From positions 1 through 45,228 of IMG/VR virus record IMGVR_UViG_3300029258_001218: a stretch of DNA of 45,228 nucleotides; one strand, written 5' to 3'. Source of the DNA: a virus. The position numbers were made by a program, and so were the translations under genes. The notes under the pieces were generated by a model. The model had not been told where the DNA came from and made no database searches. It saw only the letters and a program-made list of their open reading frames with translations. Numbering within the stretch: the first letter of the stretch is position 1; each line of letters opens with the position of its first letter. Below are positions 1-45,228 of this stretch, one piece after another.

Positions 1-98
1 GGGCAGCGCGATCGCTTCCTCTACATAACGGTTTTAGGCACGTTCTGTAGGTAATATCAGTATCTTACACGCTAACTGTATTATACTACAGTTTTTTG

Positions 99-494
99 CT
101 CCACTCATGTCCCACCACCCCCACCATTCGTAACTACTTAATACCACAAGGAAATACTCCTATCTGGACCAGCACCTCCACTCATGAAAGGTGTATCTAA
201 ATTACCGATATTGTTACTCTTTCTTATATTATATTATTTATATTAGTATATATAATAAATAATAATATACTATATAGAGCACCGCACGTACACAGTAGCC
301 ACAGTGTGACCCCACCAGTTACCTGTATTAGCCAGTTAGTAGCAAAAAAGGCCTAAATGAAAGTCCAAATCCTTCTTTGTGGTGTTAATTCAAGTAGTTA
401 GATGCTCCACTCATGAAGGGTGTGAAAGTTGTTGCCTTCGGAATTAGTAATAAATACAGGCACTTAAAAAGCCCTTCAAAACTCGCATGAGTGG
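99..494. repeat. Dispersed CTCCACTCATG repeats
   Basis: The 11-mer CTCCACTCATG occurs at 99-109, 176-186 and 405-415. The last two copies continue with AA(A/G)GGTGT, giving 19 nearly identical bases. Its core occurs inverted at 486-494 (CATGAGTGG). Four copies within 400 bp of gene-free DNA suggest protein-binding sites, for instance for the small terminase or a replication initiator. Confidence 0.6.
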
Positions 495-503
495 TGGTTT
501 TGG

Positions 504-551
504 CGAGATAGAGCAAAAGTTAGTGAGATAGAGCAAAAGTTAGCGAGATAG
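504..551. repeat. Tandem 20-bp repeat
   Basis: Two adjacent 20-bp units, 504-523 and 524-543, share GAGATAGAGCAAAAGTTAG and differ only in the first base. A third, partial unit (CGAGATAG) follows at 544-551. Confidence 0.75.
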
Positions 552-553
552 CC

Positions 554-614
554 AGCTACGTAGCTACAGAGATACACAACAAATGTACGTACGCTATCTC
601 TGTAGCTGTGTATC
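554..614. repeat. Compound inverted repeat / foldback
   Basis: AGCTACAGAGATA at 562-574 is perfectly complementary to TATCTCTGTAGCT at 595-607, leaving a 20-nt loop. It is nested with GATACACA (571-578) against TGTGTATC (607-614) and preceded by the palindrome AGCTACGTAGCT (554-565). No T run follows, so it is a poor terminator. It is more likely a DNA-level recognition structure. Confidence 0.65.
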
Positions 615-664
615 TATTTTTGAGATATTTCCTTGTGGCTGTAAAATAAATTAATTTTTCTCTT

Positions 665-693
665 GACAAAGATACTTAAAATAAGTATATTCT
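665..693 (+). promoter_or_regulatory. Sigma70-like promoter of the left rightward operon
   Basis: TTGACA at 665-670, a 17-bp spacer and TATATT at 688-693 make a near-consensus sigma70 promoter. Expected start is near 700, followed by an AAGGAG ribosome site at 715-720 and the ATG at 728. The spacer and -10 region contain the inverted repeat ATACTT-N5-AAGTAT, a possible operator. The leftward promoter at 39759-39787 shares AAGTATAT at its -10 box. Confidence 0.8.
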
Positions 694-727
694 ACCTGAC
701 GATAACAATTAGATAAGGAGAATATAT

Positions 728-979
728 ATGGATGTATCAGAGGCTATTAATATCATTGATAGGGATTTGGGCGAAGGCTCAGAAGTCGCAGATGCCATAT
801 ACTACTTGATTAAGTCAGACCCTAAGCTACAAGCTGTGGTGTCGTCCGTAATTCTCACCCACGCCGCAAGCCGTGCGGCAAGTATGGATCATATATTATT
901 TGACGAACTTCTGGAACTTTCACAAAGGATGGTACGTATAGTTGACGCGTATCAGGCAATCACACATAACAAGGGGTAG
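728..979 (+). CDS. Small hypothetical phage protein (83 aa)
   Basis: First gene after the left promoter, with AAGGAG at 715-720. The product is a small acidic protein predicted to be mostly helical. It has no Cys cluster, membrane segment or motif that I recognise. It lies 5 bp from the next gene and is presumably cotranscribed with the genes leading to the terminase. Early expression is inferred from promoter proximity. Function unknown. Confidence 0.75.
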   Translation: MDVSEAINIIDRDLGEGSEVADAIYYLIKSDPKLQAVVSSVILTHAASRAASMDHILFDELLELSQRMVRIVDAYQAITHNKG

Positions 980-984
980 GTGCT

Positions 985-1353
985 ATGGATGCAGAAGCGT
1001 TATTTAGAGAACGTTGGAAGTGGCAGGCTTTGAACCCGAGATCCTTGATAGACCAATGGCCTAAAATGTGGCGGTCTGCCATAGATTTCAGGAAATACAG
1101 TAATTCTATACCATGTTATGTCAACGCGCAGTATCCAGACCGTTCAGGTTTATGTGGGGCGTGTCCAGTAAAGTGGGGCACCGAGGATAAGACGGGTGAT
1201 GTATTTTGTTTGCATGTTGACAGCCCTATGGCGGAATGGTACCGTGTTAGATACAGAGATATTACAGGTGGATCTACGCAACGTCTGACGGAAGTTGCTT
1301 GGATAATATCGGAGCTTCCCTGGTCGGAGGTGAGCAAGAGTGATAACAATTAA
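985..1353 (+). CDS. Hypothetical Cys-containing phage protein (122 aa)
   Basis: The protein has four cysteines in the middle: one in IPCYVN, two in the CGACPV segment and one in DVFCLH. Together with a nearby His they could bind one metal ion. The N-terminal third is rich in Trp and Arg. The overall shape resembles small phage proteins of unknown function found near early or packaging genes. The start is supported by AAGGGGT upstream and tight spacing to the previous gene. Confidence 0.75.
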   Translation: MDAEALFRERWKWQALNPRSLIDQWPKMWRSAIDFRKYSNSIPCYVNAQYPDRSGLCGACPVKWGTEDKTGDVFCLHVDSPMAEWYRVRYRDITGGSTQRLTEVAWIISELPWSEVSKSDNN

Positions 1354-1369
1354 CAAGGAGTGTGCCTAA

Positions 1370-1438
1370 ATGAGTTGTTTCATTGAATTTAATAACAAAA
1401 CTGGCTGCGCCGTACCGACCTGCGGCGCTTTAAATTAG
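1370..1438 (+). CDS. Tiny ORF (22 aa), tentative
   Basis: ATG at 1370 follows AAGGAG (1355-1360) at ordinary spacing and encodes 22 residues with three cysteines, ending in TCGALN. It fills the gap between two genes and has a good ribosome site, but it is too short for confidence. The DNA at about 1408-1434 can also fold as a GCGCCG/CGGCGC hairpin followed by TTTAAATT, a weak terminator-like element. Confidence 0.35.
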   Translation: MSCFIEFNNKTGCAVPTCGALN

Positions 1439-1449
1439 GAGGTGGGGGT

Positions 1450-1674
1450 ATGAGTGAAGCGTTGAAGAAATGGCAAGCGCTGACAGAGGCGGAAAAGAAA
1501 GAGATATTCAAGAATGGGTGTAAAGGTCCAGACATCGGCAGGCAGATAACAGGGGGCCTGATTGATCCGCAGCGAGAGAGTGAGATGAGGAATGAAGCTA
1601 CGCGTAAACAAGTAGCTGATATAATAAATCGACTCGAAGCGCTTGAAATTCAGATCTTCGGAGAGGTGCAGTGA
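1450..1674 (+). CDS. Small helical hypothetical protein (74 aa)
   Basis: The start is preceded by AGGAGGTGGG. The protein is charged and helical, with a C-terminal segment of coiled-coil character (RKQVADIINRLEALEIQ). No enzymatic motif is visible. Its TGA overlaps the ATG of the next gene, so translation is probably coupled. Function unknown. Confidence 0.7.
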   Translation: MSEALKKWQALTEAEKKEIFKNGCKGPDIGRQITGGLIDPQRESEMRNEATRKQVADIINRLEALEIQIFGEVQ

Positions 1675-1946
1675 TGAACATACAGGTATCAAAGGATTTG
1701 TGGCTGCGGTCAAATGATAAGGAGTACCAATTATACACCAAGGTTACTTCGGAGAGTGGTAAGGAAAACGAAAAAATTAAAGGCCACTATTACACGCTTG
1801 ATTCTGTTTTGAATTCTTTAGTCGAACATGAAATTAAGGCGTCTGAAGCGGAATCTATTGAGGCTTTAATGTTGGTTGTACTCAGCGTACGCGATAGGAT
1901 TGATGGAATTTTAGCGCCGGTGTTGAGGCATAGGGAGGGCGCGTAG
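1674..1946 (+). CDS. Small hypothetical protein (90 aa)
   Basis: ATG at 1674 overlaps the preceding stop (TGATG). A GTG at 1671 is possible but less likely given the GGAG at 1660-1663. The N-terminal half looks like beta strands and the C-terminal half is a helix ending in RDRIDGILAPVLRHREG. The gene sits in a tightly overlapping string before the HNH and terminase genes. No family recognised. Confidence 0.65.
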   Translation: MNIQVSKDLWLRSNDKEYQLYTKVTSESGKENEKIKGHYYTLDSVLNSLVEHEIKASEAESIEALMLVVLSVRDRIDGILAPVLRHREGA

Positions 1947-2488
1947 TGGAGCTTACTCAAGAAAGGTTAAAACAATTATTAATATATAACCCTGATACTG
2001 GGGTATTTATCTGGAAGAAACGCCAAGGTATTGACAGGGAAACGCGTAGGTGGAACAGCAGGTACTACGGTAAAGTAGCTGGGTATAAGAGAGTCGATAA
2101 GGGTGTGTCGAGCACCCGGTACATAGTTGTGTCGATAGCCGATAGGCCTTTTTTAGCGCATAGACTGGCGTTTTTATACATGACCGGCAACTTCCCAGAA
2201 GATAAAATAGACCACATAAATGGGAATTCGTTGGATAATAGGTGGGTTAACCTAAGAGCCGTGACAGTGCTCGAAAATAACCGTAATAAAAGATTACCAA
2301 GAAATAATACGTCAGGGGTGGTAGGAGTATATTGGCATAAATGGCATAGAAAGTGGAATGCTATGATATCCGTTGGTGGCAGACTTATCTCATTAGGCTA
2401 TTTTACTGATATGGCTGACGCGGTGGTAGTGAGAAGAAATGCAGAGCGTGAGTACGGGTACCATGCTAACCACGGGAGGGTGATTTGA
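1946..2488 (+). CDS. HNH endonuclease with AP2-like DNA-binding domain (180 aa)
   Basis: A GTG start overlaps the previous stop (TAGTG). The central HNH_3 motif is clear: AHRLAFLYMTG, then DHINGNSLDNRWVNLR, then the Asn-rich ENNRNKR. In this family those His and Asn residues hold the catalytic metal and cut DNA. After it, SGVVGVYWHKWHRKW to LGYFTDMADAV matches an AP2/ERF-like DNA-binding fold, common in phage homing HNH enzymes. The gene lies directly before the small terminase. In cos phages such as HK97 an HNH protein assists terminase cleavage, but a selfish homing role is equally possible from sequence. Confidence 0.9.
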   Translation: MELTQERLKQLLIYNPDTGVFIWKKRQGIDRETRRWNSRYYGKVAGYKRVDKGVSSTRYIVVSIADRPFLAHRLAFLYMTGNFPEDKIDHINGNSLDNRWVNLRAVTVLENNRNKRLPRNNTSGVVGVYWHKWHRKWNAMISVGGRLISLGYFTDMADAVVVRRNAEREYGYHANHGRVI

Positions 2489-2934
2489 TTTTAACCACAA
2501 GTCAAATAGCAGAGATATTTGGGGTGCTACCGCGCACAGTTACTCTTTACGGGGAAAGAGGTTGCCCAAAAAAAGGTAAAAATGCCTGGGATATCAAGGA
2601 AGTTGTGCAGTGGTGGGCGGAGAATATCTACGCCCCGGAGGATAATGAAGAGTCTGACATATACGTGGCAAAATTAGAGTATTGGAGGGCTAAAGCGCGC
2701 GTAGAACAGGTAAAGGCCACAAAGCTGGAAGAGTCGGTTATACCCATTGATGATGTATTAGCGGCCTGGGCGTGGAGGGTATCCGAGATGTCAGGCATGC
2801 TCGCTGCGTTGGGTTTGCGGTTGGCTCCGATGCTCGAAGGCCTGGATGAGATAGGCATAAGAGAGAAGCTAAACGAAGAGTTATGGAAAGTAAGAGATAA
2901 TTTCGCCCGTAAGGGGCGGTTTATGGGGGATTAA
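2485..2934 (+). CDS. terS: Terminase small subunit, Nu1-like (149 aa)
   Basis: Small terminases bind the packaging site and load the large subunit. The N-terminal 50 residues form a winged helix-turn-helix (TTSQIAEIFGVLPRTVTLY, then WDIKEVVQWW) typical of Nu1-type proteins. Residues about 55-85 form a charged helix likely to mediate oligomerisation, and the C-terminal part is helical. Length fits the lambda Nu1 class (181 aa) loosely. The TTG start overlaps the HNH gene by four bases. Its position before the large terminase supports the call. Confidence 0.8.
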   Translation: MILTTSQIAEIFGVLPRTVTLYGERGCPKKGKNAWDIKEVVQWWAENIYAPEDNEESDIYVAKLEYWRAKARVEQVKATKLEESVIPIDDVLAAWAWRVSEMSGMLAALGLRLAPMLEGLDEIGIREKLNEELWKVRDNFARKGRFMGD

Positions 2935-2937
2935 TAT

Positions 2938-3003
2938 AGGCTCGGGGCCGCGGGGCGCTCAGTCGACGGACTGGCGTGGGTTCGAAGCCCACCTCGGGCA
3001 TCA
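2938..3003. other. GC-rich structured element with tRNA-like T-arm
   Basis: This stretch between terS and the next small gene is strikingly GC-rich compared with its AT-rich surroundings. It contains a hairpin of CAGTC/GACTG extended by CGC/GCG with a bulged T (about 2956-2977), followed by GTGGG-TTCGAAG-CCCAC, which has the stem and loop size of a tRNA T-arm. The 3' CTCGGGCA could be an acceptor strand, but the needed GCCCGAG is absent upstream and no full cloverleaf forms. It may be a tRNA remnant, a structured RNA or a packaging site. Confidence 0.45.
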
Positions 3004-3021
3004 TTTTGAAGGAGGTTATGA

Positions 3022-3159
3022 ATGGTATGTGCGCGGTGCAAAAGCACAGATGTTGAGAGCTACGTAGATAAGAAAGAACGCGTGTGCAACGGCGGTTTTC
3101 TAATCGAATGGGTAAAGCGCTACACATGTAGGTGGTGTGGCAAGCGCTGGGAGGATTAA
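3022..3159 (+). CDS. Small zinc-ribbon protein (45 aa)
   Basis: ATG at 3022 has AAGGAGG at 3009-3015. The protein has CARC near the N-terminus and CRWCGKRWED at the C-terminus, a clear CxxC...CxxC zinc ribbon. Single-ribbon proteins of this size are frequent beside phage packaging genes and are thought to bind nucleic acid or partners, but no specific role can be assigned. Its stop overlaps the start of the next gene (TAATG). Confidence 0.75.
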   Translation: MVCARCKSTDVESYVDKKERVCNGGFLIEWVKRYTCRWCGKRWED

Positions 3160-3347
3160 TGTACACATTGGTATTCTTATTCACTCAGTTTGTGGCAGTA
3201 TACTCAGGATATGTTATGGACCGAAACATATTAATGTTCACATTTGGTATGCTTGTTGTGTTGGATATCCAGCTTATATGTAAAATACTACAATTTAACC
3301 AAGTGGGGGTAAAGTATCAGCATAAATCTACTAAACCAATGGTCTGA
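3159..3347 (+). CDS. Small membrane protein with two hydrophobic segments (62 aa)
   Basis: I take the start at 3159, overlapping the previous stop, rather than 3132. Two hydrophobic stretches (about residues 2-20 and 25-45) suggest an inner-membrane hairpin, and the C-terminus is basic. Its 3' end overlaps the inferred 5' end of the large terminase in another frame. Function unknown. It could be a holin-like or superinfection protein, but nothing specific supports that. Confidence 0.6.
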   Translation: MYTLVFLFTQFVAVYSGYVMDRNILMFTFGMLVVLDIQLICKILQFNQVGVKYQHKSTKPMV

Positions 3348-5295
3348 GCAGGAGCGGGAATCTGCGCGCCCGCCGGAAAAGATAACTATTACCGAATGGG
3401 CGTGTAAATACCGGGAATTAGGTAAGCTTTCCGGAATTACCGGGCTGTATCCTATTGAATTAACACCATTCTTTGAGCCTGTCATGAACAGATGCGCGGA
3501 CCCTATGGTGGATCAACAGGTATTATGCGCTCCTGCTCAGATAGGTAAAACAGTTGCTTTGGTAGAGAATGTAGCTGGGTACTACTTGCACCAGGACCCG
3601 TCCAGTGTCATGGTTGTGTTAGCCGACGAAGATACGTCTAAATTCGTGAGTAGCGATAAATTAACGCCGATGTTCAAAGATTCTTCTGCCTTATCAGACC
3701 TATACCGTAAGAAATTCTTCACAAATAAAACAATAGATACACCTAATGGCGGCCACATAGATTTTGCCTGGGCCTCCTCGGTTGCTAAGATAGCTACGAG
3801 ACCGGAAAGGATAGTCATAGGCGATGAGGTAAACAAACCTGGGTATAATGTAGCCTCAGAAGAAGCTTCAAGATTAACACTTATCACAGAACGAACTAAA
3901 TCATATTCAACTGGATACTTCAAACACATATTCCTAAGCACCCCCACAATAGATACTGGTAACATAACGATGTTAATGGAGACTTCTGACATAATCCTTG
4001 ATTGGCACGTGCCTTGCCCGTATTGTGGTGTTAAACAACCTCTTAGGTGGTCTAAAGAGCACATACATGGGTTTGAGGATGGAATGTACCGTGGGAAAGA
4101 TAACAAACAATATAAATTCGGAAGAGTTGTATGGGAAGGAGGTAGGGATGCTACAAAAAGACAGATCAAAGAAACTGCGAGATATCAGTGCGGAACGTGC
4201 GAGAAGTTATGGACTTCGATCCAGAAGAATAACGCCGTATCCGAGGGGGAAGAAGTGCCAAGAAGCCCTTCGGTTGGTGACGAGAGAAAGTGGGCGAATC
4301 ACATTAACCGAATTTACTCAAAAATGGACTCAGGCAAGCTTGAAAATCTCATAAGTGAATGGGTAGATATATTTAAACTCCCAAAAGAGAAACAGGTGGG
4401 GGCGCTCCAGGGTTTTATCAACTCTACGTTAGCCGAGCCGTTTAGCATGGTTAAAAAGCTTGAAAATCATACTGAAACACATGTATTAAAAGCGAAGGTT
4501 GATCTAAAGCCACAGACTGTACCGGAAGAGGCCGTGGCTCTAACCTGCTTCGTTGATTGCCAGAAATATGATTTTTGGTTTGCGGTTAGGGCATTTGCGC
4601 CGGATTTTACGAGTTGGTTGGTGCACTACGGACGTTTGTCTACTTGGTCCGACGTGGAAAATTTACTATTTAAGACAGAATACCCACACGCAGGGTCCGT
4701 AAAACCTATGAAAATATGGAGGGCGGCTATTGATACAGGGGGCGGCGAAGGTAAATATGAAAACGTAACTATGACTGAGGCGGCGTATCAATGGCTTCGT
4801 AAGAATCAGAGAGGTAAGGGGTGCCGCGTATGGGGTACTAAGGGGTCGTCAAAGAGCTTCCCTGGTGCAGAATTGATTAGGGTGGGTAAGCCATTTGATA
4901 AGCTCCCATCTGGTAAAGCAATGGACGGCGGGTTACAGCTTATCCATTTGGACACATTTAAGCTGAAGACGATGTTTCACGTACGGATGGGCAGTGCAGC
5001 TAAGGATAAGCAGGATGAACGCCCAGCGTACCTCCATAAAGATGTAGGGGTGGATTACGCAAAGCAGATCCTGGCTGAGGAACTAAAGGTAAATGATAAG
5101 AATGAGGAAGAGTGGTGTCAAATAAGCGGTAGGGCGAATCATTTACTCGATTGCGAGATTGGGTGTATGGCGCTTGCCGATCCAGAGTGGCCAGGAGGCG
5201 GAATTAATCTTATAAGGCCTGTAGCAGAGCGCGAAGCTGTAGCTGCGACAAGCGGCAGACGGGTTATATCAAAGGGTGTGAGAGCGCATGACTAA
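3316..5295 (+). CDS. terL: Terminase large subunit, lambda GpA type, atypical start (about 659 aa)
   Basis: The packaging motor and nuclease. Visible parts are an adenine-motif region (LTPFFEPVMNRC), Walker A-like APAQIGKT, Walker B-like IVIGDEVNKPG, a zinc ribbon (CPYCG ... CGTC), and a C-terminal nuclease region with acidic residues at FVDCQK and AIDTGGGE. The first in-frame ATG (3484) would start inside the conserved N-terminal region, since upstream codons still encode GpA-like sequence (ITITEWACKYREL). The open frame reaches back to a TAA at 3310, and no ATG, GTG or TTG lies between. GGGGG at 3305-3309 suggests initiation at ATC 3316 or ATA 3322. A frameshift or sequence error is the alternative. 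The start given is therefore provisional. Confidence 0.88.
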   Translation: MSINLLNQWSEQERESARPPEKITITEWACKYRELGKLSGITGLYPIELTPFFEPVMNRCADPMVDQQVLCAPAQIGKTVALVENVAGYYLHQDPSSVMVVLADEDTSKFVSSDKLTPMFKDSSALSDLYRKKFFTNKTIDTPNGGHIDFAWASSVAKIATRPERIVIGDEVNKPGYNVASEEASRLTLITERTKSYSTGYFKHIFLSTPTIDTGNITMLMETSDIILDWHVPCPYCGVKQPLRWSKEHIHGFEDGMYRGKDNKQYKFGRVVWEGGRDATKRQIKETARYQCGTCEKLWTSIQKNNAVSEGEEVPRSPSVGDERKWANHINRIYSKMDSGKLENLISEWVDIFKLPKEKQVGALQGFINSTLAEPFSMVKKLENHTETHVLKAKVDLKPQTVPEEAVALTCFVDCQKYDFWFAVRAFAPDFTSWLVHYGRLSTWSDVENLLFKTEYPHAGSVKPMKIWRAAIDTGGGEGKYENVTMTEAAYQWLRKNQRGKGCRVWGTKGSSKSFPGAELIRVGKPFDKLPSGKAMDGGLQLIHLDTFKLKTMFHVRMGSAAKDKQDERPAYLHKDVGVDYAKQILAEELKVNDKNEEEWCQISGRANHLLDCEIGCMALADPEWPGGGINLIRPVAEREAVAATSGRRVISKGVRAHD

Positions 5296-5506
5296 ATCCA
5301 ATACCGGACTATTAGATGGCAAGCAGGCTATTTGTGATTACCTTGGGATAAGTGAATACAAATTTAGTCGATTCATTACGAAAGGTATGCCTGCCCGGTT
5401 TGAGGAAGGTAGGTGGTACGCTCACAAGGAAAACTTGGAGAAATATTTTCAGTTATTTACATTTAAACGAGAAAAAGCGGATCAGGAGGAGATGAATGAT
5501 GAATAG
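5288..5506 (+). CDS. Small helix-turn-helix protein (72 aa)
   Basis: Overlaps the end of terL by 8 bp. Residues about 8-45 read as a winged helix-turn-helix of the excisionase/MerR type (GKQAICDYLGISEYKFSRF, then MPARFEEGRWYAHKENLEKY). The tail is charged. This fold binds DNA. In a packaging operon it may be a second terminase accessory protein or a local regulator. Nothing shows a recombination role, and no integrase was found. Confidence 0.7.
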   Translation: MTKSNTGLLDGKQAICDYLGISEYKFSRFITKGMPARFEEGRWYAHKENLEKYFQLFTFKREKADQEEMNDE

Positions 5507-5702
5507 CGAAGTAATAGTAGAGGGGTTCGTTAGAGCAAAGCAGGATACTAATGACGTAGAAGTTAATATGAGTTATAAAGATGGTACAATGTATGTTGCC
5601 ATGTCGGTCCAGCATATGACTGAAGGCAATATTGAGATACGGGTTCGTAAGAAAGATTTTGTTAGGTACGCCGGATTATTAAAAGGAGAAGAGGATGGAT
5701 AA
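5496..5702 (+). CDS. Hypothetical protein (68 aa)
   Basis: AGGAGGAG at 5484-5491 supports a start at 5496 or 5499. The product is small and beta-rich with alternating hydrophobic residues and no recognisable motif. It overlaps the gene before and the gene after, in line with translational coupling in this compact operon. Confidence 0.65.
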   Translation: MMNSEVIVEGFVRAKQDTNDVEVNMSYKDGTMYVAMSVQHMTEGNIEIRVRKKDFVRYAGLLKGEEDG

Positions 5703-6024
5703 AACATATTTAGAATACGAAGAAGGCGAAATTATTTTTGAATGCAAGAACCGCTATGAACTTATTGATATCTGGATGAAGTATAGCCCGGCTATTAAGG
5801 AGGATTTATATATTAAAGAAATTATATTTGATAATGATTTAGACGGGGTGTTAGGGGGCATTCTTAAAACAGATGTTACGATAATTGGGCGTACTGGATA
5901 TATAGTAGATCCAACAGTTGTGTATGAATGTAGGCTGGCCGTAATTGAAGAAGGGGTTATGGGGTTAATAGTTGGTACAAAAAATATAGAAATACGAACT
6001 ATTTTAGGTAAAGGGGGCGCGTGA
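5695..6024 (+). CDS. Hypothetical acidic protein (109 aa)
   Basis: AAAGGAGAAG precedes the ATG. The protein is acidic in its N-terminal half (EYEEGEIIFE) and alternates strands and helices. There is no signal peptide, membrane segment or Cys cluster. It lies between terminase and head genes. Function not recognised. Confidence 0.65.
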   Translation: MDKTYLEYEEGEIIFECKNRYELIDIWMKYSPAIKEDLYIKEIIFDNDLDGVLGGILKTDVTIIGRTGYIVDPTVVYECRLAVIEEGVMGLIVGTKNIEIRTILGKGGA

Positions 6025-6215
6025 TGAGTAAAAGTAAACCCATAGCTGGCGATCCGCCGCTAAAAGTGTATATCAGTGATGAGCTGTGTCCGAAAGGTAT
6101 GTACATATTACGCAGGGATGTAGGCGCGTTGGTTTTAACAAATGAGTTATGCGGTGCACTGCGTGAGGCTAAATTTCAAGCGTTATTGGAGGAGTTAACA
6201 AATGATGGTGAGTAA
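6024..6215 (+). CDS. Hypothetical protein (63 aa)
   Basis: ATG at 6024 overlaps the previous stop (TGATG), and AAAGGGGG upstream serves as ribosome site. Short, with two cysteines (ELCPKG and ELCGAL) and a helical C-terminus. No family recognised. Confidence 0.6.
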   Translation: MSKSKPIAGDPPLKVYISDELCPKGMYILRRDVGALVLTNELCGALREAKFQALLEELTNDGE

Positions 6216-6408
6216 TTATGCTAAAAAGCAGATTCAACGAAGGATAAGGTGCGATAATTTAAGAGCTTTAATTTTAAGTTACGATGTTGTGGACGGGTAC
6301 GGCGACGATGGTTTAAAACGGTTAGCCCAGTACCTTCTTTGTGGCGGTCATATTAGTGAGGTAGTGCGTTTGTTAAATCAATATCACCCTCAGTGGCCGC
6401 GTGAGTAA
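6202..6408 (+). CDS. Hypothetical protein (68 aa)
   Basis: GGAGGAG at 6188-6194 precedes the ATG. A basic N-terminus (NYAKKQIQRRIRCDNLR) is followed by a helical segment. It is the last gene before the 160-bp gap and promoter region that open the head operon. Function unknown. Confidence 0.6.
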   Translation: MMVSNYAKKQIQRRIRCDNLRALILSYDVVDGYGDDGLKRLAQYLLCGGHISEVVRLLNQYHPQWPRE

Positions 6409-6452
6409 CTTATTACGTAGTTTAAGTACCGTTCCCAGCACCCTGTCAAGAG

Positions 6453-6507
6453 AAATAGCACCCAAATAGCACCCAAATAGCACCTAAATAGCCTATCAAA
6501 TAGCCTG
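6453..6507. repeat. Helically phased 11-bp repeats
   Basis: AAATAGCACCC occurs at 6453-6463 and 6464-6474, with AAATAGCACCT at 6475-6485. Degenerate units starting AAATAGCC follow at 6486 and 6498. An 11-12 bp period puts each unit on the same face of the helix. The array lies directly upstream of the candidate promoter of the head operon, so an activator- or repressor-binding array is plausible. Confidence 0.65.
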
Positions 6508-6533
6508 AATTTCGGCTCCACGCCTAAAACCTG

Positions 6534-6542
6534 TGTTATGAT
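6534..6542 (+). promoter_or_regulatory. Candidate extended -10 promoter of the head operon
   Basis: TGTTATGAT is an extended -10 box (TG-N-TATGAT) ending 27 bp before the first head gene at 6570. No good -35 is seen at 17 bp, which fits either an extended -10 promoter or one helped by an activator bound at the phased repeats just upstream. The RNA start would be near 6549. Confidence 0.45.
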
Positions 6543-6569
6543 ACACCTAAATTAACTTTTGGGGGTATT

Positions 6570-6785
6570 ATGGCCGGTATCACACTCGCACAAGCAGAAG
6601 CTAAGTTAGCAACATGGATGGACGCCTTAGATGCGTTAGCTACAAGTCAATCATATACAATCGGTAATAGAGAGTTAAGACGTGCAGATCTCAAAGATGT
6701 CAAAGACCAGATAGACTACTGGGATGCTAAGGTGCAGAACTTAACAAGAGGCGGGATTAGCATAATTGGGGGGACGCCTACTTGA
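6570..6785 (+). CDS. DUF6148-like small head protein (71 aa)
   Basis: The sequence pattern ITLAQAEAKLATW, then QSYTIGNRELRRADL, then IDYWDAKV matches the small helical DUF6148/gpW-like proteins that precede portal genes in many siphophages. These are thought to act in head completion or head-tail joining. TTGGGGGT precedes the ATG. It overlaps the portal gene by four bases. Confidence 0.75.
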   Translation: MAGITLAQAEAKLATWMDALDALATSQSYTIGNRELRRADLKDVKDQIDYWDAKVQNLTRGGISIIGGTPT

Positions 6786-8335
6786 AAGAACCTATATTAC
6801 CCCCAAAAAGTAGACTTGATAAGATTATTGAGTGGGCATCACCCACCAGGGCGGCCAAGAGATCCAGGGCGCGTTTATTAACCAAATTTTTGGATGCATA
6901 TACCGGGGCTTCTAAGTCCAGACGTAGCATGAAGGTTTGGGATTACCTTGGTGGTGACGCGGATTCGGATATCCTGCCGGATCTTCCTGATTTAAGAAAA
7001 CGTAGCCGTGATTTAGAACAGAATGACGCCATTGCCTCCGGTGCTATTAAAACTAAAACCACAAATGTTGTAGGACCTGGGTTCAGCCTTCATTCCCGTA
7101 TTAATCGGGATGTTCTTGGCATGTCTGAGGAACAGGCAGATGCCTGGGAGTCTAAGACAGAGCAGGAATGGCGACTGTTTTTCGATTCAAAAGATGTGGA
7201 CATTACCCGGACATGTGACGGCGCTGCGTTAACCAGTATGATGTATGAACGGATGAATGTGGATGGTGATTCATTAGCGTTGGTGCCTAAAGTTGCTGTA
7301 GTCGGTAGCCCCTATAAAACGAGGGTCCAGATTGTAGAAGCTGATAGGCTGTCTAACCCGGATAGCAAAGCGGATACACCGACATTGGCGGGTGGCGTCG
7401 AAGTTGACGCTAATGGTGCTCCTAAAACGTATCATATAGCTAAAAGTCATCCAGGGTCCATGGTCGATCCTAAGCTTGAATGGGATCACATACGGGCGTT
7501 TGGGGCTAAAACCGGACTTCGAAATGTAATTCATTTATATAAGAAAAAAAGACCGGGGCAATCCCGCGGGGTGCCTGATCTCCACGCGGTGATTGAACCC
7601 CTTAAAATGATTACTCGGTACAGCGACGCGGAGCTTATGGCTGCGGTTGTGAGCGGTATGTTTACTGTGTTCATAGAGACGCCTTCTGGTGATCCGTCAT
7701 TAGATTTTTCTAATCTTTCTGATGAGACCGGTCAAAAAGCATCTGACAAAGATTATAAGCTTGCGAATGGGGCTATTGTAGGTCTTGCTAAAGGCGAAAA
7801 GATACACGACAGTAACCCCGGTCGACCTAATCAAAATTTCGATCAGTTTTTCCAGTCAATAGTAAAACAAGTTGGCATGTCTTTAGAAATACCGTATGAG
7901 ATTCTTATGAAACATTTTGTGGCGAGCTATAGCGCTTCCAGGGCGGCCATGCTTGAGTTTTGGAGGTTTGTTGTCCGCGAACGTAAATTAATCGTAGATA
8001 ATTTTCTTAAGGTACTTTATGAGATTTGGATGCACGAAGCTGTAGCTATTGGTCGTATTTCGGCTCCAGGGTTCTTTAATGACCCGTTGGTTAAAAAAGC
8101 GTACCTTGGATGCGAATTTAGAGGTACGGCTAAGGGCCATTTAGATGATGAGAAAGAAGTTAACGCCGCGGCTGCGCGGGTTAAGAATAAATTCAGTACT
8201 GTTTCCCAGGAGACTGCGGAGCTTACAGGCGGTGATTGGGAGAAAAATCATAAGCAACAGGTTAAAGAGCGGGCTGCACAGCTCAAAGACGGCTTAATAG
8301 TAGAGGAGATGACCGACAATGGAATTGAAGAATAA
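6782..8335 (+). CDS. Portal protein, lambda GpB family (517 aa)
   Basis: Forms the dodecameric ring through which DNA enters and leaves the head. Family features include RSRDLEQNDAIASGAIKT near residues 73-90, the VVGPGFSLHSRI segment, MYERMNVDGDSLAL, the DHIRAFGAKTG region (HIxH-like turn) and LEIPYEILMKHFVASYSASRAAMLEFWR near 370-400. Length matches lambda GpB (533 aa). The TTG start has a G-rich ribosome site (GGGGGG). It overlaps the protease gene by 17 bp. Confidence 0.93.
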   Translation: MKEPILPPKSRLDKIIEWASPTRAAKRSRARLLTKFLDAYTGASKSRRSMKVWDYLGGDADSDILPDLPDLRKRSRDLEQNDAIASGAIKTKTTNVVGPGFSLHSRINRDVLGMSEEQADAWESKTEQEWRLFFDSKDVDITRTCDGAALTSMMYERMNVDGDSLALVPKVAVVGSPYKTRVQIVEADRLSNPDSKADTPTLAGGVEVDANGAPKTYHIAKSHPGSMVDPKLEWDHIRAFGAKTGLRNVIHLYKKKRPGQSRGVPDLHAVIEPLKMITRYSDAELMAAVVSGMFTVFIETPSGDPSLDFSNLSDETGQKASDKDYKLANGAIVGLAKGEKIHDSNPGRPNQNFDQFFQSIVKQVGMSLEIPYEILMKHFVASYSASRAAMLEFWRFVVRERKLIVDNFLKVLYEIWMHEAVAIGRISAPGFFNDPLVKKAYLGCEFRGTAKGHLDDEKEVNAAAARVKNKFSTVSQETAELTGGDWEKNHKQQVKERAAQLKDGLIVEEMTDNGIEE

Positions 8336-9416
8336 TTTTCAAGTAAAGAATGAAGCAGGGTCCGACATAACTGAGCTTTTGATATACGGTATCGTCGGTG
8401 ACTACTGGGATGATTTAGAAGCGCCGGATGTTCTCCGTGCTATCAGAAATATATCCACACCCAAAATATTGGTAAAAATATTAAGCGACGGTGGCTCAGT
8501 ATTCGCAGGGCTTGCCATATATAACGCGTTAAAAGCCCACGCCGCTGAAATACTTGTGGATATAGATAGTATTGCTGCGAGTATCGCCAGTGTTATAGCT
8601 ATGTCGGGTACCGTACGAATGCCAGAAAATTCATTTTTAATGATTCATAACCCAACTACATATGTGAGGGGCGAGTCTAAGGATCTTAAAGCGATGGCGG
8701 AGGTCTTGGATAAAATAAAAGATTCTTTAGTATCTGTGTATACTAATAAGACCGGCCAGGAGGCAAGTAAGATCGAAGAGATGATGGATAAGGAAACTTG
8801 GCTCACAGCGCGTGAAGCTAAAGATATGGGATTCGCGGATGAAGTTATCGATTCCGTAAGTGATCCTGATAATAAGATAAGCGCTTTTATAAACAGGCAC
8901 ATGGATATGAAAAGAGCGCCTATGAATACTAATGCAAAACAGGAGGGAGATAAGATGGAGATTACTCTTGAGATGATCAAGAAAGAACATCCAGACATCG
9001 CGAATGCACTCATCGAAGAAGGAAAGAAAATTGAGCTTTCGCGCGTGAAAGAAGTTCAGGACGTGTTTCAATTGCCGGGTCATGAGGAATTAGCCAACAA
9101 ACTTATGTTTGACGGCGTTACTTCAGGCGGTGAAGCAGCAATGGCGGTAATTAACGCGGAAAAAGCGGTACGTAAAGTTGTTGTTGATAATATCGCGACG
9201 GACGCAATAGCGCCTGTAGTAGAGATTATGGATACTAAGCTCGAAGAGCCTATTAAACCGCCAGCGGAAGAAGTACCAACGGATGAAGTGTCATGCAAGA
9301 AAGTATGGGATGATAATGCAAAAATAAGGGATGAATTTGGTGATTTCGACACATATAAACACTATGTTATGGCGACCGGTAGCGGACTTGCCAAAGTATT
9401 TAAAGGGGGTAAATAA
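8319..9416 (+). CDS. Head maturation protease (ClpP-like) fused to scaffold (365 aa)
   Basis: Residues about 20-190 form a ClpP/S14-type serine protease: ILSDGGSVFAGLAIYN oxyanion region, catalytic Ser in DSIAASIASVIAMSG, His in MIHNP, and Asp likely in MDKETWLTAREAKDMGF. It cleaves scaffold and head proteins during procapsid maturation. The C-terminal 150 residues are helical and acidic and act as scaffold. An in-frame internal start at 8955 with its own ribosome site probably makes that part separately, as with lambda C and Nu3. Confidence 0.92.
   Translation: MELKNNFQVKNEAGSDITELLIYGIVGDYWDDLEAPDVLRAIRNISTPKILVKILSDGGSVFAGLAIYNALKAHAAEILVDIDSIAASIASVIAMSGTVRMPENSFLMIHNPTTYVRGESKDLKAMAEVLDKIKDSLVSVYTNKTGQEASKIEEMMDKETWLTAREAKDMGFADEVIDSVSDPDNKISAFINRHMDMKRAPMNTNAKQEGDKMEITLEMIKKEHPDIANALIEEGKKIELSRVKEVQDVFQLPGHEELANKLMFDGVTSGGEAAMAVINAEKAVRKVVVDNIATDAIAPVVEIMDTKLEEPIKPPAEEVPTDEVSCKKVWDDNAKIRDEFGDFDTYKHYVMATGSGLAKVFKGGK
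8955..9416 (+). CDS. Nested scaffolding protein, Nu3-like (153 aa)
   Basis: Inside the protease gene and in the same frame, AGGAGGGAG (8941-8949) stands 5 bp before ATG 8955. The resulting protein begins MEITLEMIKKEHPDI and is the helical, charged C-terminal part of the protease fusion. In lambda, Nu3 is made from such an internal start within gene C. The ribosome site is stronger than expected by chance in a coding region. Not experimentally shown here. Confidence 0.65.
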   Translation: MEITLEMIKKEHPDIANALIEEGKKIELSRVKEVQDVFQLPGHEELANKLMFDGVTSGGEAAMAVINAEKAVRKVVVDNIATDAIAPVVEIMDTKLEEPIKPPAEEVPTDEVSCKKVWDDNAKIRDEFGDFDTYKHYVMATGSGLAKVFKGGK

Positions 9417-10183
9417 TGACTACCTTAGCAGCAGATACTCCTCGTAATTATGGGCAGGGGGATCGTAATCAGTTTCCAGTGGTTGCGTCAGATATAATTT
9501 ATGAAGGTGCGGCAGTCGGTATAGTTGATGCATCCGGCCACGCACGTCCGCTCACAAGCGCAGACAGATTCGTAGGGTTCGCGGAGGATAGAGCGGATAA
9601 TAGCGCGGGGGCAGCGGCGGCAATTGATGTTCGGGTCTATAGAAAAGGCATGGTTGACTTAGCTATAAGTGGCGCAGTAATTACAGATGTTGGGCAACCA
9701 GTCTACGCCACTGATGATAACACTTTCTCTTTCATAAAGACAGGCGGTGTTTTCATTGGATTCGCCAGAAGGTTTGAGAGTTCCGGCGTGATGGTCGTGG
9801 AATTTGATGTTGACAAGTATGTTGATCCCCACGACGGTTTGACAGCGGAAACTACGGCTATCGATAAAACATTGGATAACCAGGATACCGGTAAAGTTAT
9901 TTTTATAACTGCGGATACTAAGACTATAACAGCTCCAGCGGTTGAGGGCATGAGGTTTAGGCTTGTCAACGGTGGCGCGTTTGGTACAGTAGGATGGGAT
10001 TTCGCCCCGAATGCCAACGACCTTGTTAAGTACTTGGACAGCGGCGGTACTGATAACCACGGGCTTGAAAATACAAAAGCCACTGCAAAACGCGGGGATT
10101 ATTTGGATATTGAGTACGCGGATGCAACTGGTTGGACGGTAACTCAAAGTCGCGGTGTTTTCGCAGACAAAGATAATACATAG
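9416..10183 (+). CDS. Capsid decoration protein, DUF2190-like, with extra C-terminal domain (255 aa)
   Basis: The start overlaps the previous stop (TAATG). Residues 1-140 resemble DUF2190 head-decoration proteins (VVASDIIYEGAAVGIVD, DRFVGFAEDRADN, GQPVYATDDNTFSF). Residues about 145-250 form a second beta-rich domain (TADTKTITAPAVEGMRFRLVN, WTVTQSRG) often added to phage decoration proteins. It would sit on or between capsomers. Placed between protease and capsid genes as usual. Confidence 0.8.
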   Translation: MTTLAADTPRNYGQGDRNQFPVVASDIIYEGAAVGIVDASGHARPLTSADRFVGFAEDRADNSAGAAAAIDVRVYRKGMVDLAISGAVITDVGQPVYATDDNTFSFIKTGGVFIGFARRFESSGVMVVEFDVDKYVDPHDGLTAETTAIDKTLDNQDTGKVIFITADTKTITAPAVEGMRFRLVNGGAFGTVGWDFAPNANDLVKYLDSGGTDNHGLENTKATAKRGDYLDIEYADATGWTVTQSRGVFADKDNT

Positions 10184-10195
10184 GAGGAGTAAAAA

Positions 10196-11152
10196 ATGGA
10201 TAAACTAACCGAACGAGCCATAATTGGTTCATTCTATAAAGCGCTTTCCAACGATTCAGGGGCGCAGTGGTTGGACGGGGTCTCTAACTATTTTACATCT
10301 AACCAACTTACTGAAACGTACGCTTGGTTAGGCCAGGTGCCAACGTTTAGAGAGTGGATTGGGGAACGTAAAGCGAAGGGTTTGCCGGAGTTTAATTTCT
10401 CAATAACCAATAAGCATTTTGAGGACACTCTTGATTTCCTCGTATCCGATCTTCGGAGAGATAAATCAGGGCAGGCGTTAGTCCGTATCAACGAACTCGC
10501 GCGTAGAGCTAACTCCCACTGGGCGTCTTTGCTCAGTACTTTGATAGAAGCGGGTACTTCAACCACATGCTACGACGGTCAGTATTTCTTCGACACAGAC
10601 CATACCGAAGGCAACAATACCACCAGCCAGTCGAATAGCGTAACAGTTGATATCTCAACTCTCGCAGTTGAAACCGCGGGCACAGTTACTCTACCATCTG
10701 TGGCTGAATTCCAAGGTGTTATTGCTAAAGGTATTGAAGCGATAGTGGGTTTTAAGGATAATGAAAATGAGCCTATGAATGAAGATGCTACATCATTCTT
10801 GGTGATGCTCCCTATAAATTACATGAACGTGGGGCTTCAAGCGGTTGCTACTCCAGTTCAGGTAGCTGAGACTCAGACAGTGCTATCCGCACTTAAGGAT
10901 AACTTCAGCATTACAGCGGTGGTCAACCCACGCCTTACAACATTTGGCGCGGCTTATCAATTCCCAATATTTAGAACTGACTCAGCTATTAAGTCATTTA
11001 TCCGCCAGGAAGAGATGGGTGTACAGATGAAAGCTAAAGCGGAGGGTTCTGAGTACGAATTTGACAATGATGCCCACCAATACGGTATTGATGCCTGGAG
11101 GAACGTAGGGTACGGTTACTGGCAGAACAGTTGTCTCATGACTATGTCTTAG
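10196..11152 (+). CDS. Major capsid protein, Mu gpT-like (318 aa)
   Basis: TAGGAGGAG precedes the ATG. The protein has the Mu gpT-type signature: WLDGVSNYFTSNQLTETYAWLG, ITNKHFEDTLDFLVSDLRRDK, then ARRANSHWASLL and YDGQYFFDTDHTEG. Length matches Mu gpT (about 305 aa). The fold is HK97-like. It is unusual, but not unknown, to find a Mu-type capsid with lambda-type portal and terminase. Probably the most abundant late product. Confidence 0.93.
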   Translation: MDKLTERAIIGSFYKALSNDSGAQWLDGVSNYFTSNQLTETYAWLGQVPTFREWIGERKAKGLPEFNFSITNKHFEDTLDFLVSDLRRDKSGQALVRINELARRANSHWASLLSTLIEAGTSTTCYDGQYFFDTDHTEGNNTTSQSNSVTVDISTLAVETAGTVTLPSVAEFQGVIAKGIEAIVGFKDNENEPMNEDATSFLVMLPINYMNVGLQAVATPVQVAETQTVLSALKDNFSITAVVNPRLTTFGAAYQFPIFRTDSAIKSFIRQEEMGVQMKAKAEGSEYEFDNDAHQYGIDAWRNVGYGYWQNSCLMTMS

Positions 11153-11158
11153 GGGGGT

Positions 11159-11494
11159 ATGATGAAAAAATACACGGTTACCACTAAAATGAGCCTTGCA
11201 TCCGGGCATATCGAACTTACTGAGGATCAGGCAAGTGTAAGAACTAAGTGCCTTGAGCCTCTTAAGGAAGTGCCCGGAGTCTATAATATCATCGGTAGTA
11301 TAGAATTCAAAGTCGGTGAAGTTATAGGTCTTAGGCCCGCTGCCTCTGATAGGTACATCGAAACGCACACTGAGCTTGTTAAAACAGATGTGCCGGAGAT
11401 GGCTAAAGAGGCAGTTGAGAAGGTAGTGGCTAAGGCTGCGAGTGCGGCTAAAACTAAAGCTAAAACCACAAGGAAGAAGAATGTCGTTAAGTAG
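11159..11494 (+). CDS. Small basic head-region protein (111 aa)
   Basis: GGGGGGT precedes ATGATG. The N-terminal 75 residues are mixed alpha/beta. The C-terminal 40 are Ala- and Lys-rich (EKVVAKAASAAKTKAKTTRKK), likely disordered and able to touch DNA. It sits directly after the capsid gene and overlaps the next gene. Possibly a minor head component. No family recognised with confidence. Confidence 0.65.
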   Translation: MMKKYTVTTKMSLASGHIELTEDQASVRTKCLEPLKEVPGVYNIIGSIEFKVGEVIGLRPAASDRYIETHTELVKTDVPEMAKEAVEKVVAKAASAAKTKAKTTRKKNVVK

Positions 11495-11807
11495 CGAAAT
11501 ACTCTCGGATTTGCCCGTGTTTACCAATACGGACGAGTTTGGCGAGGAGATAACATTTGCCGGTGAGACCGTCAACGCCACACTTGTCGCGGATGACCTA
11601 ACACCGAATTTAGGGCTGAACTCAAACCAAGGCCTCCTGTTTGTGGCGGCATCTGATTTGAGTTCAGTTCCCGAATACCGGGATATAGTAGTTATTTCTG
11701 GAGTTACATGGTACGCCTTTCAGGATGAAAGTGACAGGGTGTACTATGAAGCTAACGGGATGTATATTATTAACATAACTAATAGTGAAAGACCGGAGTT
11801 ACTCTAA
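11481..11807 (+). CDS. Head-tail joining protein candidate (108 aa)
   Basis: I place the start at 11481, where AAGGAAG provides a ribosome site, instead of upstream at 11442. Size and the end pattern, a beta sheet with ISGVTWYAFQDE, resemble gpFII/gp16-type attachment proteins. Position after the capsid gene and before the tail terminator candidate agrees. The family assignment is inferred mainly from size and order. Confidence 0.6.
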   Translation: MSLSSEILSDLPVFTNTDEFGEEITFAGETVNATLVADDLTPNLGLNSNQGLLFVAASDLSSVPEYRDIVVISGVTWYAFQDESDRVYYEANGMYIINITNSERPELL

Positions 11808-12250
11808 TGGATGTTGCGGCGTTAAACACTTCGTTACGTGCGGCCATAGCGGCGTATGCGCCGATTAATGTGTGGGCGAATGATACGTATAGTAAAGATC
11901 ATACGTTTTTAGATAGGCTTGATTCACGGGATACCCCTGGAGAACCTACTTGCCCATATAGTGCACTTGTTTTAACCGGTAAGCAGGCGGGCCAGGATTT
12001 GCGTACTAATTACGGGATGTTTGAAGTATACGCGGTGATAACAGATGCTACTGCTTCTGGGTTAGCTAATCTCGAAGAGTACAGACAGCTTTTAGAGGAC
12101 GCCATGGTTGCGGATGTTAATGGCGGTAATATTAGGTTAAGCGTCGTTGATACGGAATATGATGACCAGAGTTCATATCCGATGATATGGTGTAGTTCAA
12201 AACTTCGTTTTATAGAAGAGAGTACTATCGGAGCGAATCCGTTAAAATAA
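11807..12250 (+). CDS. Tail terminator / minor tail protein U-like candidate (147 aa)
   Basis: The start overlaps the previous stop (TAATG). The protein pattern, a helix (LNTSLRAAIAAYAPINVWA) followed by strands and a second helix (LANLEEYRQLLEDAM), fits gpU-type tail terminators that cap the tail tube and join it to the head. Position between head-tail joining and tail tube genes supports it. The call rests on order and size more than on residues. Confidence 0.55.
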   Translation: MDVAALNTSLRAAIAAYAPINVWANDTYSKDHTFLDRLDSRDTPGEPTCPYSALVLTGKQAGQDLRTNYGMFEVYAVITDATASGLANLEEYRQLLEDAMVADVNGGNIRLSVVDTEYDDQSSYPMIWCSSKLRFIEESTIGANPLK

Positions 12251-12262
12251 AGGAGATATATT

Positions 12263-13228
12263 ATGGCAGTACAGCAAAAAGGTTCAACCGCAGTAGTGGC
12301 GGTCGGTGTTGAAAGTACACCCGGTACGCTCGTAGTAGACGCAGGGTTTGAGCTTCCAATAAATACCGATACAGTGATGGGGGGCTTCGCCAGAAATTCC
12401 CCTGCTACTCTTACTGGTGATCGCAACCCAGTCGTACCGTTTGCGGGCAACAAGGAGGTAACAGGTGATATAGTTGTGCCCCTTGACGATGAAGCGTTCT
12501 GGTATTGGCTGCAATTGGCTTTTGGGGACCCGACTACTTCTGGTGCAGGCGACCCGTATACTCACGTGTTTAAGATCACTGACACCCAGCCAAGTTTTAG
12601 CCATGTGAAAGAGTTTACCGATTTAGCCACCGATAAATGGATGGCCGCTGTTGGGTGTAAAATATCAAGTATGGCTATCGAATTCGGCGGCGACGGGGAA
12701 CTTGTGGCTACTTTTAGTGTAGTTGGGTTTGATGAGACTATAGAAACGTCTAACCCGTTTACCACCCCCCCAACGGCAGTCGCCCTCGATGAGAGGTATA
12801 ATAACTTTAACGCAGTTATTAATGAAGGTGGCGGGGCTAATTCACTAATAAAGACTTTTAGTCTTAATGTTGATTTCGGTCTTGATACCACCCAACGTAC
12901 CATAGCCGGGGCGGGGGCGTTAGGTTCCATACCGGAGGGCATTGTGAGTGTAACCGGAAATATCAAAGGTCTCTTTGAAGATACTGTTATCCTCGAAAAA
13001 GGTAGAGATAGCACTGAGTCAAGTTTGGAGCTTGTGCTAACATCCGCGGTTACTGCGTCGCATATTCTTACGTTTGATATAAATGAGTTACTTTATTCGT
13101 TTAAAACACCGGTTATTGAAGGTCCTACGGGTCTTGATATAGATCTTGATTTTGTTGGGTACTACACCAATGATGCAGCAGCGTCCGCTCTTGTAGTTAC
13201 TAATATCAATGCGAGTGCGCACGCATAA
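12263..13228 (+). CDS. Major tail tube protein (321 aa)
   Basis: AAGGAGATATATT precedes the ATG. The N-terminal half shows tail-tube features: an early GVESTPGTLV segment, the KEVTGDIVVPLDDEAFWYWLQLAFG block and a DPYTHVFKIT turn, as in phage_tail_tube families. A C-terminal beta domain extends it. It polymerises around the tape measure to form the flexible tail. Followed directly by the chaperone genes, as expected. Confidence 0.85.
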   Translation: MAVQQKGSTAVVAVGVESTPGTLVVDAGFELPINTDTVMGGFARNSPATLTGDRNPVVPFAGNKEVTGDIVVPLDDEAFWYWLQLAFGDPTTSGAGDPYTHVFKITDTQPSFSHVKEFTDLATDKWMAAVGCKISSMAIEFGGDGELVATFSVVGFDETIETSNPFTTPPTAVALDERYNNFNAVINEGGGANSLIKTFSLNVDFGLDTTQRTIAGAGALGSIPEGIVSVTGNIKGLFEDTVILEKGRDSTESSLELVLTSAVTASHILTFDINELLYSFKTPVIEGPTGLDIDLDFVGYYTNDAAASALVVTNINASAHA

Positions 13229-13244
13229 AAAAAAGGGGGGGTAA

Positions 13245-13568
13245 ATGAGAACACATGAAGTAAGAGGGATGAAATTCGAGATTAACGGTTTGACAAGAAA
13301 AGCTTTTAAGAAGTTAAAACTAAAAGATTATGGGTATGATTTCTTTGAGATGACTGAAACTCCAGAGGATAAAAAGCCTGGTGATTGTATCGATAAGCTT
13401 ATTGAGGTGACGGTGGCCGGTGCAGACCACAAAAACCTTGATGAGCTTACAGGTCGTGAGTTCAAAGGTTTGTATTACGCTTGTATCAAAGAGTTATACG
13501 GGGCTGAGGAAGAGGAAAAAAACTCATCGACTTCTGGTTCCGCGTCACCAGAGAAGACGAAAAAATAA
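13245..13568 (+). CDS. Tail assembly chaperone, short form, gpG-like (107 aa)
   Basis: AAGGGGGGG precedes the ATG. The protein has an N-terminal KFEINGLTRKAFKKLKLKD and a helical core ending in GLYYACIKELYG, typical of tail assembly chaperones. The last 17 residues are low complexity (Ser, Lys). A slippery heptamer at 13517-13523 lets part of the ribosomes enter the -1 frame and make a 218-aa long form. The G/GT-type pair binds the tape measure and recruits tube subunits. Confidence 0.82.
   Translation: MRTHEVRGMKFEINGLTRKAFKKLKLKDYGYDFFEMTETPEDKKPGDCIDKLIEVTVAGADHKNLDELTGREFKGLYYACIKELYGAEEEEKNSSTSGSASPEKTKK
13517..13552 (+). promoter_or_regulatory. Programmed -1 frameshift site
   Basis: A AAA AAC at 13517-13523 is a canonical slippery heptamer in the right phase (GA[A AAA AAC]). 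Nine bases downstream, TCTGGT (13533-13538) pairs with ACCAGA (13547-13552) across an 8-nt loop, a suitable stimulatory hairpin. The -1 frame stays open from here to 13900. This is the same logic as lambda G-GT. Confidence 0.85.
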
Positions 13569-13606
13569 AGTTCTGCAAAACTTGCAGGACCACCATTAAA
13601 AAAGGC

Positions 13607-13900
13607 GTGAGGAACCCATGTGTAGGTTGTGAGTGGGAGCCGCAGATATTAGAAGTTAACCGTGAAGCATTGCATTTGTGGCTGTCAATTCAGACTATGT
13701 GGGAGTATGCGGGAATGGGTTCGATTGTTGGTCTCAACTATGATCGGGTTGAAAATGAAGCCAGAAGGCAAGAGATCGACCTTAATAGGTGTATGTGGAG
13801 AAAAATAAAAGCTCTTGAAAGATACGAGCTGAATAGGCAGGCTGACGATGAATCCGAAGGTATTAATAAAGGGAGTCGAAAAAACCCTAAGAGGGATTAA
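13607..13900 (+). CDS. C-terminal part of long tail assembly chaperone (-1 frame, gpT/DUF1799-like)
   Basis: Read from the frameshift at 13523, this frame first gives LIDFWFRVTREDEKIKF, then CKTC...CVGC (possible zinc knuckle), then LWLSIQTMWEYAGMGSIVGLNYDRVE, which matches the conserved W...GLDY pattern of chaperone extensions such as DUF1799. The GTG at 13607 lacks a ribosome site, so independent translation is unlikely. The full fusion runs 13245-13900, 218 aa. Confidence 0.8.
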   Translation: MRNPCVGCEWEPQILEVNREALHLWLSIQTMWEYAGMGSIVGLNYDRVENEARRQEIDLNRCMWRKIKALERYELNRQADDESEGINKGSRKNPKRD

Positions 13901-14516
13901 GCAAGCTGAGATTCAGCAATTAAGAAATATAAATACGGCCTTCAGAGTCGAAGGTTTTAAGATGAAGAATGAACTTCAGCAACAGATACGAGATGGGTCC
14001 CCAGGAGGATTTAGGTGGGACCCTCTTACTCAGTTGGCTCGAAGATGGTTCGGTCGCCGTAAAAACAACCCATTACATAAATTAGCGCGCGGTATTAGGT
14101 ACCACGTTCCTAACACTCCAGTTCCGACTCTTCAAGTAGGTTTTGTCGGCCCAGTTAACGCAAGGCAGCACGCTCTTATGGTGAGATCCGGGATTAAACT
14201 CGGGAGTCACGGCGGCTATAGAGGTGTGGCTGTAGGTGGGATGACATCTAATAGTTGGAGGCGGTTAGGGCGTCAGCATCAAAAAGGATTTGAGAAGCCC
14301 ATAACTGAGTCGCAAAGGAGTTGGCTATTTAAGAAAGCAAATAGTATGAGGCGTAGCAACCCGGCTCGTAGAGTGTTTATTCTTAAACCTACGACTACAA
14401 CGTTTAAAACTCCACCAAGATTGATAATAGACCCATTCTGGAATGCCAGGAGGGCGCATACGATTCGTAATATCCGAGAGAATTACCATCGGAAGATGAG
14501 AGGTGTTAAGATATAA
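13848..14516 (+). CDS. Basic minor tail protein candidate (222 aa)
   Basis: Overlaps the chaperone extension by 53 bp. The protein is very Arg/Lys-rich, with long N-terminal helix and a C-terminal NIRENYHRKMRG. In size and location between chaperone and tape measure it resembles minor tail proteins such as lambda gpZ/DUF6441-type. I could not identify a definite motif, so the role is inferred from position. Confidence 0.55.
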   Translation: MNPKVLIKGVEKTLRGIKQAEIQQLRNINTAFRVEGFKMKNELQQQIRDGSPGGFRWDPLTQLARRWFGRRKNNPLHKLARGIRYHVPNTPVPTLQVGFVGPVNARQHALMVRSGIKLGSHGGYRGVAVGGMTSNSWRRLGRQHQKGFEKPITESQRSWLFKKANSMRRSNPARRVFILKPTTTTFKTPPRLIIDPFWNARRAHTIRNIRENYHRKMRGVKI

Positions 14517-17500
14517 TGAGTGATCCTAATCTTCAAATATTGCTTACAGCTAAAAATATGTCTGGTAAGGCATGGGCTTCTATTCAAAAAGATATAAAAG
14601 TGACCACTAAAATGACTAACACCCTTACTAAGTCTATGCGTATGTTGGGTGGGGTAATTGGCGGGTACGGGGTTATACAGCTTGGTAAAAGCTTTTTAGA
14701 TGCAGGTGTCCAGATGGATCGTATGAGACGATCTATGGAGGGCGTTACTGGGTCAGCTACAAAAGCGGCGAGTAATATTAAATTTCTTCGTGATGAGTCC
14801 AATAGGTTAGGTACAGTATTTCAAGATCAGTTAAAAGGTTTTAATCTTATATCCGCCGCCACAAGGGATACCGTTCTTGAGGGCCAAAAAGCGCGGGAGA
14901 TGTACACTGATTTGATGGAGTCAATTACGGCTTTTCAATTGAGCCAGGATGACGCCCATAATTCAGTAAGAGCGATACAGCAAATGCTCGCTAAGGGGAC
15001 AATCCAGGCAGAAGAATTTCGCGGCCAATTTGGGGAAAGAATCCCCATCGCGTTCAAAGCAATGCAGATAGCTACGGGCGCTACAGCTAAAGAACTTCAG
15101 GAGATGATGAAGGCGGGAGAACTACTATCAGTAGATGTCGTTCCGCGGTTGCTTAAAGTTATGAGTCTTTTAGTTGAGCAAGGTGTTGCTACCGCTGTCA
15201 AAGGCGCTCAGGCCGAAATAAATAGGTTAACAAATACCTGGTTTGAGTTACGCGCAACTATCATGGACGCCGGATTTACCGAGGTTATAGCACGGCAGCT
15301 TAATGAGCTTACAACTAATGTTGATAAGTGGGTTAAAAATAATCAGGAAGGTATAAAAGAATTTGTCGAGGGTACCATAGAACTCGGTAGAAAGATAGTT
15401 GAAACTGCGTCCCTCGTTGATCTCGCGTTATTTGATATGTTTGGTCAGTTAACTATTTTTATCACTAATTCAGGTAAGGTGATATTAGCTACGGTAGAGC
15501 ACGTTAGAGAAAATCTCCAAGAAGTACCGAGGTTTTACGCCGGATTCGTCGAAGGGGTGGCGAAGGCGATAGACGCTATCCCCGGAGATCAAAGTATGAT
15601 CACGGATTCTATGCATGACTTTGCAGATGCCATGGGGGACGCTGAAGTCAGCGGTAAGAGCTTAGCTAAAACATATGACGGTATCCGAAAAAATATACAG
15701 AATGAAATAGCGGGGCATCGAAACGCCATCATTCTATGGAAAGAAAGAATTGATTTAGCAGCTAAAGAAAAGAAAGTAAGAAGTGAAGGTAGGGGGGGAG
15801 AAGGCACGAGGACTCGTGCTGAAACGGAAGCAAAGCTTCTTGAAATTAAACGGATTTCTGCGATTCTGAAAGAGTTAAATAAGGATGAGAGAGATCATGC
15901 CGAAGATGTAAAGAAAGCTATCAAGGAGATGCAGGACGCTGAGAAAAAACGCTTACAAATTAAGAAAGAATCCCTTAAAGTAGGAAGAGAGGAAGCGGAG
16001 TTGTTTTTCTCTCAGACTGGTATAGGGGAGGTCGGGGGCATCGCCGGTATAATTACCACAGAACTTCAGAATGTGGCAGTAGAGCAGTTTGCGGACAGAG
16101 TCGGTGATAGCCTTAAGATGTCAGTCAGTAGCGCTCTTACGAGTGTTTTTGGGGCTGGATTTGCGAGTACCTTTGGCGGCGCTGTGACTAACATAGGGGC
16201 TGGTCTCGCGGGCGCGGGTATTAGTGCTTTTATAAGTGGTTTGACGGGCGGAGGGGATTTTGACGCTAAAAGAAGAGCAGAACGGGAACGGGATAAGCGT
16301 ATAATAGAGTCTTTGGAAGAAAATACGAGAGCTATTATTAGAAATACGGAAACAATGACTCGTGAGTATTCCACGTTTTCAACTCAGATATCTGGGTCGA
16401 TGACGGATATTACAAAGAGTTTTTTCGATACATTGGTCGGGTTACAAGGAATCAATAGAGCCTCGGCATTCGGGTCGTTTGATGTTGGTGATATAAAAAG
16501 CGGAAGGTTAATTAAGTTTGTTAGAGAGTTTATTAGTAGAAATATTGAATTAGGCATAGATGACTCTGCGATGCATGCTTTTTATTTGAATTTTGAAGCT
16601 TCTCTTAATGAATTCGTTACCCGTATTAATTTGGTACAAGGGGACATAATCAAGAATTCGAAAGATATGCTTGAGGAGGCCGGGGATGTATTTAAATCTG
16701 AGGCTGAGATTCAAAAACGAAAATTCAATGAATCAAGTAAAGATTTACTTATAGGGTTAGCTGAAACTTTCGAGACAGAAGGTATCTACACCCAAGAGGG
16801 TGTCGATATTCTTAATTTGTTTACTGATGCCGCTGATCTTGCTAATTTTATGTTAGCTACTTTAGTCGAAGGGACTGAAGAATATAATCAGGTTCTTGAG
16901 GTAAGTACTAACCTTATTGAGACAGCTATACTCCAAGAGAAAGCCCGGTACCAAGCGCTAATTGATGGTTTGTCGGGGTTAAGAGATATTCAGGATGATA
17001 TTCAATTCAGGTTGTCGGGCCTCGGTCGTGAGGACTGGATTAAATCCCAACTCGATGGGTATGGTGAGATACTTAGCAGGGTCGGGCAGCTTACTGAGGA
17101 TGAATTCAGGGAAGCCACAGATCTCGTCACAGAGATGTTTACGTTAAGGATGCAGGAAGAGCAACAGATCATAAACGATTGGAAAACAGTTGCGGATAAG
17201 GTTAAAGGTTTAGTATCCACAATTAGAGACGCGATGTTAACGATTAGGTACGGACCCCTTAATGTTGCTTTAAATAAGGATAAATTACCGCTTGCGCAAC
17301 AGGACTACGAGACATTACTGGCTGAAGCCCAGACCGGAGATGAAGAAGCAATTCGCAAGTTTGTTGATTTTAGTTCTCAGTATCTCCAGGTGGCGCAGAA
17401 TACGTTTAAATCATCTGAGTCGTATAGGAGTATATACCAGAGCGTGATGGATGATCTAAGTGAGATGAATGAGTACATGCAAACCGAGGACTACAGCCAG

Positions 17501-18052
17501 TTGCTATACAACGAAACTGTTAGTATAGTTGACGAACAGAAATTAGCTAACTCAGTATTAATGGATATAAGAGCAGATTTAAAGTATTACACGGACGCTT
17601 TAATGGTTGCGGCAGCGGCAGGGTCTGCCCCTAATCCCGACCCACCGCGTCCACCTGATTTAAAGACACTTGATCTTCAGGAAGTTACTAATTGGATTAA
17701 GGTTAACCAAGGTAAAGATGCAGCTCGTGAGTTTTTAGGTAGGGTGCCGGATTTAGGGACAATCGATCTTTTTGAGTATATTAAATCTCTTGGGGTGCCG
17801 GGGTACGCCGATGGTGGCTACGTTAGCAGGCCAACTCTCGCAGTAGTCGGGGAGGGTGCAGGGGGCGAGTATATAATCCCAGAAAGTCAGATGACTCAGA
17901 TTATAGATAGAGCAAGTGGGGGCAGCCAAACCCAGAATATAACAATTATGATAGGCAGCGAAGTGCTTGAGGCGGTTGTACTTCGTACGAACGGGGACCA
18001 AGTTATTAAAGCAAAGCGAAGAGGTCGCGCCGCGGTGGGGGTTTATAGATAA
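14516..18052 (+). CDS. Tail tape measure protein (1178 aa)
   Basis: Sets tail length and is ejected with DNA. The N-terminal region has the tape-measure signature EEFRGQFGERIPIAFKAM and DVVPRLLKVM (TIGR02675-like). It is followed by long helical coiled-coil segments (about 390-500), a Gly/Ala-rich hydrophobic membrane-spanning stretch near residues 530-580, more coiled coil, and a C-terminal GYADGGYVSRPTLAVVGEG and GGEYIIPESQM motif common to tape measures. At about 1.5 angstroms per residue the tail would be near 175 nm, a textbook-ratio estimate only. Confidence 0.95.
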   Translation: MSDPNLQILLTAKNMSGKAWASIQKDIKVTTKMTNTLTKSMRMLGGVIGGYGVIQLGKSFLDAGVQMDRMRRSMEGVTGSATKAASNIKFLRDESNRLGTVFQDQLKGFNLISAATRDTVLEGQKAREMYTDLMESITAFQLSQDDAHNSVRAIQQMLAKGTIQAEEFRGQFGERIPIAFKAMQIATGATAKELQEMMKAGELLSVDVVPRLLKVMSLLVEQGVATAVKGAQAEINRLTNTWFELRATIMDAGFTEVIARQLNELTTNVDKWVKNNQEGIKEFVEGTIELGRKIVETASLVDLALFDMFGQLTIFITNSGKVILATVEHVRENLQEVPRFYAGFVEGVAKAIDAIPGDQSMITDSMHDFADAMGDAEVSGKSLAKTYDGIRKNIQNEIAGHRNAIILWKERIDLAAKEKKVRSEGRGGEGTRTRAETEAKLLEIKRISAILKELNKDERDHAEDVKKAIKEMQDAEKKRLQIKKESLKVGREEAELFFSQTGIGEVGGIAGIITTELQNVAVEQFADRVGDSLKMSVSSALTSVFGAGFASTFGGAVTNIGAGLAGAGISAFISGLTGGGDFDAKRRAERERDKRIIESLEENTRAIIRNTETMTREYSTFSTQISGSMTDITKSFFDTLVGLQGINRASAFGSFDVGDIKSGRLIKFVREFISRNIELGIDDSAMHAFYLNFEASLNEFVTRINLVQGDIIKNSKDMLEEAGDVFKSEAEIQKRKFNESSKDLLIGLAETFETEGIYTQEGVDILNLFTDAADLANFMLATLVEGTEEYNQVLEVSTNLIETAILQEKARYQALIDGLSGLRDIQDDIQFRLSGLGREDWIKSQLDGYGEILSRVGQLTEDEFREATDLVTEMFTLRMQEEQQIINDWKTVADKVKGLVSTIRDAMLTIRYGPLNVALNKDKLPLAQQDYETLLAEAQTGDEEAIRKFVDFSSQYLQVAQNTFKSSESYRSIYQSVMDDLSEMNEYMQTEDYSQLLYNETVSIVDEQKLANSVLMDIRADLKYYTDALMVAAAAGSAPNPDPPRPPDLKTLDLQEVTNWIKVNQGKDAAREFLGRVPDLGTIDLFEYIKSLGVPGYADGGYVSRPTLAVVGEGAGGEYIIPESQMTQIIDRASGGSQTQNITIMIGSEVLEAVVLRTNGDQVIKAKRRGRAAVGVYR

Positions 18053-19719
18053 TGACGGTTTTAGTCACAGTTACTTTTGATGATGATGAAACAGTACGTA
18101 TTTCAAATGAGGAAGTAGCGGATACGAATTACTGGGAGCCATGGCTTTTGGCGATCGATAATATATCATTTAGTTTGGAGTATCCCTACGGCGGGAATAG
18201 AATCGCGGAGTGGGGTAGCCTCAAAATAAGTAATAAGTTATTTACGAATGAGGATTATATTTGGCCCCCTCCTTTATTCATATCTCTTAAAGTTGAGTAT
18301 ACCTCATCAACCGAGGCTTCGGCTGTCACACTTGTTGAGAATGCTACAGGACAGTTTTCTAATATGGATGAGTTTGGGGTACAATATGACGTTTATCTTA
18401 ATGAGACAGATGGGGTGTTACTACTTGAGAAAACATCTAATTTAGATGGGGCTTGTACTGCGGATTTTAACGGGAATGACGTGGTACTTCCAAGAGCAGT
18501 CGGGACAGTTGATTACGCCCCTGTTATTAGGTTGGAAAATTACTCAGGTAACGCTGTTTTTCACACTGGGTACATGAATGGCACAATTAATGTAGACTGG
18601 TTTGTGTGGGATGATGGCGTTGACATAACAGCGTCTTGCACCGTCGGCGGATCGGGTACATCGGGTACAGGTACTTTTTATCGGAGTGCCGCGGCAGTCG
18701 GTGAAGTTACAGTATCGGGAAACGGCACATTTGCAGCAGCGAGCACCATGACTCAAGCTATTGACGCGTTAATGACCGCCCGACTGGGAGCGGCGACTAT
18801 AGTTGGGACTAACGCCCGCTCTGGCGATGCTAAAGTAGGCCACTGGGCTACATCGCAAGAGCTTTTAATTAGCTACGTATCGAGGCTATGCGCGAGTCAT
18901 GCGCATATTATATCTATAACCGATACTTCTTCTTTTACGGCGTACTTAATTAAGCTTGAAGAATTCTACACCCCAACGTCAGAGGCGTATCAAGATACTA
19001 AGATTCTCCCAGTCGGACATGAGATAAACCAAGGCCCTGTTTCTGTGGTTAGAACGACTTGGCCCGAACGAGAGCAGGTGGATGAAGGTGGTAGACTATT
19101 TGTCAAGGAGACTACGAAAGAAACAGAGCGTAGCAATTCTAAATATTGGTGGGGTACGACTACAAGCACCCTTACTGATAAGTTAAAGTCGGATCTTTCT
19201 AACACCGCATGGTTTAATAGATGGCCGGGGTACATTAGTGCAGGAGTCGTGGGGTTTATAGGTTCGGACATGCTAAGACCTGGGATGTATGTTAAGAATG
19301 TCACAGATAACACGAGCACGACTGTAGTTGCGTTCGACAGTTATGTTCAGTTATCTATAAATGATGATATATTTACAAGCGGGGAAGATTTTGAAGTAGG
19401 GTATGAATTTAAACACGGAAGGGAATTATCGGTAAAGTCTTTTTCTACAGATGTCAGTACAATTGAGGATAACCTAACGTTTATAATGAATTTCATGCAT
19501 GCGAGGCAGTCGGACCTCGTAATTCCATTAGAGGACGTTGAATCTTCATCATTAGCGGTGTTCGGTAGAGAGGGTAGGTATGTGGCCGAAGAGAGGCGGT
19601 ACGCGAGACCTTTGTACCTTAATTATAATAAAATTATCGGGATAGTATACGATTTTGAGAATGAAAAAGTTACGTATCGTATCGCTGGGATGGTATTCGA
19701 GGAGAACCTGCTAACATGA
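18052..19719 (+). CDS. Distal tail protein (555 aa)
   Basis: First gene after the tape measure, overlapping its stop (TAATG), which is where distal-tail or baseplate hub proteins are encoded. Beta-rich, with an N-terminal domain mentioning an edge pattern WEPWLLAIDNISFSLEYPYG and WGSLKISN. No lambda M/L/K/I/J signature is recognisable. Likely part of the tail tip. It overlaps the next gene by four bases. Confidence 0.65.
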   Translation: MTVLVTVTFDDDETVRISNEEVADTNYWEPWLLAIDNISFSLEYPYGGNRIAEWGSLKISNKLFTNEDYIWPPPLFISLKVEYTSSTEASAVTLVENATGQFSNMDEFGVQYDVYLNETDGVLLLEKTSNLDGACTADFNGNDVVLPRAVGTVDYAPVIRLENYSGNAVFHTGYMNGTINVDWFVWDDGVDITASCTVGGSGTSGTGTFYRSAAAVGEVTVSGNGTFAAASTMTQAIDALMTARLGAATIVGTNARSGDAKVGHWATSQELLISYVSRLCASHAHIISITDTSSFTAYLIKLEEFYTPTSEAYQDTKILPVGHEINQGPVSVVRTTWPEREQVDEGGRLFVKETTKETERSNSKYWWGTTTSTLTDKLKSDLSNTAWFNRWPGYISAGVVGFIGSDMLRPGMYVKNVTDNTSTTVVAFDSYVQLSINDDIFTSGEDFEVGYEFKHGRELSVKSFSTDVSTIEDNLTFIMNFMHARQSDLVIPLEDVESSSLAVFGREGRYVAEERRYARPLYLNYNKIIGIVYDFENEKVTYRIAGMVFEENLLT

Positions 19720-20435
19720 AATTTATCCCTACAAGTAATATTGTATCAGTATCGGCGACTGCGGCGGATGCTACATATATTGACGATTGGGTGCTTGAAA
19801 CTAATAAGCCTAAAAAAGTTTGGAAAGCAGTTACTGGGGTGGCGGGGCTATGGTTAGAGGTTTCCGCGGGTGATTGTGTTGCGTTATATAATCATAATTG
19901 TGATACTGTTAATGTATACATATATAATTACGCCAAGACTGCAATCATAGATGGACCCTATAACAATGACTTAAGTTCTTATTCCTATGGCAATGATCGC
20001 TTGTGGCAAGAATACGATCCCCAATCTTCACCTTTTTATATTTATATTTCATTTCAAGCAGCGCGGACAATCCCCGCGTATTGTGGTGTAGCATGGGCGG
20101 GGAATATGGTGGAATTTACCAATCCTGATAAAGAACTTTCTCTTGGGTACGAGGATTACTCAATTGATTATATAATGTCTTCTCGGTCTACGAGGCAAGT
20201 TGAGAAAGATATTAAGAAGAAGTTTACCAGCAATTCTCTCTTGACTCTTGAGGATGATTGGTTCGATGTCATGCAGTCTATTAAAAATTATGTTGGGTAC
20301 TCTACAGTTCCATGGCTTATTATGGACGATCAGTTTATAACACATAATATCCTTGGTTATATAAGTGATTTTAGCCTCGGAGCGCATAACTATGCATTTA
20401 AATCCAACCTACCTTTGGAGGTAGTGGAACGATGA
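19716..20435 (+). CDS. Tail-tip associated protein (239 aa)
   Basis: Overlaps the genes on both sides by four bases (ATGA). The protein is beta-rich and aromatic, with VSATAADATYIDDWVLETN at the start and a jelly-roll-like middle. Close coupling with the tail proteins around it suggests a tail-tip component. No family recognised. Confidence 0.6.
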   Translation: MKFIPTSNIVSVSATAADATYIDDWVLETNKPKKVWKAVTGVAGLWLEVSAGDCVALYNHNCDTVNVYIYNYAKTAIIDGPYNNDLSSYSYGNDRLWQEYDPQSSPFYIYISFQAARTIPAYCGVAWAGNMVEFTNPDKELSLGYEDYSIDYIMSSRSTRQVEKDIKKKFTSNSLLTLEDDWFDVMQSIKNYVGYSTVPWLIMDDQFITHNILGYISDFSLGAHNYAFKSNLPLEVVER

Positions 20436-21664
20436 AAGTACTAAAGACCGATAATACTGAGTATATTTTTGCTGACAAACAGTTAGTCGATGATTCTGAC
20501 GTTTCGGTTACTAACTACGGGCGTTTGTTAGAAAATATGTCAGACGATTATCCAGCTAATTATACGGCGTTTGATTTAGGGTCAACTCGTATAATTGAAG
20601 TACGTACTTCTAACTCAGAGATTGTGGGGTTGGCGGGCACTAACGCGTACGACATTGAGTCTTATATCGGCGAAGGTACGATACATGATGTGAATGACGT
20701 TGTAACTGATGGTACTTTCCAGAATTGGACAGGGGGGGTGCCTGATGATTGGACAGTTGAGGCTAACGCGGATGTGTCGGAGGGTACCGAGAGTGTGAGT
20801 ATCGGGGGGTACGCGTATACGAAGTACCTACGTATGGTTGATCCTAACACGAGTTCGGATATTGCCGTAAAACAAACGATGGCGGTTAGTAGTAATCAAA
20901 AATATATTTTGACTTTAATCGGGCCACAACAAGAAACGCCGAGTAATAAATTTTCTATATACGATGAAACTAACGGCAGTTATATAAAAAGTAACCAATC
21001 GATTGGGAGTCCCTACTACCCTGGTTTAAGTTCTGCTATACCCGACGCGACATACTATGAGATTTTTACCACTCCAAGTAACTGTGTCTCCATAACACTT
21101 CGATTGTGGGTAATAGACTATGTAAACTCCCGTTTTGATTTTAGGGGGGTGTCTATACGCCCGGTAACCCAGCAAACCACAGTCACAATTGATAATGATG
21201 GCGGGGTGTTTAGCGATGAAGATTTTAATACTATTCCGATTGAGTACACTAAGGTGGTGGGCGACCACAGTATCTTTTTAGATGCTACTGCAAGTTCATC
21301 CCCTGTTAAAGTCGGGTGCCTCCAAACAGGACTCCTTACAGAATATCTTGATCCTAAGCAGGGTATGCGCCAGGGGTTGCGCTTTGATAGCGTACTGACG
21401 GATCTTAAGTACGGTGGGAGGTTAATAGATACAAAGTATAATAAAGATGTTTTCCAGGGGTCCATTACGCTCTCTGAGGCGGACGCAAATGATTTTATGT
21501 ACTCATTAGTACCGACGATACGAAGGTCACCGAGATTTTGGATTCTGGGCGATATATCCGAACAGTATTGGTCTGTGTTTGCTAAGTTCGATACGCTCCC
21601 GGTGGCATCTAAAAATAACAACATAACTGACACAATAACCGTTAACTTGGTGGAGGCTATATGA
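20432..21664 (+). CDS. Tail protein with carbohydrate-binding-like insert (410 aa)
   Basis: The N- and C-terminal parts look like a tail-tip protein. Residues about 85-250 read as an inserted jelly-roll module (VVTDGTFQNWTGGVPDDW, KQTMAVSSNQKYILTL, then FDFRGVSIRPV) of the CBM4/9-like type seen in phage receptor-binding proteins. The module pattern of an opening GTF..W and a closing FD.V.I recurs in the following genes. Receptor contact is a reasonable inference. Confidence 0.65.
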   Translation: MKVLKTDNTEYIFADKQLVDDSDVSVTNYGRLLENMSDDYPANYTAFDLGSTRIIEVRTSNSEIVGLAGTNAYDIESYIGEGTIHDVNDVVTDGTFQNWTGGVPDDWTVEANADVSEGTESVSIGGYAYTKYLRMVDPNTSSDIAVKQTMAVSSNQKYILTLIGPQQETPSNKFSIYDETNGSYIKSNQSIGSPYYPGLSSAIPDATYYEIFTTPSNCVSITLRLWVIDYVNSRFDFRGVSIRPVTQQTTVTIDNDGGVFSDEDFNTIPIEYTKVVGDHSIFLDATASSSPVKVGCLQTGLLTEYLDPKQGMRQGLRFDSVLTDLKYGGRLIDTKYNKDVFQGSITLSEADANDFMYSLVPTIRRSPRFWILGDISEQYWSVFAKFDTLPVASKNNNITDTITVNLVEAI

Positions 21665-21686
21665 TAGGTACGCACTGGAGGGTGGT

Positions 21687-21983
21687 ATGATGGATGATGT
21701 GAAAGGATGGTGGGCTATTGTCATTGGTCTTGTAACAGGTGGTGTGGGTGTGGGTGTGACAGCCCGGAAAGTACAAACACACGATCGTGTTTTGTTTCAG
21801 GAAAAAGGTGGGTTAAATGTGGTTGACGTCAGTACCTGTAAAGAGAAGATGGGCGAGTGTAGACGGCGTATCTCGCAGGATGTGGGGAATATAGTTAGGA
21901 AAGAATTACAGGCGCATAACAAGCAAGATAATATAGATTTAATTTTAGAAGAATTACGTAAACTTAATAAGAAGGAGGAGTAG
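21687..21983 (+). CDS. Single-span membrane protein, holin- or spanin-like candidate (98 aa)
   Basis: GGAGGGTGGT precedes the ATG. Residues about 8-26 (WWAIVIGLVTGGVGVGVTA) form one N-terminal membrane segment. Two cysteines and a long charged helix (LQAHNKQDNIDLILEELRKL) follow. The topology resembles small lysis-region proteins. It is far from the hydrolases at 26.8-27.7 kb, so holin or spanin function is only a guess. Confidence 0.55.
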   Translation: MMDDVKGWWAIVIGLVTGGVGVGVTARKVQTHDRVLFQEKGGLNVVDVSTCKEKMGECRRRISQDVGNIVRKELQAHNKQDNIDLILEELRKLNKKEE

Positions 21984-21984
21984 T

Positions 21985-22464
21985 ATGAAACGACTCATAA
22001 TAGCAATGCTGTTGGTAGTATTTGTGACAGTTACGGCGCATGGTGCGGGTACTGTGACGGTAACAGGTCCAACTAAGGTCCATAACACTCAGTACGTCGT
22101 GGTATTCACATGCACCGCGGATGCCGCAGATGGTAGTTATCCTCAAACGGATATTAATCAGGACTACGCACGCATGCTGAATGACCTTGAGGGATTTTGG
22201 CTTAGTCATGTTAAGGTAACACCCGACGCTACAACAGCACCAGTGGATGATTCTGATTTGGCGCTCACCGTTGGTGGTACGGATATCCTTGGTGGTAACG
22301 GGGTAGACATTGTAGACAACGCGGTAGATGGGTATTGTGTGCCTTATGGTTCCAGTAATGATGCCCAGTACCCTATGACGGTCGGCCACAATATGAAATT
22401 AGTAATTACAGGTAATACGACTAATAGCGCGGTAACGGTAGTGACACTCGTATTTGAAAACTAA
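21985..22464 (+). CDS. Exported beta-rich phage protein (159 aa)
   Basis: GAAGGAGGAGT precedes the ATG. The N-terminus is a Sec signal peptide (MKRLIIAMLLVVFVTVTAHG, cut probable after AHGA or GAG). The mature part is beta-rich and resembles small phage beta proteins with a TVTVTGP start and ALTVGGTDILGGNG core. Signal peptides on virion-region proteins are unusual. It opens a group of four exported products. Confidence 0.7.
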   Translation: MKRLIIAMLLVVFVTVTAHGAGTVTVTGPTKVHNTQYVVVFTCTADAADGSYPQTDINQDYARMLNDLEGFWLSHVKVTPDATTAPVDDSDLALTVGGTDILGGNGVDIVDNAVDGYCVPYGSSNDAQYPMTVGHNMKLVITGNTTNSAVTVVTLVFEN

Positions 22465-22473
22465 GGCGGTATT

Positions 22474-23679
22474 ATGAAAAAATTAAATCTATTAATATTA
22501 GTGTTGGTGTTGGCGTGTATTACTGGGTTTGCCCACCATAACGATAGAAGGTTTTATTTTAAGGGCGGCGGGTTTTTCTCAGGTGATTTATACCAACGTA
22601 ACACAGACACAACCTTCTCCGAAATCACAACCGGCGACTCCCACGAAATCAGTGAGATCACGGCGGCTGATCCTGCGGTTGTGACCTTTGCTGGTGGTGA
22701 TGAGCTTGTTACTGACCCCACATTTGATACTGCTTGTGGAGTTAATTGGGCTTGTAGTGCTGGGTGGACTATATCTGGCGGAACAGCTACTCATTCAGGT
22801 GCCGCAGGAGATCTTTATCAGCCAAGTATTGGGGCAGTATCAGGGGCATGGTATAAAATAGTTTTTACTATATCAGGCAGAACAGCAGGAGGCATGACTG
22901 TAAAATTTGGTAATGACACTGTTGTTGGCTTCATAGCAAATGATAATACCTATACCTATTATCATGAGTGTGTAGATGTTGGCCTTGATAGATTTAATTT
23001 TTATGCTAATGCAGATTTTGACGGTAGTATAGATAATGCATCCGTCAAACTCCTCCACGACTACGCCGCCAAAGACGTGATCTCAATCGGAGGGGTTGAG
23101 AGTGAGGCGCTGGGGGCGGATCTTGGGGATGATTGTGCGAGTGATAATACAGGGGATTGGCAACAAGTAGATTGTACCCTTACATTTGATACAGATCATT
23201 ATGAAATAGATTATGTTGCAAATACTCAGTGGATCAGAAAAACAATCTCATACACTTCTGGGTCTTGGTATAAATTACAGTATAGTGTAAAAGATGGTAC
23301 AGCGTCAGGTGAGTCCATACGATTTTCTGATATAAATACCGGATTAAACCCTAACATAACATATTCGGCAACAACAACAGCGTCATGGGTAACCCACACG
23401 CAGTATTTCCAAGCAGATGGTAGCAGCAATAGGGCTGCTTTTTTCACTGAATTAACAGCTGGTAATATTGAGATTAAGGCTATATCGCTCGAAGAAATCC
23501 CTCCCGTCCTCGCAAAACCCTACCGAATCGACTCAATCGACGCTAACGGAGTCTGCACCCTACTAAACGCAGATTTCTCAGGCCTCACGACGAACATAAC
23601 GAGTGGATACTGGATATGGACCCGACTCCGGTTAATTCGAATAGTGAGTTTGATCAGTGGAGCTATTCTGCGGAGCTAA
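22474..23679 (+). CDS. Exported protein with two carbohydrate-binding-like modules (401 aa)
   Basis: Signal peptide at the N-terminus (MKKLNLLILVLVLACITGFA, cut after GFA). Two jelly-roll-like modules follow: about 85-195 (TDPTFDTACGVNWACSAGW to DNASVKLL) and about 210-345 (DLGDDCASDNTGDWQQVDC to IEIKAISLEEI). Cys pairs in each could form disulphides outside the cytoplasm. The last 20 residues look out of frame, and the next gene starts inside this one in another frame without a good ribosome site, so the two may be one broken gene. Confidence 0.65.
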   Translation: MKKLNLLILVLVLACITGFAHHNDRRFYFKGGGFFSGDLYQRNTDTTFSEITTGDSHEISEITAADPAVVTFAGGDELVTDPTFDTACGVNWACSAGWTISGGTATHSGAAGDLYQPSIGAVSGAWYKIVFTISGRTAGGMTVKFGNDTVVGFIANDNTYTYYHECVDVGLDRFNFYANADFDGSIDNASVKLLHDYAAKDVISIGGVESEALGADLGDDCASDNTGDWQQVDCTLTFDTDHYEIDYVANTQWIRKTISYTSGSWYKLQYSVKDGTASGESIRFSDINTGLNPNITYSATTTASWVTHTQYFQADGSSNRAAFFTELTAGNIEIKAISLEEIPPVLAKPYRIDSIDANGVCTLLNADFSGLTTNITSGYWIWTRLRLIRIVSLISGAILRS

Positions 23680-24752
23680 TTATTGCTTCTGATAATAGGG
23701 ATTTTACCACTTGGGGTAACGTAGATTGGGCAGGTGAAGCGGGAGCCTCTGTAGCAGACGGAACGGGCAAGATGCAAATAACTCTTGATAGTAGTGGTGA
23801 GTCTGGGGCGCGTCTATCTACTGGCATAATAGGTGTTGACGAGGCAGGTACCTGTGTTAGTCTAACGCTTGAGATTTGGCAAGGTACTACCTCAGAGACT
23901 ACTTTTAGAATTAGGTATGGTAACGGTTCAAACCCGTATTATGAGGATATTACAATTGATGGAGTTGCGAATACTTCATATGCTGTGACGTTGGTTTCTA
24001 ATTTCGCTAATCCTGGCATATACATTACTTGTCTTTCGTCGGATTCCGGGACACTTTTTGTTGATAATGTTTCAGTCACGGAGATAACCCCCGATTCCTT
24101 CACCGTATCAGGCCTAAGTGCTACAAATTACTTGGTCTATGATACGAGTGCGAATACTGTGAGGTTTGTGAGTGATGGGAGTAATCTCTATTTAAGAACA
24201 GATAGCACTATTGCTGATGATAGCCAGTACTTTTATGAGGTAGGAATTTCTGCTAATGCCGCTGTCCGATTAATATTATATAGCGGTGGCGCTATTGAGA
24301 TTATGGATGGGTTAGAGACTGGGCATTTTCAAGGGTTTTTGACTACTGAGAGCACTACATTAGACTTAAGAAGGTCTGGAAGCTGCAACGTCACAGCCAG
24401 CTACTTCCGCCTGTACAAAGCCGAGGACACATATGCTGTTTGTGATGGGAGTCAGAGTGCTGTGTCAACCCTATTAAGTAACGAGTTCTGGGTACTCAAT
24501 AACTTCGGGTATAAATTTGTTACTACTGTCGGTGCTATTGACGCGGGTAGTCTAACACCTATCGCGGGTACTGGATACGGGTCTGCCATCACAGGGACGG
24601 GGGTGAACACTCAGAATGTAAGAGGGCGTACTACATATGAGTACGCGGGTTTAGAAGCTTCAACCGCCGCTGAAGGCGTTAAAGTGACGGAATTAGTCAT
24701 ATATAGGTATAAAGATTTATGGGGTCAATGGAATGTATGGGGGGATCAATAA
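23616..24752 (+). CDS. Adhesin-like protein with a third carbohydrate-binding-like module (378 aa)
   Basis: Overlaps the previous gene by 64 bp in a different frame. It has no signal peptide and no strong ribosome site, which suggests a frameshifted continuation. Residues about 20-155 form a jelly-roll-like module (NRDFTTWGNVDWAG to SGTLFVDNVSVTEI). The remainder is beta-rich and ends in YRYKDLWGQWNVWGDQ. If joined to the upstream frame, the product would be about 760 aa, a plausible fibre or adhesin. Confidence 0.6.
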   Translation: MDPTPVNSNSEFDQWSYSAELIIASDNRDFTTWGNVDWAGEAGASVADGTGKMQITLDSSGESGARLSTGIIGVDEAGTCVSLTLEIWQGTTSETTFRIRYGNGSNPYYEDITIDGVANTSYAVTLVSNFANPGIYITCLSSDSGTLFVDNVSVTEITPDSFTVSGLSATNYLVYDTSANTVRFVSDGSNLYLRTDSTIADDSQYFYEVGISANAAVRLILYSGGAIEIMDGLETGHFQGFLTTESTTLDLRRSGSCNVTASYFRLYKAEDTYAVCDGSQSAVSTLLSNEFWVLNNFGYKFVTTVGAIDAGSLTPIAGTGYGSAITGTGVNTQNVRGRTTYEYAGLEASTAAEGVKVTELVIYRYKDLWGQWNVWGDQ

Positions 24753-24772
24753 TGAAAAAGGAGATATTAATA

Positions 24773-25114
24773 ATGAAATATTTTATTGTGGTATTAATGG
24801 CAATGGCATTGACGACGGGTACGGCGAACGCGGATCTAAGTGAAGCAGATTACGTAAGTATGACCACAAAGATGGAGCGGCTACATGCTGCCCGTGAAGT
24901 TCACGCGGAGTTCCAAGGCTTTATCACTGATATTAAAGCCCGAAGAGCACGGATATTGGAGTACAAAACTACTCTGGGTATCGCGGATACGGTTATTCCA
25001 GTGGGGTACATTGACACTGCTACTGATTTCTATCAATTCTTGGGAACTGTACAGGGGGTGGCTGAGACTGATTATAAGGTATTCCTAACAGGAGATGATG
25101 GCGTGGAGGAGTAG
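24773..25114 (+). CDS. Exported helical protein (113 aa)
   Basis: I choose ATG 24773, since AAAAAGGAG at 24755-24763 fits it and the protein then begins with a clean signal peptide (MKYFIVVLMAMALTTGTANA, cut after ANA). The mature part is helical and charged (MTTKMERLHAAREVHAEF). It lies two bp from the next exported protein. Possibly a periplasmic partner of the tail adhesins. Function unknown. Confidence 0.65.
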   Translation: MKYFIVVLMAMALTTGTANADLSEADYVSMTTKMERLHAAREVHAEFQGFITDIKARRARILEYKTTLGIADTVIPVGYIDTATDFYQFLGTVQGVAETDYKVFLTGDDGVEE

Positions 25115-25115
25115 C

Positions 25116-26825
25116 ATGTTTAAGACAAAGAAAGCATTATACGGGTACCTGCTCGTAGGCACGCTCGCTATTGTGGCAGTCGCTTGGGCAGCCACAATTG
25201 AGCTTACCTCGACACCGAGTAGCGGGTTTAAGATATCTGATTTTAACCAGATTAAAACTATGATTAATGGGTTGGCGGATGATATACTTACTGCTTTTCC
25301 GGTCGATAGTCTTATCGGCGATACAGTCGACGACGATGTCTTAGATCAGCCACAAATAAATATTATCAATGATACCACTACTGAGATACCGATGACTATC
25401 AAGGAAGTTGCTTCTCAAACGGCGGACAACCTTAAAGTAACGGACTCCAATGATGTTACTCTTCTTGAGTTTTTAGCCGGGGGCGGTTTTAGTAACAAAG
25501 AAGGTATGAGGACTGTTACTACTCAGTTTGGGGCTGGATTAGGCGTGCAGCTATATGGGGAAGATGTACCGGAGCATACTAACCAATCTGGGTGGTATGA
25601 TCATGCGGGCGGTACTCAGGATATGTTATTTACCAAAACGTCTGGGGATGCTTTCACCCAAGAAGACGCCGATGACGGGACCCACATCTTGCTAACTAAC
25701 TTCTCTGGTGCATTCCCGATGGCCGAGATTAAGGAGTACATAAGCGCTACGCAAGTAGTGGTTCACGGGTACTGTTGGGATGATGATATCGGTTCCGGTG
25801 GGTCCCCGCTGACATTCTTATCGCTATCGCATCCGTCGTTTATAAGCGCAGACTGCGCCGAACATGAATTTAGCGTAGAGGATACCGGGTCGTTTGAAGT
25901 CCACAGCTACGATTTCACTGGTACCTATGTGGCGGAGTTTGAATTAGATTCAGCGGCAGACGGGACAGATACGGTCTTAGTTAAAGCGGAAGCTCATGGG
26001 TATAACGGCGTCCAGGCGGGGGTGTTCGATTATCAGGCAGGTGACCTACAACCCGGAGACACGGGTGGCGCAATAGGCGCGAGAGTGGATGTATCTGGGG
26101 CTGCATCCGCGGACGCTACGACTGAGGTTGACGCTTTTATAGCGGTAGTCGTAAATGGATCAGGTGCTACTACAACCGCTTATCGTGCGCTACCTGGGTT
26201 TACTAATTTTTTATCTGTCGTAGGTTCCACGATAAAAGATATGGATTATGGATATACAGTAGATAGTGGTGTAGTTACGGATCGAACCGCAGCTTTTGCG
26301 GCTACCGGAACTAACGTAGTTATGTTTGCGGCGGATAATGATTACGTAGTCTATGGGGATGACGATACATTTGAGATAATCAACGTCGTACTTGCAGTAG
26401 CTGCGTCAAATTTAGGTGTTCTCCCGTCATTTGAGTATTCAACCGGTAACGGGACCTGGAGTATCTTAACACTCGCCTCAGATGGCACAACCGGGTATTC
26501 GTCTAATGGACCTATATCCTTTGATGCCCCAGGTGATTGGGCTAAAGGGAATCAGCTTGAAGCCCCAGCGGATATAACAAGCGCGTATTTAGTAAGAGTT
26601 ACAAGGACGCGGAATACGCTGCCACAAGTTCCGACTGAGTCTATTATGCGGATTTACGAGAGTAGAGACTTAGGTATGTACATACGAGGGGATGGCGTGG
26701 TTAAACATCCTTATTTGGGAGCCGCCCCCTCTAATTTGGTGAACGGTATGGAATGGATGGAAGCGGATGGAAAGCATGTGTACTATAATGGTACTGAACG
26801 TTTATTGTCAGACGGAGCACCGTAG
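25116..26825 (+). CDS. Tail fibre-like protein with N-terminal hydrophobic segment (569 aa)
   Basis: Start chosen at 25116 with GGAGGAG at 25105. Residues 4-27 are KKALYGYLLVGTLAIVAVAWAA, either a signal peptide or an anchor. Then DFNQIKTMINGLADDILTAFPVDSL is a fibre-like oligomerisation segment. Repeated beta domains follow, and the C-terminal third has features of phage fibre ends (FEYSTGNGTWSIL, YLGAAPSNLVNGMEWMEADGK). Probably receptor-binding or host-surface-related. Confidence 0.65.
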   Translation: MFKTKKALYGYLLVGTLAIVAVAWAATIELTSTPSSGFKISDFNQIKTMINGLADDILTAFPVDSLIGDTVDDDVLDQPQINIINDTTTEIPMTIKEVASQTADNLKVTDSNDVTLLEFLAGGGFSNKEGMRTVTTQFGAGLGVQLYGEDVPEHTNQSGWYDHAGGTQDMLFTKTSGDAFTQEDADDGTHILLTNFSGAFPMAEIKEYISATQVVVHGYCWDDDIGSGGSPLTFLSLSHPSFISADCAEHEFSVEDTGSFEVHSYDFTGTYVAEFELDSAADGTDTVLVKAEAHGYNGVQAGVFDYQAGDLQPGDTGGAIGARVDVSGAASADATTEVDAFIAVVVNGSGATTTAYRALPGFTNFLSVVGSTIKDMDYGYTVDSGVVTDRTAAFAATGTNVVMFAADNDYVVYGDDDTFEIINVVLAVAASNLGVLPSFEYSTGNGTWSILTLASDGTTGYSSNGPISFDAPGDWAKGNQLEAPADITSAYLVRVTRTRNTLPQVPTESIMRIYESRDLGMYIRGDGVVKHPYLGAAPSNLVNGMEWMEADGKHVYYNGTERLLSDGAP

Positions 26826-26843
26826 GGAGGTAACCGGCGGGCG

Positions 26844-27188
26844 ATGATAATAAGAGTAAAAGATTGGGAGACACTTACTTCAATTAGGGTGCCGTGGCAC
26901 TTTAAACTTGAAGAATTATTTATGTGGATATGTGAGCGTAAAGATGACGTACTCATAACATGTGGGTACGAGGATCGTAGCTACCCGTCTGTTCATTCAG
27001 TCTTACCTCTACGAGGCCTTGATATTCGCTCGCGAATTTATATGGACCCTGGTAAGCTATGTAGCCAGATAAATGCTGCTTGGTCATACGACCCTGTACG
27101 CCCACTTAAACCTTGTGCTTTATACCACAACACTGGCAGAGGTAACCACATTCACCTACAAGTATGTACGGAGACTACTAAGATATGA
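26844..27188 (+). CDS. M15-like peptidase, probable endolysin (114 aa)
   Basis: GGGAGG precedes the ATG by 14 bp. VHSVLPLRGLDIR matches the SxHxxGxAxD zinc motif region of M15 D-Ala-D-Ala peptidases, and GNHIHLQV matches the terminal HxH. These would be His, Asp and His zinc ligands. It should cut peptidoglycan cross-links or stem peptides at the end of infection. At 114 aa it is compact, a minimal domain. It overlaps the next gene by four bases. Confidence 0.72.
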   Translation: MIIRVKDWETLTSIRVPWHFKLEELFMWICERKDDVLITCGYEDRSYPSVHSVLPLRGLDIRSRIYMDPGKLCSQINAAWSYDPVRPLKPCALYHNTGRGNHIHLQVCTETTKI

Positions 27189-27724
27189 TAGAATTAAGAC
27201 CAGGGGATGTATTCCTTACAACGAATAGCCGGGTGTTAAACGCTCCAATACTATTCTTTCAGAAGTTATGGAGTAAAGATGGCAAAGCAACGTACGGGCA
27301 CGCGGGGGTTGTCATAGATGAGCGTGGCACCACATTTGAATCTTTGTGGAAGGTAAGATCTCGAAATATATATGATGCATGTAAAGGGAGACCGGTATTC
27401 ATAGCCCGTCATGTTAATATGAATCCGACTACCTGTAAGAACATATATAACCGATTAGAAAAAGAATATGGAGGGGATCATTACCCAATATACAGATTGT
27501 TGTTCCACATATTCCCACCTGCTTCTCGGATAGCCACAAATAAAGTGGTTTGTTCGGAGTTGGTGGCTAAATTCATGTTGTACTCAGGCATCGGCATGGG
27601 GTACTATAACGGAGTCAACCCGGATGATTTACATGACTTTTTTAGGGTAGCTAAAGACTGGAAGATCATATTCGAGGGCGCGCTGCCGACTAAACGTAGG
27701 AGTAAGTTACTTCGTCGGCATTAA
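27185..27724 (+). CDS. Permuted papain-like NlpC/P60 (YiiX-type) hydrolase (179 aa)
   Basis: LRPGDVFLTTNS, then YGHAGVVID (His), then NKVVCSELVAKFM (Cys) is the circularly permuted papain fold order, with His before Cys, as in YiiX/LRAT-like enzymes. Such enzymes cut amide or ester bonds, often in cell-wall or lipid substrates. Overlapping with the M15 gene, it probably acts in lysis or as a host-envelope modifier. Its 3' end overlaps the lipoprotein gene on the opposite strand by 18 bp. Confidence 0.72.
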   Translation: MIELRPGDVFLTTNSRVLNAPILFFQKLWSKDGKATYGHAGVVIDERGTTFESLWKVRSRNIYDACKGRPVFIARHVNMNPTTCKNIYNRLEKEYGGDHYPIYRLLFHIFPPASRIATNKVVCSELVAKFMLYSGIGMGYYNGVNPDDLHDFFRVAKDWKIIFEGALPTKRRSKLLRRH

Positions 27725-28051
27725 TTCTATACTATCGAACCTGCCTATATCATAAGTACATACGGGTACCACATCCCATTCGTATTCATGGCGGTCTTCG
27801 TGCGCCTTAAAACCATGGTTGTGGCGGTTGGCCCAAGCTACGGCTTCTTCTAAACTATCGTAGTATACTGGAAAAATATAGTCTTCAAAGATCCGTACGG
27901 CAAACCGACCTTCAATAGATAATATCTCGTATCTTTGGGGGATACATACTTCTACTGGTTCTGGGGTGCCTATATCATATAGTATATCATCGCTTCCGCC
28001 TTCTGAACATGCAACTACCAATAACAAGGATAATACTATTAATACTTTCAT
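27707..28051 (-). CDS. Lipoprotein (114 aa), convergent lone gene
   Basis: The N-terminus MKVLIVLSLLLVVAC is a lipoprotein signal with lipobox VVAC and Ser at +2, which predicts outer-membrane sorting. AAAGG sits about 9 bp before the ATG. The mature protein is acidic and has further Cys residues (VCIPQ, PVCTYD) that may pair. It lies beyond the terminator of the replication operon and so is separately controlled. Candidate roles are superinfection exclusion or spanin-like lysis function. Neither is shown by sequence. Confidence 0.7.
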   Translation of the reverse strand: MKVLIVLSLLLVVACSEGGSDDILYDIGTPEPVEVCIPQRYEILSIEGRFAVRIFEDYIFPVYYDSLEEAVAWANRHNHGFKAHEDRHEYEWDVVPVCTYDIGRFDSIELMPTK

Positions 28052-28067
28052 AATGTTTTCCTTTAGT

Positions 28068-28097
28068 TAAAAAAGATACGGCCCCCGAAGGAGCCGT
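28068..28097 (-). terminator. Rho-independent terminator (leftward)
   Basis: On the minus strand ACGGCTCC-TTCG-GGGGCCGT forms an 8-bp stem (one T-G pair) with a stable UUCG loop, followed by ATCTTTTTT. It stops leftward transcription of the replication operon 17 bp before the lipoprotein gene. It also stands 30 bp downstream of the promoter at 28130-28158. Confidence 0.85.
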
Positions 28098-28129
28098 AGT
28101 GGTGAGAATAAACGATAACAAATGGCTAT

Positions 28130-28158
28130 ATCATATATCAGTCATCATCGTTTGTCAA
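28130..28158 (-). promoter_or_regulatory. Sigma70-like leftward promoter before the terminator
   Basis: On the minus strand TTGACA (28158-28153), 17 bp, TATGAT (28135-28130) is nearly consensus. The start would be near 28123, only about 55 nt before the terminator run of T. The product is either a very short RNA or, with read-through, the lipoprotein mRNA. It overlaps the end of a small reading frame. Confidence 0.7.
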
Positions 28159-28269
28159 CTTATTTCTCAGTATATCATAAACACTACCTGGGTCAGTATC
28201 AAACGGACCCCAAAAAGCTATCTGACTTGCGCACCATTGAATCCAATAGTGTATTAACAATCTATTCAT
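28138..28269 (-). CDS. Small protein (43 aa)
   Basis: Start overlaps the previous stop (ATGA). The sequence opens MNRLLIHYWIQWCASQIAFW, short and aromatic, and ends in acidic LTNDDD. The IQWCAS pattern echoes VEWCAQSY of the gene at 43497. Last gene of the replication operon. Function unknown. Confidence 0.5.
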   Translation of the reverse strand: MNRLLIHYWIQWCASQIAFWGPFDTDPGSVYDILRNKLTNDDD

Positions 28270-28436
28270 CCGCCACCTATCCTTTCGTTAGAATCATACG
28301 CTTTATAGTGACACCACTCTGGTACTGGGTATACTTTAGTTATCTCACGATCGCATTCTTTGCACGTGTACCCATCTGGGTTTATGTCAAGATGCTTACA
28401 CCCATCCAAACATGAGAATATTAATCGTCCTGTCAT
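28266..28436 (-). CDS. Small Cys-rich protein (56 aa)
   Basis: AAAGGAGGTG precedes the ATG at good spacing. CLDGCKH and CKECDREI form a probable zinc site, and a further Cys follows (PEWCHY). It follows the primase-helicase gene directly. Probably a metal-stabilised small binding protein. No specific role can be given. Confidence 0.65.
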   Translation of the reverse strand: MTGRLIFSCLDGCKHLDINPDGYTCKECDREITKVYPVPEWCHYKAYDSNERIGGG

Positions 28437-28437
28437 A

Positions 28438-30759
28438 TCACGCACCTCCTTTCATAGCATTTACTATTATAGAAGGTCCTTCCTCATTAGTCGCGTATTC
28501 CTGGGCCTTCATGTACGCTTCGCGTATATCCGCAGGTCTCTCCAGGTTTTGATTTAAGTGACCTTCTTTTATATATAGCCTGGGTTTTCCGCCGCCTTCC
28601 TGCCACACAGGTGTACTGAGTCTCCCTCCTGGTAGGTTCGGATGGGGTATGTAATTTATGTCGGTCATAATCTCGTGTCTCCTATTTGTGGATATCTTAA
28701 ATCGATCTTTAACTAAATTGGTGAATGCCACAGATGATATCCATCCGCCGGAAAACCCGGGTCTGCATTCAGCTATTACTTCTAATAGCTCTTGTTCCAC
28801 AGGACCCATAGACGCCAGTATAGCTTCGGTTGTGCTGGACGTCATCGGTGCTCTTTGGCAATCTGTGGCGGGGTTCATTGAATTAGGTATGGGAAAGGTT
28901 TTCAAGTAATGAGATACGAACGCGTATCCATCTTCCCTGGCCCATTTATATAGATTAGGAAAATAGGTCCCGCTCATGCCATACTTATCAAGATCATGCG
29001 CATGTTGTTGCGCTGTAAAAAATACTGCTATACGGCGGTCGTGCTGAGTCTTTTTAACGCCATCCTTATAGTTACTGCACATAAAGAAATTAGCCCGGTT
29101 ATCTCCAGTATACTGATTATGACGTTTAGGTTGAAATTCTATTTCGGTATTAGTTATCATTGGCTTAAGTGCCTCCATAATAGAGGATTTCCCCCCGGCG
29201 TATATATCCTCTATTATAATGAATAGCTTCCGAGCCAACCAGTCGTTAAACTTATTATCAAGATCTTGAGAGTTAGGCATGTGGGTGTATCGATTACCAA
29301 CAGCCCGCTTAACGCATGACGCGAGGAATGTTTTGCCGTTACCAGGCACACCTTGGAGTAAAGGGCACCATTGAAATTTAACCCCCGGGTATTGCACGCA
29401 TGCAGCCATATAAGACAGGAGTATCATTCGGTCATTAGGGTCTGGTATGAGGTTGTTTAACTGTGTTAGGAATGGCGCTACATCCCCTGGACGGGTATCT
29501 ACATTAGCCGGGGTATAAGTATTTACGTAAGTGTACCCTTCTTCAGCGACAACCGACATTGGTGGTAACTCCGGTCTAAAACACACGCCATACGCCATCT
29601 TAAATTCGTTTACCTGGGATTCAGTAAAAGCTGTCCAGGCGTTTTTAGTAACTTTATCATTAAGATTATCCAGGCAAAATATTCTACCTTTAGAGTAAGT
29701 CGTTCTGAATTTCTCTGGAGTAATAAGAGTACCATCTGGGGTCAAGACTTGGTGCATATCTCTGACGTATACTAAGTCTTTAAAATATTCTATTTGGTCC
29801 TCTGGGGTAAGGAATATGTGTCCTGGGGCGTCCCCGGGCGACGCGGGCTTCGGCTTACTATAAACATTTTCACAAAGTGATACCGCCCCAAGTATAGTAG
29901 CTCTGCGGTACGGCTCTCTATCCAGCCATTTACTACGCACCCAAGGTAACTCTGACATAATTCGTTCCATGCGGCCACAATCTTTACCAGTCCAGAAAGC
30001 GAGGTGCTGACATAACGCGGCTTCCACCGCAGAGTAATCGAATGGGCGGTTGGGATCTGGGTAAAATTGGCTTAGTACAAGGTCATTAAGATCTAATAGT
30101 GCCACGAGTGGCGCTTTACCACCGAAGGCCGCGGCAGCGGATTTGGATTTACGCATCTTAGCGATTAACTTTGCGTCGTCTTTTGGGCCGTTCCACTCAG
30201 GCACCGGTGCGTCTGTCCATGCGTCTTCAACTACGTGCTGCTTAGGTGGAAAGTACGTGGATATGAACTCTTGGTAAATAGTGGCGTCAGGGATGCGCCC
30301 CGCTGTGCCAATGCAATTGGTGCCCGTTAGGGCAACAAATCTACTTTCGGTGTAAAAATCTGAACCGATGTCGTCACACCTACAACTGTGTTCGAGAGTG
30401 ATGGGCGCTACACCAAAGATATGTAGCCCTTTACCTGAGTTAGATACTTCTATGGCGCACCCTTCGAATGACGCACATATCCGGTTCGCTGCATCCGACC
30501 ACCCGGAGTCTTCCAGGCAATCGTCTAAATCTATAAAGAAGAAAGGGTCATTCGGTGTGAACACAAACCCTACGTTTGGGCTGAGACTGAGGGCTTCTTC
30601 GAAAGACTTATGGTAAGTTACATCAGTTGGGTCAATGGCGGTACCGGAAGACCCAACCGGTATTTTATCTGTCTTACCGTCTTCTCTCGGTACTAATATA
30701 TAGTTAATAAATTGGGGGTACTGAGCCATCGGCTCTAAAGGTGGTGGTAGGTTAAGCAT
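28438..30759 (-). CDS. Primase-helicase: AEP primase domain plus SF3/D5 helicase (773 aa)
   Basis: Residues about 20-150 carry archaeo-eukaryotic primase motifs: VGFVFTPNDPFFFIDLDDC (acidic metal motif) and VSNSGKGLHIFG. The middle contains a D5-like segment. Residues about 440-560 hold Walker A (GVPGNGKTFLAS) and Walker B (KLFIIIEDI) of an SF3-type ATPase, followed by sensor residues. It would open DNA and prime replication, a typical phage replicase starter. It is the last large gene of the leftward operon. Confidence 0.9.
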   Translation of the reverse strand: MLNLPPPLEPMAQYPQFINYILVPREDGKTDKIPVGSSGTAIDPTDVTYHKSFEEALSLSPNVGFVFTPNDPFFFIDLDDCLEDSGWSDAANRICASFEGCAIEVSNSGKGLHIFGVAPITLEHSCRCDDIGSDFYTESRFVALTGTNCIGTAGRIPDATIYQEFISTYFPPKQHVVEDAWTDAPVPEWNGPKDDAKLIAKMRKSKSAAAAFGGKAPLVALLDLNDLVLSQFYPDPNRPFDYSAVEAALCQHLAFWTGKDCGRMERIMSELPWVRSKWLDREPYRRATILGAVSLCENVYSKPKPASPGDAPGHIFLTPEDQIEYFKDLVYVRDMHQVLTPDGTLITPEKFRTTYSKGRIFCLDNLNDKVTKNAWTAFTESQVNEFKMAYGVCFRPELPPMSVVAEEGYTYVNTYTPANVDTRPGDVAPFLTQLNNLIPDPNDRMILLSYMAACVQYPGVKFQWCPLLQGVPGNGKTFLASCVKRAVGNRYTHMPNSQDLDNKFNDWLARKLFIIIEDIYAGGKSSIMEALKPMITNTEIEFQPKRHNQYTGDNRANFFMCSNYKDGVKKTQHDRRIAVFFTAQQHAHDLDKYGMSGTYFPNLYKWAREDGYAFVSHYLKTFPIPNSMNPATDCQRAPMTSSTTEAILASMGPVEQELLEVIAECRPGFSGGWISSVAFTNLVKDRFKISTNRRHEIMTDINYIPHPNLPGGRLSTPVWQEGGGKPRLYIKEGHLNQNLERPADIREAYMKAQEYATNEEGPSIIVNAMKGGA

Positions 30760-30924
30760 CTATAATGCCTCTCGGTTAAGGTATGCGTCTTCGCAAATCC
30801 AATCTACCCTATAGTCATTTAAATGGTAGACATTTGCATAAAGATCCGCGTAAAACATAACGCTGTAAATCGACGGTTGCGGGAGTGCCCACACTAAATC
30901 AGCGAACCACATTAACTGGGTCAT
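30760..30924 (-). CDS. Small hypothetical protein (54 aa)
   Basis: GGGGAGGTATAGT precedes the ATG. The protein is aromatic-rich and helical (MWFADLVWALPQPS). Its TAG is directly followed by the ATG of the primase-helicase. It fits the gap between VRR-NUC nuclease and primase-helicase. No family recognised. Confidence 0.6.
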   Translation of the reverse strand: MTQLMWFADLVWALPQPSIYSVMFYADLYANVYHLNDYRVDWICEDAYLNREAL

Positions 30925-30926
30925 TA

Positions 30927-31370
30927 CTATACCTCCCCTGTACTAAACCCAGAGATACCACCAAGGCCAAGAATTAATCTAAGCCACGCAAGTTGCGCGC
31001 GTTCCCTATCCGTGCCTTTATATCTCCAACCTGATTTTTTAACTTCTATAGAAGTAAATATCCCTGCGGTACGCCCTACCATTTCTTGTGTTATGACCAT
31101 CGGTAGTATCCCTATAAGATCGCTGGATTTTAGTTTTCGGTTAAGTCGGGCGCTATCGTTCGCAAGTCCATATCGTATGTGCCTGTCGTTATCGTCTGTA
31201 GCAGCGCCAACGTTATTCCTCCAAATCCTACCACCTTTTTCGGACCATTGCAAACGAATTTTTTGTTGCACCATAGCCTCAGTATACGCAGGGATTGACG
31301 GGGAATTTGTGTAGCATAGGGTATCATTCGGGAATGGGGTGTTAACTTCTATGAGTGGGTTAATTATCAT
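30927..31370 (-). CDS. VRR-NUC nuclease (147 aa)
   Basis: Stand-alone VRR-NUC domain: IRLQWSEKGGRIWRNNVG, the SSDLIGILP motif with the metal Asp, and TSIEVKKSGWRYKG with the catalytic E-x-K. These small PD-(D/E)xK enzymes cut branched or Holliday-type DNA during phage replication. The start overlaps the helicase stop by one base. In the Fanconi-type VRR-NUC family they often accompany SF2 helicases, as here. Confidence 0.9.
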   Translation of the reverse strand: MIINPLIEVNTPFPNDTLCYTNSPSIPAYTEAMVQQKIRLQWSEKGGRIWRNNVGAATDDNDRHIRYGLANDSARLNRKLKSSDLIGILPMVITQEMVGRTAGIFTSIEVKKSGWRYKGTDRERAQLAWLRLILGLGGISGFSTGEV

Positions 31371-32995
31371 TACATTATCTCCTTTACTATGTTTGCGGTT
31401 AGTTTCTCAGCGTCGGGCCTACCGAGTGTCTGGGCTGTCATAACATCTACACCGAATTTATGCCAAAACATACGGTAGCTCTCGGCATCCGGCAGCCCCT
31501 CCGCTCTTCTGTAGCCCGCCCAGATAGCTATTACATCCCTAAGCATCTGCTGAGCCAATTGTCTTTTGTGGTGTTGGGCCGCAGCTCCTTTGGCAGCCAC
31601 AAGGGGTGCTCCGGCATGTTGCAAGCGTTCACTTACAGCGCTTGCGGGCGAGTCCACCCTTGATATCTCGCCACGTAATTCTGCTATGGTGTCAGGATCG
31701 AGAAGTGTCAGGTCCCCTTCTACAAATTCAGGTCGTGATCGATCCGTTGGTTTATGTACATGTCCACAATAGGGACATGTGTCGCTATACCCCTCATATA
31801 CTGCACTACAGGAGTAACACGTCTTAACTGGCTTAAGACTGGCGTCAGCCCCATTACTTCGGCGCTCTCTGCTATCAAGACTCCATGCGCGGCCATAGTC
31901 AGGTAGCTTGTGCCTCATTACATTACCTACGTGGTCTATTATTATAGCTATATCCTTACCTGGGAGTGGTCGTAGGACTCTGCCAAATTGCTGACAATAC
32001 AACCCGTAGCTCTCAGTAGGCCTCGCCATGCTAATAACCTCAATTGCCGGGAGGTCAAACCCTTCCCCAAATAGGTCCACGTTAACCAGTTGCATTAGCT
32101 CTCTACGTGAGAACCGTTCAATAGCGGCTTGCCTCTCTTTATTAGGGGTCTTAGCATGGACAGCTTCCGCGGGCACCCCGGCATGTCGGTATTGCATAGC
32201 TACATCTGCGGCAGTCTCCACGTCTGTGACGAACGTAACGCCTAATTTACCGGGTGCCAGTCTTAAATAATGCTCAACTATGTCCCCGACGATATGAGAG
32301 GCGCGGGAGGCTGTTTTGAGTGTCGTACGATTAAAATCACCTGTGGCGGTAACCTTAACTTGACTAAGATCTATATTAGAAGGAATACTGTAAACCTTGT
32401 AGTCACTCAAGAACCCTTCTTCTATAAGGTCTCTCATGTTCGGGCCTACGCATAGTGATTCAAATACTCCGCTTGCATGTGACCCCAGTCCGTGCCCGTC
32501 TGCTCTTAGCGGGGTAGCGGTAACCCCCAGGCCTTTGGCGTTAGGGAATAACTCAACTGCTTTACCCCACTTATTCTTACGAAGGAGATGGTGGCACTCA
32601 TCGAGCACCCATAGTGTTACAGCCTCGCATAATTGCGGGAACTTATGCGCGCGTTTGATGAGTGTGTCCACTCCTGCTACCTGTGGCTTGGCATTAGGGT
32701 TGTAAAAGTGTCTCCCAAATTTAGCCGTATGAAGACCACAAATCCATCTTATTATCTTGTCCGGGGCTATTATATTGTGGTCAATGCTGGATGTAGCGAG
32801 GCTCGTACTTATCTGACTCACAAGCTCCTGCCTGTGCGCTATTGCCATGGAATACCCCTGGTGCTTCCGTATGATGTCGGAGAATATAATTGTCTTCCCG
32901 CCACCAGTGGGTAATACTGCCGCTACGTAGGGATGCTGCTCCCACGCCGTGAGTATCTGGTCTTCGAGGGCTACTTGGTAGGGACGTAGTATCAA
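31370..32995 (-). CDS. SF2 DEAD/DEAH-type helicase (541 aa)
   Basis: Motif I LPTGGGKTIIF, motif II DECHHL, motif III TATPLR, and motif VI QQFGRVLRP are all clear. A C-terminal zinc ribbon (CYSCSAVYEG..CPYCGH) may bind DNA. The start is TTG, directly after the stop of the small gene upstream. In phages such helicases with VRR-NUC and polymerase A act in replication fork remodelling. No nuclease domain of its own is visible. Confidence 0.93.
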   Translation of the reverse strand: MILRPYQVALEDQILTAWEQHPYVAAVLPTGGGKTIIFSDIIRKHQGYSMAIAHRQELVSQISTSLATSSIDHNIIAPDKIIRWICGLHTAKFGRHFYNPNAKPQVAGVDTLIKRAHKFPQLCEAVTLWVLDECHHLLRKNKWGKAVELFPNAKGLGVTATPLRADGHGLGSHASGVFESLCVGPNMRDLIEEGFLSDYKVYSIPSNIDLSQVKVTATGDFNRTTLKTASRASHIVGDIVEHYLRLAPGKLGVTFVTDVETAADVAMQYRHAGVPAEAVHAKTPNKERQAAIERFSRRELMQLVNVDLFGEGFDLPAIEVISMARPTESYGLYCQQFGRVLRPLPGKDIAIIIDHVGNVMRHKLPDYGRAWSLDSRERRSNGADASLKPVKTCYSCSAVYEGYSDTCPYCGHVHKPTDRSRPEFVEGDLTLLDPDTIAELRGEISRVDSPASAVSERLQHAGAPLVAAKGAAAQHHKRQLAQQMLRDVIAIWAGYRRAEGLPDAESYRMFWHKFGVDVMTAQTLGRPDAEKLTANIVKEIM

Positions 32996-33130
32996 TTATA
33001 CCCTCAATTTGCAGCATTTAGATTCTATTATTCGATAGTCTTTCCACGGTATGCCAAGTCGTAAGCAATTTCTACGACGGTGCCGCCTGCCTAACTTATA
33101 ACACTGGATCACTGTCTGTTTAAGCGTCAT
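32996..33130 (-). CDS. Small basic protein (44 aa)
   Basis: The ATG overlaps the previous stop (ATGA), with GGAGGGGGAG upstream. Arg-rich (LGRRHRRR) with several Cys. Its N-terminus MTLK is shared with its upstream neighbour, hinting at duplication. Function unknown. Possibly a nucleic-acid-binding peptide. Confidence 0.55.
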   Translation of the reverse strand: MTLKQTVIQCYKLGRRHRRRNCLRLGIPWKDYRIIESKCCKLRV

Positions 33131-33273
33131 ACTCTCCCCCTCCGGTGATTCTTTATAAATATCCTACAGCGTTTTGCGTACCGAGTGTCCGAGTTCTGCA
33201 CCCCATCGAGTTTAAGTTGCGCGAGTTTCCAAGCGTTGCGAGCAAGGAATCTTCTGGCTGATTTAAGCGTCAT
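33127..33273 (-). CDS. Small basic protein (48 aa)
   Basis: AAAGGAGGACATT precedes the ATG. MTLKSARRFLARNAWKLAQLKL is basic and helical. Similar start and size to the following gene. It overlaps a small membrane-protein gene by 11 bp. No family recognised. Confidence 0.55.
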   Translation of the reverse strand: MTLKSARRFLARNAWKLAQLKLDGVQNSDTRYAKRCRIFIKNHRRGRV

Positions 33274-33460
33274 ATTTAATGTCCTCCTTTACTCCTGATA
33301 GTTGGTTCAATCTCATGTTCAGGAGCCTGTCATGAGCTAATTGAGTTGTATTAACGTCGTTTTGGGCGTGAAGCGCTCTTACTATGAGCGTGTTGCCATT
33401 AGTCAATACGATCACCCAAACAAAAAGTACTACTACTGCGATTGATAGTGCTATTATCAT
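33263..33460 (-). CDS. Small membrane protein (65 aa)
   Basis: GGAGATATAG precedes the ATG, which overlaps the polymerase stop. Residues 1-20 (IIALSIAVVVLFVWVIVL) form one membrane segment, and the rest is a polar helix. Type II topology is likely. It could be an anchor of replication factors or a spanin-like piece. Function unknown. Confidence 0.6.
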   Translation of the reverse strand: MIIALSIAVVVLFVWVIVLTNGNTLIVRALHAQNDVNTTQLAHDRLLNMRLNQLSGVKEDIKYDA

Positions 33461-35670
33461 TTTCTATATCTCCTTCCTCTCCACCCACCTGCGGCTCTTA
33501 CTGGCCATCCAGCGGCCCATGGCGGCATTATGCTCATTATTCTCTCAAATTCCGTAACACTTCCTGTGCCTTTCAAGACTTCCGCAACTATCTCATCGTG
33601 CACGTGTAGTACTATTGGGTAGCCAGCAGCGTCCAAACTAAGCATGGAGTACTTAAGGATATCCCCAGCTACTGCTTGCGTTACATTCTCCGCGAGCTTG
33701 CCTGCGTAGGTGTCCATCCGCATCCATCCGATAGGACCCTTCTGGGTGTCGGAATTGTAGGCCATATAGGATATCTTATATTCTGGACGCTTGCACATTC
33801 TATTGTGACCGTGAGCCAAACGCGGATAGTGGTAGGATAAGCACCGTCCTGAAGGGAGGTGACAATAAAGTACGTCTGCCGTAGCATCATATAGGTACGC
33901 TACCTCTCGGACAGGGTACCAATTGCCAGGGTTTAGTAACGCATTTACCACCGCGCCTTCCAGCCCAAATCTTTCCGGCGTAAACTCCCATTCAGTCGGG
34001 TGCTTTCTCCACTGCCCGCCCCAAAACTCTACTATATTCGGTGATTCATCTCTCCATTTTATAACATCCGCTTTAATTTGATCTTCTGTCATAAATTTGT
34101 CAGCGCCAAAATTCTTATTAGCGCCTATCCAGCCCCCGTACCCGTTTGCTAACTCCCGCGTTTTACCTAACTTCCGCATAGGATGGTGCTTTCCGGTACG
34201 TTCTTTGTGCGCGAGTATCTCAGAGAGCGCTATACCTGTAGCTTTGCTGGCTGACGCCTCGTAAATCTTACCGTGGTCTTTAAATACTTTTATTCTCCAA
34301 TCCTCACCTGCGAGGCATGCAAGGACAACAGCCTCAATAGCGCTGAAGTCCGAACATATTAAGTCATGGCCTGGAGCTGCCACAAATAACCCTCTTATAG
34401 AAGCTCCAGTTATCTCAACAAGGTCACCCCACACAGACTCAAGCCGGGCAAGGTCATTGTTCCACTTGACATCTGATAGGAATGATTCGGTGGTAGTATT
34501 GCCCCACTCAACTACGTCAGGTCCTAAAGGTCCTGCCTGACATCGAGGGCAAATAAGATTCCCGGCTACTGCGTGGCACCCGCACGCTGGGCACTGGATA
34601 CAATCGGGTCCACCAGATTTTAAGTTTTGTGGCTGAACCCCTGACCCCGCCCATCTTCCCGTACGCTCTGCTCCGCAGTATGTGAAGAGATCTCTAAGTC
34701 TACCATCCGAAGACATCCTTGCTTTGATTGACCATAACTTTTTTACCGCTGCTCCGCTTACTATCTGGCGTATGCGGAGTACTTCCTTGCATATGTCGGG
34801 TACCTCGTTCATACCTAACATCTCTATCACTCTATCTTTAGCTACCGAATCACATACCACCCCCTTTGTTTTCAGCCAGCTTACCATACGATCGGTTTGG
34901 TCTACGGTCTGCACAAGCCCTTCGGTGAGCTGTACCAGTTTGGCGGTATACTTAGCGTACACCTGTTCAATAATACCTTGGCATAGACCAAGACTAACCG
35001 TATCTATGGCGACTCCTCTAAAATTAATACGTTGGTCTAACTGCCACACGGCTATGTCCGTCGGGGACATATCTGGCATGGATTTGGAAAGGTCTTCTTC
35101 CGAGAATACGTCCATTGCGTTGTATTCGTAAAACTCTCTAAATAAATCTGGGTGGGAAACCGGGGTCCTTCTTAACGATTTATCTTTTTTAGTAGGTTGT
35201 TTTGGTACCGATAGTAGTTGAATTAACCTTTTTCCTCTTTTATCCTTTTGAACGTTAATGTTCCTGGCGGCACCTGCTTTTTCTAATGCGCCAGGAAGAC
35301 CCCAGTTTCTTGCTTTTGCTGCACTGCACCTTAGTTGAGATTGTGGCAGTTCCGGCCAACCCATACGCGGATGGCATACGTAGTACCATATGAGGTATTC
35401 AAACATTGAGTTGTGGGCTTCTATCAAGCCACCCGCAGCCATATAATCAAATAGTGCTACCGGAGGTGGCATACCTGGGACCCATAGTCCTACGCGGTCT
35501 GGTAGGCGGTAGAATAACGATACGACCTCGGTGGTTGGGTGCTCGGCGTATACCGGGGCACCCACGCCCTTAAGTCCGGGCTTCCCTTTAATTAAAGATA
35601 CCCATCGCTCGCCGGTCCAAGTGTAGCCCGCCTCACTGTATGTCTCAAAATCTAAGGTGCCGTGATTCAT
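33457..35670 (-). CDS. Family A DNA polymerase with 3'-5' exonuclease (737 aa)
   Basis: N-terminal exonuclease begins with LDFETYSEAG (Exo I, metal D and E) and has YNAMDVFSE as Exo III-like. The polymerase part has motif A-like ICSDFSAIEAVVLA, motif B RKLGKTRELANGYG, and motif C VLHVHDEIVAE. A zinc ribbon (CPACG...CPRC) is inserted between GRWAG and motif A. Overlaps the ssDNA-binding protein gene by four bases. It is the replicative polymerase of the phage. Confidence 0.95.
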   Translation of the reverse strand: MNHGTLDFETYSEAGYTWTGERWVSLIKGKPGLKGVGAPVYAEHPTTEVVSLFYRLPDRVGLWVPGMPPPVALFDYMAAGGLIEAHNSMFEYLIWYYVCHPRMGWPELPQSQLRCSAAKARNWGLPGALEKAGAARNINVQKDKRGKRLIQLLSVPKQPTKKDKSLRRTPVSHPDLFREFYEYNAMDVFSEEDLSKSMPDMSPTDIAVWQLDQRINFRGVAIDTVSLGLCQGIIEQVYAKYTAKLVQLTEGLVQTVDQTDRMVSWLKTKGVVCDSVAKDRVIEMLGMNEVPDICKEVLRIRQIVSGAAVKKLWSIKARMSSDGRLRDLFTYCGAERTGRWAGSGVQPQNLKSGGPDCIQCPACGCHAVAGNLICPRCQAGPLGPDVVEWGNTTTESFLSDVKWNNDLARLESVWGDLVEITGASIRGLFVAAPGHDLICSDFSAIEAVVLACLAGEDWRIKVFKDHGKIYEASASKATGIALSEILAHKERTGKHHPMRKLGKTRELANGYGGWIGANKNFGADKFMTEDQIKADVIKWRDESPNIVEFWGGQWRKHPTEWEFTPERFGLEGAVVNALLNPGNWYPVREVAYLYDATADVLYCHLPSGRCLSYHYPRLAHGHNRMCKRPEYKISYMAYNSDTQKGPIGWMRMDTYAGKLAENVTQAVAGDILKYSMLSLDAAGYPIVLHVHDEIVAEVLKGTGSVTEFERIMSIMPPWAAGWPVRAAGGWRGRRYRK

Positions 35671-36494
35671 GCTACTACATACCCGTGTGCGATTAATTGT
35701 TCATGTGACCAACCCTGCTCAACCATCTGTTCGTAACTAAACCCGCCTGCTTTTTCGGTCATTTGATACATAGGATTGGCGAAGTTAGGCGCGGGGGGTG
35801 GCGTAGCTTGGGGCGGCATCGCTGGTGGCGTAGCTTGGGGCGGCATCGCTGGTGGCGTAGCTTGGGGCGGCATCGCTGGTGGCGTAGCTTGGGGCGGCAT
35901 CGCTGGTGGGAGCCCACCAGCTATCGGCGTTTCTGAGGCTCCCGCGGGTAAGGCACTTGGAGAGGCTTCTTTAAACTTAGCTGCGTAATCCACGCCAACT
36001 ATCTCGGTGCCGTACGCCTGGAATTGAACGCCCTTCATGTTCAGGAATATTCCGGGTTTACTGTCGCTTTTGTTTGATGTTACATTTCCTATAACTGTGA
36101 TGTAATCTCCGCGTTTAACCTGGGTTTCATCCGTGAATACTGCATCCAAAGTTTTATTGTATACTTTGAAAGGAAATCCGTTAGTAAGACCGAGAATCCA
36201 ATGGCCTGGGAATCCTTCTTTCTGCGCGTATTCTGGCTTGTCACCATCCATGCGCTTCCATGCGAATTCAGCTAACTGTGTTTGACCGCCAGGCCAGAAA
36301 CTTCGTGCTACTTGCTCCACTTGCTGCCACAATACCGCAAATGCAGGGTCAGTCTTCGCTATTGCGAGTCCTATGTAATACTTAATTCGCGGTGACCCGT
36401 CTTTATACGTAAGGGGCCTCCCTTCTTTATCGGTAGTATTTGGTTTCCAGAGACTGCCCTGGACTATCCTACCTATTGGTGTTATAAATTCCAT
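35667..36494 (-). CDS. ssDNA-binding protein, DUF2815-like, with Pro-rich repeats (275 aa)
   Basis: Residues 1-170 match DUF2815/T7 gp2.5-like ssDNA-binding proteins placed next to polymerase A genes: FITPIGRIVQGSLW, EGFPGHWILGLT, YITVIGNVTSNKSDSKPG, FQAYGTEIVG. Residues about 193-240 are a tandem PPAMPPQAT repeat, then a short acidic-free helical tail (SYEQMVEQGWSHEQLIAHGYVVA). It would coat single-stranded DNA and contact polymerase. The repeat linker is likely variable in length. Confidence 0.8.
   Translation of the reverse strand: MEFITPIGRIVQGSLWKPNTTDKEGRPLTYKDGSPRIKYYIGLAIAKTDPAFAVLWQQVEQVARSFWPGGQTQLAEFAWKRMDGDKPEYAQKEGFPGHWILGLTNGFPFKVYNKTLDAVFTDETQVKRGDYITVIGNVTSNKSDSKPGIFLNMKGVQFQAYGTEIVGVDYAAKFKEASPSALPAGASETPIAGGLPPAMPPQATPPAMPPQATPPAMPPQATPPAMPPQATPPPAPNFANPMYQMTEKAGGFSYEQMVEQGWSHEQLIAHGYVVA
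35797..35904. repeat. Four perfect 27-bp tandem repeats
   Basis: Units 35797-35823, 35824-35850, 35851-35877 and 35878-35904 are identical and encode PPAMPPQAT on the minus strand in the ssDNA-binding protein linker. Perfect identity points to recent expansion by slippage or recombination. Confidence 0.9.
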
Positions 36495-36495
36495 A

Positions 36496-36771
36496 TCAAT
36501 TGGTCTCCTTATGCTTCGGTTTAAGCGCCGGACCTGTTACTTTAACAAAATCCGGCTGTTTCATTACGGGCTTGGTACTCTTATACTCCAGACGTTCTAT
36601 GTCAAACCAACGGGTGTCTTTTAACTTCCCGTCTTTATCCATACCTGGGTTAATTGTAGCTTGCACACAACCATATAGGTCGAATGAGATAGAATCTACG
36701 ACTCCAGTAAACCCCGTAACTTTATCTTTTACACGTAACCCCAACTTAGATATATAATGATTTGTGTCCAT
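36496..36771 (-). CDS. SH3-like phage protein (91 aa)
   Basis: Start taken at 36771, where AAAGGAGG precedes the ATG. The core LGLRVKDKVTGFTGVVDSIS and DLYGCVQATINP matches a widespread phage protein with a beta-barrel KOW/SH3-like fold. WFDIERLE follows. It lies between the ssDNA-binding protein gene and the DUF2800 gene. It likely binds a partner or nucleic acid. Specific role unknown. Confidence 0.75.
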   Translation of the reverse strand: MDTNHYISKLGLRVKDKVTGFTGVVDSISFDLYGCVQATINPGMDKDGKLKDTRWFDIERLEYKSTKPVMKQPDFVKVTGPALKPKHKETN

Positions 36772-36916
36772 GTGATTTATACCTCCTTTTAAGATCTTGA
36801 TAAACACGCCTTAATCCTTTGGCGCGGCCATTGCTGTCGTATTTCCTGTCTTTAGGGCCTGAGTACATATCCCCGTAGACTCTTTTACGTATAAGCTTTG
36901 CTACTGTGCCTCTCAC
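36746..36916 (-). CDS. Small basic protein (56 aa)
   Basis: GTG start with AAGGAGGGT upstream, overlapping the DUF2800 stop (GTGA). The protein is basic (VAKLIRKRVYG, GLRRVYQDLKRRYK). The last part resembles the ends of other small phage proteins that carry a Y..LKK.YK helix. It overlaps the SH3-like gene start by 26 bp. Function unknown. Confidence 0.6.
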   Translation of the reverse strand: MRGTVAKLIRKRVYGDMYSGPKDRKYDSNGRAKGLRRVYQDLKRRYKSHGHKSLYI

Positions 36917-37971
36917 AGACCCTCCTTAAATTTACGTATTAGCTCTTCATCCGAAGACGGTTTTAGTATAAGCGCCCCTGGTTCGACCTTACTGTACGCC
37001 GCTACCATCGCTTCCGGTATACCTGCGGTGATAGCTTGTTTAGGCGTAATTAGCGCCTCTTTATCCACGGTGACCCCGTACATCTTAGCCATTGCCGTCA
37101 CTGCATTGTGTGGCTGAGACCAGCTCTGAGAGCCTCTTCCTGTACCAAGCTCCCAGCCTATGACCTGACGCCCCGACTTAAGCTCTCCGGTTAACTGTTG
37201 TTCAAGAGCCATCGTCAGTCGGCCTATGTGAGTCTGTGCTTCTTTAAGTACCGAAAGGTCTACACCTAATTGATCTGGTGTACGGGTGTGATCGAGCGTG
37301 TAACCCTGATAGTGGACTGCCACACGTCCTGCTTCGTCTGCACTATGGCAATGCGCAAGGGCACTACAGCGGTGGCAATGATTACCACTACACGTACGTG
37401 GGTTGTCGCCAAGAGCCTCCGCAGCGGCACCGAATAGCTGGTTCCTGTAACTGCGAAGGTTTATGGCGGGTATCACCCACCTATCAGGAGTAGATGATAT
37501 GCGAGGCTGTATTATAGTAAGCTCGAACGAGGCTGTCATTTCCAGGTTAGGGCACGTATCCAGGATAGCCATGGCGTAGGTTAGCAGCTGCCAGTTACCC
37601 ACCGCGCTCACTGGATAATACCCAGACTTATAGTCCCACACATAGAACCGGTTTTCGGCTGCTTTATAAGTATGACAATCAATTATGTTATTAAGCGTTA
37701 TGCCATCTCGCGTAAGCGGTAAGCGGTGCTCAACATTAATTAAGTTACCTGAAGCCACATTTTGAATCTCATCAACGTACGTACGTACAGCGTTACTAAC
37801 CTCAGTACCGTCTGTTGGGTTATCTCCTATAAGAATCCTGGCGGCTGTTTTATGCTCCTCTAAGCCCCGCAAGGCGTCTTCTGTCATTGGCATAGATGGG
37901 TACTTTTGCTCCAACGTGTAGCTGCCTGGGCAATTAACCCACCTATGCGATTTAGATGCTTTTAGTCCCAT
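36913..37971 (-). CDS. DUF2800 / RecB-like nuclease (352 aa)
   Basis: Begins with KASKSHRWVNCPGS, a PD-(D/E)xK family mark. The nuclease motif is IDCHTYKAAENRFYVWDYKSGYYPVSAV, with catalytic D and K, followed by NWQLLTYA. A cysteine cluster (CSGNHCHRCSALAHC) with CNCG-like spacing may form a Fe-S cluster as in Cas4/AddB-type nucleases. In phages such proteins act in recombination or end processing. Next to ssDNA-binding and polymerase genes. Confidence 0.82.
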   Translation of the reverse strand: MGLKASKSHRWVNCPGSYTLEQKYPSMPMTEDALRGLEEHKTAARILIGDNPTDGTEVSNAVRTYVDEIQNVASGNLINVEHRLPLTRDGITLNNIIDCHTYKAAENRFYVWDYKSGYYPVSAVGNWQLLTYAMAILDTCPNLEMTASFELTIIQPRISSTPDRWVIPAINLRSYRNQLFGAAAEALGDNPRTCSGNHCHRCSALAHCHSADEAGRVAVHYQGYTLDHTRTPDQLGVDLSVLKEAQTHIGRLTMALEQQLTGELKSGRQVIGWELGTGRGSQSWSQPHNAVTAMAKMYGVTVDKEALITPKQAITAGIPEAMVAAYSKVEPGALILKPSSDEELIRKFKEGL

Positions 37972-37973
37972 GG

Positions 37974-38648
37974 TTATGCCTTTTTAGATATTATATCAGC
38001 CACAAGAGGGATATATTGAGCTTTATCTGGTTTTAGTAGGTCCTCGAATGAAGCAAGACCGACACTAATACATGCCGCATTGAAGTCTTCTGTTAAAAGC
38101 CCTTTTTCAGTAACTATATTCATCAATGCGGGGAAAGTTGTTATACTCTGATCGGCGGCGGGCGCAGGTGGCGCTGTCGTTGGTGGTACGGGTGGCGCTG
38201 TCGTTGGTGGTACGGGTGGTGCTGCCGCGCCCATACTGGCTGTTAGCTCTGCTTCAACAGATGCTACCAGTCCCGGCGGTACATTCTTCTTAATTTTCCA
38301 GGTGTCTTTGTTTGCGCCTGATTTATACTTAGTTTTACCAGAACTATGGATGCGTTTATCCCACGGGAATCCGCGTTTATCAAGCTCACCTGGTGTTGCG
38401 GCGGGTGGTGCGGCTGGTGGTGCGGCGGGTGGTGCGGCTGGTGGTGCGGCTGGTGGTGCGGCTGGTGGTATCTCACCCATCGGTGGCGCTGACGGGTCTA
38501 CCTCTGAACGTACGCCGCTCAGAGGTGCGCCCCCTGTCGATACTGATAGTGTAGGCGTGTCCTCTGGCACAGTGCTGTACCCAAGCTCTATCAATGCATC
38601 AGTTAGGATGTTTAGTAGTATTGGTACTAATTCTTTCAATTCTTTCAT
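37974..38648 (-). CDS. Pro-rich phage protein with PWDxRIHSS motif (224 aa)
   Basis: After an N-terminal helix (VPILLNILTDALIELGYS) comes a Pro-Ala repeat (about 12-bp units), then FPWDKRIHSSGKTKYKSGANKDTWKIKKNV, a motif found in many phage proteins of unknown function, then a second Pro/Val/Thr repeat and a C-terminal helical domain. It probably binds another replication protein. Upstream it overlaps the helix-turn-helix gene by 50 bp. Confidence 0.65.
   Translation of the reverse strand: MKELKELVPILLNILTDALIELGYSTVPEDTPTLSVSTGGAPLSGVRSEVDPSAPPMGEIPPAAPPAAPPAAPPAAPPAAPPAATPGELDKRGFPWDKRIHSSGKTKYKSGANKDTWKIKKNVPPGLVASVEAELTASMGAAAPPVPPTTAPPVPPTTAPPAPAADQSITTFPALMNIVTEKGLLTEDFNAACISVGLASFEDLLKPDKAQYIPLVADIISKKA
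38404..38463. repeat. Tandem 12-bp Pro-Ala repeat
   Basis: Five units of GGTGGTGCGGC(T/G), starting 38404, encode PPAA on the minus strand in the protein linker. A related 24-bp duplicate (VPPTTAPP) lies near 38170-38220. Both look like slippage-prone linkers. Confidence 0.8.
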
Positions 38649-38817
38649 TCTGTTTGATCTCCTTATATATTTTTAATAATAATTGTACCGGTGGTTTGGG
38701 GGTAGAAGTACCACACCTCCACCCTTCCACCGTTCTTACACTTACTTCAATGGCGTCGGCTAAAGCTTGACTGGAGCCATATAAATCACAAATTTCTATT
38801 ATCTCTTTAGGTGTCAC
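38599..38817 (-). CDS. Small helix-turn-helix protein (72 aa)
   Basis: Residues about 12-40 are a helix-turn-helix of the Cro/XRE or YdaS type: DLYGSSQALADAIEVSVRTVEGWRCG. The C-terminal tail is basic and polar. It may regulate one of the two divergent promoters in the control region upstream. Only 50 bp overlap separates it from the Pro-rich gene. No integrase or partner repressor seen. Confidence 0.75.
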   Translation of the reverse strand: MTPKEIIEICDLYGSSQALADAIEVSVRTVEGWRCGTSTPKPPVQLLLKIYKEIKQNERIERISTNTTKHPN

Positions 38818-38820
38818 TGT

Positions 38821-39117
38821 CTAAGCCTTAATATAGCGAGTACTGTCGAAGTGTAGGTCTCGCGTTGCGCGTCCAAGTTCCTGGGCCATACCGAAGTCGA
38901 CAGTAAACTTGTCGTATATAGGCACCTCAATATCCGCTACTGGTTTTCGGAGTAGGTCCTTATATTCCTGATCAAGTTTTTCCCATACTTTACGGGCTGC
39001 TTCTACTTCTTTGTGTTTTTTCAACAGTAACCCACGAACCATATTTTCGTGTTTGATACGTTCTTCTTCCAGGCCTTCATTCAGTAGTTCTTGTGCTGAT
39101 TTTAGATTTTCTGACAT
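38821..39117 (-). CDS. Coiled-coil-like hypothetical protein (98 aa)
   Basis: Almost entirely helical with heptad-like charge patterns (QELLNEGLEEERIKHENMV, HKEVEAARKVWEKLDQEY). The end is a short non-helical tail (LHFDSTRYIKA). It overlaps the preceding gene by 16 bp. Probably an oligomerising adaptor. No family recognised. Confidence 0.65.
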   Translation of the reverse strand: MSENLKSAQELLNEGLEEERIKHENMVRGLLLKKHKEVEAARKVWEKLDQEYKDLLRKPVADIEVPIYDKFTVDFGMAQELGRATRDLHFDSTRYIKA

Positions 39118-39491
39118 TTTATCTCCTCTATTTCTTCTAAAAGTTTATCTATTAATCTTTTCGCCCCGGTGGCGGAAGTAATATTTAGCATCTTTTCGGC
39201 CCAATCGCATTTAGCTAAATCAATTTCATGGTTTACTGCATAATTTCTGGAGGTAAAGGTATCGCCGTGTCTGGTCTCAAATTTTTCGATAGTATTTGCA
39301 GGCGCGCATTTTATCGAGTCCAATTCATGTACAAAAATCGTTAAATAATTCATCGGTAAAGGACCTTTATGTGCGTTTATGTTACTTATAGTGCGGACCA
39401 TAAGCTGTTGGGTCTCATACTCGATTACTTCACTAAGCTTATCTACTATCGTGCCGTTCTTACACTTATACTGTAGTATCCGCCTAATCAT
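39102..39491 (-). CDS. Hypothetical protein (129 aa)
   Basis: Mixed alpha/beta sequence with no visible membrane, signal or metal motifs, ending in a helical AKRLIDKLLEEIEEIK. It lies in the early leftward operon between a Cys-rich and a coiled-coil gene. Function not recognised. Confidence 0.65.
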   Translation of the reverse strand: MIRRILQYKCKNGTIVDKLSEVIEYETQQLMVRTISNINAHKGPLPMNYLTIFVHELDSIKCAPANTIEKFETRHGDTFTSRNYAVNHEIDLAKCDWAEKMLNITSATGAKRLIDKLLEEIEEIKCQKI

Positions 39492-39493
39492 AG

Positions 39494-39712
39494 CTACGCC
39501 TCCTCGTATAATTTACAATTACCAATCTTAACAACGCAGCATCTGGGGTATTGATGACTACTTACCAGACCACCAGCTAATGCGTACTTCTTCGACCCAT
39601 CTACGGGGTCTCTCACTTCTTTCCGTTTATAGGTCTCATGAAGGCAATGCTGGTCTTTATTACGAGTACCTATGTCGCCCCCAATAAACTTACAGTTCTT
39701 ACAGTAATTCAT
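39494..39712 (-). CDS. Cys-rich early protein (72 aa)
   Basis: AAGGAGATACAC precedes the ATG. CKNCKF, QHCLHE, PRCCVV and GNCKLYE supply a set of cysteines typical of small phage zinc proteins (pattern C..C, DPVDG, C..G). First gene downstream of the leftward promoter, so expected early. Possibly nucleic-acid or host-factor binding. Confidence 0.75.
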   Translation of the reverse strand: MNYCKNCKFIGGDIGTRNKDQHCLHETYKRKEVRDPVDGSKKYALAGGLVSSHQYPRCCVVKIGNCKLYEEA

Positions 39713-39758
39713 GTGTATCTCCTTATTTGTTTGTGGTTTTAATTTGTATCGTTAACCT

Positions 39759-39787
39759 AAGATATACTTAAATTCAGTAGATGTCAA
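39759..39787 (-). promoter_or_regulatory. Sigma70-like leftward promoter (replication operon)
   Basis: On the minus strand TTGACA (39787-39782), a 17-bp spacer and TATCTT (39764-39759). RNA start near 39752 gives a 40-nt leader before the Cys-rich gene. The repeat block at 39804 onward lies just upstream of the -35. Shares AAGTATAT at its -10 region with the left-end promoter at 665-693, a possible common operator. Confidence 0.8.
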
Positions 39788-39803
39788 GCATTTATTTTAA
39801 TTT

Positions 39804-39910
39804 TTTTTAGCTGGAGACTAAAGAGCTTTTTAGCTGGAGACTAAAGAGCTTTTTAGCTGGAGACTAAAGAGCTTTTTGTAACGCCCTGCCCGGAGACTAA
39901 AGAGCTTTTT
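39804..39910. repeat. Tandem 23-bp repeats upstream of leftward promoter
   Basis: Three perfect 23-bp units at 39804-39826, 39827-39849 and 39850-39872, with core GGAGACTAAAGAGC. A fourth core copy at 39892-39910 follows a spacer. They lie immediately upstream of the leftward -35 box, where activator arrays are often placed. Confidence 0.85.
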
Positions 39911-39948
39911 GGTTTTCTGTAGAACCCGAACTGTGATATTTAACAGGT

Positions 39949-40060
39949 GTGCACTTTTGTATACAGGTGTCTGATTTAATGCATGGGTGTCTGATTTAAT
40001 GCACGTGTTAGAGAAGTACTACATGTATCTTTTAATGCACGCGTGTATCTTTTTGTATAC
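39949..40060. repeat. Four 18-bp iteron-like elements
   Basis: GTGTCTGATTTAATGCAT (39967-39984), GTGTCTGATTTAATGCAC (39987-40004), ATGTATCTTTTAATGCAC (40023-40040) and GTGTATCTTTTTGTATAC (40043-40060) are in the same orientation. A related GTGCAC..GTATAC stretch lies at 39949-39964. The consensus resembles the right-end elements at 44781-45195. Confidence 0.75.
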
Positions 40061-40084
40061 GCGCAACCCCTTTAATATTAAGGC

Positions 40085-40115
40085 TTGACAGGTATATAAT
40101 ACTTCTCTATATAAT
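40085..40115 (+). promoter_or_regulatory. Candidate rightward promoter (accessory operon)
   Basis: TTGACA at 40085-40090 and TATAAT at 40110-40115 are perfect boxes with a 19-bp spacer. TATATA at 40108 gives 17 bp. Transcription would run through the operator-like repeats to the gene at 40373. A weaker alternative (TTGGCA-N17-TAGAGT) lies near 40306-40334. Confidence 0.6.
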
Positions 40116-40143
40116 AGGTGTCAATTCGATATCTCTTAGTTTT

Positions 40144-40246
40144 TGACAATTTTTGTCACCGAAAACAATTTTTGTATTTAAAATTTATTAGTAATTACCG
40201 GGGGTTAAAGATAAGTACCTGAAATCATTATGTCAATTTTTGTCAC
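40144..40246. promoter_or_regulatory. Repeated palindromic operators
   Basis: TGACAATTTTTGTCA at 40144-40158 is palindromic apart from the central T run. Close relatives are ACAATTTTTGT at 40065-style spacing, at 40165-40175, and TGTCAATTTTTGTCA at 40231-40245. Three sites downstream of the rightward promoter suggest a dimeric regulator binding here. Confidence 0.65.
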
Positions 40247-40372
40247 TCAAGGTAGTACTTCTGGCTAACTTTTGATGCTATACGGGTAAAACTGCCACAT
40301 GGAACTTGGCATGCTACTTGCTACATAGTAGAGTAACTTTAACCGAACGATAATGAGAAGGAGATGCGCAAC

Positions 40373-40591
40373 ATGGAAATAGTAATTTACACTGATAGTG
40401 ATGATACTGACCTACAAATTGAAATAGAATCACGTAAAGCAATATTGACTGGGAGGCGCATTGCTGGCCTTCCTTGTGGTTATCAACTTCATAAATACAA
40501 TCGTGCAGTTGACCGGTTGTTTGGAGGTGGCAATGAAACCATATTACACAAGTCTGATACTATCTCAGATAATAAAAGCAGCATCGATTAA
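40373..40591 (+). CDS. Small hypothetical protein (72 aa)
   Basis: ATG 40373 is preferred because AAGGAG (40358-40363) is 9 bp upstream. ATG 40364 is too close. The product opens with MEIVIYTDSDDTDLQIEIES and is otherwise helical. First gene of the accessory operon. No family recognised. Confidence 0.65.
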   Translation: MEIVIYTDSDDTDLQIEIESRKAILTGRRIAGLPCGYQLHKYNRAVDRLFGGGNETILHKSDTISDNKSSID

Positions 40592-40679
40592 GGCTATCGA
40601 AGCAAGGAAGAGAGAATTAAACCCACAATATAATAGACGGTCGGTAGATCGAAAGGCGGAACGCGATGCACGTAAATGA
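40533..40679 (+). CDS. Small basic protein (48 aa)
   Basis: GGAGGTGG precedes ATG 40533. A short hydrophobic helix (YYTSLILSQIIKAASIKAI) is followed by a basic tail (RRSVDRKAERDARK). It overlaps the radical SAM gene by 14 bp. Possibly a leader or partner peptide of that enzyme, but this is speculation from position. Confidence 0.55.
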   Translation: MKPYYTSLILSQIIKAASIKAIEARKRELNPQYNRRSVDRKAERDARK

Positions 40680-41388
40680 TTTAGTAATAGAAGTAACTCG
40701 ACGCTGTAACATTAAGTGTGATCATTGTTTAAGAGGCGACTCTGAAAATATAGACTTTGGAGGCGGACTACTTAGTGATTTTATCAAAGTTTTAGGGGTA
40801 GATTCTATTAATAACGTCACGCTAACAGGCGGTGAACCTTCTTTGGTTGTTAACGTTATTAAAAACATACGGAGGATTTTAGATAGCTACGATATAGAAG
40901 TAATGAATTTTTATCTTGCCACTAATGGCAACGGCAACAATGACCCTAAATTTATTCTCGAAATGCTTCAATGGTATCTGTTTTGTACTGATAATGAAAC
41001 GAGTCAAATTGCATTAAGTAATGATAATTATCATGAATGGGCGGACGGTTCAATTGAATTAGGTTTATTATCAGGCTTGTCTTTCGCCTGCAACAAATAT
41101 CAAGATAATTTTAATTTTACTTTTGACAATACTATCAATGAAGGCAGGGCAAATGAATATGGCATAGGTAGAAGGACGGAAGAACCTGCGCAAATTGATA
41201 TTGACGAAAGTTACATAGGCGACCTTTTGTATCTCAATTGCAAGGGTAACGTTTTGTCATGTTGCGATTTAAGTTATGACACTCAAGACGATGAAGAGAC
41301 ACCTTTTTTAATAGATCATGTTAGTACATTATCTTATGAGTCGATTGAAAGATATAACGCAGCATTAGGGGAAAAGGAGACCGCCTAA
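40666..41388 (+). CDS. Radical SAM protein (240 aa)
   Basis: AAGGCGG precedes the ATG. CNIKCDHC is the canonical CxxxCxxC motif that binds the [4Fe-4S] cluster, followed by RGDSENIDF and then TLTGGEPSL, the GGE motif for SAM binding. A C-terminal LNCKGNVLSCCDLSY is reminiscent of SPASM-like auxiliary motifs. Similar short radical SAM proteins with RGD after the cluster occur in phages and plasmids with unknown function. Substrate is unknown. It could modify a peptide, DNA or tRNA. Followed by small unknown genes. Confidence 0.88.
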   Translation: MHVNDLVIEVTRRCNIKCDHCLRGDSENIDFGGGLLSDFIKVLGVDSINNVTLTGGEPSLVVNVIKNIRRILDSYDIEVMNFYLATNGNGNNDPKFILEMLQWYLFCTDNETSQIALSNDNYHEWADGSIELGLLSGLSFACNKYQDNFNFTFDNTINEGRANEYGIGRRTEEPAQIDIDESYIGDLLYLNCKGNVLSCCDLSYDTQDDEETPFLIDHVSTLSYESIERYNAALGEKETA

Positions 41389-41389
41389 A

Positions 41390-41578
41390 ATGGATAGTAG
41401 ACTCGAAAGTATCTATAATAATTATATCAATGGCAATCGTAGAGATATGGTATCTCAAATAGACTTATATGGTCAGTACCAATTTTGGATTGATATCAAA
41501 GTCTACCTCACGTATTCCGAATGGCAGGTATATATCAGCATGCATCAAAGCTATTGTAAAATTAAAGGAGCGATATAA
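41390..41578 (+). CDS. Small hypothetical protein (62 aa)
   Basis: Starts one bp after the radical SAM gene, with AAGGAG inside that gene's end. It is tyrosine- and aromatic-rich (LYGQYQFWIDIKVYLTYSEWQVYI). Could be a substrate or partner of the radical SAM enzyme, a guess based on immediate neighbourhood. Its stop overlaps the next start (TAATG). Confidence 0.6.
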   Translation: MDSRLESIYNNYINGNRRDMVSQIDLYGQYQFWIDIKVYLTYSEWQVYISMHQSYCKIKGAI

Positions 41579-42126
41579 TGATTAAAAAATTAATAGGGAA
41601 TGACGTTGATATCGAAACAAGTTTAAAAGAATACGGACTTGCCTGGACCGAATCGAAAACAGAATACCATTTTTATTACGGTATCAGGGTTGATGATAAT
41701 TGCAGTCATGATAGATTTGATTGGTCGGACGTTTCAAAAGATATTGATATCAGGGAAGAGTATAGCTGGGCGGACTTTGATGCAGTCAATAGTTTTGTTG
41801 GTGGGGGCTTTTTTGAGTTATCATTACCTCAACAGATAACCGATTTAATAAGTTATTATGGGAGTGAAAACGTTTTTGGTTCCAGTTATACAGAAGGTAT
41901 GACATACCGGGACGTGTTAAACAATACCGTCGATGGTATAACTGATATAGTCCAGGCTATACGGGCGTTGAATGACTCTATAGAATATGCTAATAATAAT
42001 CTTAATATAGGTATTTATAACCGTATGGAGCGCATAACACTACATCATAGAGTTGGCGCACTAACTCATGGTATTGAAAAATTATCATTAAAACTCAAGA
42101 ATATGATAGAAAGCGGGGTACAATGA
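41578..42126 (+). CDS. Hypothetical acidic protein (182 aa)
   Basis: AAAGGAGCGAT precedes the ATG. The protein is acidic, with helical C-terminal half (DGITDIVQAIRALNDSIEYANNN). No Cys motif or membrane segment. It is the largest of the unknown proteins around the radical SAM gene. No family recognised. Confidence 0.65.
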   Translation: MIKKLIGNDVDIETSLKEYGLAWTESKTEYHFYYGIRVDDNCSHDRFDWSDVSKDIDIREEYSWADFDAVNSFVGGGFFELSLPQQITDLISYYGSENVFGSSYTEGMTYRDVLNNTVDGITDIVQAIRALNDSIEYANNNLNIGIYNRMERITLHHRVGALTHGIEKLSLKLKNMIESGVQ

Positions 42127-42284
42127 AACCTGGATTAAAAGCAATATCAGATTGCGCAAGTTTGTTAGGAGATATATACAGTAATTTAGTCTATATTACA
42201 CCTGATACGGATGGAGATCTTAAGGACTTGGAAAGAAGTATTGAACTATTAAAAGAGGTCAAAGCATTGACCGAAAGTGAGTAG
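42123..42284 (+). CDS. Small helical protein (53 aa)
   Basis: Start overlaps the previous stop (ATGA) with AAGCGGGG upstream. Helical, acidic (DLKDLERSIELLKEVKAL). Probably translated by coupling. Function unknown. Confidence 0.55.
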   Translation: MKPGLKAISDCASLLGDIYSNLVYITPDTDGDLKDLERSIELLKEVKALTESE

Positions 42285-42287
42285 GAT

Positions 42288-42593
42288 ATGAAACATAGCA
42301 TAACAATCTCAAAGTCAGGGGTTATACAAGGTATGCGTATTAATGTGAAGTATGCCTCTAAAGCATTTAGTGTTCATAAAGACGCGTTTGACAACCACAA
42401 ACTATGGAATGTTACCCATTTAAATACGGGGTATGTATGTTTTAAATTTAAAAAGTACTCCAAAGCACGTGAATTCATAGAGGCGATGGAGTACCAATTG
42501 CAAGATTGGGATAATATGGACGTCAATCAAATGCAATCTTATAAAGAAAAAATAACAGCTATAAAGGAGCGTTTCGCAAATGAAATCAATTAA
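42288..42593 (+). CDS. Hypothetical protein (101 aa)
   Basis: Located three bp after the previous stop. An N-terminal beta part (ITISKSGVIQGMRINVKYAS) and a helical C-terminus (EFIEAMEYQLQDW, EKITAIKERFANE). No recognisable motif. It overlaps the next gene by 14 bp. Confidence 0.6.
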   Translation: MKHSITISKSGVIQGMRINVKYASKAFSVHKDAFDNHKLWNVTHLNTGYVCFKFKKYSKAREFIEAMEYQLQDWDNMDVNQMQSYKEKITAIKERFANEIN

Positions 42594-42798
42594 ACAACCA
42601 TTCAATGTATTGTCTGAAGTGCCGTGCAAGCAATGCGGACGACTGTTAAAAGCGAACGTAGTTAACCGTAAAGTTACTGCCACATTATGCTACTCTTGTT
42701 TTGTGGCCGCAAGTAAGTCAACCATCAATACCGCCCGTGACGTACGTATGAGGCGGGCTATCGGAAGGAAGGGAGGCAAGTATGCACCAAACGTTTAA
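42580..42798 (+). CDS. Small zinc-ribbon protein (72 aa)
   Basis: AAAGGAG precedes the ATG. CKQCGR and CYSCF supply a CxxC...CxxC zinc site around residues 16-43, and the C-terminus is very basic (RMRRAIGRKGGKYAPNV). Likely a small nucleic-acid- or ribosome-associated protein. Function unproven. Confidence 0.65.
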   Translation: MKSIKQPFNVLSEVPCKQCGRLLKANVVNRKVTATLCYSCFVAASKSTINTARDVRMRRAIGRKGGKYAPNV

Positions 42799-42880
42799 AC
42801 AAGTAATCAGGTTTATCGTGGGTTTAATAGTGATATTGGCAACCGTTGGCATATTAGATTGGATATTGAAAGGAGTATAA
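42782..42880 (+). CDS. Tiny membrane peptide (32 aa)
   Basis: GGGAGG precedes the ATG. VIRFIVGLIVILATVGILDWIL is a single membrane helix, so the peptide is almost entirely transmembrane. It overlaps the zinc-ribbon gene by 17 bp. Such peptides may tune host membrane proteins or act as toxin-like. Real expression is not certain. Confidence 0.5.
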   Translation: MHQTFKQVIRFIVGLIVILATVGILDWILKGV

Positions 42881-42881
42881 T

Positions 42882-43184
42882 ATGGATGTAATATTTGATG
42901 CAATTGACGAAATACTCCCTCACGGGAGTGGGTTTAATTTTAATTACGAGTATTCATTTACAACTAATTCCAGGTTGAAAGCGCACTCATACTATCATTG
43001 CATGGATGATGCTGGGGGTTATATAGGCGTGGCGGGTTTTACGGTTACGTTCAACCTCAAAGCTGGTACTTGGCGGTTAAGCTTCGATAACGACAACCGG
43101 ACACGGTATTTAACTATCAAACATGACTTACGTACCTATATCACTGACACATTGGTTCGCACTTTAGAAGGGGGGTTATTATGA
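42882..43184 (+). CDS. Hypothetical phage protein (100 aa)
   Basis: AAAGGAGTATAAT precedes the ATG. Beta-rich, aromatic (FNFNYEYSFTT, GTWRLSFDNDN). A short histidine/cysteine patch (SYYHCMDDAGG) lies at the centre. It is similar in style to common small accessory phage proteins. No specific function. Confidence 0.6.
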   Translation: MDVIFDAIDEILPHGSGFNFNYEYSFTTNSRLKAHSYYHCMDDAGGYIGVAGFTVTFNLKAGTWRLSFDNDNRTRYLTIKHDLRTYITDTLVRTLEGGLL

Positions 43185-43504
43185 TTAACATACCTGTATC
43201 AGAATGTACGTTTAAATTTGAAGCATTGCCGGAAGATATGCAACCGGATTTTGATGAAAGTATTAATGCAATTATTCGTCACCAGCTTGACGCAGGAAAC
43301 CCATACGCGTGGTTTGTTGCGCGTGTAACATGCCACTGGAAATCTTTTGCATACAGCGCTTATTTAGGTGGGTGCAGTTATACTGATGAAGAGGACTTTA
43401 TGCAGTGTGAGTACTATACCGATATGGTTAATGAAGCGCATGAAGGGTTAACCAATTCAATCAATGAGACGTATGCTATACTTAAGGCGGTGGATAATGC
43501 TTGA
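43181..43504 (+). CDS. Accessory phage protein of a common family (107 aa)
   Basis: GGGGGGTT precedes the ATG, which overlaps the previous stop. DAGNPYAWFVARVTCHW and YLGGCSYTDEEDF are marks of a widely distributed small phage protein of unknown function. The C-terminus is helical. It may serve in host takeover, but no direct evidence exists. Confidence 0.7.
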   Translation: MINIPVSECTFKFEALPEDMQPDFDESINAIIRHQLDAGNPYAWFVARVTCHWKSFAYSAYLGGCSYTDEEDFMQCEYYTDMVNEAHEGLTNSINETYAILKAVDNA

Positions 43505-43709
43505 TAGCATAGTGTTTATAATACGCTGGGTTGAATGGTGCGCGCAGTCGTACACGTCAAGCCTATTCGTGTGTATCATTGTGGCGGTAGCTCATTACGT
43601 ATTGACTAATGATAATTTTAGTGTACCTTGCTTGTCACTGGCTACCATGGTTGGTGGCTGCGCCTGGATAGTTTATTGCTTATATCGTCAAGGGTACGCA
43701 CTCGGTTAA
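43497..43709 (+). CDS. Two-span membrane protein (70 aa)
   Basis: Start chosen at 43497, with AAGGCGG upstream, overlapping the previous stop. Hydrophobic segments at about 22-37 (LFVCIIVAVAHYVL) and 45-62 (LATMVGGCAWIVYCLY) suggest a membrane hairpin. The start MLDSIVFIIRWVEWCAQSY echoes the small protein at 28138-28269. Function unknown. Confidence 0.6.
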   Translation: MLDSIVFIIRWVEWCAQSYTSSLFVCIIVAVAHYVLTNDNFSVPCLSLATMVGGCAWIVYCLYRQGYALG

Positions 43710-43733
43710 CTAATAATAAAAGGGGAAATAACG

Positions 43734-44396
43734 ATGATTAAATTTAAAGATTTAACACCTGAATTAATGAAAGAAATGTGTATCACTATCGGGTCGTACG
43801 CCAGTATCGGGGATAACGCCAGTATCGGGCGTGATGCCAGTATCGGGGATAACGCCAGTATCGGGGGTAACGCCAGTATCGGGCGTGGTGCCAGTATCGG
43901 GGATAACGCCAGTATCGGGCCGTACGCCAGTATCGGGGATAACGCCAGTATCGGGCGTGGTGCCAGTATCGGGCCGTACGCCAGTATCGGGCGTGGTGCC
44001 AGTATCGGGCCGTACGCCAGTATCGGGGGTAACGCCAGTATCGGGCGTGGTGCCAGTATCGGGCGTGGTGCCAGTATCGGGCGTGATGCCAGTATCGGGG
44101 ATAACGCCAGTATCGGGGGTAACGCCAGTATCGGGCGTGGTGCCAGTATCGGGCGTGGTGCCAGTATCGGGCCGTACGCCAAACTTAAAAAAGGTCTTAT
44201 TACCATTAGTGGTACGCAACACACGGTATCTATATATGATCCTGCCTCAAGACTGTTAAAAATTGGTTGTGAGCTTCATAACATCGACCATTGGCTTAAA
44301 AACTACGCTGAAATAGGGGTTTATAATGACTATCCACCCGGAATAATCGAAGAATATAAAAGATACATAGATCTATTTGCGGTCACATACCCGTAA
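43734..44396 (+). CDS. Hexapeptide-repeat (left-handed beta-helix) protein (220 aa)
   Basis: Residues about 19-148 are 22 hexads of the type ASIGxx (first one TIGSY), where xx is DN, RD, GN, RG or PY. The [I]-G-x4 rhythm builds a left-handed parallel beta-helix, about seven coils, usually trimeric. The C-terminal domain (HTVSIYDPASRLLKIGCELHNIDHWLKNY, then EEYKRYIDLF) is shared by many phage hexapeptide proteins. No acyltransferase His is visible, so binding or structural function is more likely than catalysis. Confidence 0.85.
   Translation: MIKFKDLTPELMKEMCITIGSYASIGDNASIGRDASIGDNASIGGNASIGRGASIGDNASIGPYASIGDNASIGRGASIGPYASIGRGASIGPYASIGGNASIGRGASIGRGASIGRDASIGDNASIGGNASIGRGASIGRGASIGPYAKLKKGLITISGTQHTVSIYDPASRLLKIGCELHNIDHWLKNYAEIGVYNDYPPGIIEEYKRYIDLFAVTYP
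43800..44177. repeat. Array of 21 repeats of 18 bp
   Basis: Exactly 21 units of 18 bp, each starting GCCAGTATCGGG, run without interruption. Only the last six bases vary, and only five versions occur (GATAAC, CGTGAT, GGTAAC, CGTGGT, CCGTAC). Unit order is not simple, which points to recombination or slippage with selection for whole codons. Confidence 0.95.
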
Positions 44397-44418
44397 TATG
44401 CTACCAGCCTAAACCATT

Positions 44419-44451
44419 AAAGCCTCATATCTCACGGTATGGGGCTTTTTT
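44419..44451 (+). terminator. Rho-independent terminator of accessory operon
   Basis: AAAGCCTCATA (44419-44429) pairs with TATGGGGCTTT (44438-44448), an 11-bp stem with one T-G pair and an 8-nt loop, followed by a T run to 44451. It ends the rightward operon 23 bp after the last gene. Confidence 0.9.
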
Positions 44452-44604
44452 GCGTCTATAGCATGCCCTGCCATCCGATAATCCCGTACCACCTCTATTC
44501 AACCGCCACACGGACGCCCAAAGCTCACGCGTATGGCCCTATCTATGCGCGTACGTCCTGTACACCCATGGCTACCTACGTGGCTGTATCGGGGAGCTTT
44601 GGGT

Positions 44605-44896
44605 GTAGCTCGGATAGTCAATCATACCAATGGTTTAATGAGTGGCCCAAAGCGCCTGCCGGTGGCTACCGTGCGCACTGCACGTGTTGCCTACGCGTGT
44701 GCGTGCTGGTACGCCTGCGGGCTATCTATGAGCGCGTGCTGGGTAGCTCGGATCGTCAATGATATCAGTCGCTTATAAGCGTATCCTTTTGTGCACACTT
44801 GAGGGCGTATCCTTTCGTGCACACCGCGCATGTACCCTTTAGTGCACATGTATGATTCAGTGTACAGATCCGATCGTCAATGATATCAATGGTTTA
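44605..44896. repeat. Three copies of a CGGATnGTCAATnATA-type repeat
   Basis: Copies lie at about 44605-44637, 44743-44767 and 44867-44896. They share GAT(A/C)GTCAAT(C/G)ATA, and two continue with CAATGGTTTA. Spacing is near 125-140 bp. Confidence 0.7.
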
Positions 44897-45195
44897 CGCT
44901 TGCTACAAGTTATGGAGGTAGGCTGAGGTGCACAAAAAGATACAGAAACGTCGCTGTCAGCCCTACAGCCATGCGGGTTCGCAAGGGGCAAGGGGTGCTC
45001 GTGGAGGCCCGCCGCGCCTGCGTTTACCTGGGTCGCTGTCAGCCCTACAGCCATGCAGGTTCACAAAGGTCCAAAAGAAATTCAGAAAGTCTGCGAAGGC
45101 CCGGTATCCGTGCGCTCACAAGCAGCGGCTGTCAACCCTACAGCCATGCGGGTTCACAAGCGTATCTTTTTGTGCACGTGTATCTTTTTGTGCAC
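44781..45195. repeat. Seven 16-bp iteron-like elements
   Basis: GTATCCTTTTGTGCAC (44781-44796), GTATCCTTTCGTGCAC (44807-44822), GTACCCTTTAGTGCAC (44832-44847), GTATGATTCAGTGTAC (44850-44865), the inverted GTGCACAAAAAGATAC (44928-44943), and GTATCTTTTTGTGCAC at 45162-45177 and 45180-45195. Strong similarity to elements at 40023-40060. Confidence 0.85.
44952..45160. repeat. Three 34-bp repeats with hairpin core
   Basis: Copies start at 44952, 45034 and 45127 and share GCTGTCA(G/A)CCCTACAGC, which folds as a GCTGT/ACAGC hairpin, followed by CATGC(G/A)GGTTC(G/A)CAA(G/A). The last copy has a 6-bp stem GGCTGT/ACAGCC. Spacing is 82 and 93 bp. Confidence 0.85.
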
Positions 45196-45228
45196 TTGGG
45201 TCCTTCCAGAGATACGTACAGCCAGGAG

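Follow-up and report, generated by a model that had tools for sequence, protein, structure and literature searches.

Predicted Sec-exported fibre-type proteins encoded between the tail and lysis genes of a tailed phage

A run of genes lying between the tail genes and the lysis genes of an uncultivated tailed phage very probably encodes exported proteins, and a like arrangement in an unrelated phage suggests that export of fibre-type adhesins out of infected cells is found in some phages. The window analysed, which is the whole IMG/VR record IMGVR_UViG_3300029258_001218 with a length of 45,228 b, was recognised as a tailed phage by TerL, portal, protease, major head protein and tape measure genes. 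Genes are designated here by the first position of their reading frames (Table 1). The initial annotation had pointed to Sec-type N-termini on the products of 21985, 22474, 24773 and 25116; all four reading frames are present, and all four products were called as carrying signal peptides, with starts supported by Shine-Dalgarno sequences. The genes, all on the plus strand and with short or overlapping junctions, follow in the order tape measure, tail genes, 21687, 21985, 22474/23616, 24773, 25116 and 26844. The three tail genes behind the tape measure gave no match in the family search and are assigned to the tail tip or hub by their position, which also makes the product of 21687 appear holin-like. 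Gene 26844 carries the motif His...Asp...HIH, which we take to mark an M15-like peptidase. Its product gave no match in Pfam and is a probable M15-type endolysin, which suggests a host with peptidoglycan, monoderm or diderm alike. Inverted repeats of a DNA inversion switch were sought in addition, and none was convincing.

Table 1. Positions of the cluster, of its neighbours and of the signal-peptide genes in a second phage
Feature	Position	Strand	Basis
Tail tape measure protein (context)	14516..18052	+	PHROG tape-measure families, best 1.2e-32
Three tail genes (18052-19719, 19716-20435, 20432-21664)	18052..21664	+	Behind the tape measure; no signal peptide call
Small protein with one N-terminal transmembrane segment	21687..21983	+	TM19 1.69 at residue 8; no family
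Exported small beta-domain protein (predicted)	21985..22464	+	Signal peptide call, Shine-Dalgarno, tblastn match to MetMV
Exported fibre/adhesin, first part (predicted)	22474..23610	+	Signal peptide or lipobox, CBM-like modules
Frame switch (-1) from ORF 22474 to ORF 23616	23605..23679	+	Codon log-likelihood by frame
Probable C-terminal continuation of the fibre begun by 22474 (export predicted); no signal peptide of its own	23616..24752	+	
Exported small charged protein (predicted), mature 93 aa, no Cys	24773..25114	+	Signal peptide call, Shine-Dalgarno
Exported large fibre-like protein (predicted), two Cys (C220, C247)	25116..26825	+	Signal peptide call, Shine-Dalgarno
M15-like peptidase (presumed)	26844..27188	+	Motif
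Small lipoprotein, separate gene	27707..28051	-	Lipobox MKVLIVLSLLLVVA followed by C
Four signal-peptide genes of IMGVR_UViG_3300036770_001780 (G001)	L028:6461-7018, 7005-9464, 9476-9940, 9965-10225		

Signal peptides were scored by a heuristic which combines a von Heijne-type matrix with rules for the h-region and for charge; of 12 known signal peptides used as positive controls, all 12 were called. The four cluster products show the sequence features of Sec export, namely a charged n-region (+1 to +3), a hydrophobic h-region (mean hydropathy 2.7-3.7) and small residues at positions -3 and -1, and in each the N-terminus is the most hydrophobic stretch, exceeded by no internal one. Three of the products have plausible cut sites, the best being TANA before D in 24773 (sigcleave 8.6), AWA before A in 25116 (10.3), and VTA before H or AHG before A in 21985, where the predicted signal peptide comprises residues 1 to about 18 or 20. 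The cut site of 22474 is ambiguous and could be GFA before H or a lipobox with VLA before C15. Ribosome-binding sites precede the methionine which opens each signal peptide, with aaggaggagtagtATG for 21985, aaggagatattaataATG for 24773, ggaggagtagcATG for 25116 and the weaker aaggcggtattATG for 22474, and the longer reading frame starts at 24719 and 25095 lack a well-placed Shine-Dalgarno sequence.

Of composition-preserving shuffles, 1-2.6% received a signal peptide call, and at most 0.015% received one of equal strength. Within the window 6 of the 62 genes were called, these being the four cluster genes, the lipoprotein gene 27707 and a doubtful 43464, and upon permutation of six calls among 62 genes four came to lie within five neighbours in 0.6%. 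In other phage loci, the background omitting locus L028 and its duplicate L045, there were 12 calls among 438 genes (2.7%) and the longest run was 1, compared with a run of 4 in the window when 22474 and 23616 are counted as one gene.

This count rests on the codon preference, which as log-likelihood by frame switches at about 23,605 from the frame of 22474 to that of 23616. Over its final 22 residues ORF 22474 does not look coding, and no good Shine-Dalgarno sequence was found upstream of ORF 23616. Probably the two are one fibre gene, with a frame break which is either real or derived from assembly, and in this case every protein of the cluster would carry a signal peptide. A programmed frameshift at 23,605 is not favoured, as no slippery heptamer was seen. 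Another contig, IMGVR_UViG_3300017989_000446, is 100% identical to the window over 8,052-23,610 and then ends, so that the frame break at 23605-23616 coincides with its end at 23610; strain variation, a module swap or an assembly problem might lie behind this.

The mature domains resemble parts of virions. Residues 78-193 of 22474 align with the C-terminal tip of the RC1 central tail fibre J (Rhodobacter phage RC1, 43% identity) and with a tail component of Thiobacimonas phage P1 (37%). In the J proteins of RC1/RS1 and in the P1 protein this module ends a large tail protein without signal peptide and contains no cysteine, which sets them apart from 22474. Residues 33-157 of 21985 are 38% identical to AZF89954 of Methanosarcina virus MetMV (tblastn, E 8e-11), which in contrast to 21985 has no signal peptide; its gene lies ahead of a fibre-like gene and directly behind one for a protein of about 3,000 residues, whose size and position let it be interpreted as a tail protein. 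The cluster proteins with their signal peptide calls thus differ from these signal-less relatives. Near fibres related to that of locus L028, together with the Thiobacimonas P1 region, there were only 2 marginal calls among 94 annotated coding sequences and none on a fibre. Homology to a fibre module was found for 22474 only, with no relatives found for 25116 and 24773; 25116 is judged fibre-like by eye. Searches of IMG/VR and GTDB contigs yielded no close relatives of the exported proteins besides the identical contig, tblastn against INPHARED with 25116, 18052, 24773 and 23616 no match, and sequence searches of the PDB no match either.

Jelly-roll modules had been proposed for two products, which is tentatively supported for 22474 by its homology to the RC1 J tip and only weakly for 23616. 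AlphaFold2 single-sequence models of 25116 and 22474 were poor (pLDDT 33 and 39). With the low-confidence 22474 model (mean pLDDT 39), Foldseek against the PDB returned CBM4, CBM29 and CBM6 as top matches, a BFVD search diffuse matches only, and Pfam gave DUF642 below the cut-off (E 0.004). The paired cysteines reported before are C88/C94 and C221/C234 in 22474, and 21985 has two, C43 and C118. Mature cysteine counts are even throughout, with 2, 6, 4, 0 and 2 in 21985, 22474, 23616, 24773 and 25116, and the 22474 module contains three cysteines where its 21 relatives have none or one. Even counts and extra module cysteines are suggestive of disulphides, though not proof.

The module of 22474 was followed through 21 other viral loci. 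In almost all of these the reading frame that carries it, in many cases a tail protein, has no convincing signal peptide. The one exception is the unrelated phage IMGVR_UViG_3300036770_001780 (G001, 94 kb), where four consecutive genes again carry signal peptides (locus L028). Like in the window, a putatively CBM-like module resides in a large fibre-type protein with small signal-peptide neighbours, order and kind (small protein, large modular fibre, small proteins) are alike, and mature cysteine counts are even (2, 4, 0 and 2); the module is the only sequence shared. The large protein matches PHROG virion-structural and tailspike families (E 1e-52 and 8e-33). Unlike in the window, its fibre has tailspike-type repeats and the cluster lies ahead of the terminase gene, near a holin-like gene and TerL, with portal and head-protein genes further on. 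Only one other gene, a doubtful lipoprotein, was flagged in the parts of G001 read, and when genomes were scanned a second time, for the small L028 protein, no match appeared. This recurrence is taken as independent evidence, at the level of sequence, that the exported-fibre design would be real and selected. G001 also encodes a 1739-aa protein (L047:3193-8412) that combines NUDIX and ADP-ribosyltransferase domains and might be a virion protein delivered by injection. In another phage L036:6970-7626, PKD/Ig-like by eye, is a single signal-peptide protein directly ahead of module-bearing tail genes, possibly a one-gene version of the exported design, and in Microcystis phage vB_MaeS-yong1 a lipoprotein gene (L012:12616-13401) lies directly behind tail genes.

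Export and a carbohydrate-binding build are thus supported by the signal peptides, the placement of the ribosome-binding sites, the even cysteine counts, the position between tail and lysis genes, the signal-less homologues and the recurrence in G001. Phage proteins directed to the periplasm or surface had been suggested from the outset; crossing of the inner membrane and modules of CBM or tail-tip type agree with this, with superinfection block, glue and virion coat as candidate roles. Tentatively, with somewhat less than even confidence and by a modest margin over the rival readings, we favour occupancy of the receptor or envelope. Tail fibres are normally built inside the infected cell. Here, Sec signal peptides would divert proteins of tail-fibre or adhesin type from the cytoplasm. 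Expressed late from the same-strand tail-to-lysis block, as the gene order suggests, they would be translocated across the inner membrane with loss of the signal and presumably fold in an oxidising compartment, where their CBM-like tail-tip modules may bind glycans of envelope or surface. A stock built up in the envelope and set free at lysis could occupy the sites to which the phage itself adsorbs, both on the infected cell and on its debris.

Such masking would be functionally like that by Llp of phage T5, an exported phage protein which blocks adsorption, also to fragments of lysed cells (PMC9586334), but would act through fibre modules. Receptor occupancy is preferred because there is a precedent for phage proteins exported to this end (T5 Llp, PMC9586334) and no unprecedented assembly step is needed. 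The cluster proteins share with T5 Llp and T1 Cor that they are phage-encoded and exported, by prediction in the case of the cluster, to act on adsorption in the case of Llp and Cor (PMC9586334), and differ from them as these are small lipoproteins without fibre modules. None of 21985, 24773 and 25116 is a small lipoprotein, and 22474, despite its possible lipobox, is a large protein; outside the cluster, gene 27707 would encode a small lipoprotein with a lipobox, as Llp and Cor are. Against masking it is to be considered that Sec alone reaches only the periplasm in a diderm host, so that masking of the outer surface before lysis needs another step, and that big multi-module fibres look over-built for this task. 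Moreover, the exported modules had no detectable similarity to the phage's own tail proteins, and a receptor common to both is therefore only supposed.

The strongest rival, which we hold to be unlikely, is that the exported proteins are true virion appendages, folding outside the cytoplasm, possibly with disulphides, and docking onto particles at or after lysis. Their domains derive from virion fibres and tailspikes, their size is fibre-like, the only fibre recognised among the G001 proteins tested is the one bearing a signal peptide, and the small signal-peptide proteins next to the fibres might act as chaperones or linkers. Fibres of T4 and P22 moreover attach in vitro to finished particles. 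Particles of tailed phages mature in the cytoplasm, however, dilution after lysis disfavours late docking, and the non-exported tail-tip genes 18052-21664 may already provide the receptor-binding protein.

Less probable still are exported adhesins with another extracellular purpose, such as glue to matrix or neighbours, aggregation or exclusion of other phages, or moron-like cargo. The CBM-like modules, as read from a low-confidence model, would fit this, and the gene for the exported protein Lom of lambda lies inside the tail operon; Lom is an outer-membrane beta-barrel encoded by a single gene, unlike the cluster. The cargo reading is countered by a GC content uniform with that of the tail genes and by independent promoters in the cluster at chance level only, which is unlike typical cargo. 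It is improbable, too, that the N-termini are uncleaved hydrophobic helices of proteins assembled in the cytoplasm, for example for membrane insertion at DNA delivery. The ambiguous cut site of 22474 and the heuristic nature of the predictor leave room for this reading; against it stand three classical n-h-c architectures with plausible cut sites, the signal-less relatives in other phages, and the run of four such genes both here and in L028. Chance or an assembly artefact, to which the coincidence of frame switch and contig end near 23,605-23,610 would lend local assembly or strain variation as a cause, is very improbable in view of the identical second contig, which spans the first two signal peptides, the uniform composition of the gene run and the run statistics.

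If the proteins are exported, either the modules of tail fibres are put to a second use apart from the virion or tail fibres can be attached by a route outside the cytoplasm. The annotation of receptor-binding proteins in environmental phages would then change, as a fibre-like protein with a signal peptide would not imply a host gene. The export question becomes testable through the recurrence in an unrelated phage. The broader proposal that some tailed phages have receptor-binding fibres or decoy copies of them Sec-exported, disulphide-bonded and assembled or acting outside the cytoplasm is regarded as rather doubtful. As far as found in the open-access literature, an extracytoplasmic fibre pathway is undescribed for tailed phages. 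The remark in the initial annotation that no named system has this design is consistent with full-text phrase searches, which as weak evidence of absence yielded no relevant description of exported tail fibres.

Further genes of the window merit mention. Behind the peptidase gene, 27185-27724 encodes a 179-aa protein which by eye resembles a permuted NlpC/P60 (YiiX-type) peptidase, with no match in Pfam. The lipoprotein gene 27707-28051 has its own direction of transcription at the operon border. Upstream of it lie a promoter-like site (28158-28130) and a terminator-like hairpin (28098-28077), and its product is a candidate superinfection-exclusion lipoprotein or spanin part. The product of 40666-41388 is a radical SAM protein weakly similar to MoaA/QueE, and DNA modification is a possible role. 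At 43734-44396 a hexapeptide-repeat protein is found (left-handed beta-helix, Pfam Hexapep 1.5e-33), the repeats of which are specified by an array of tandem DNA repeats around 43784-44181.
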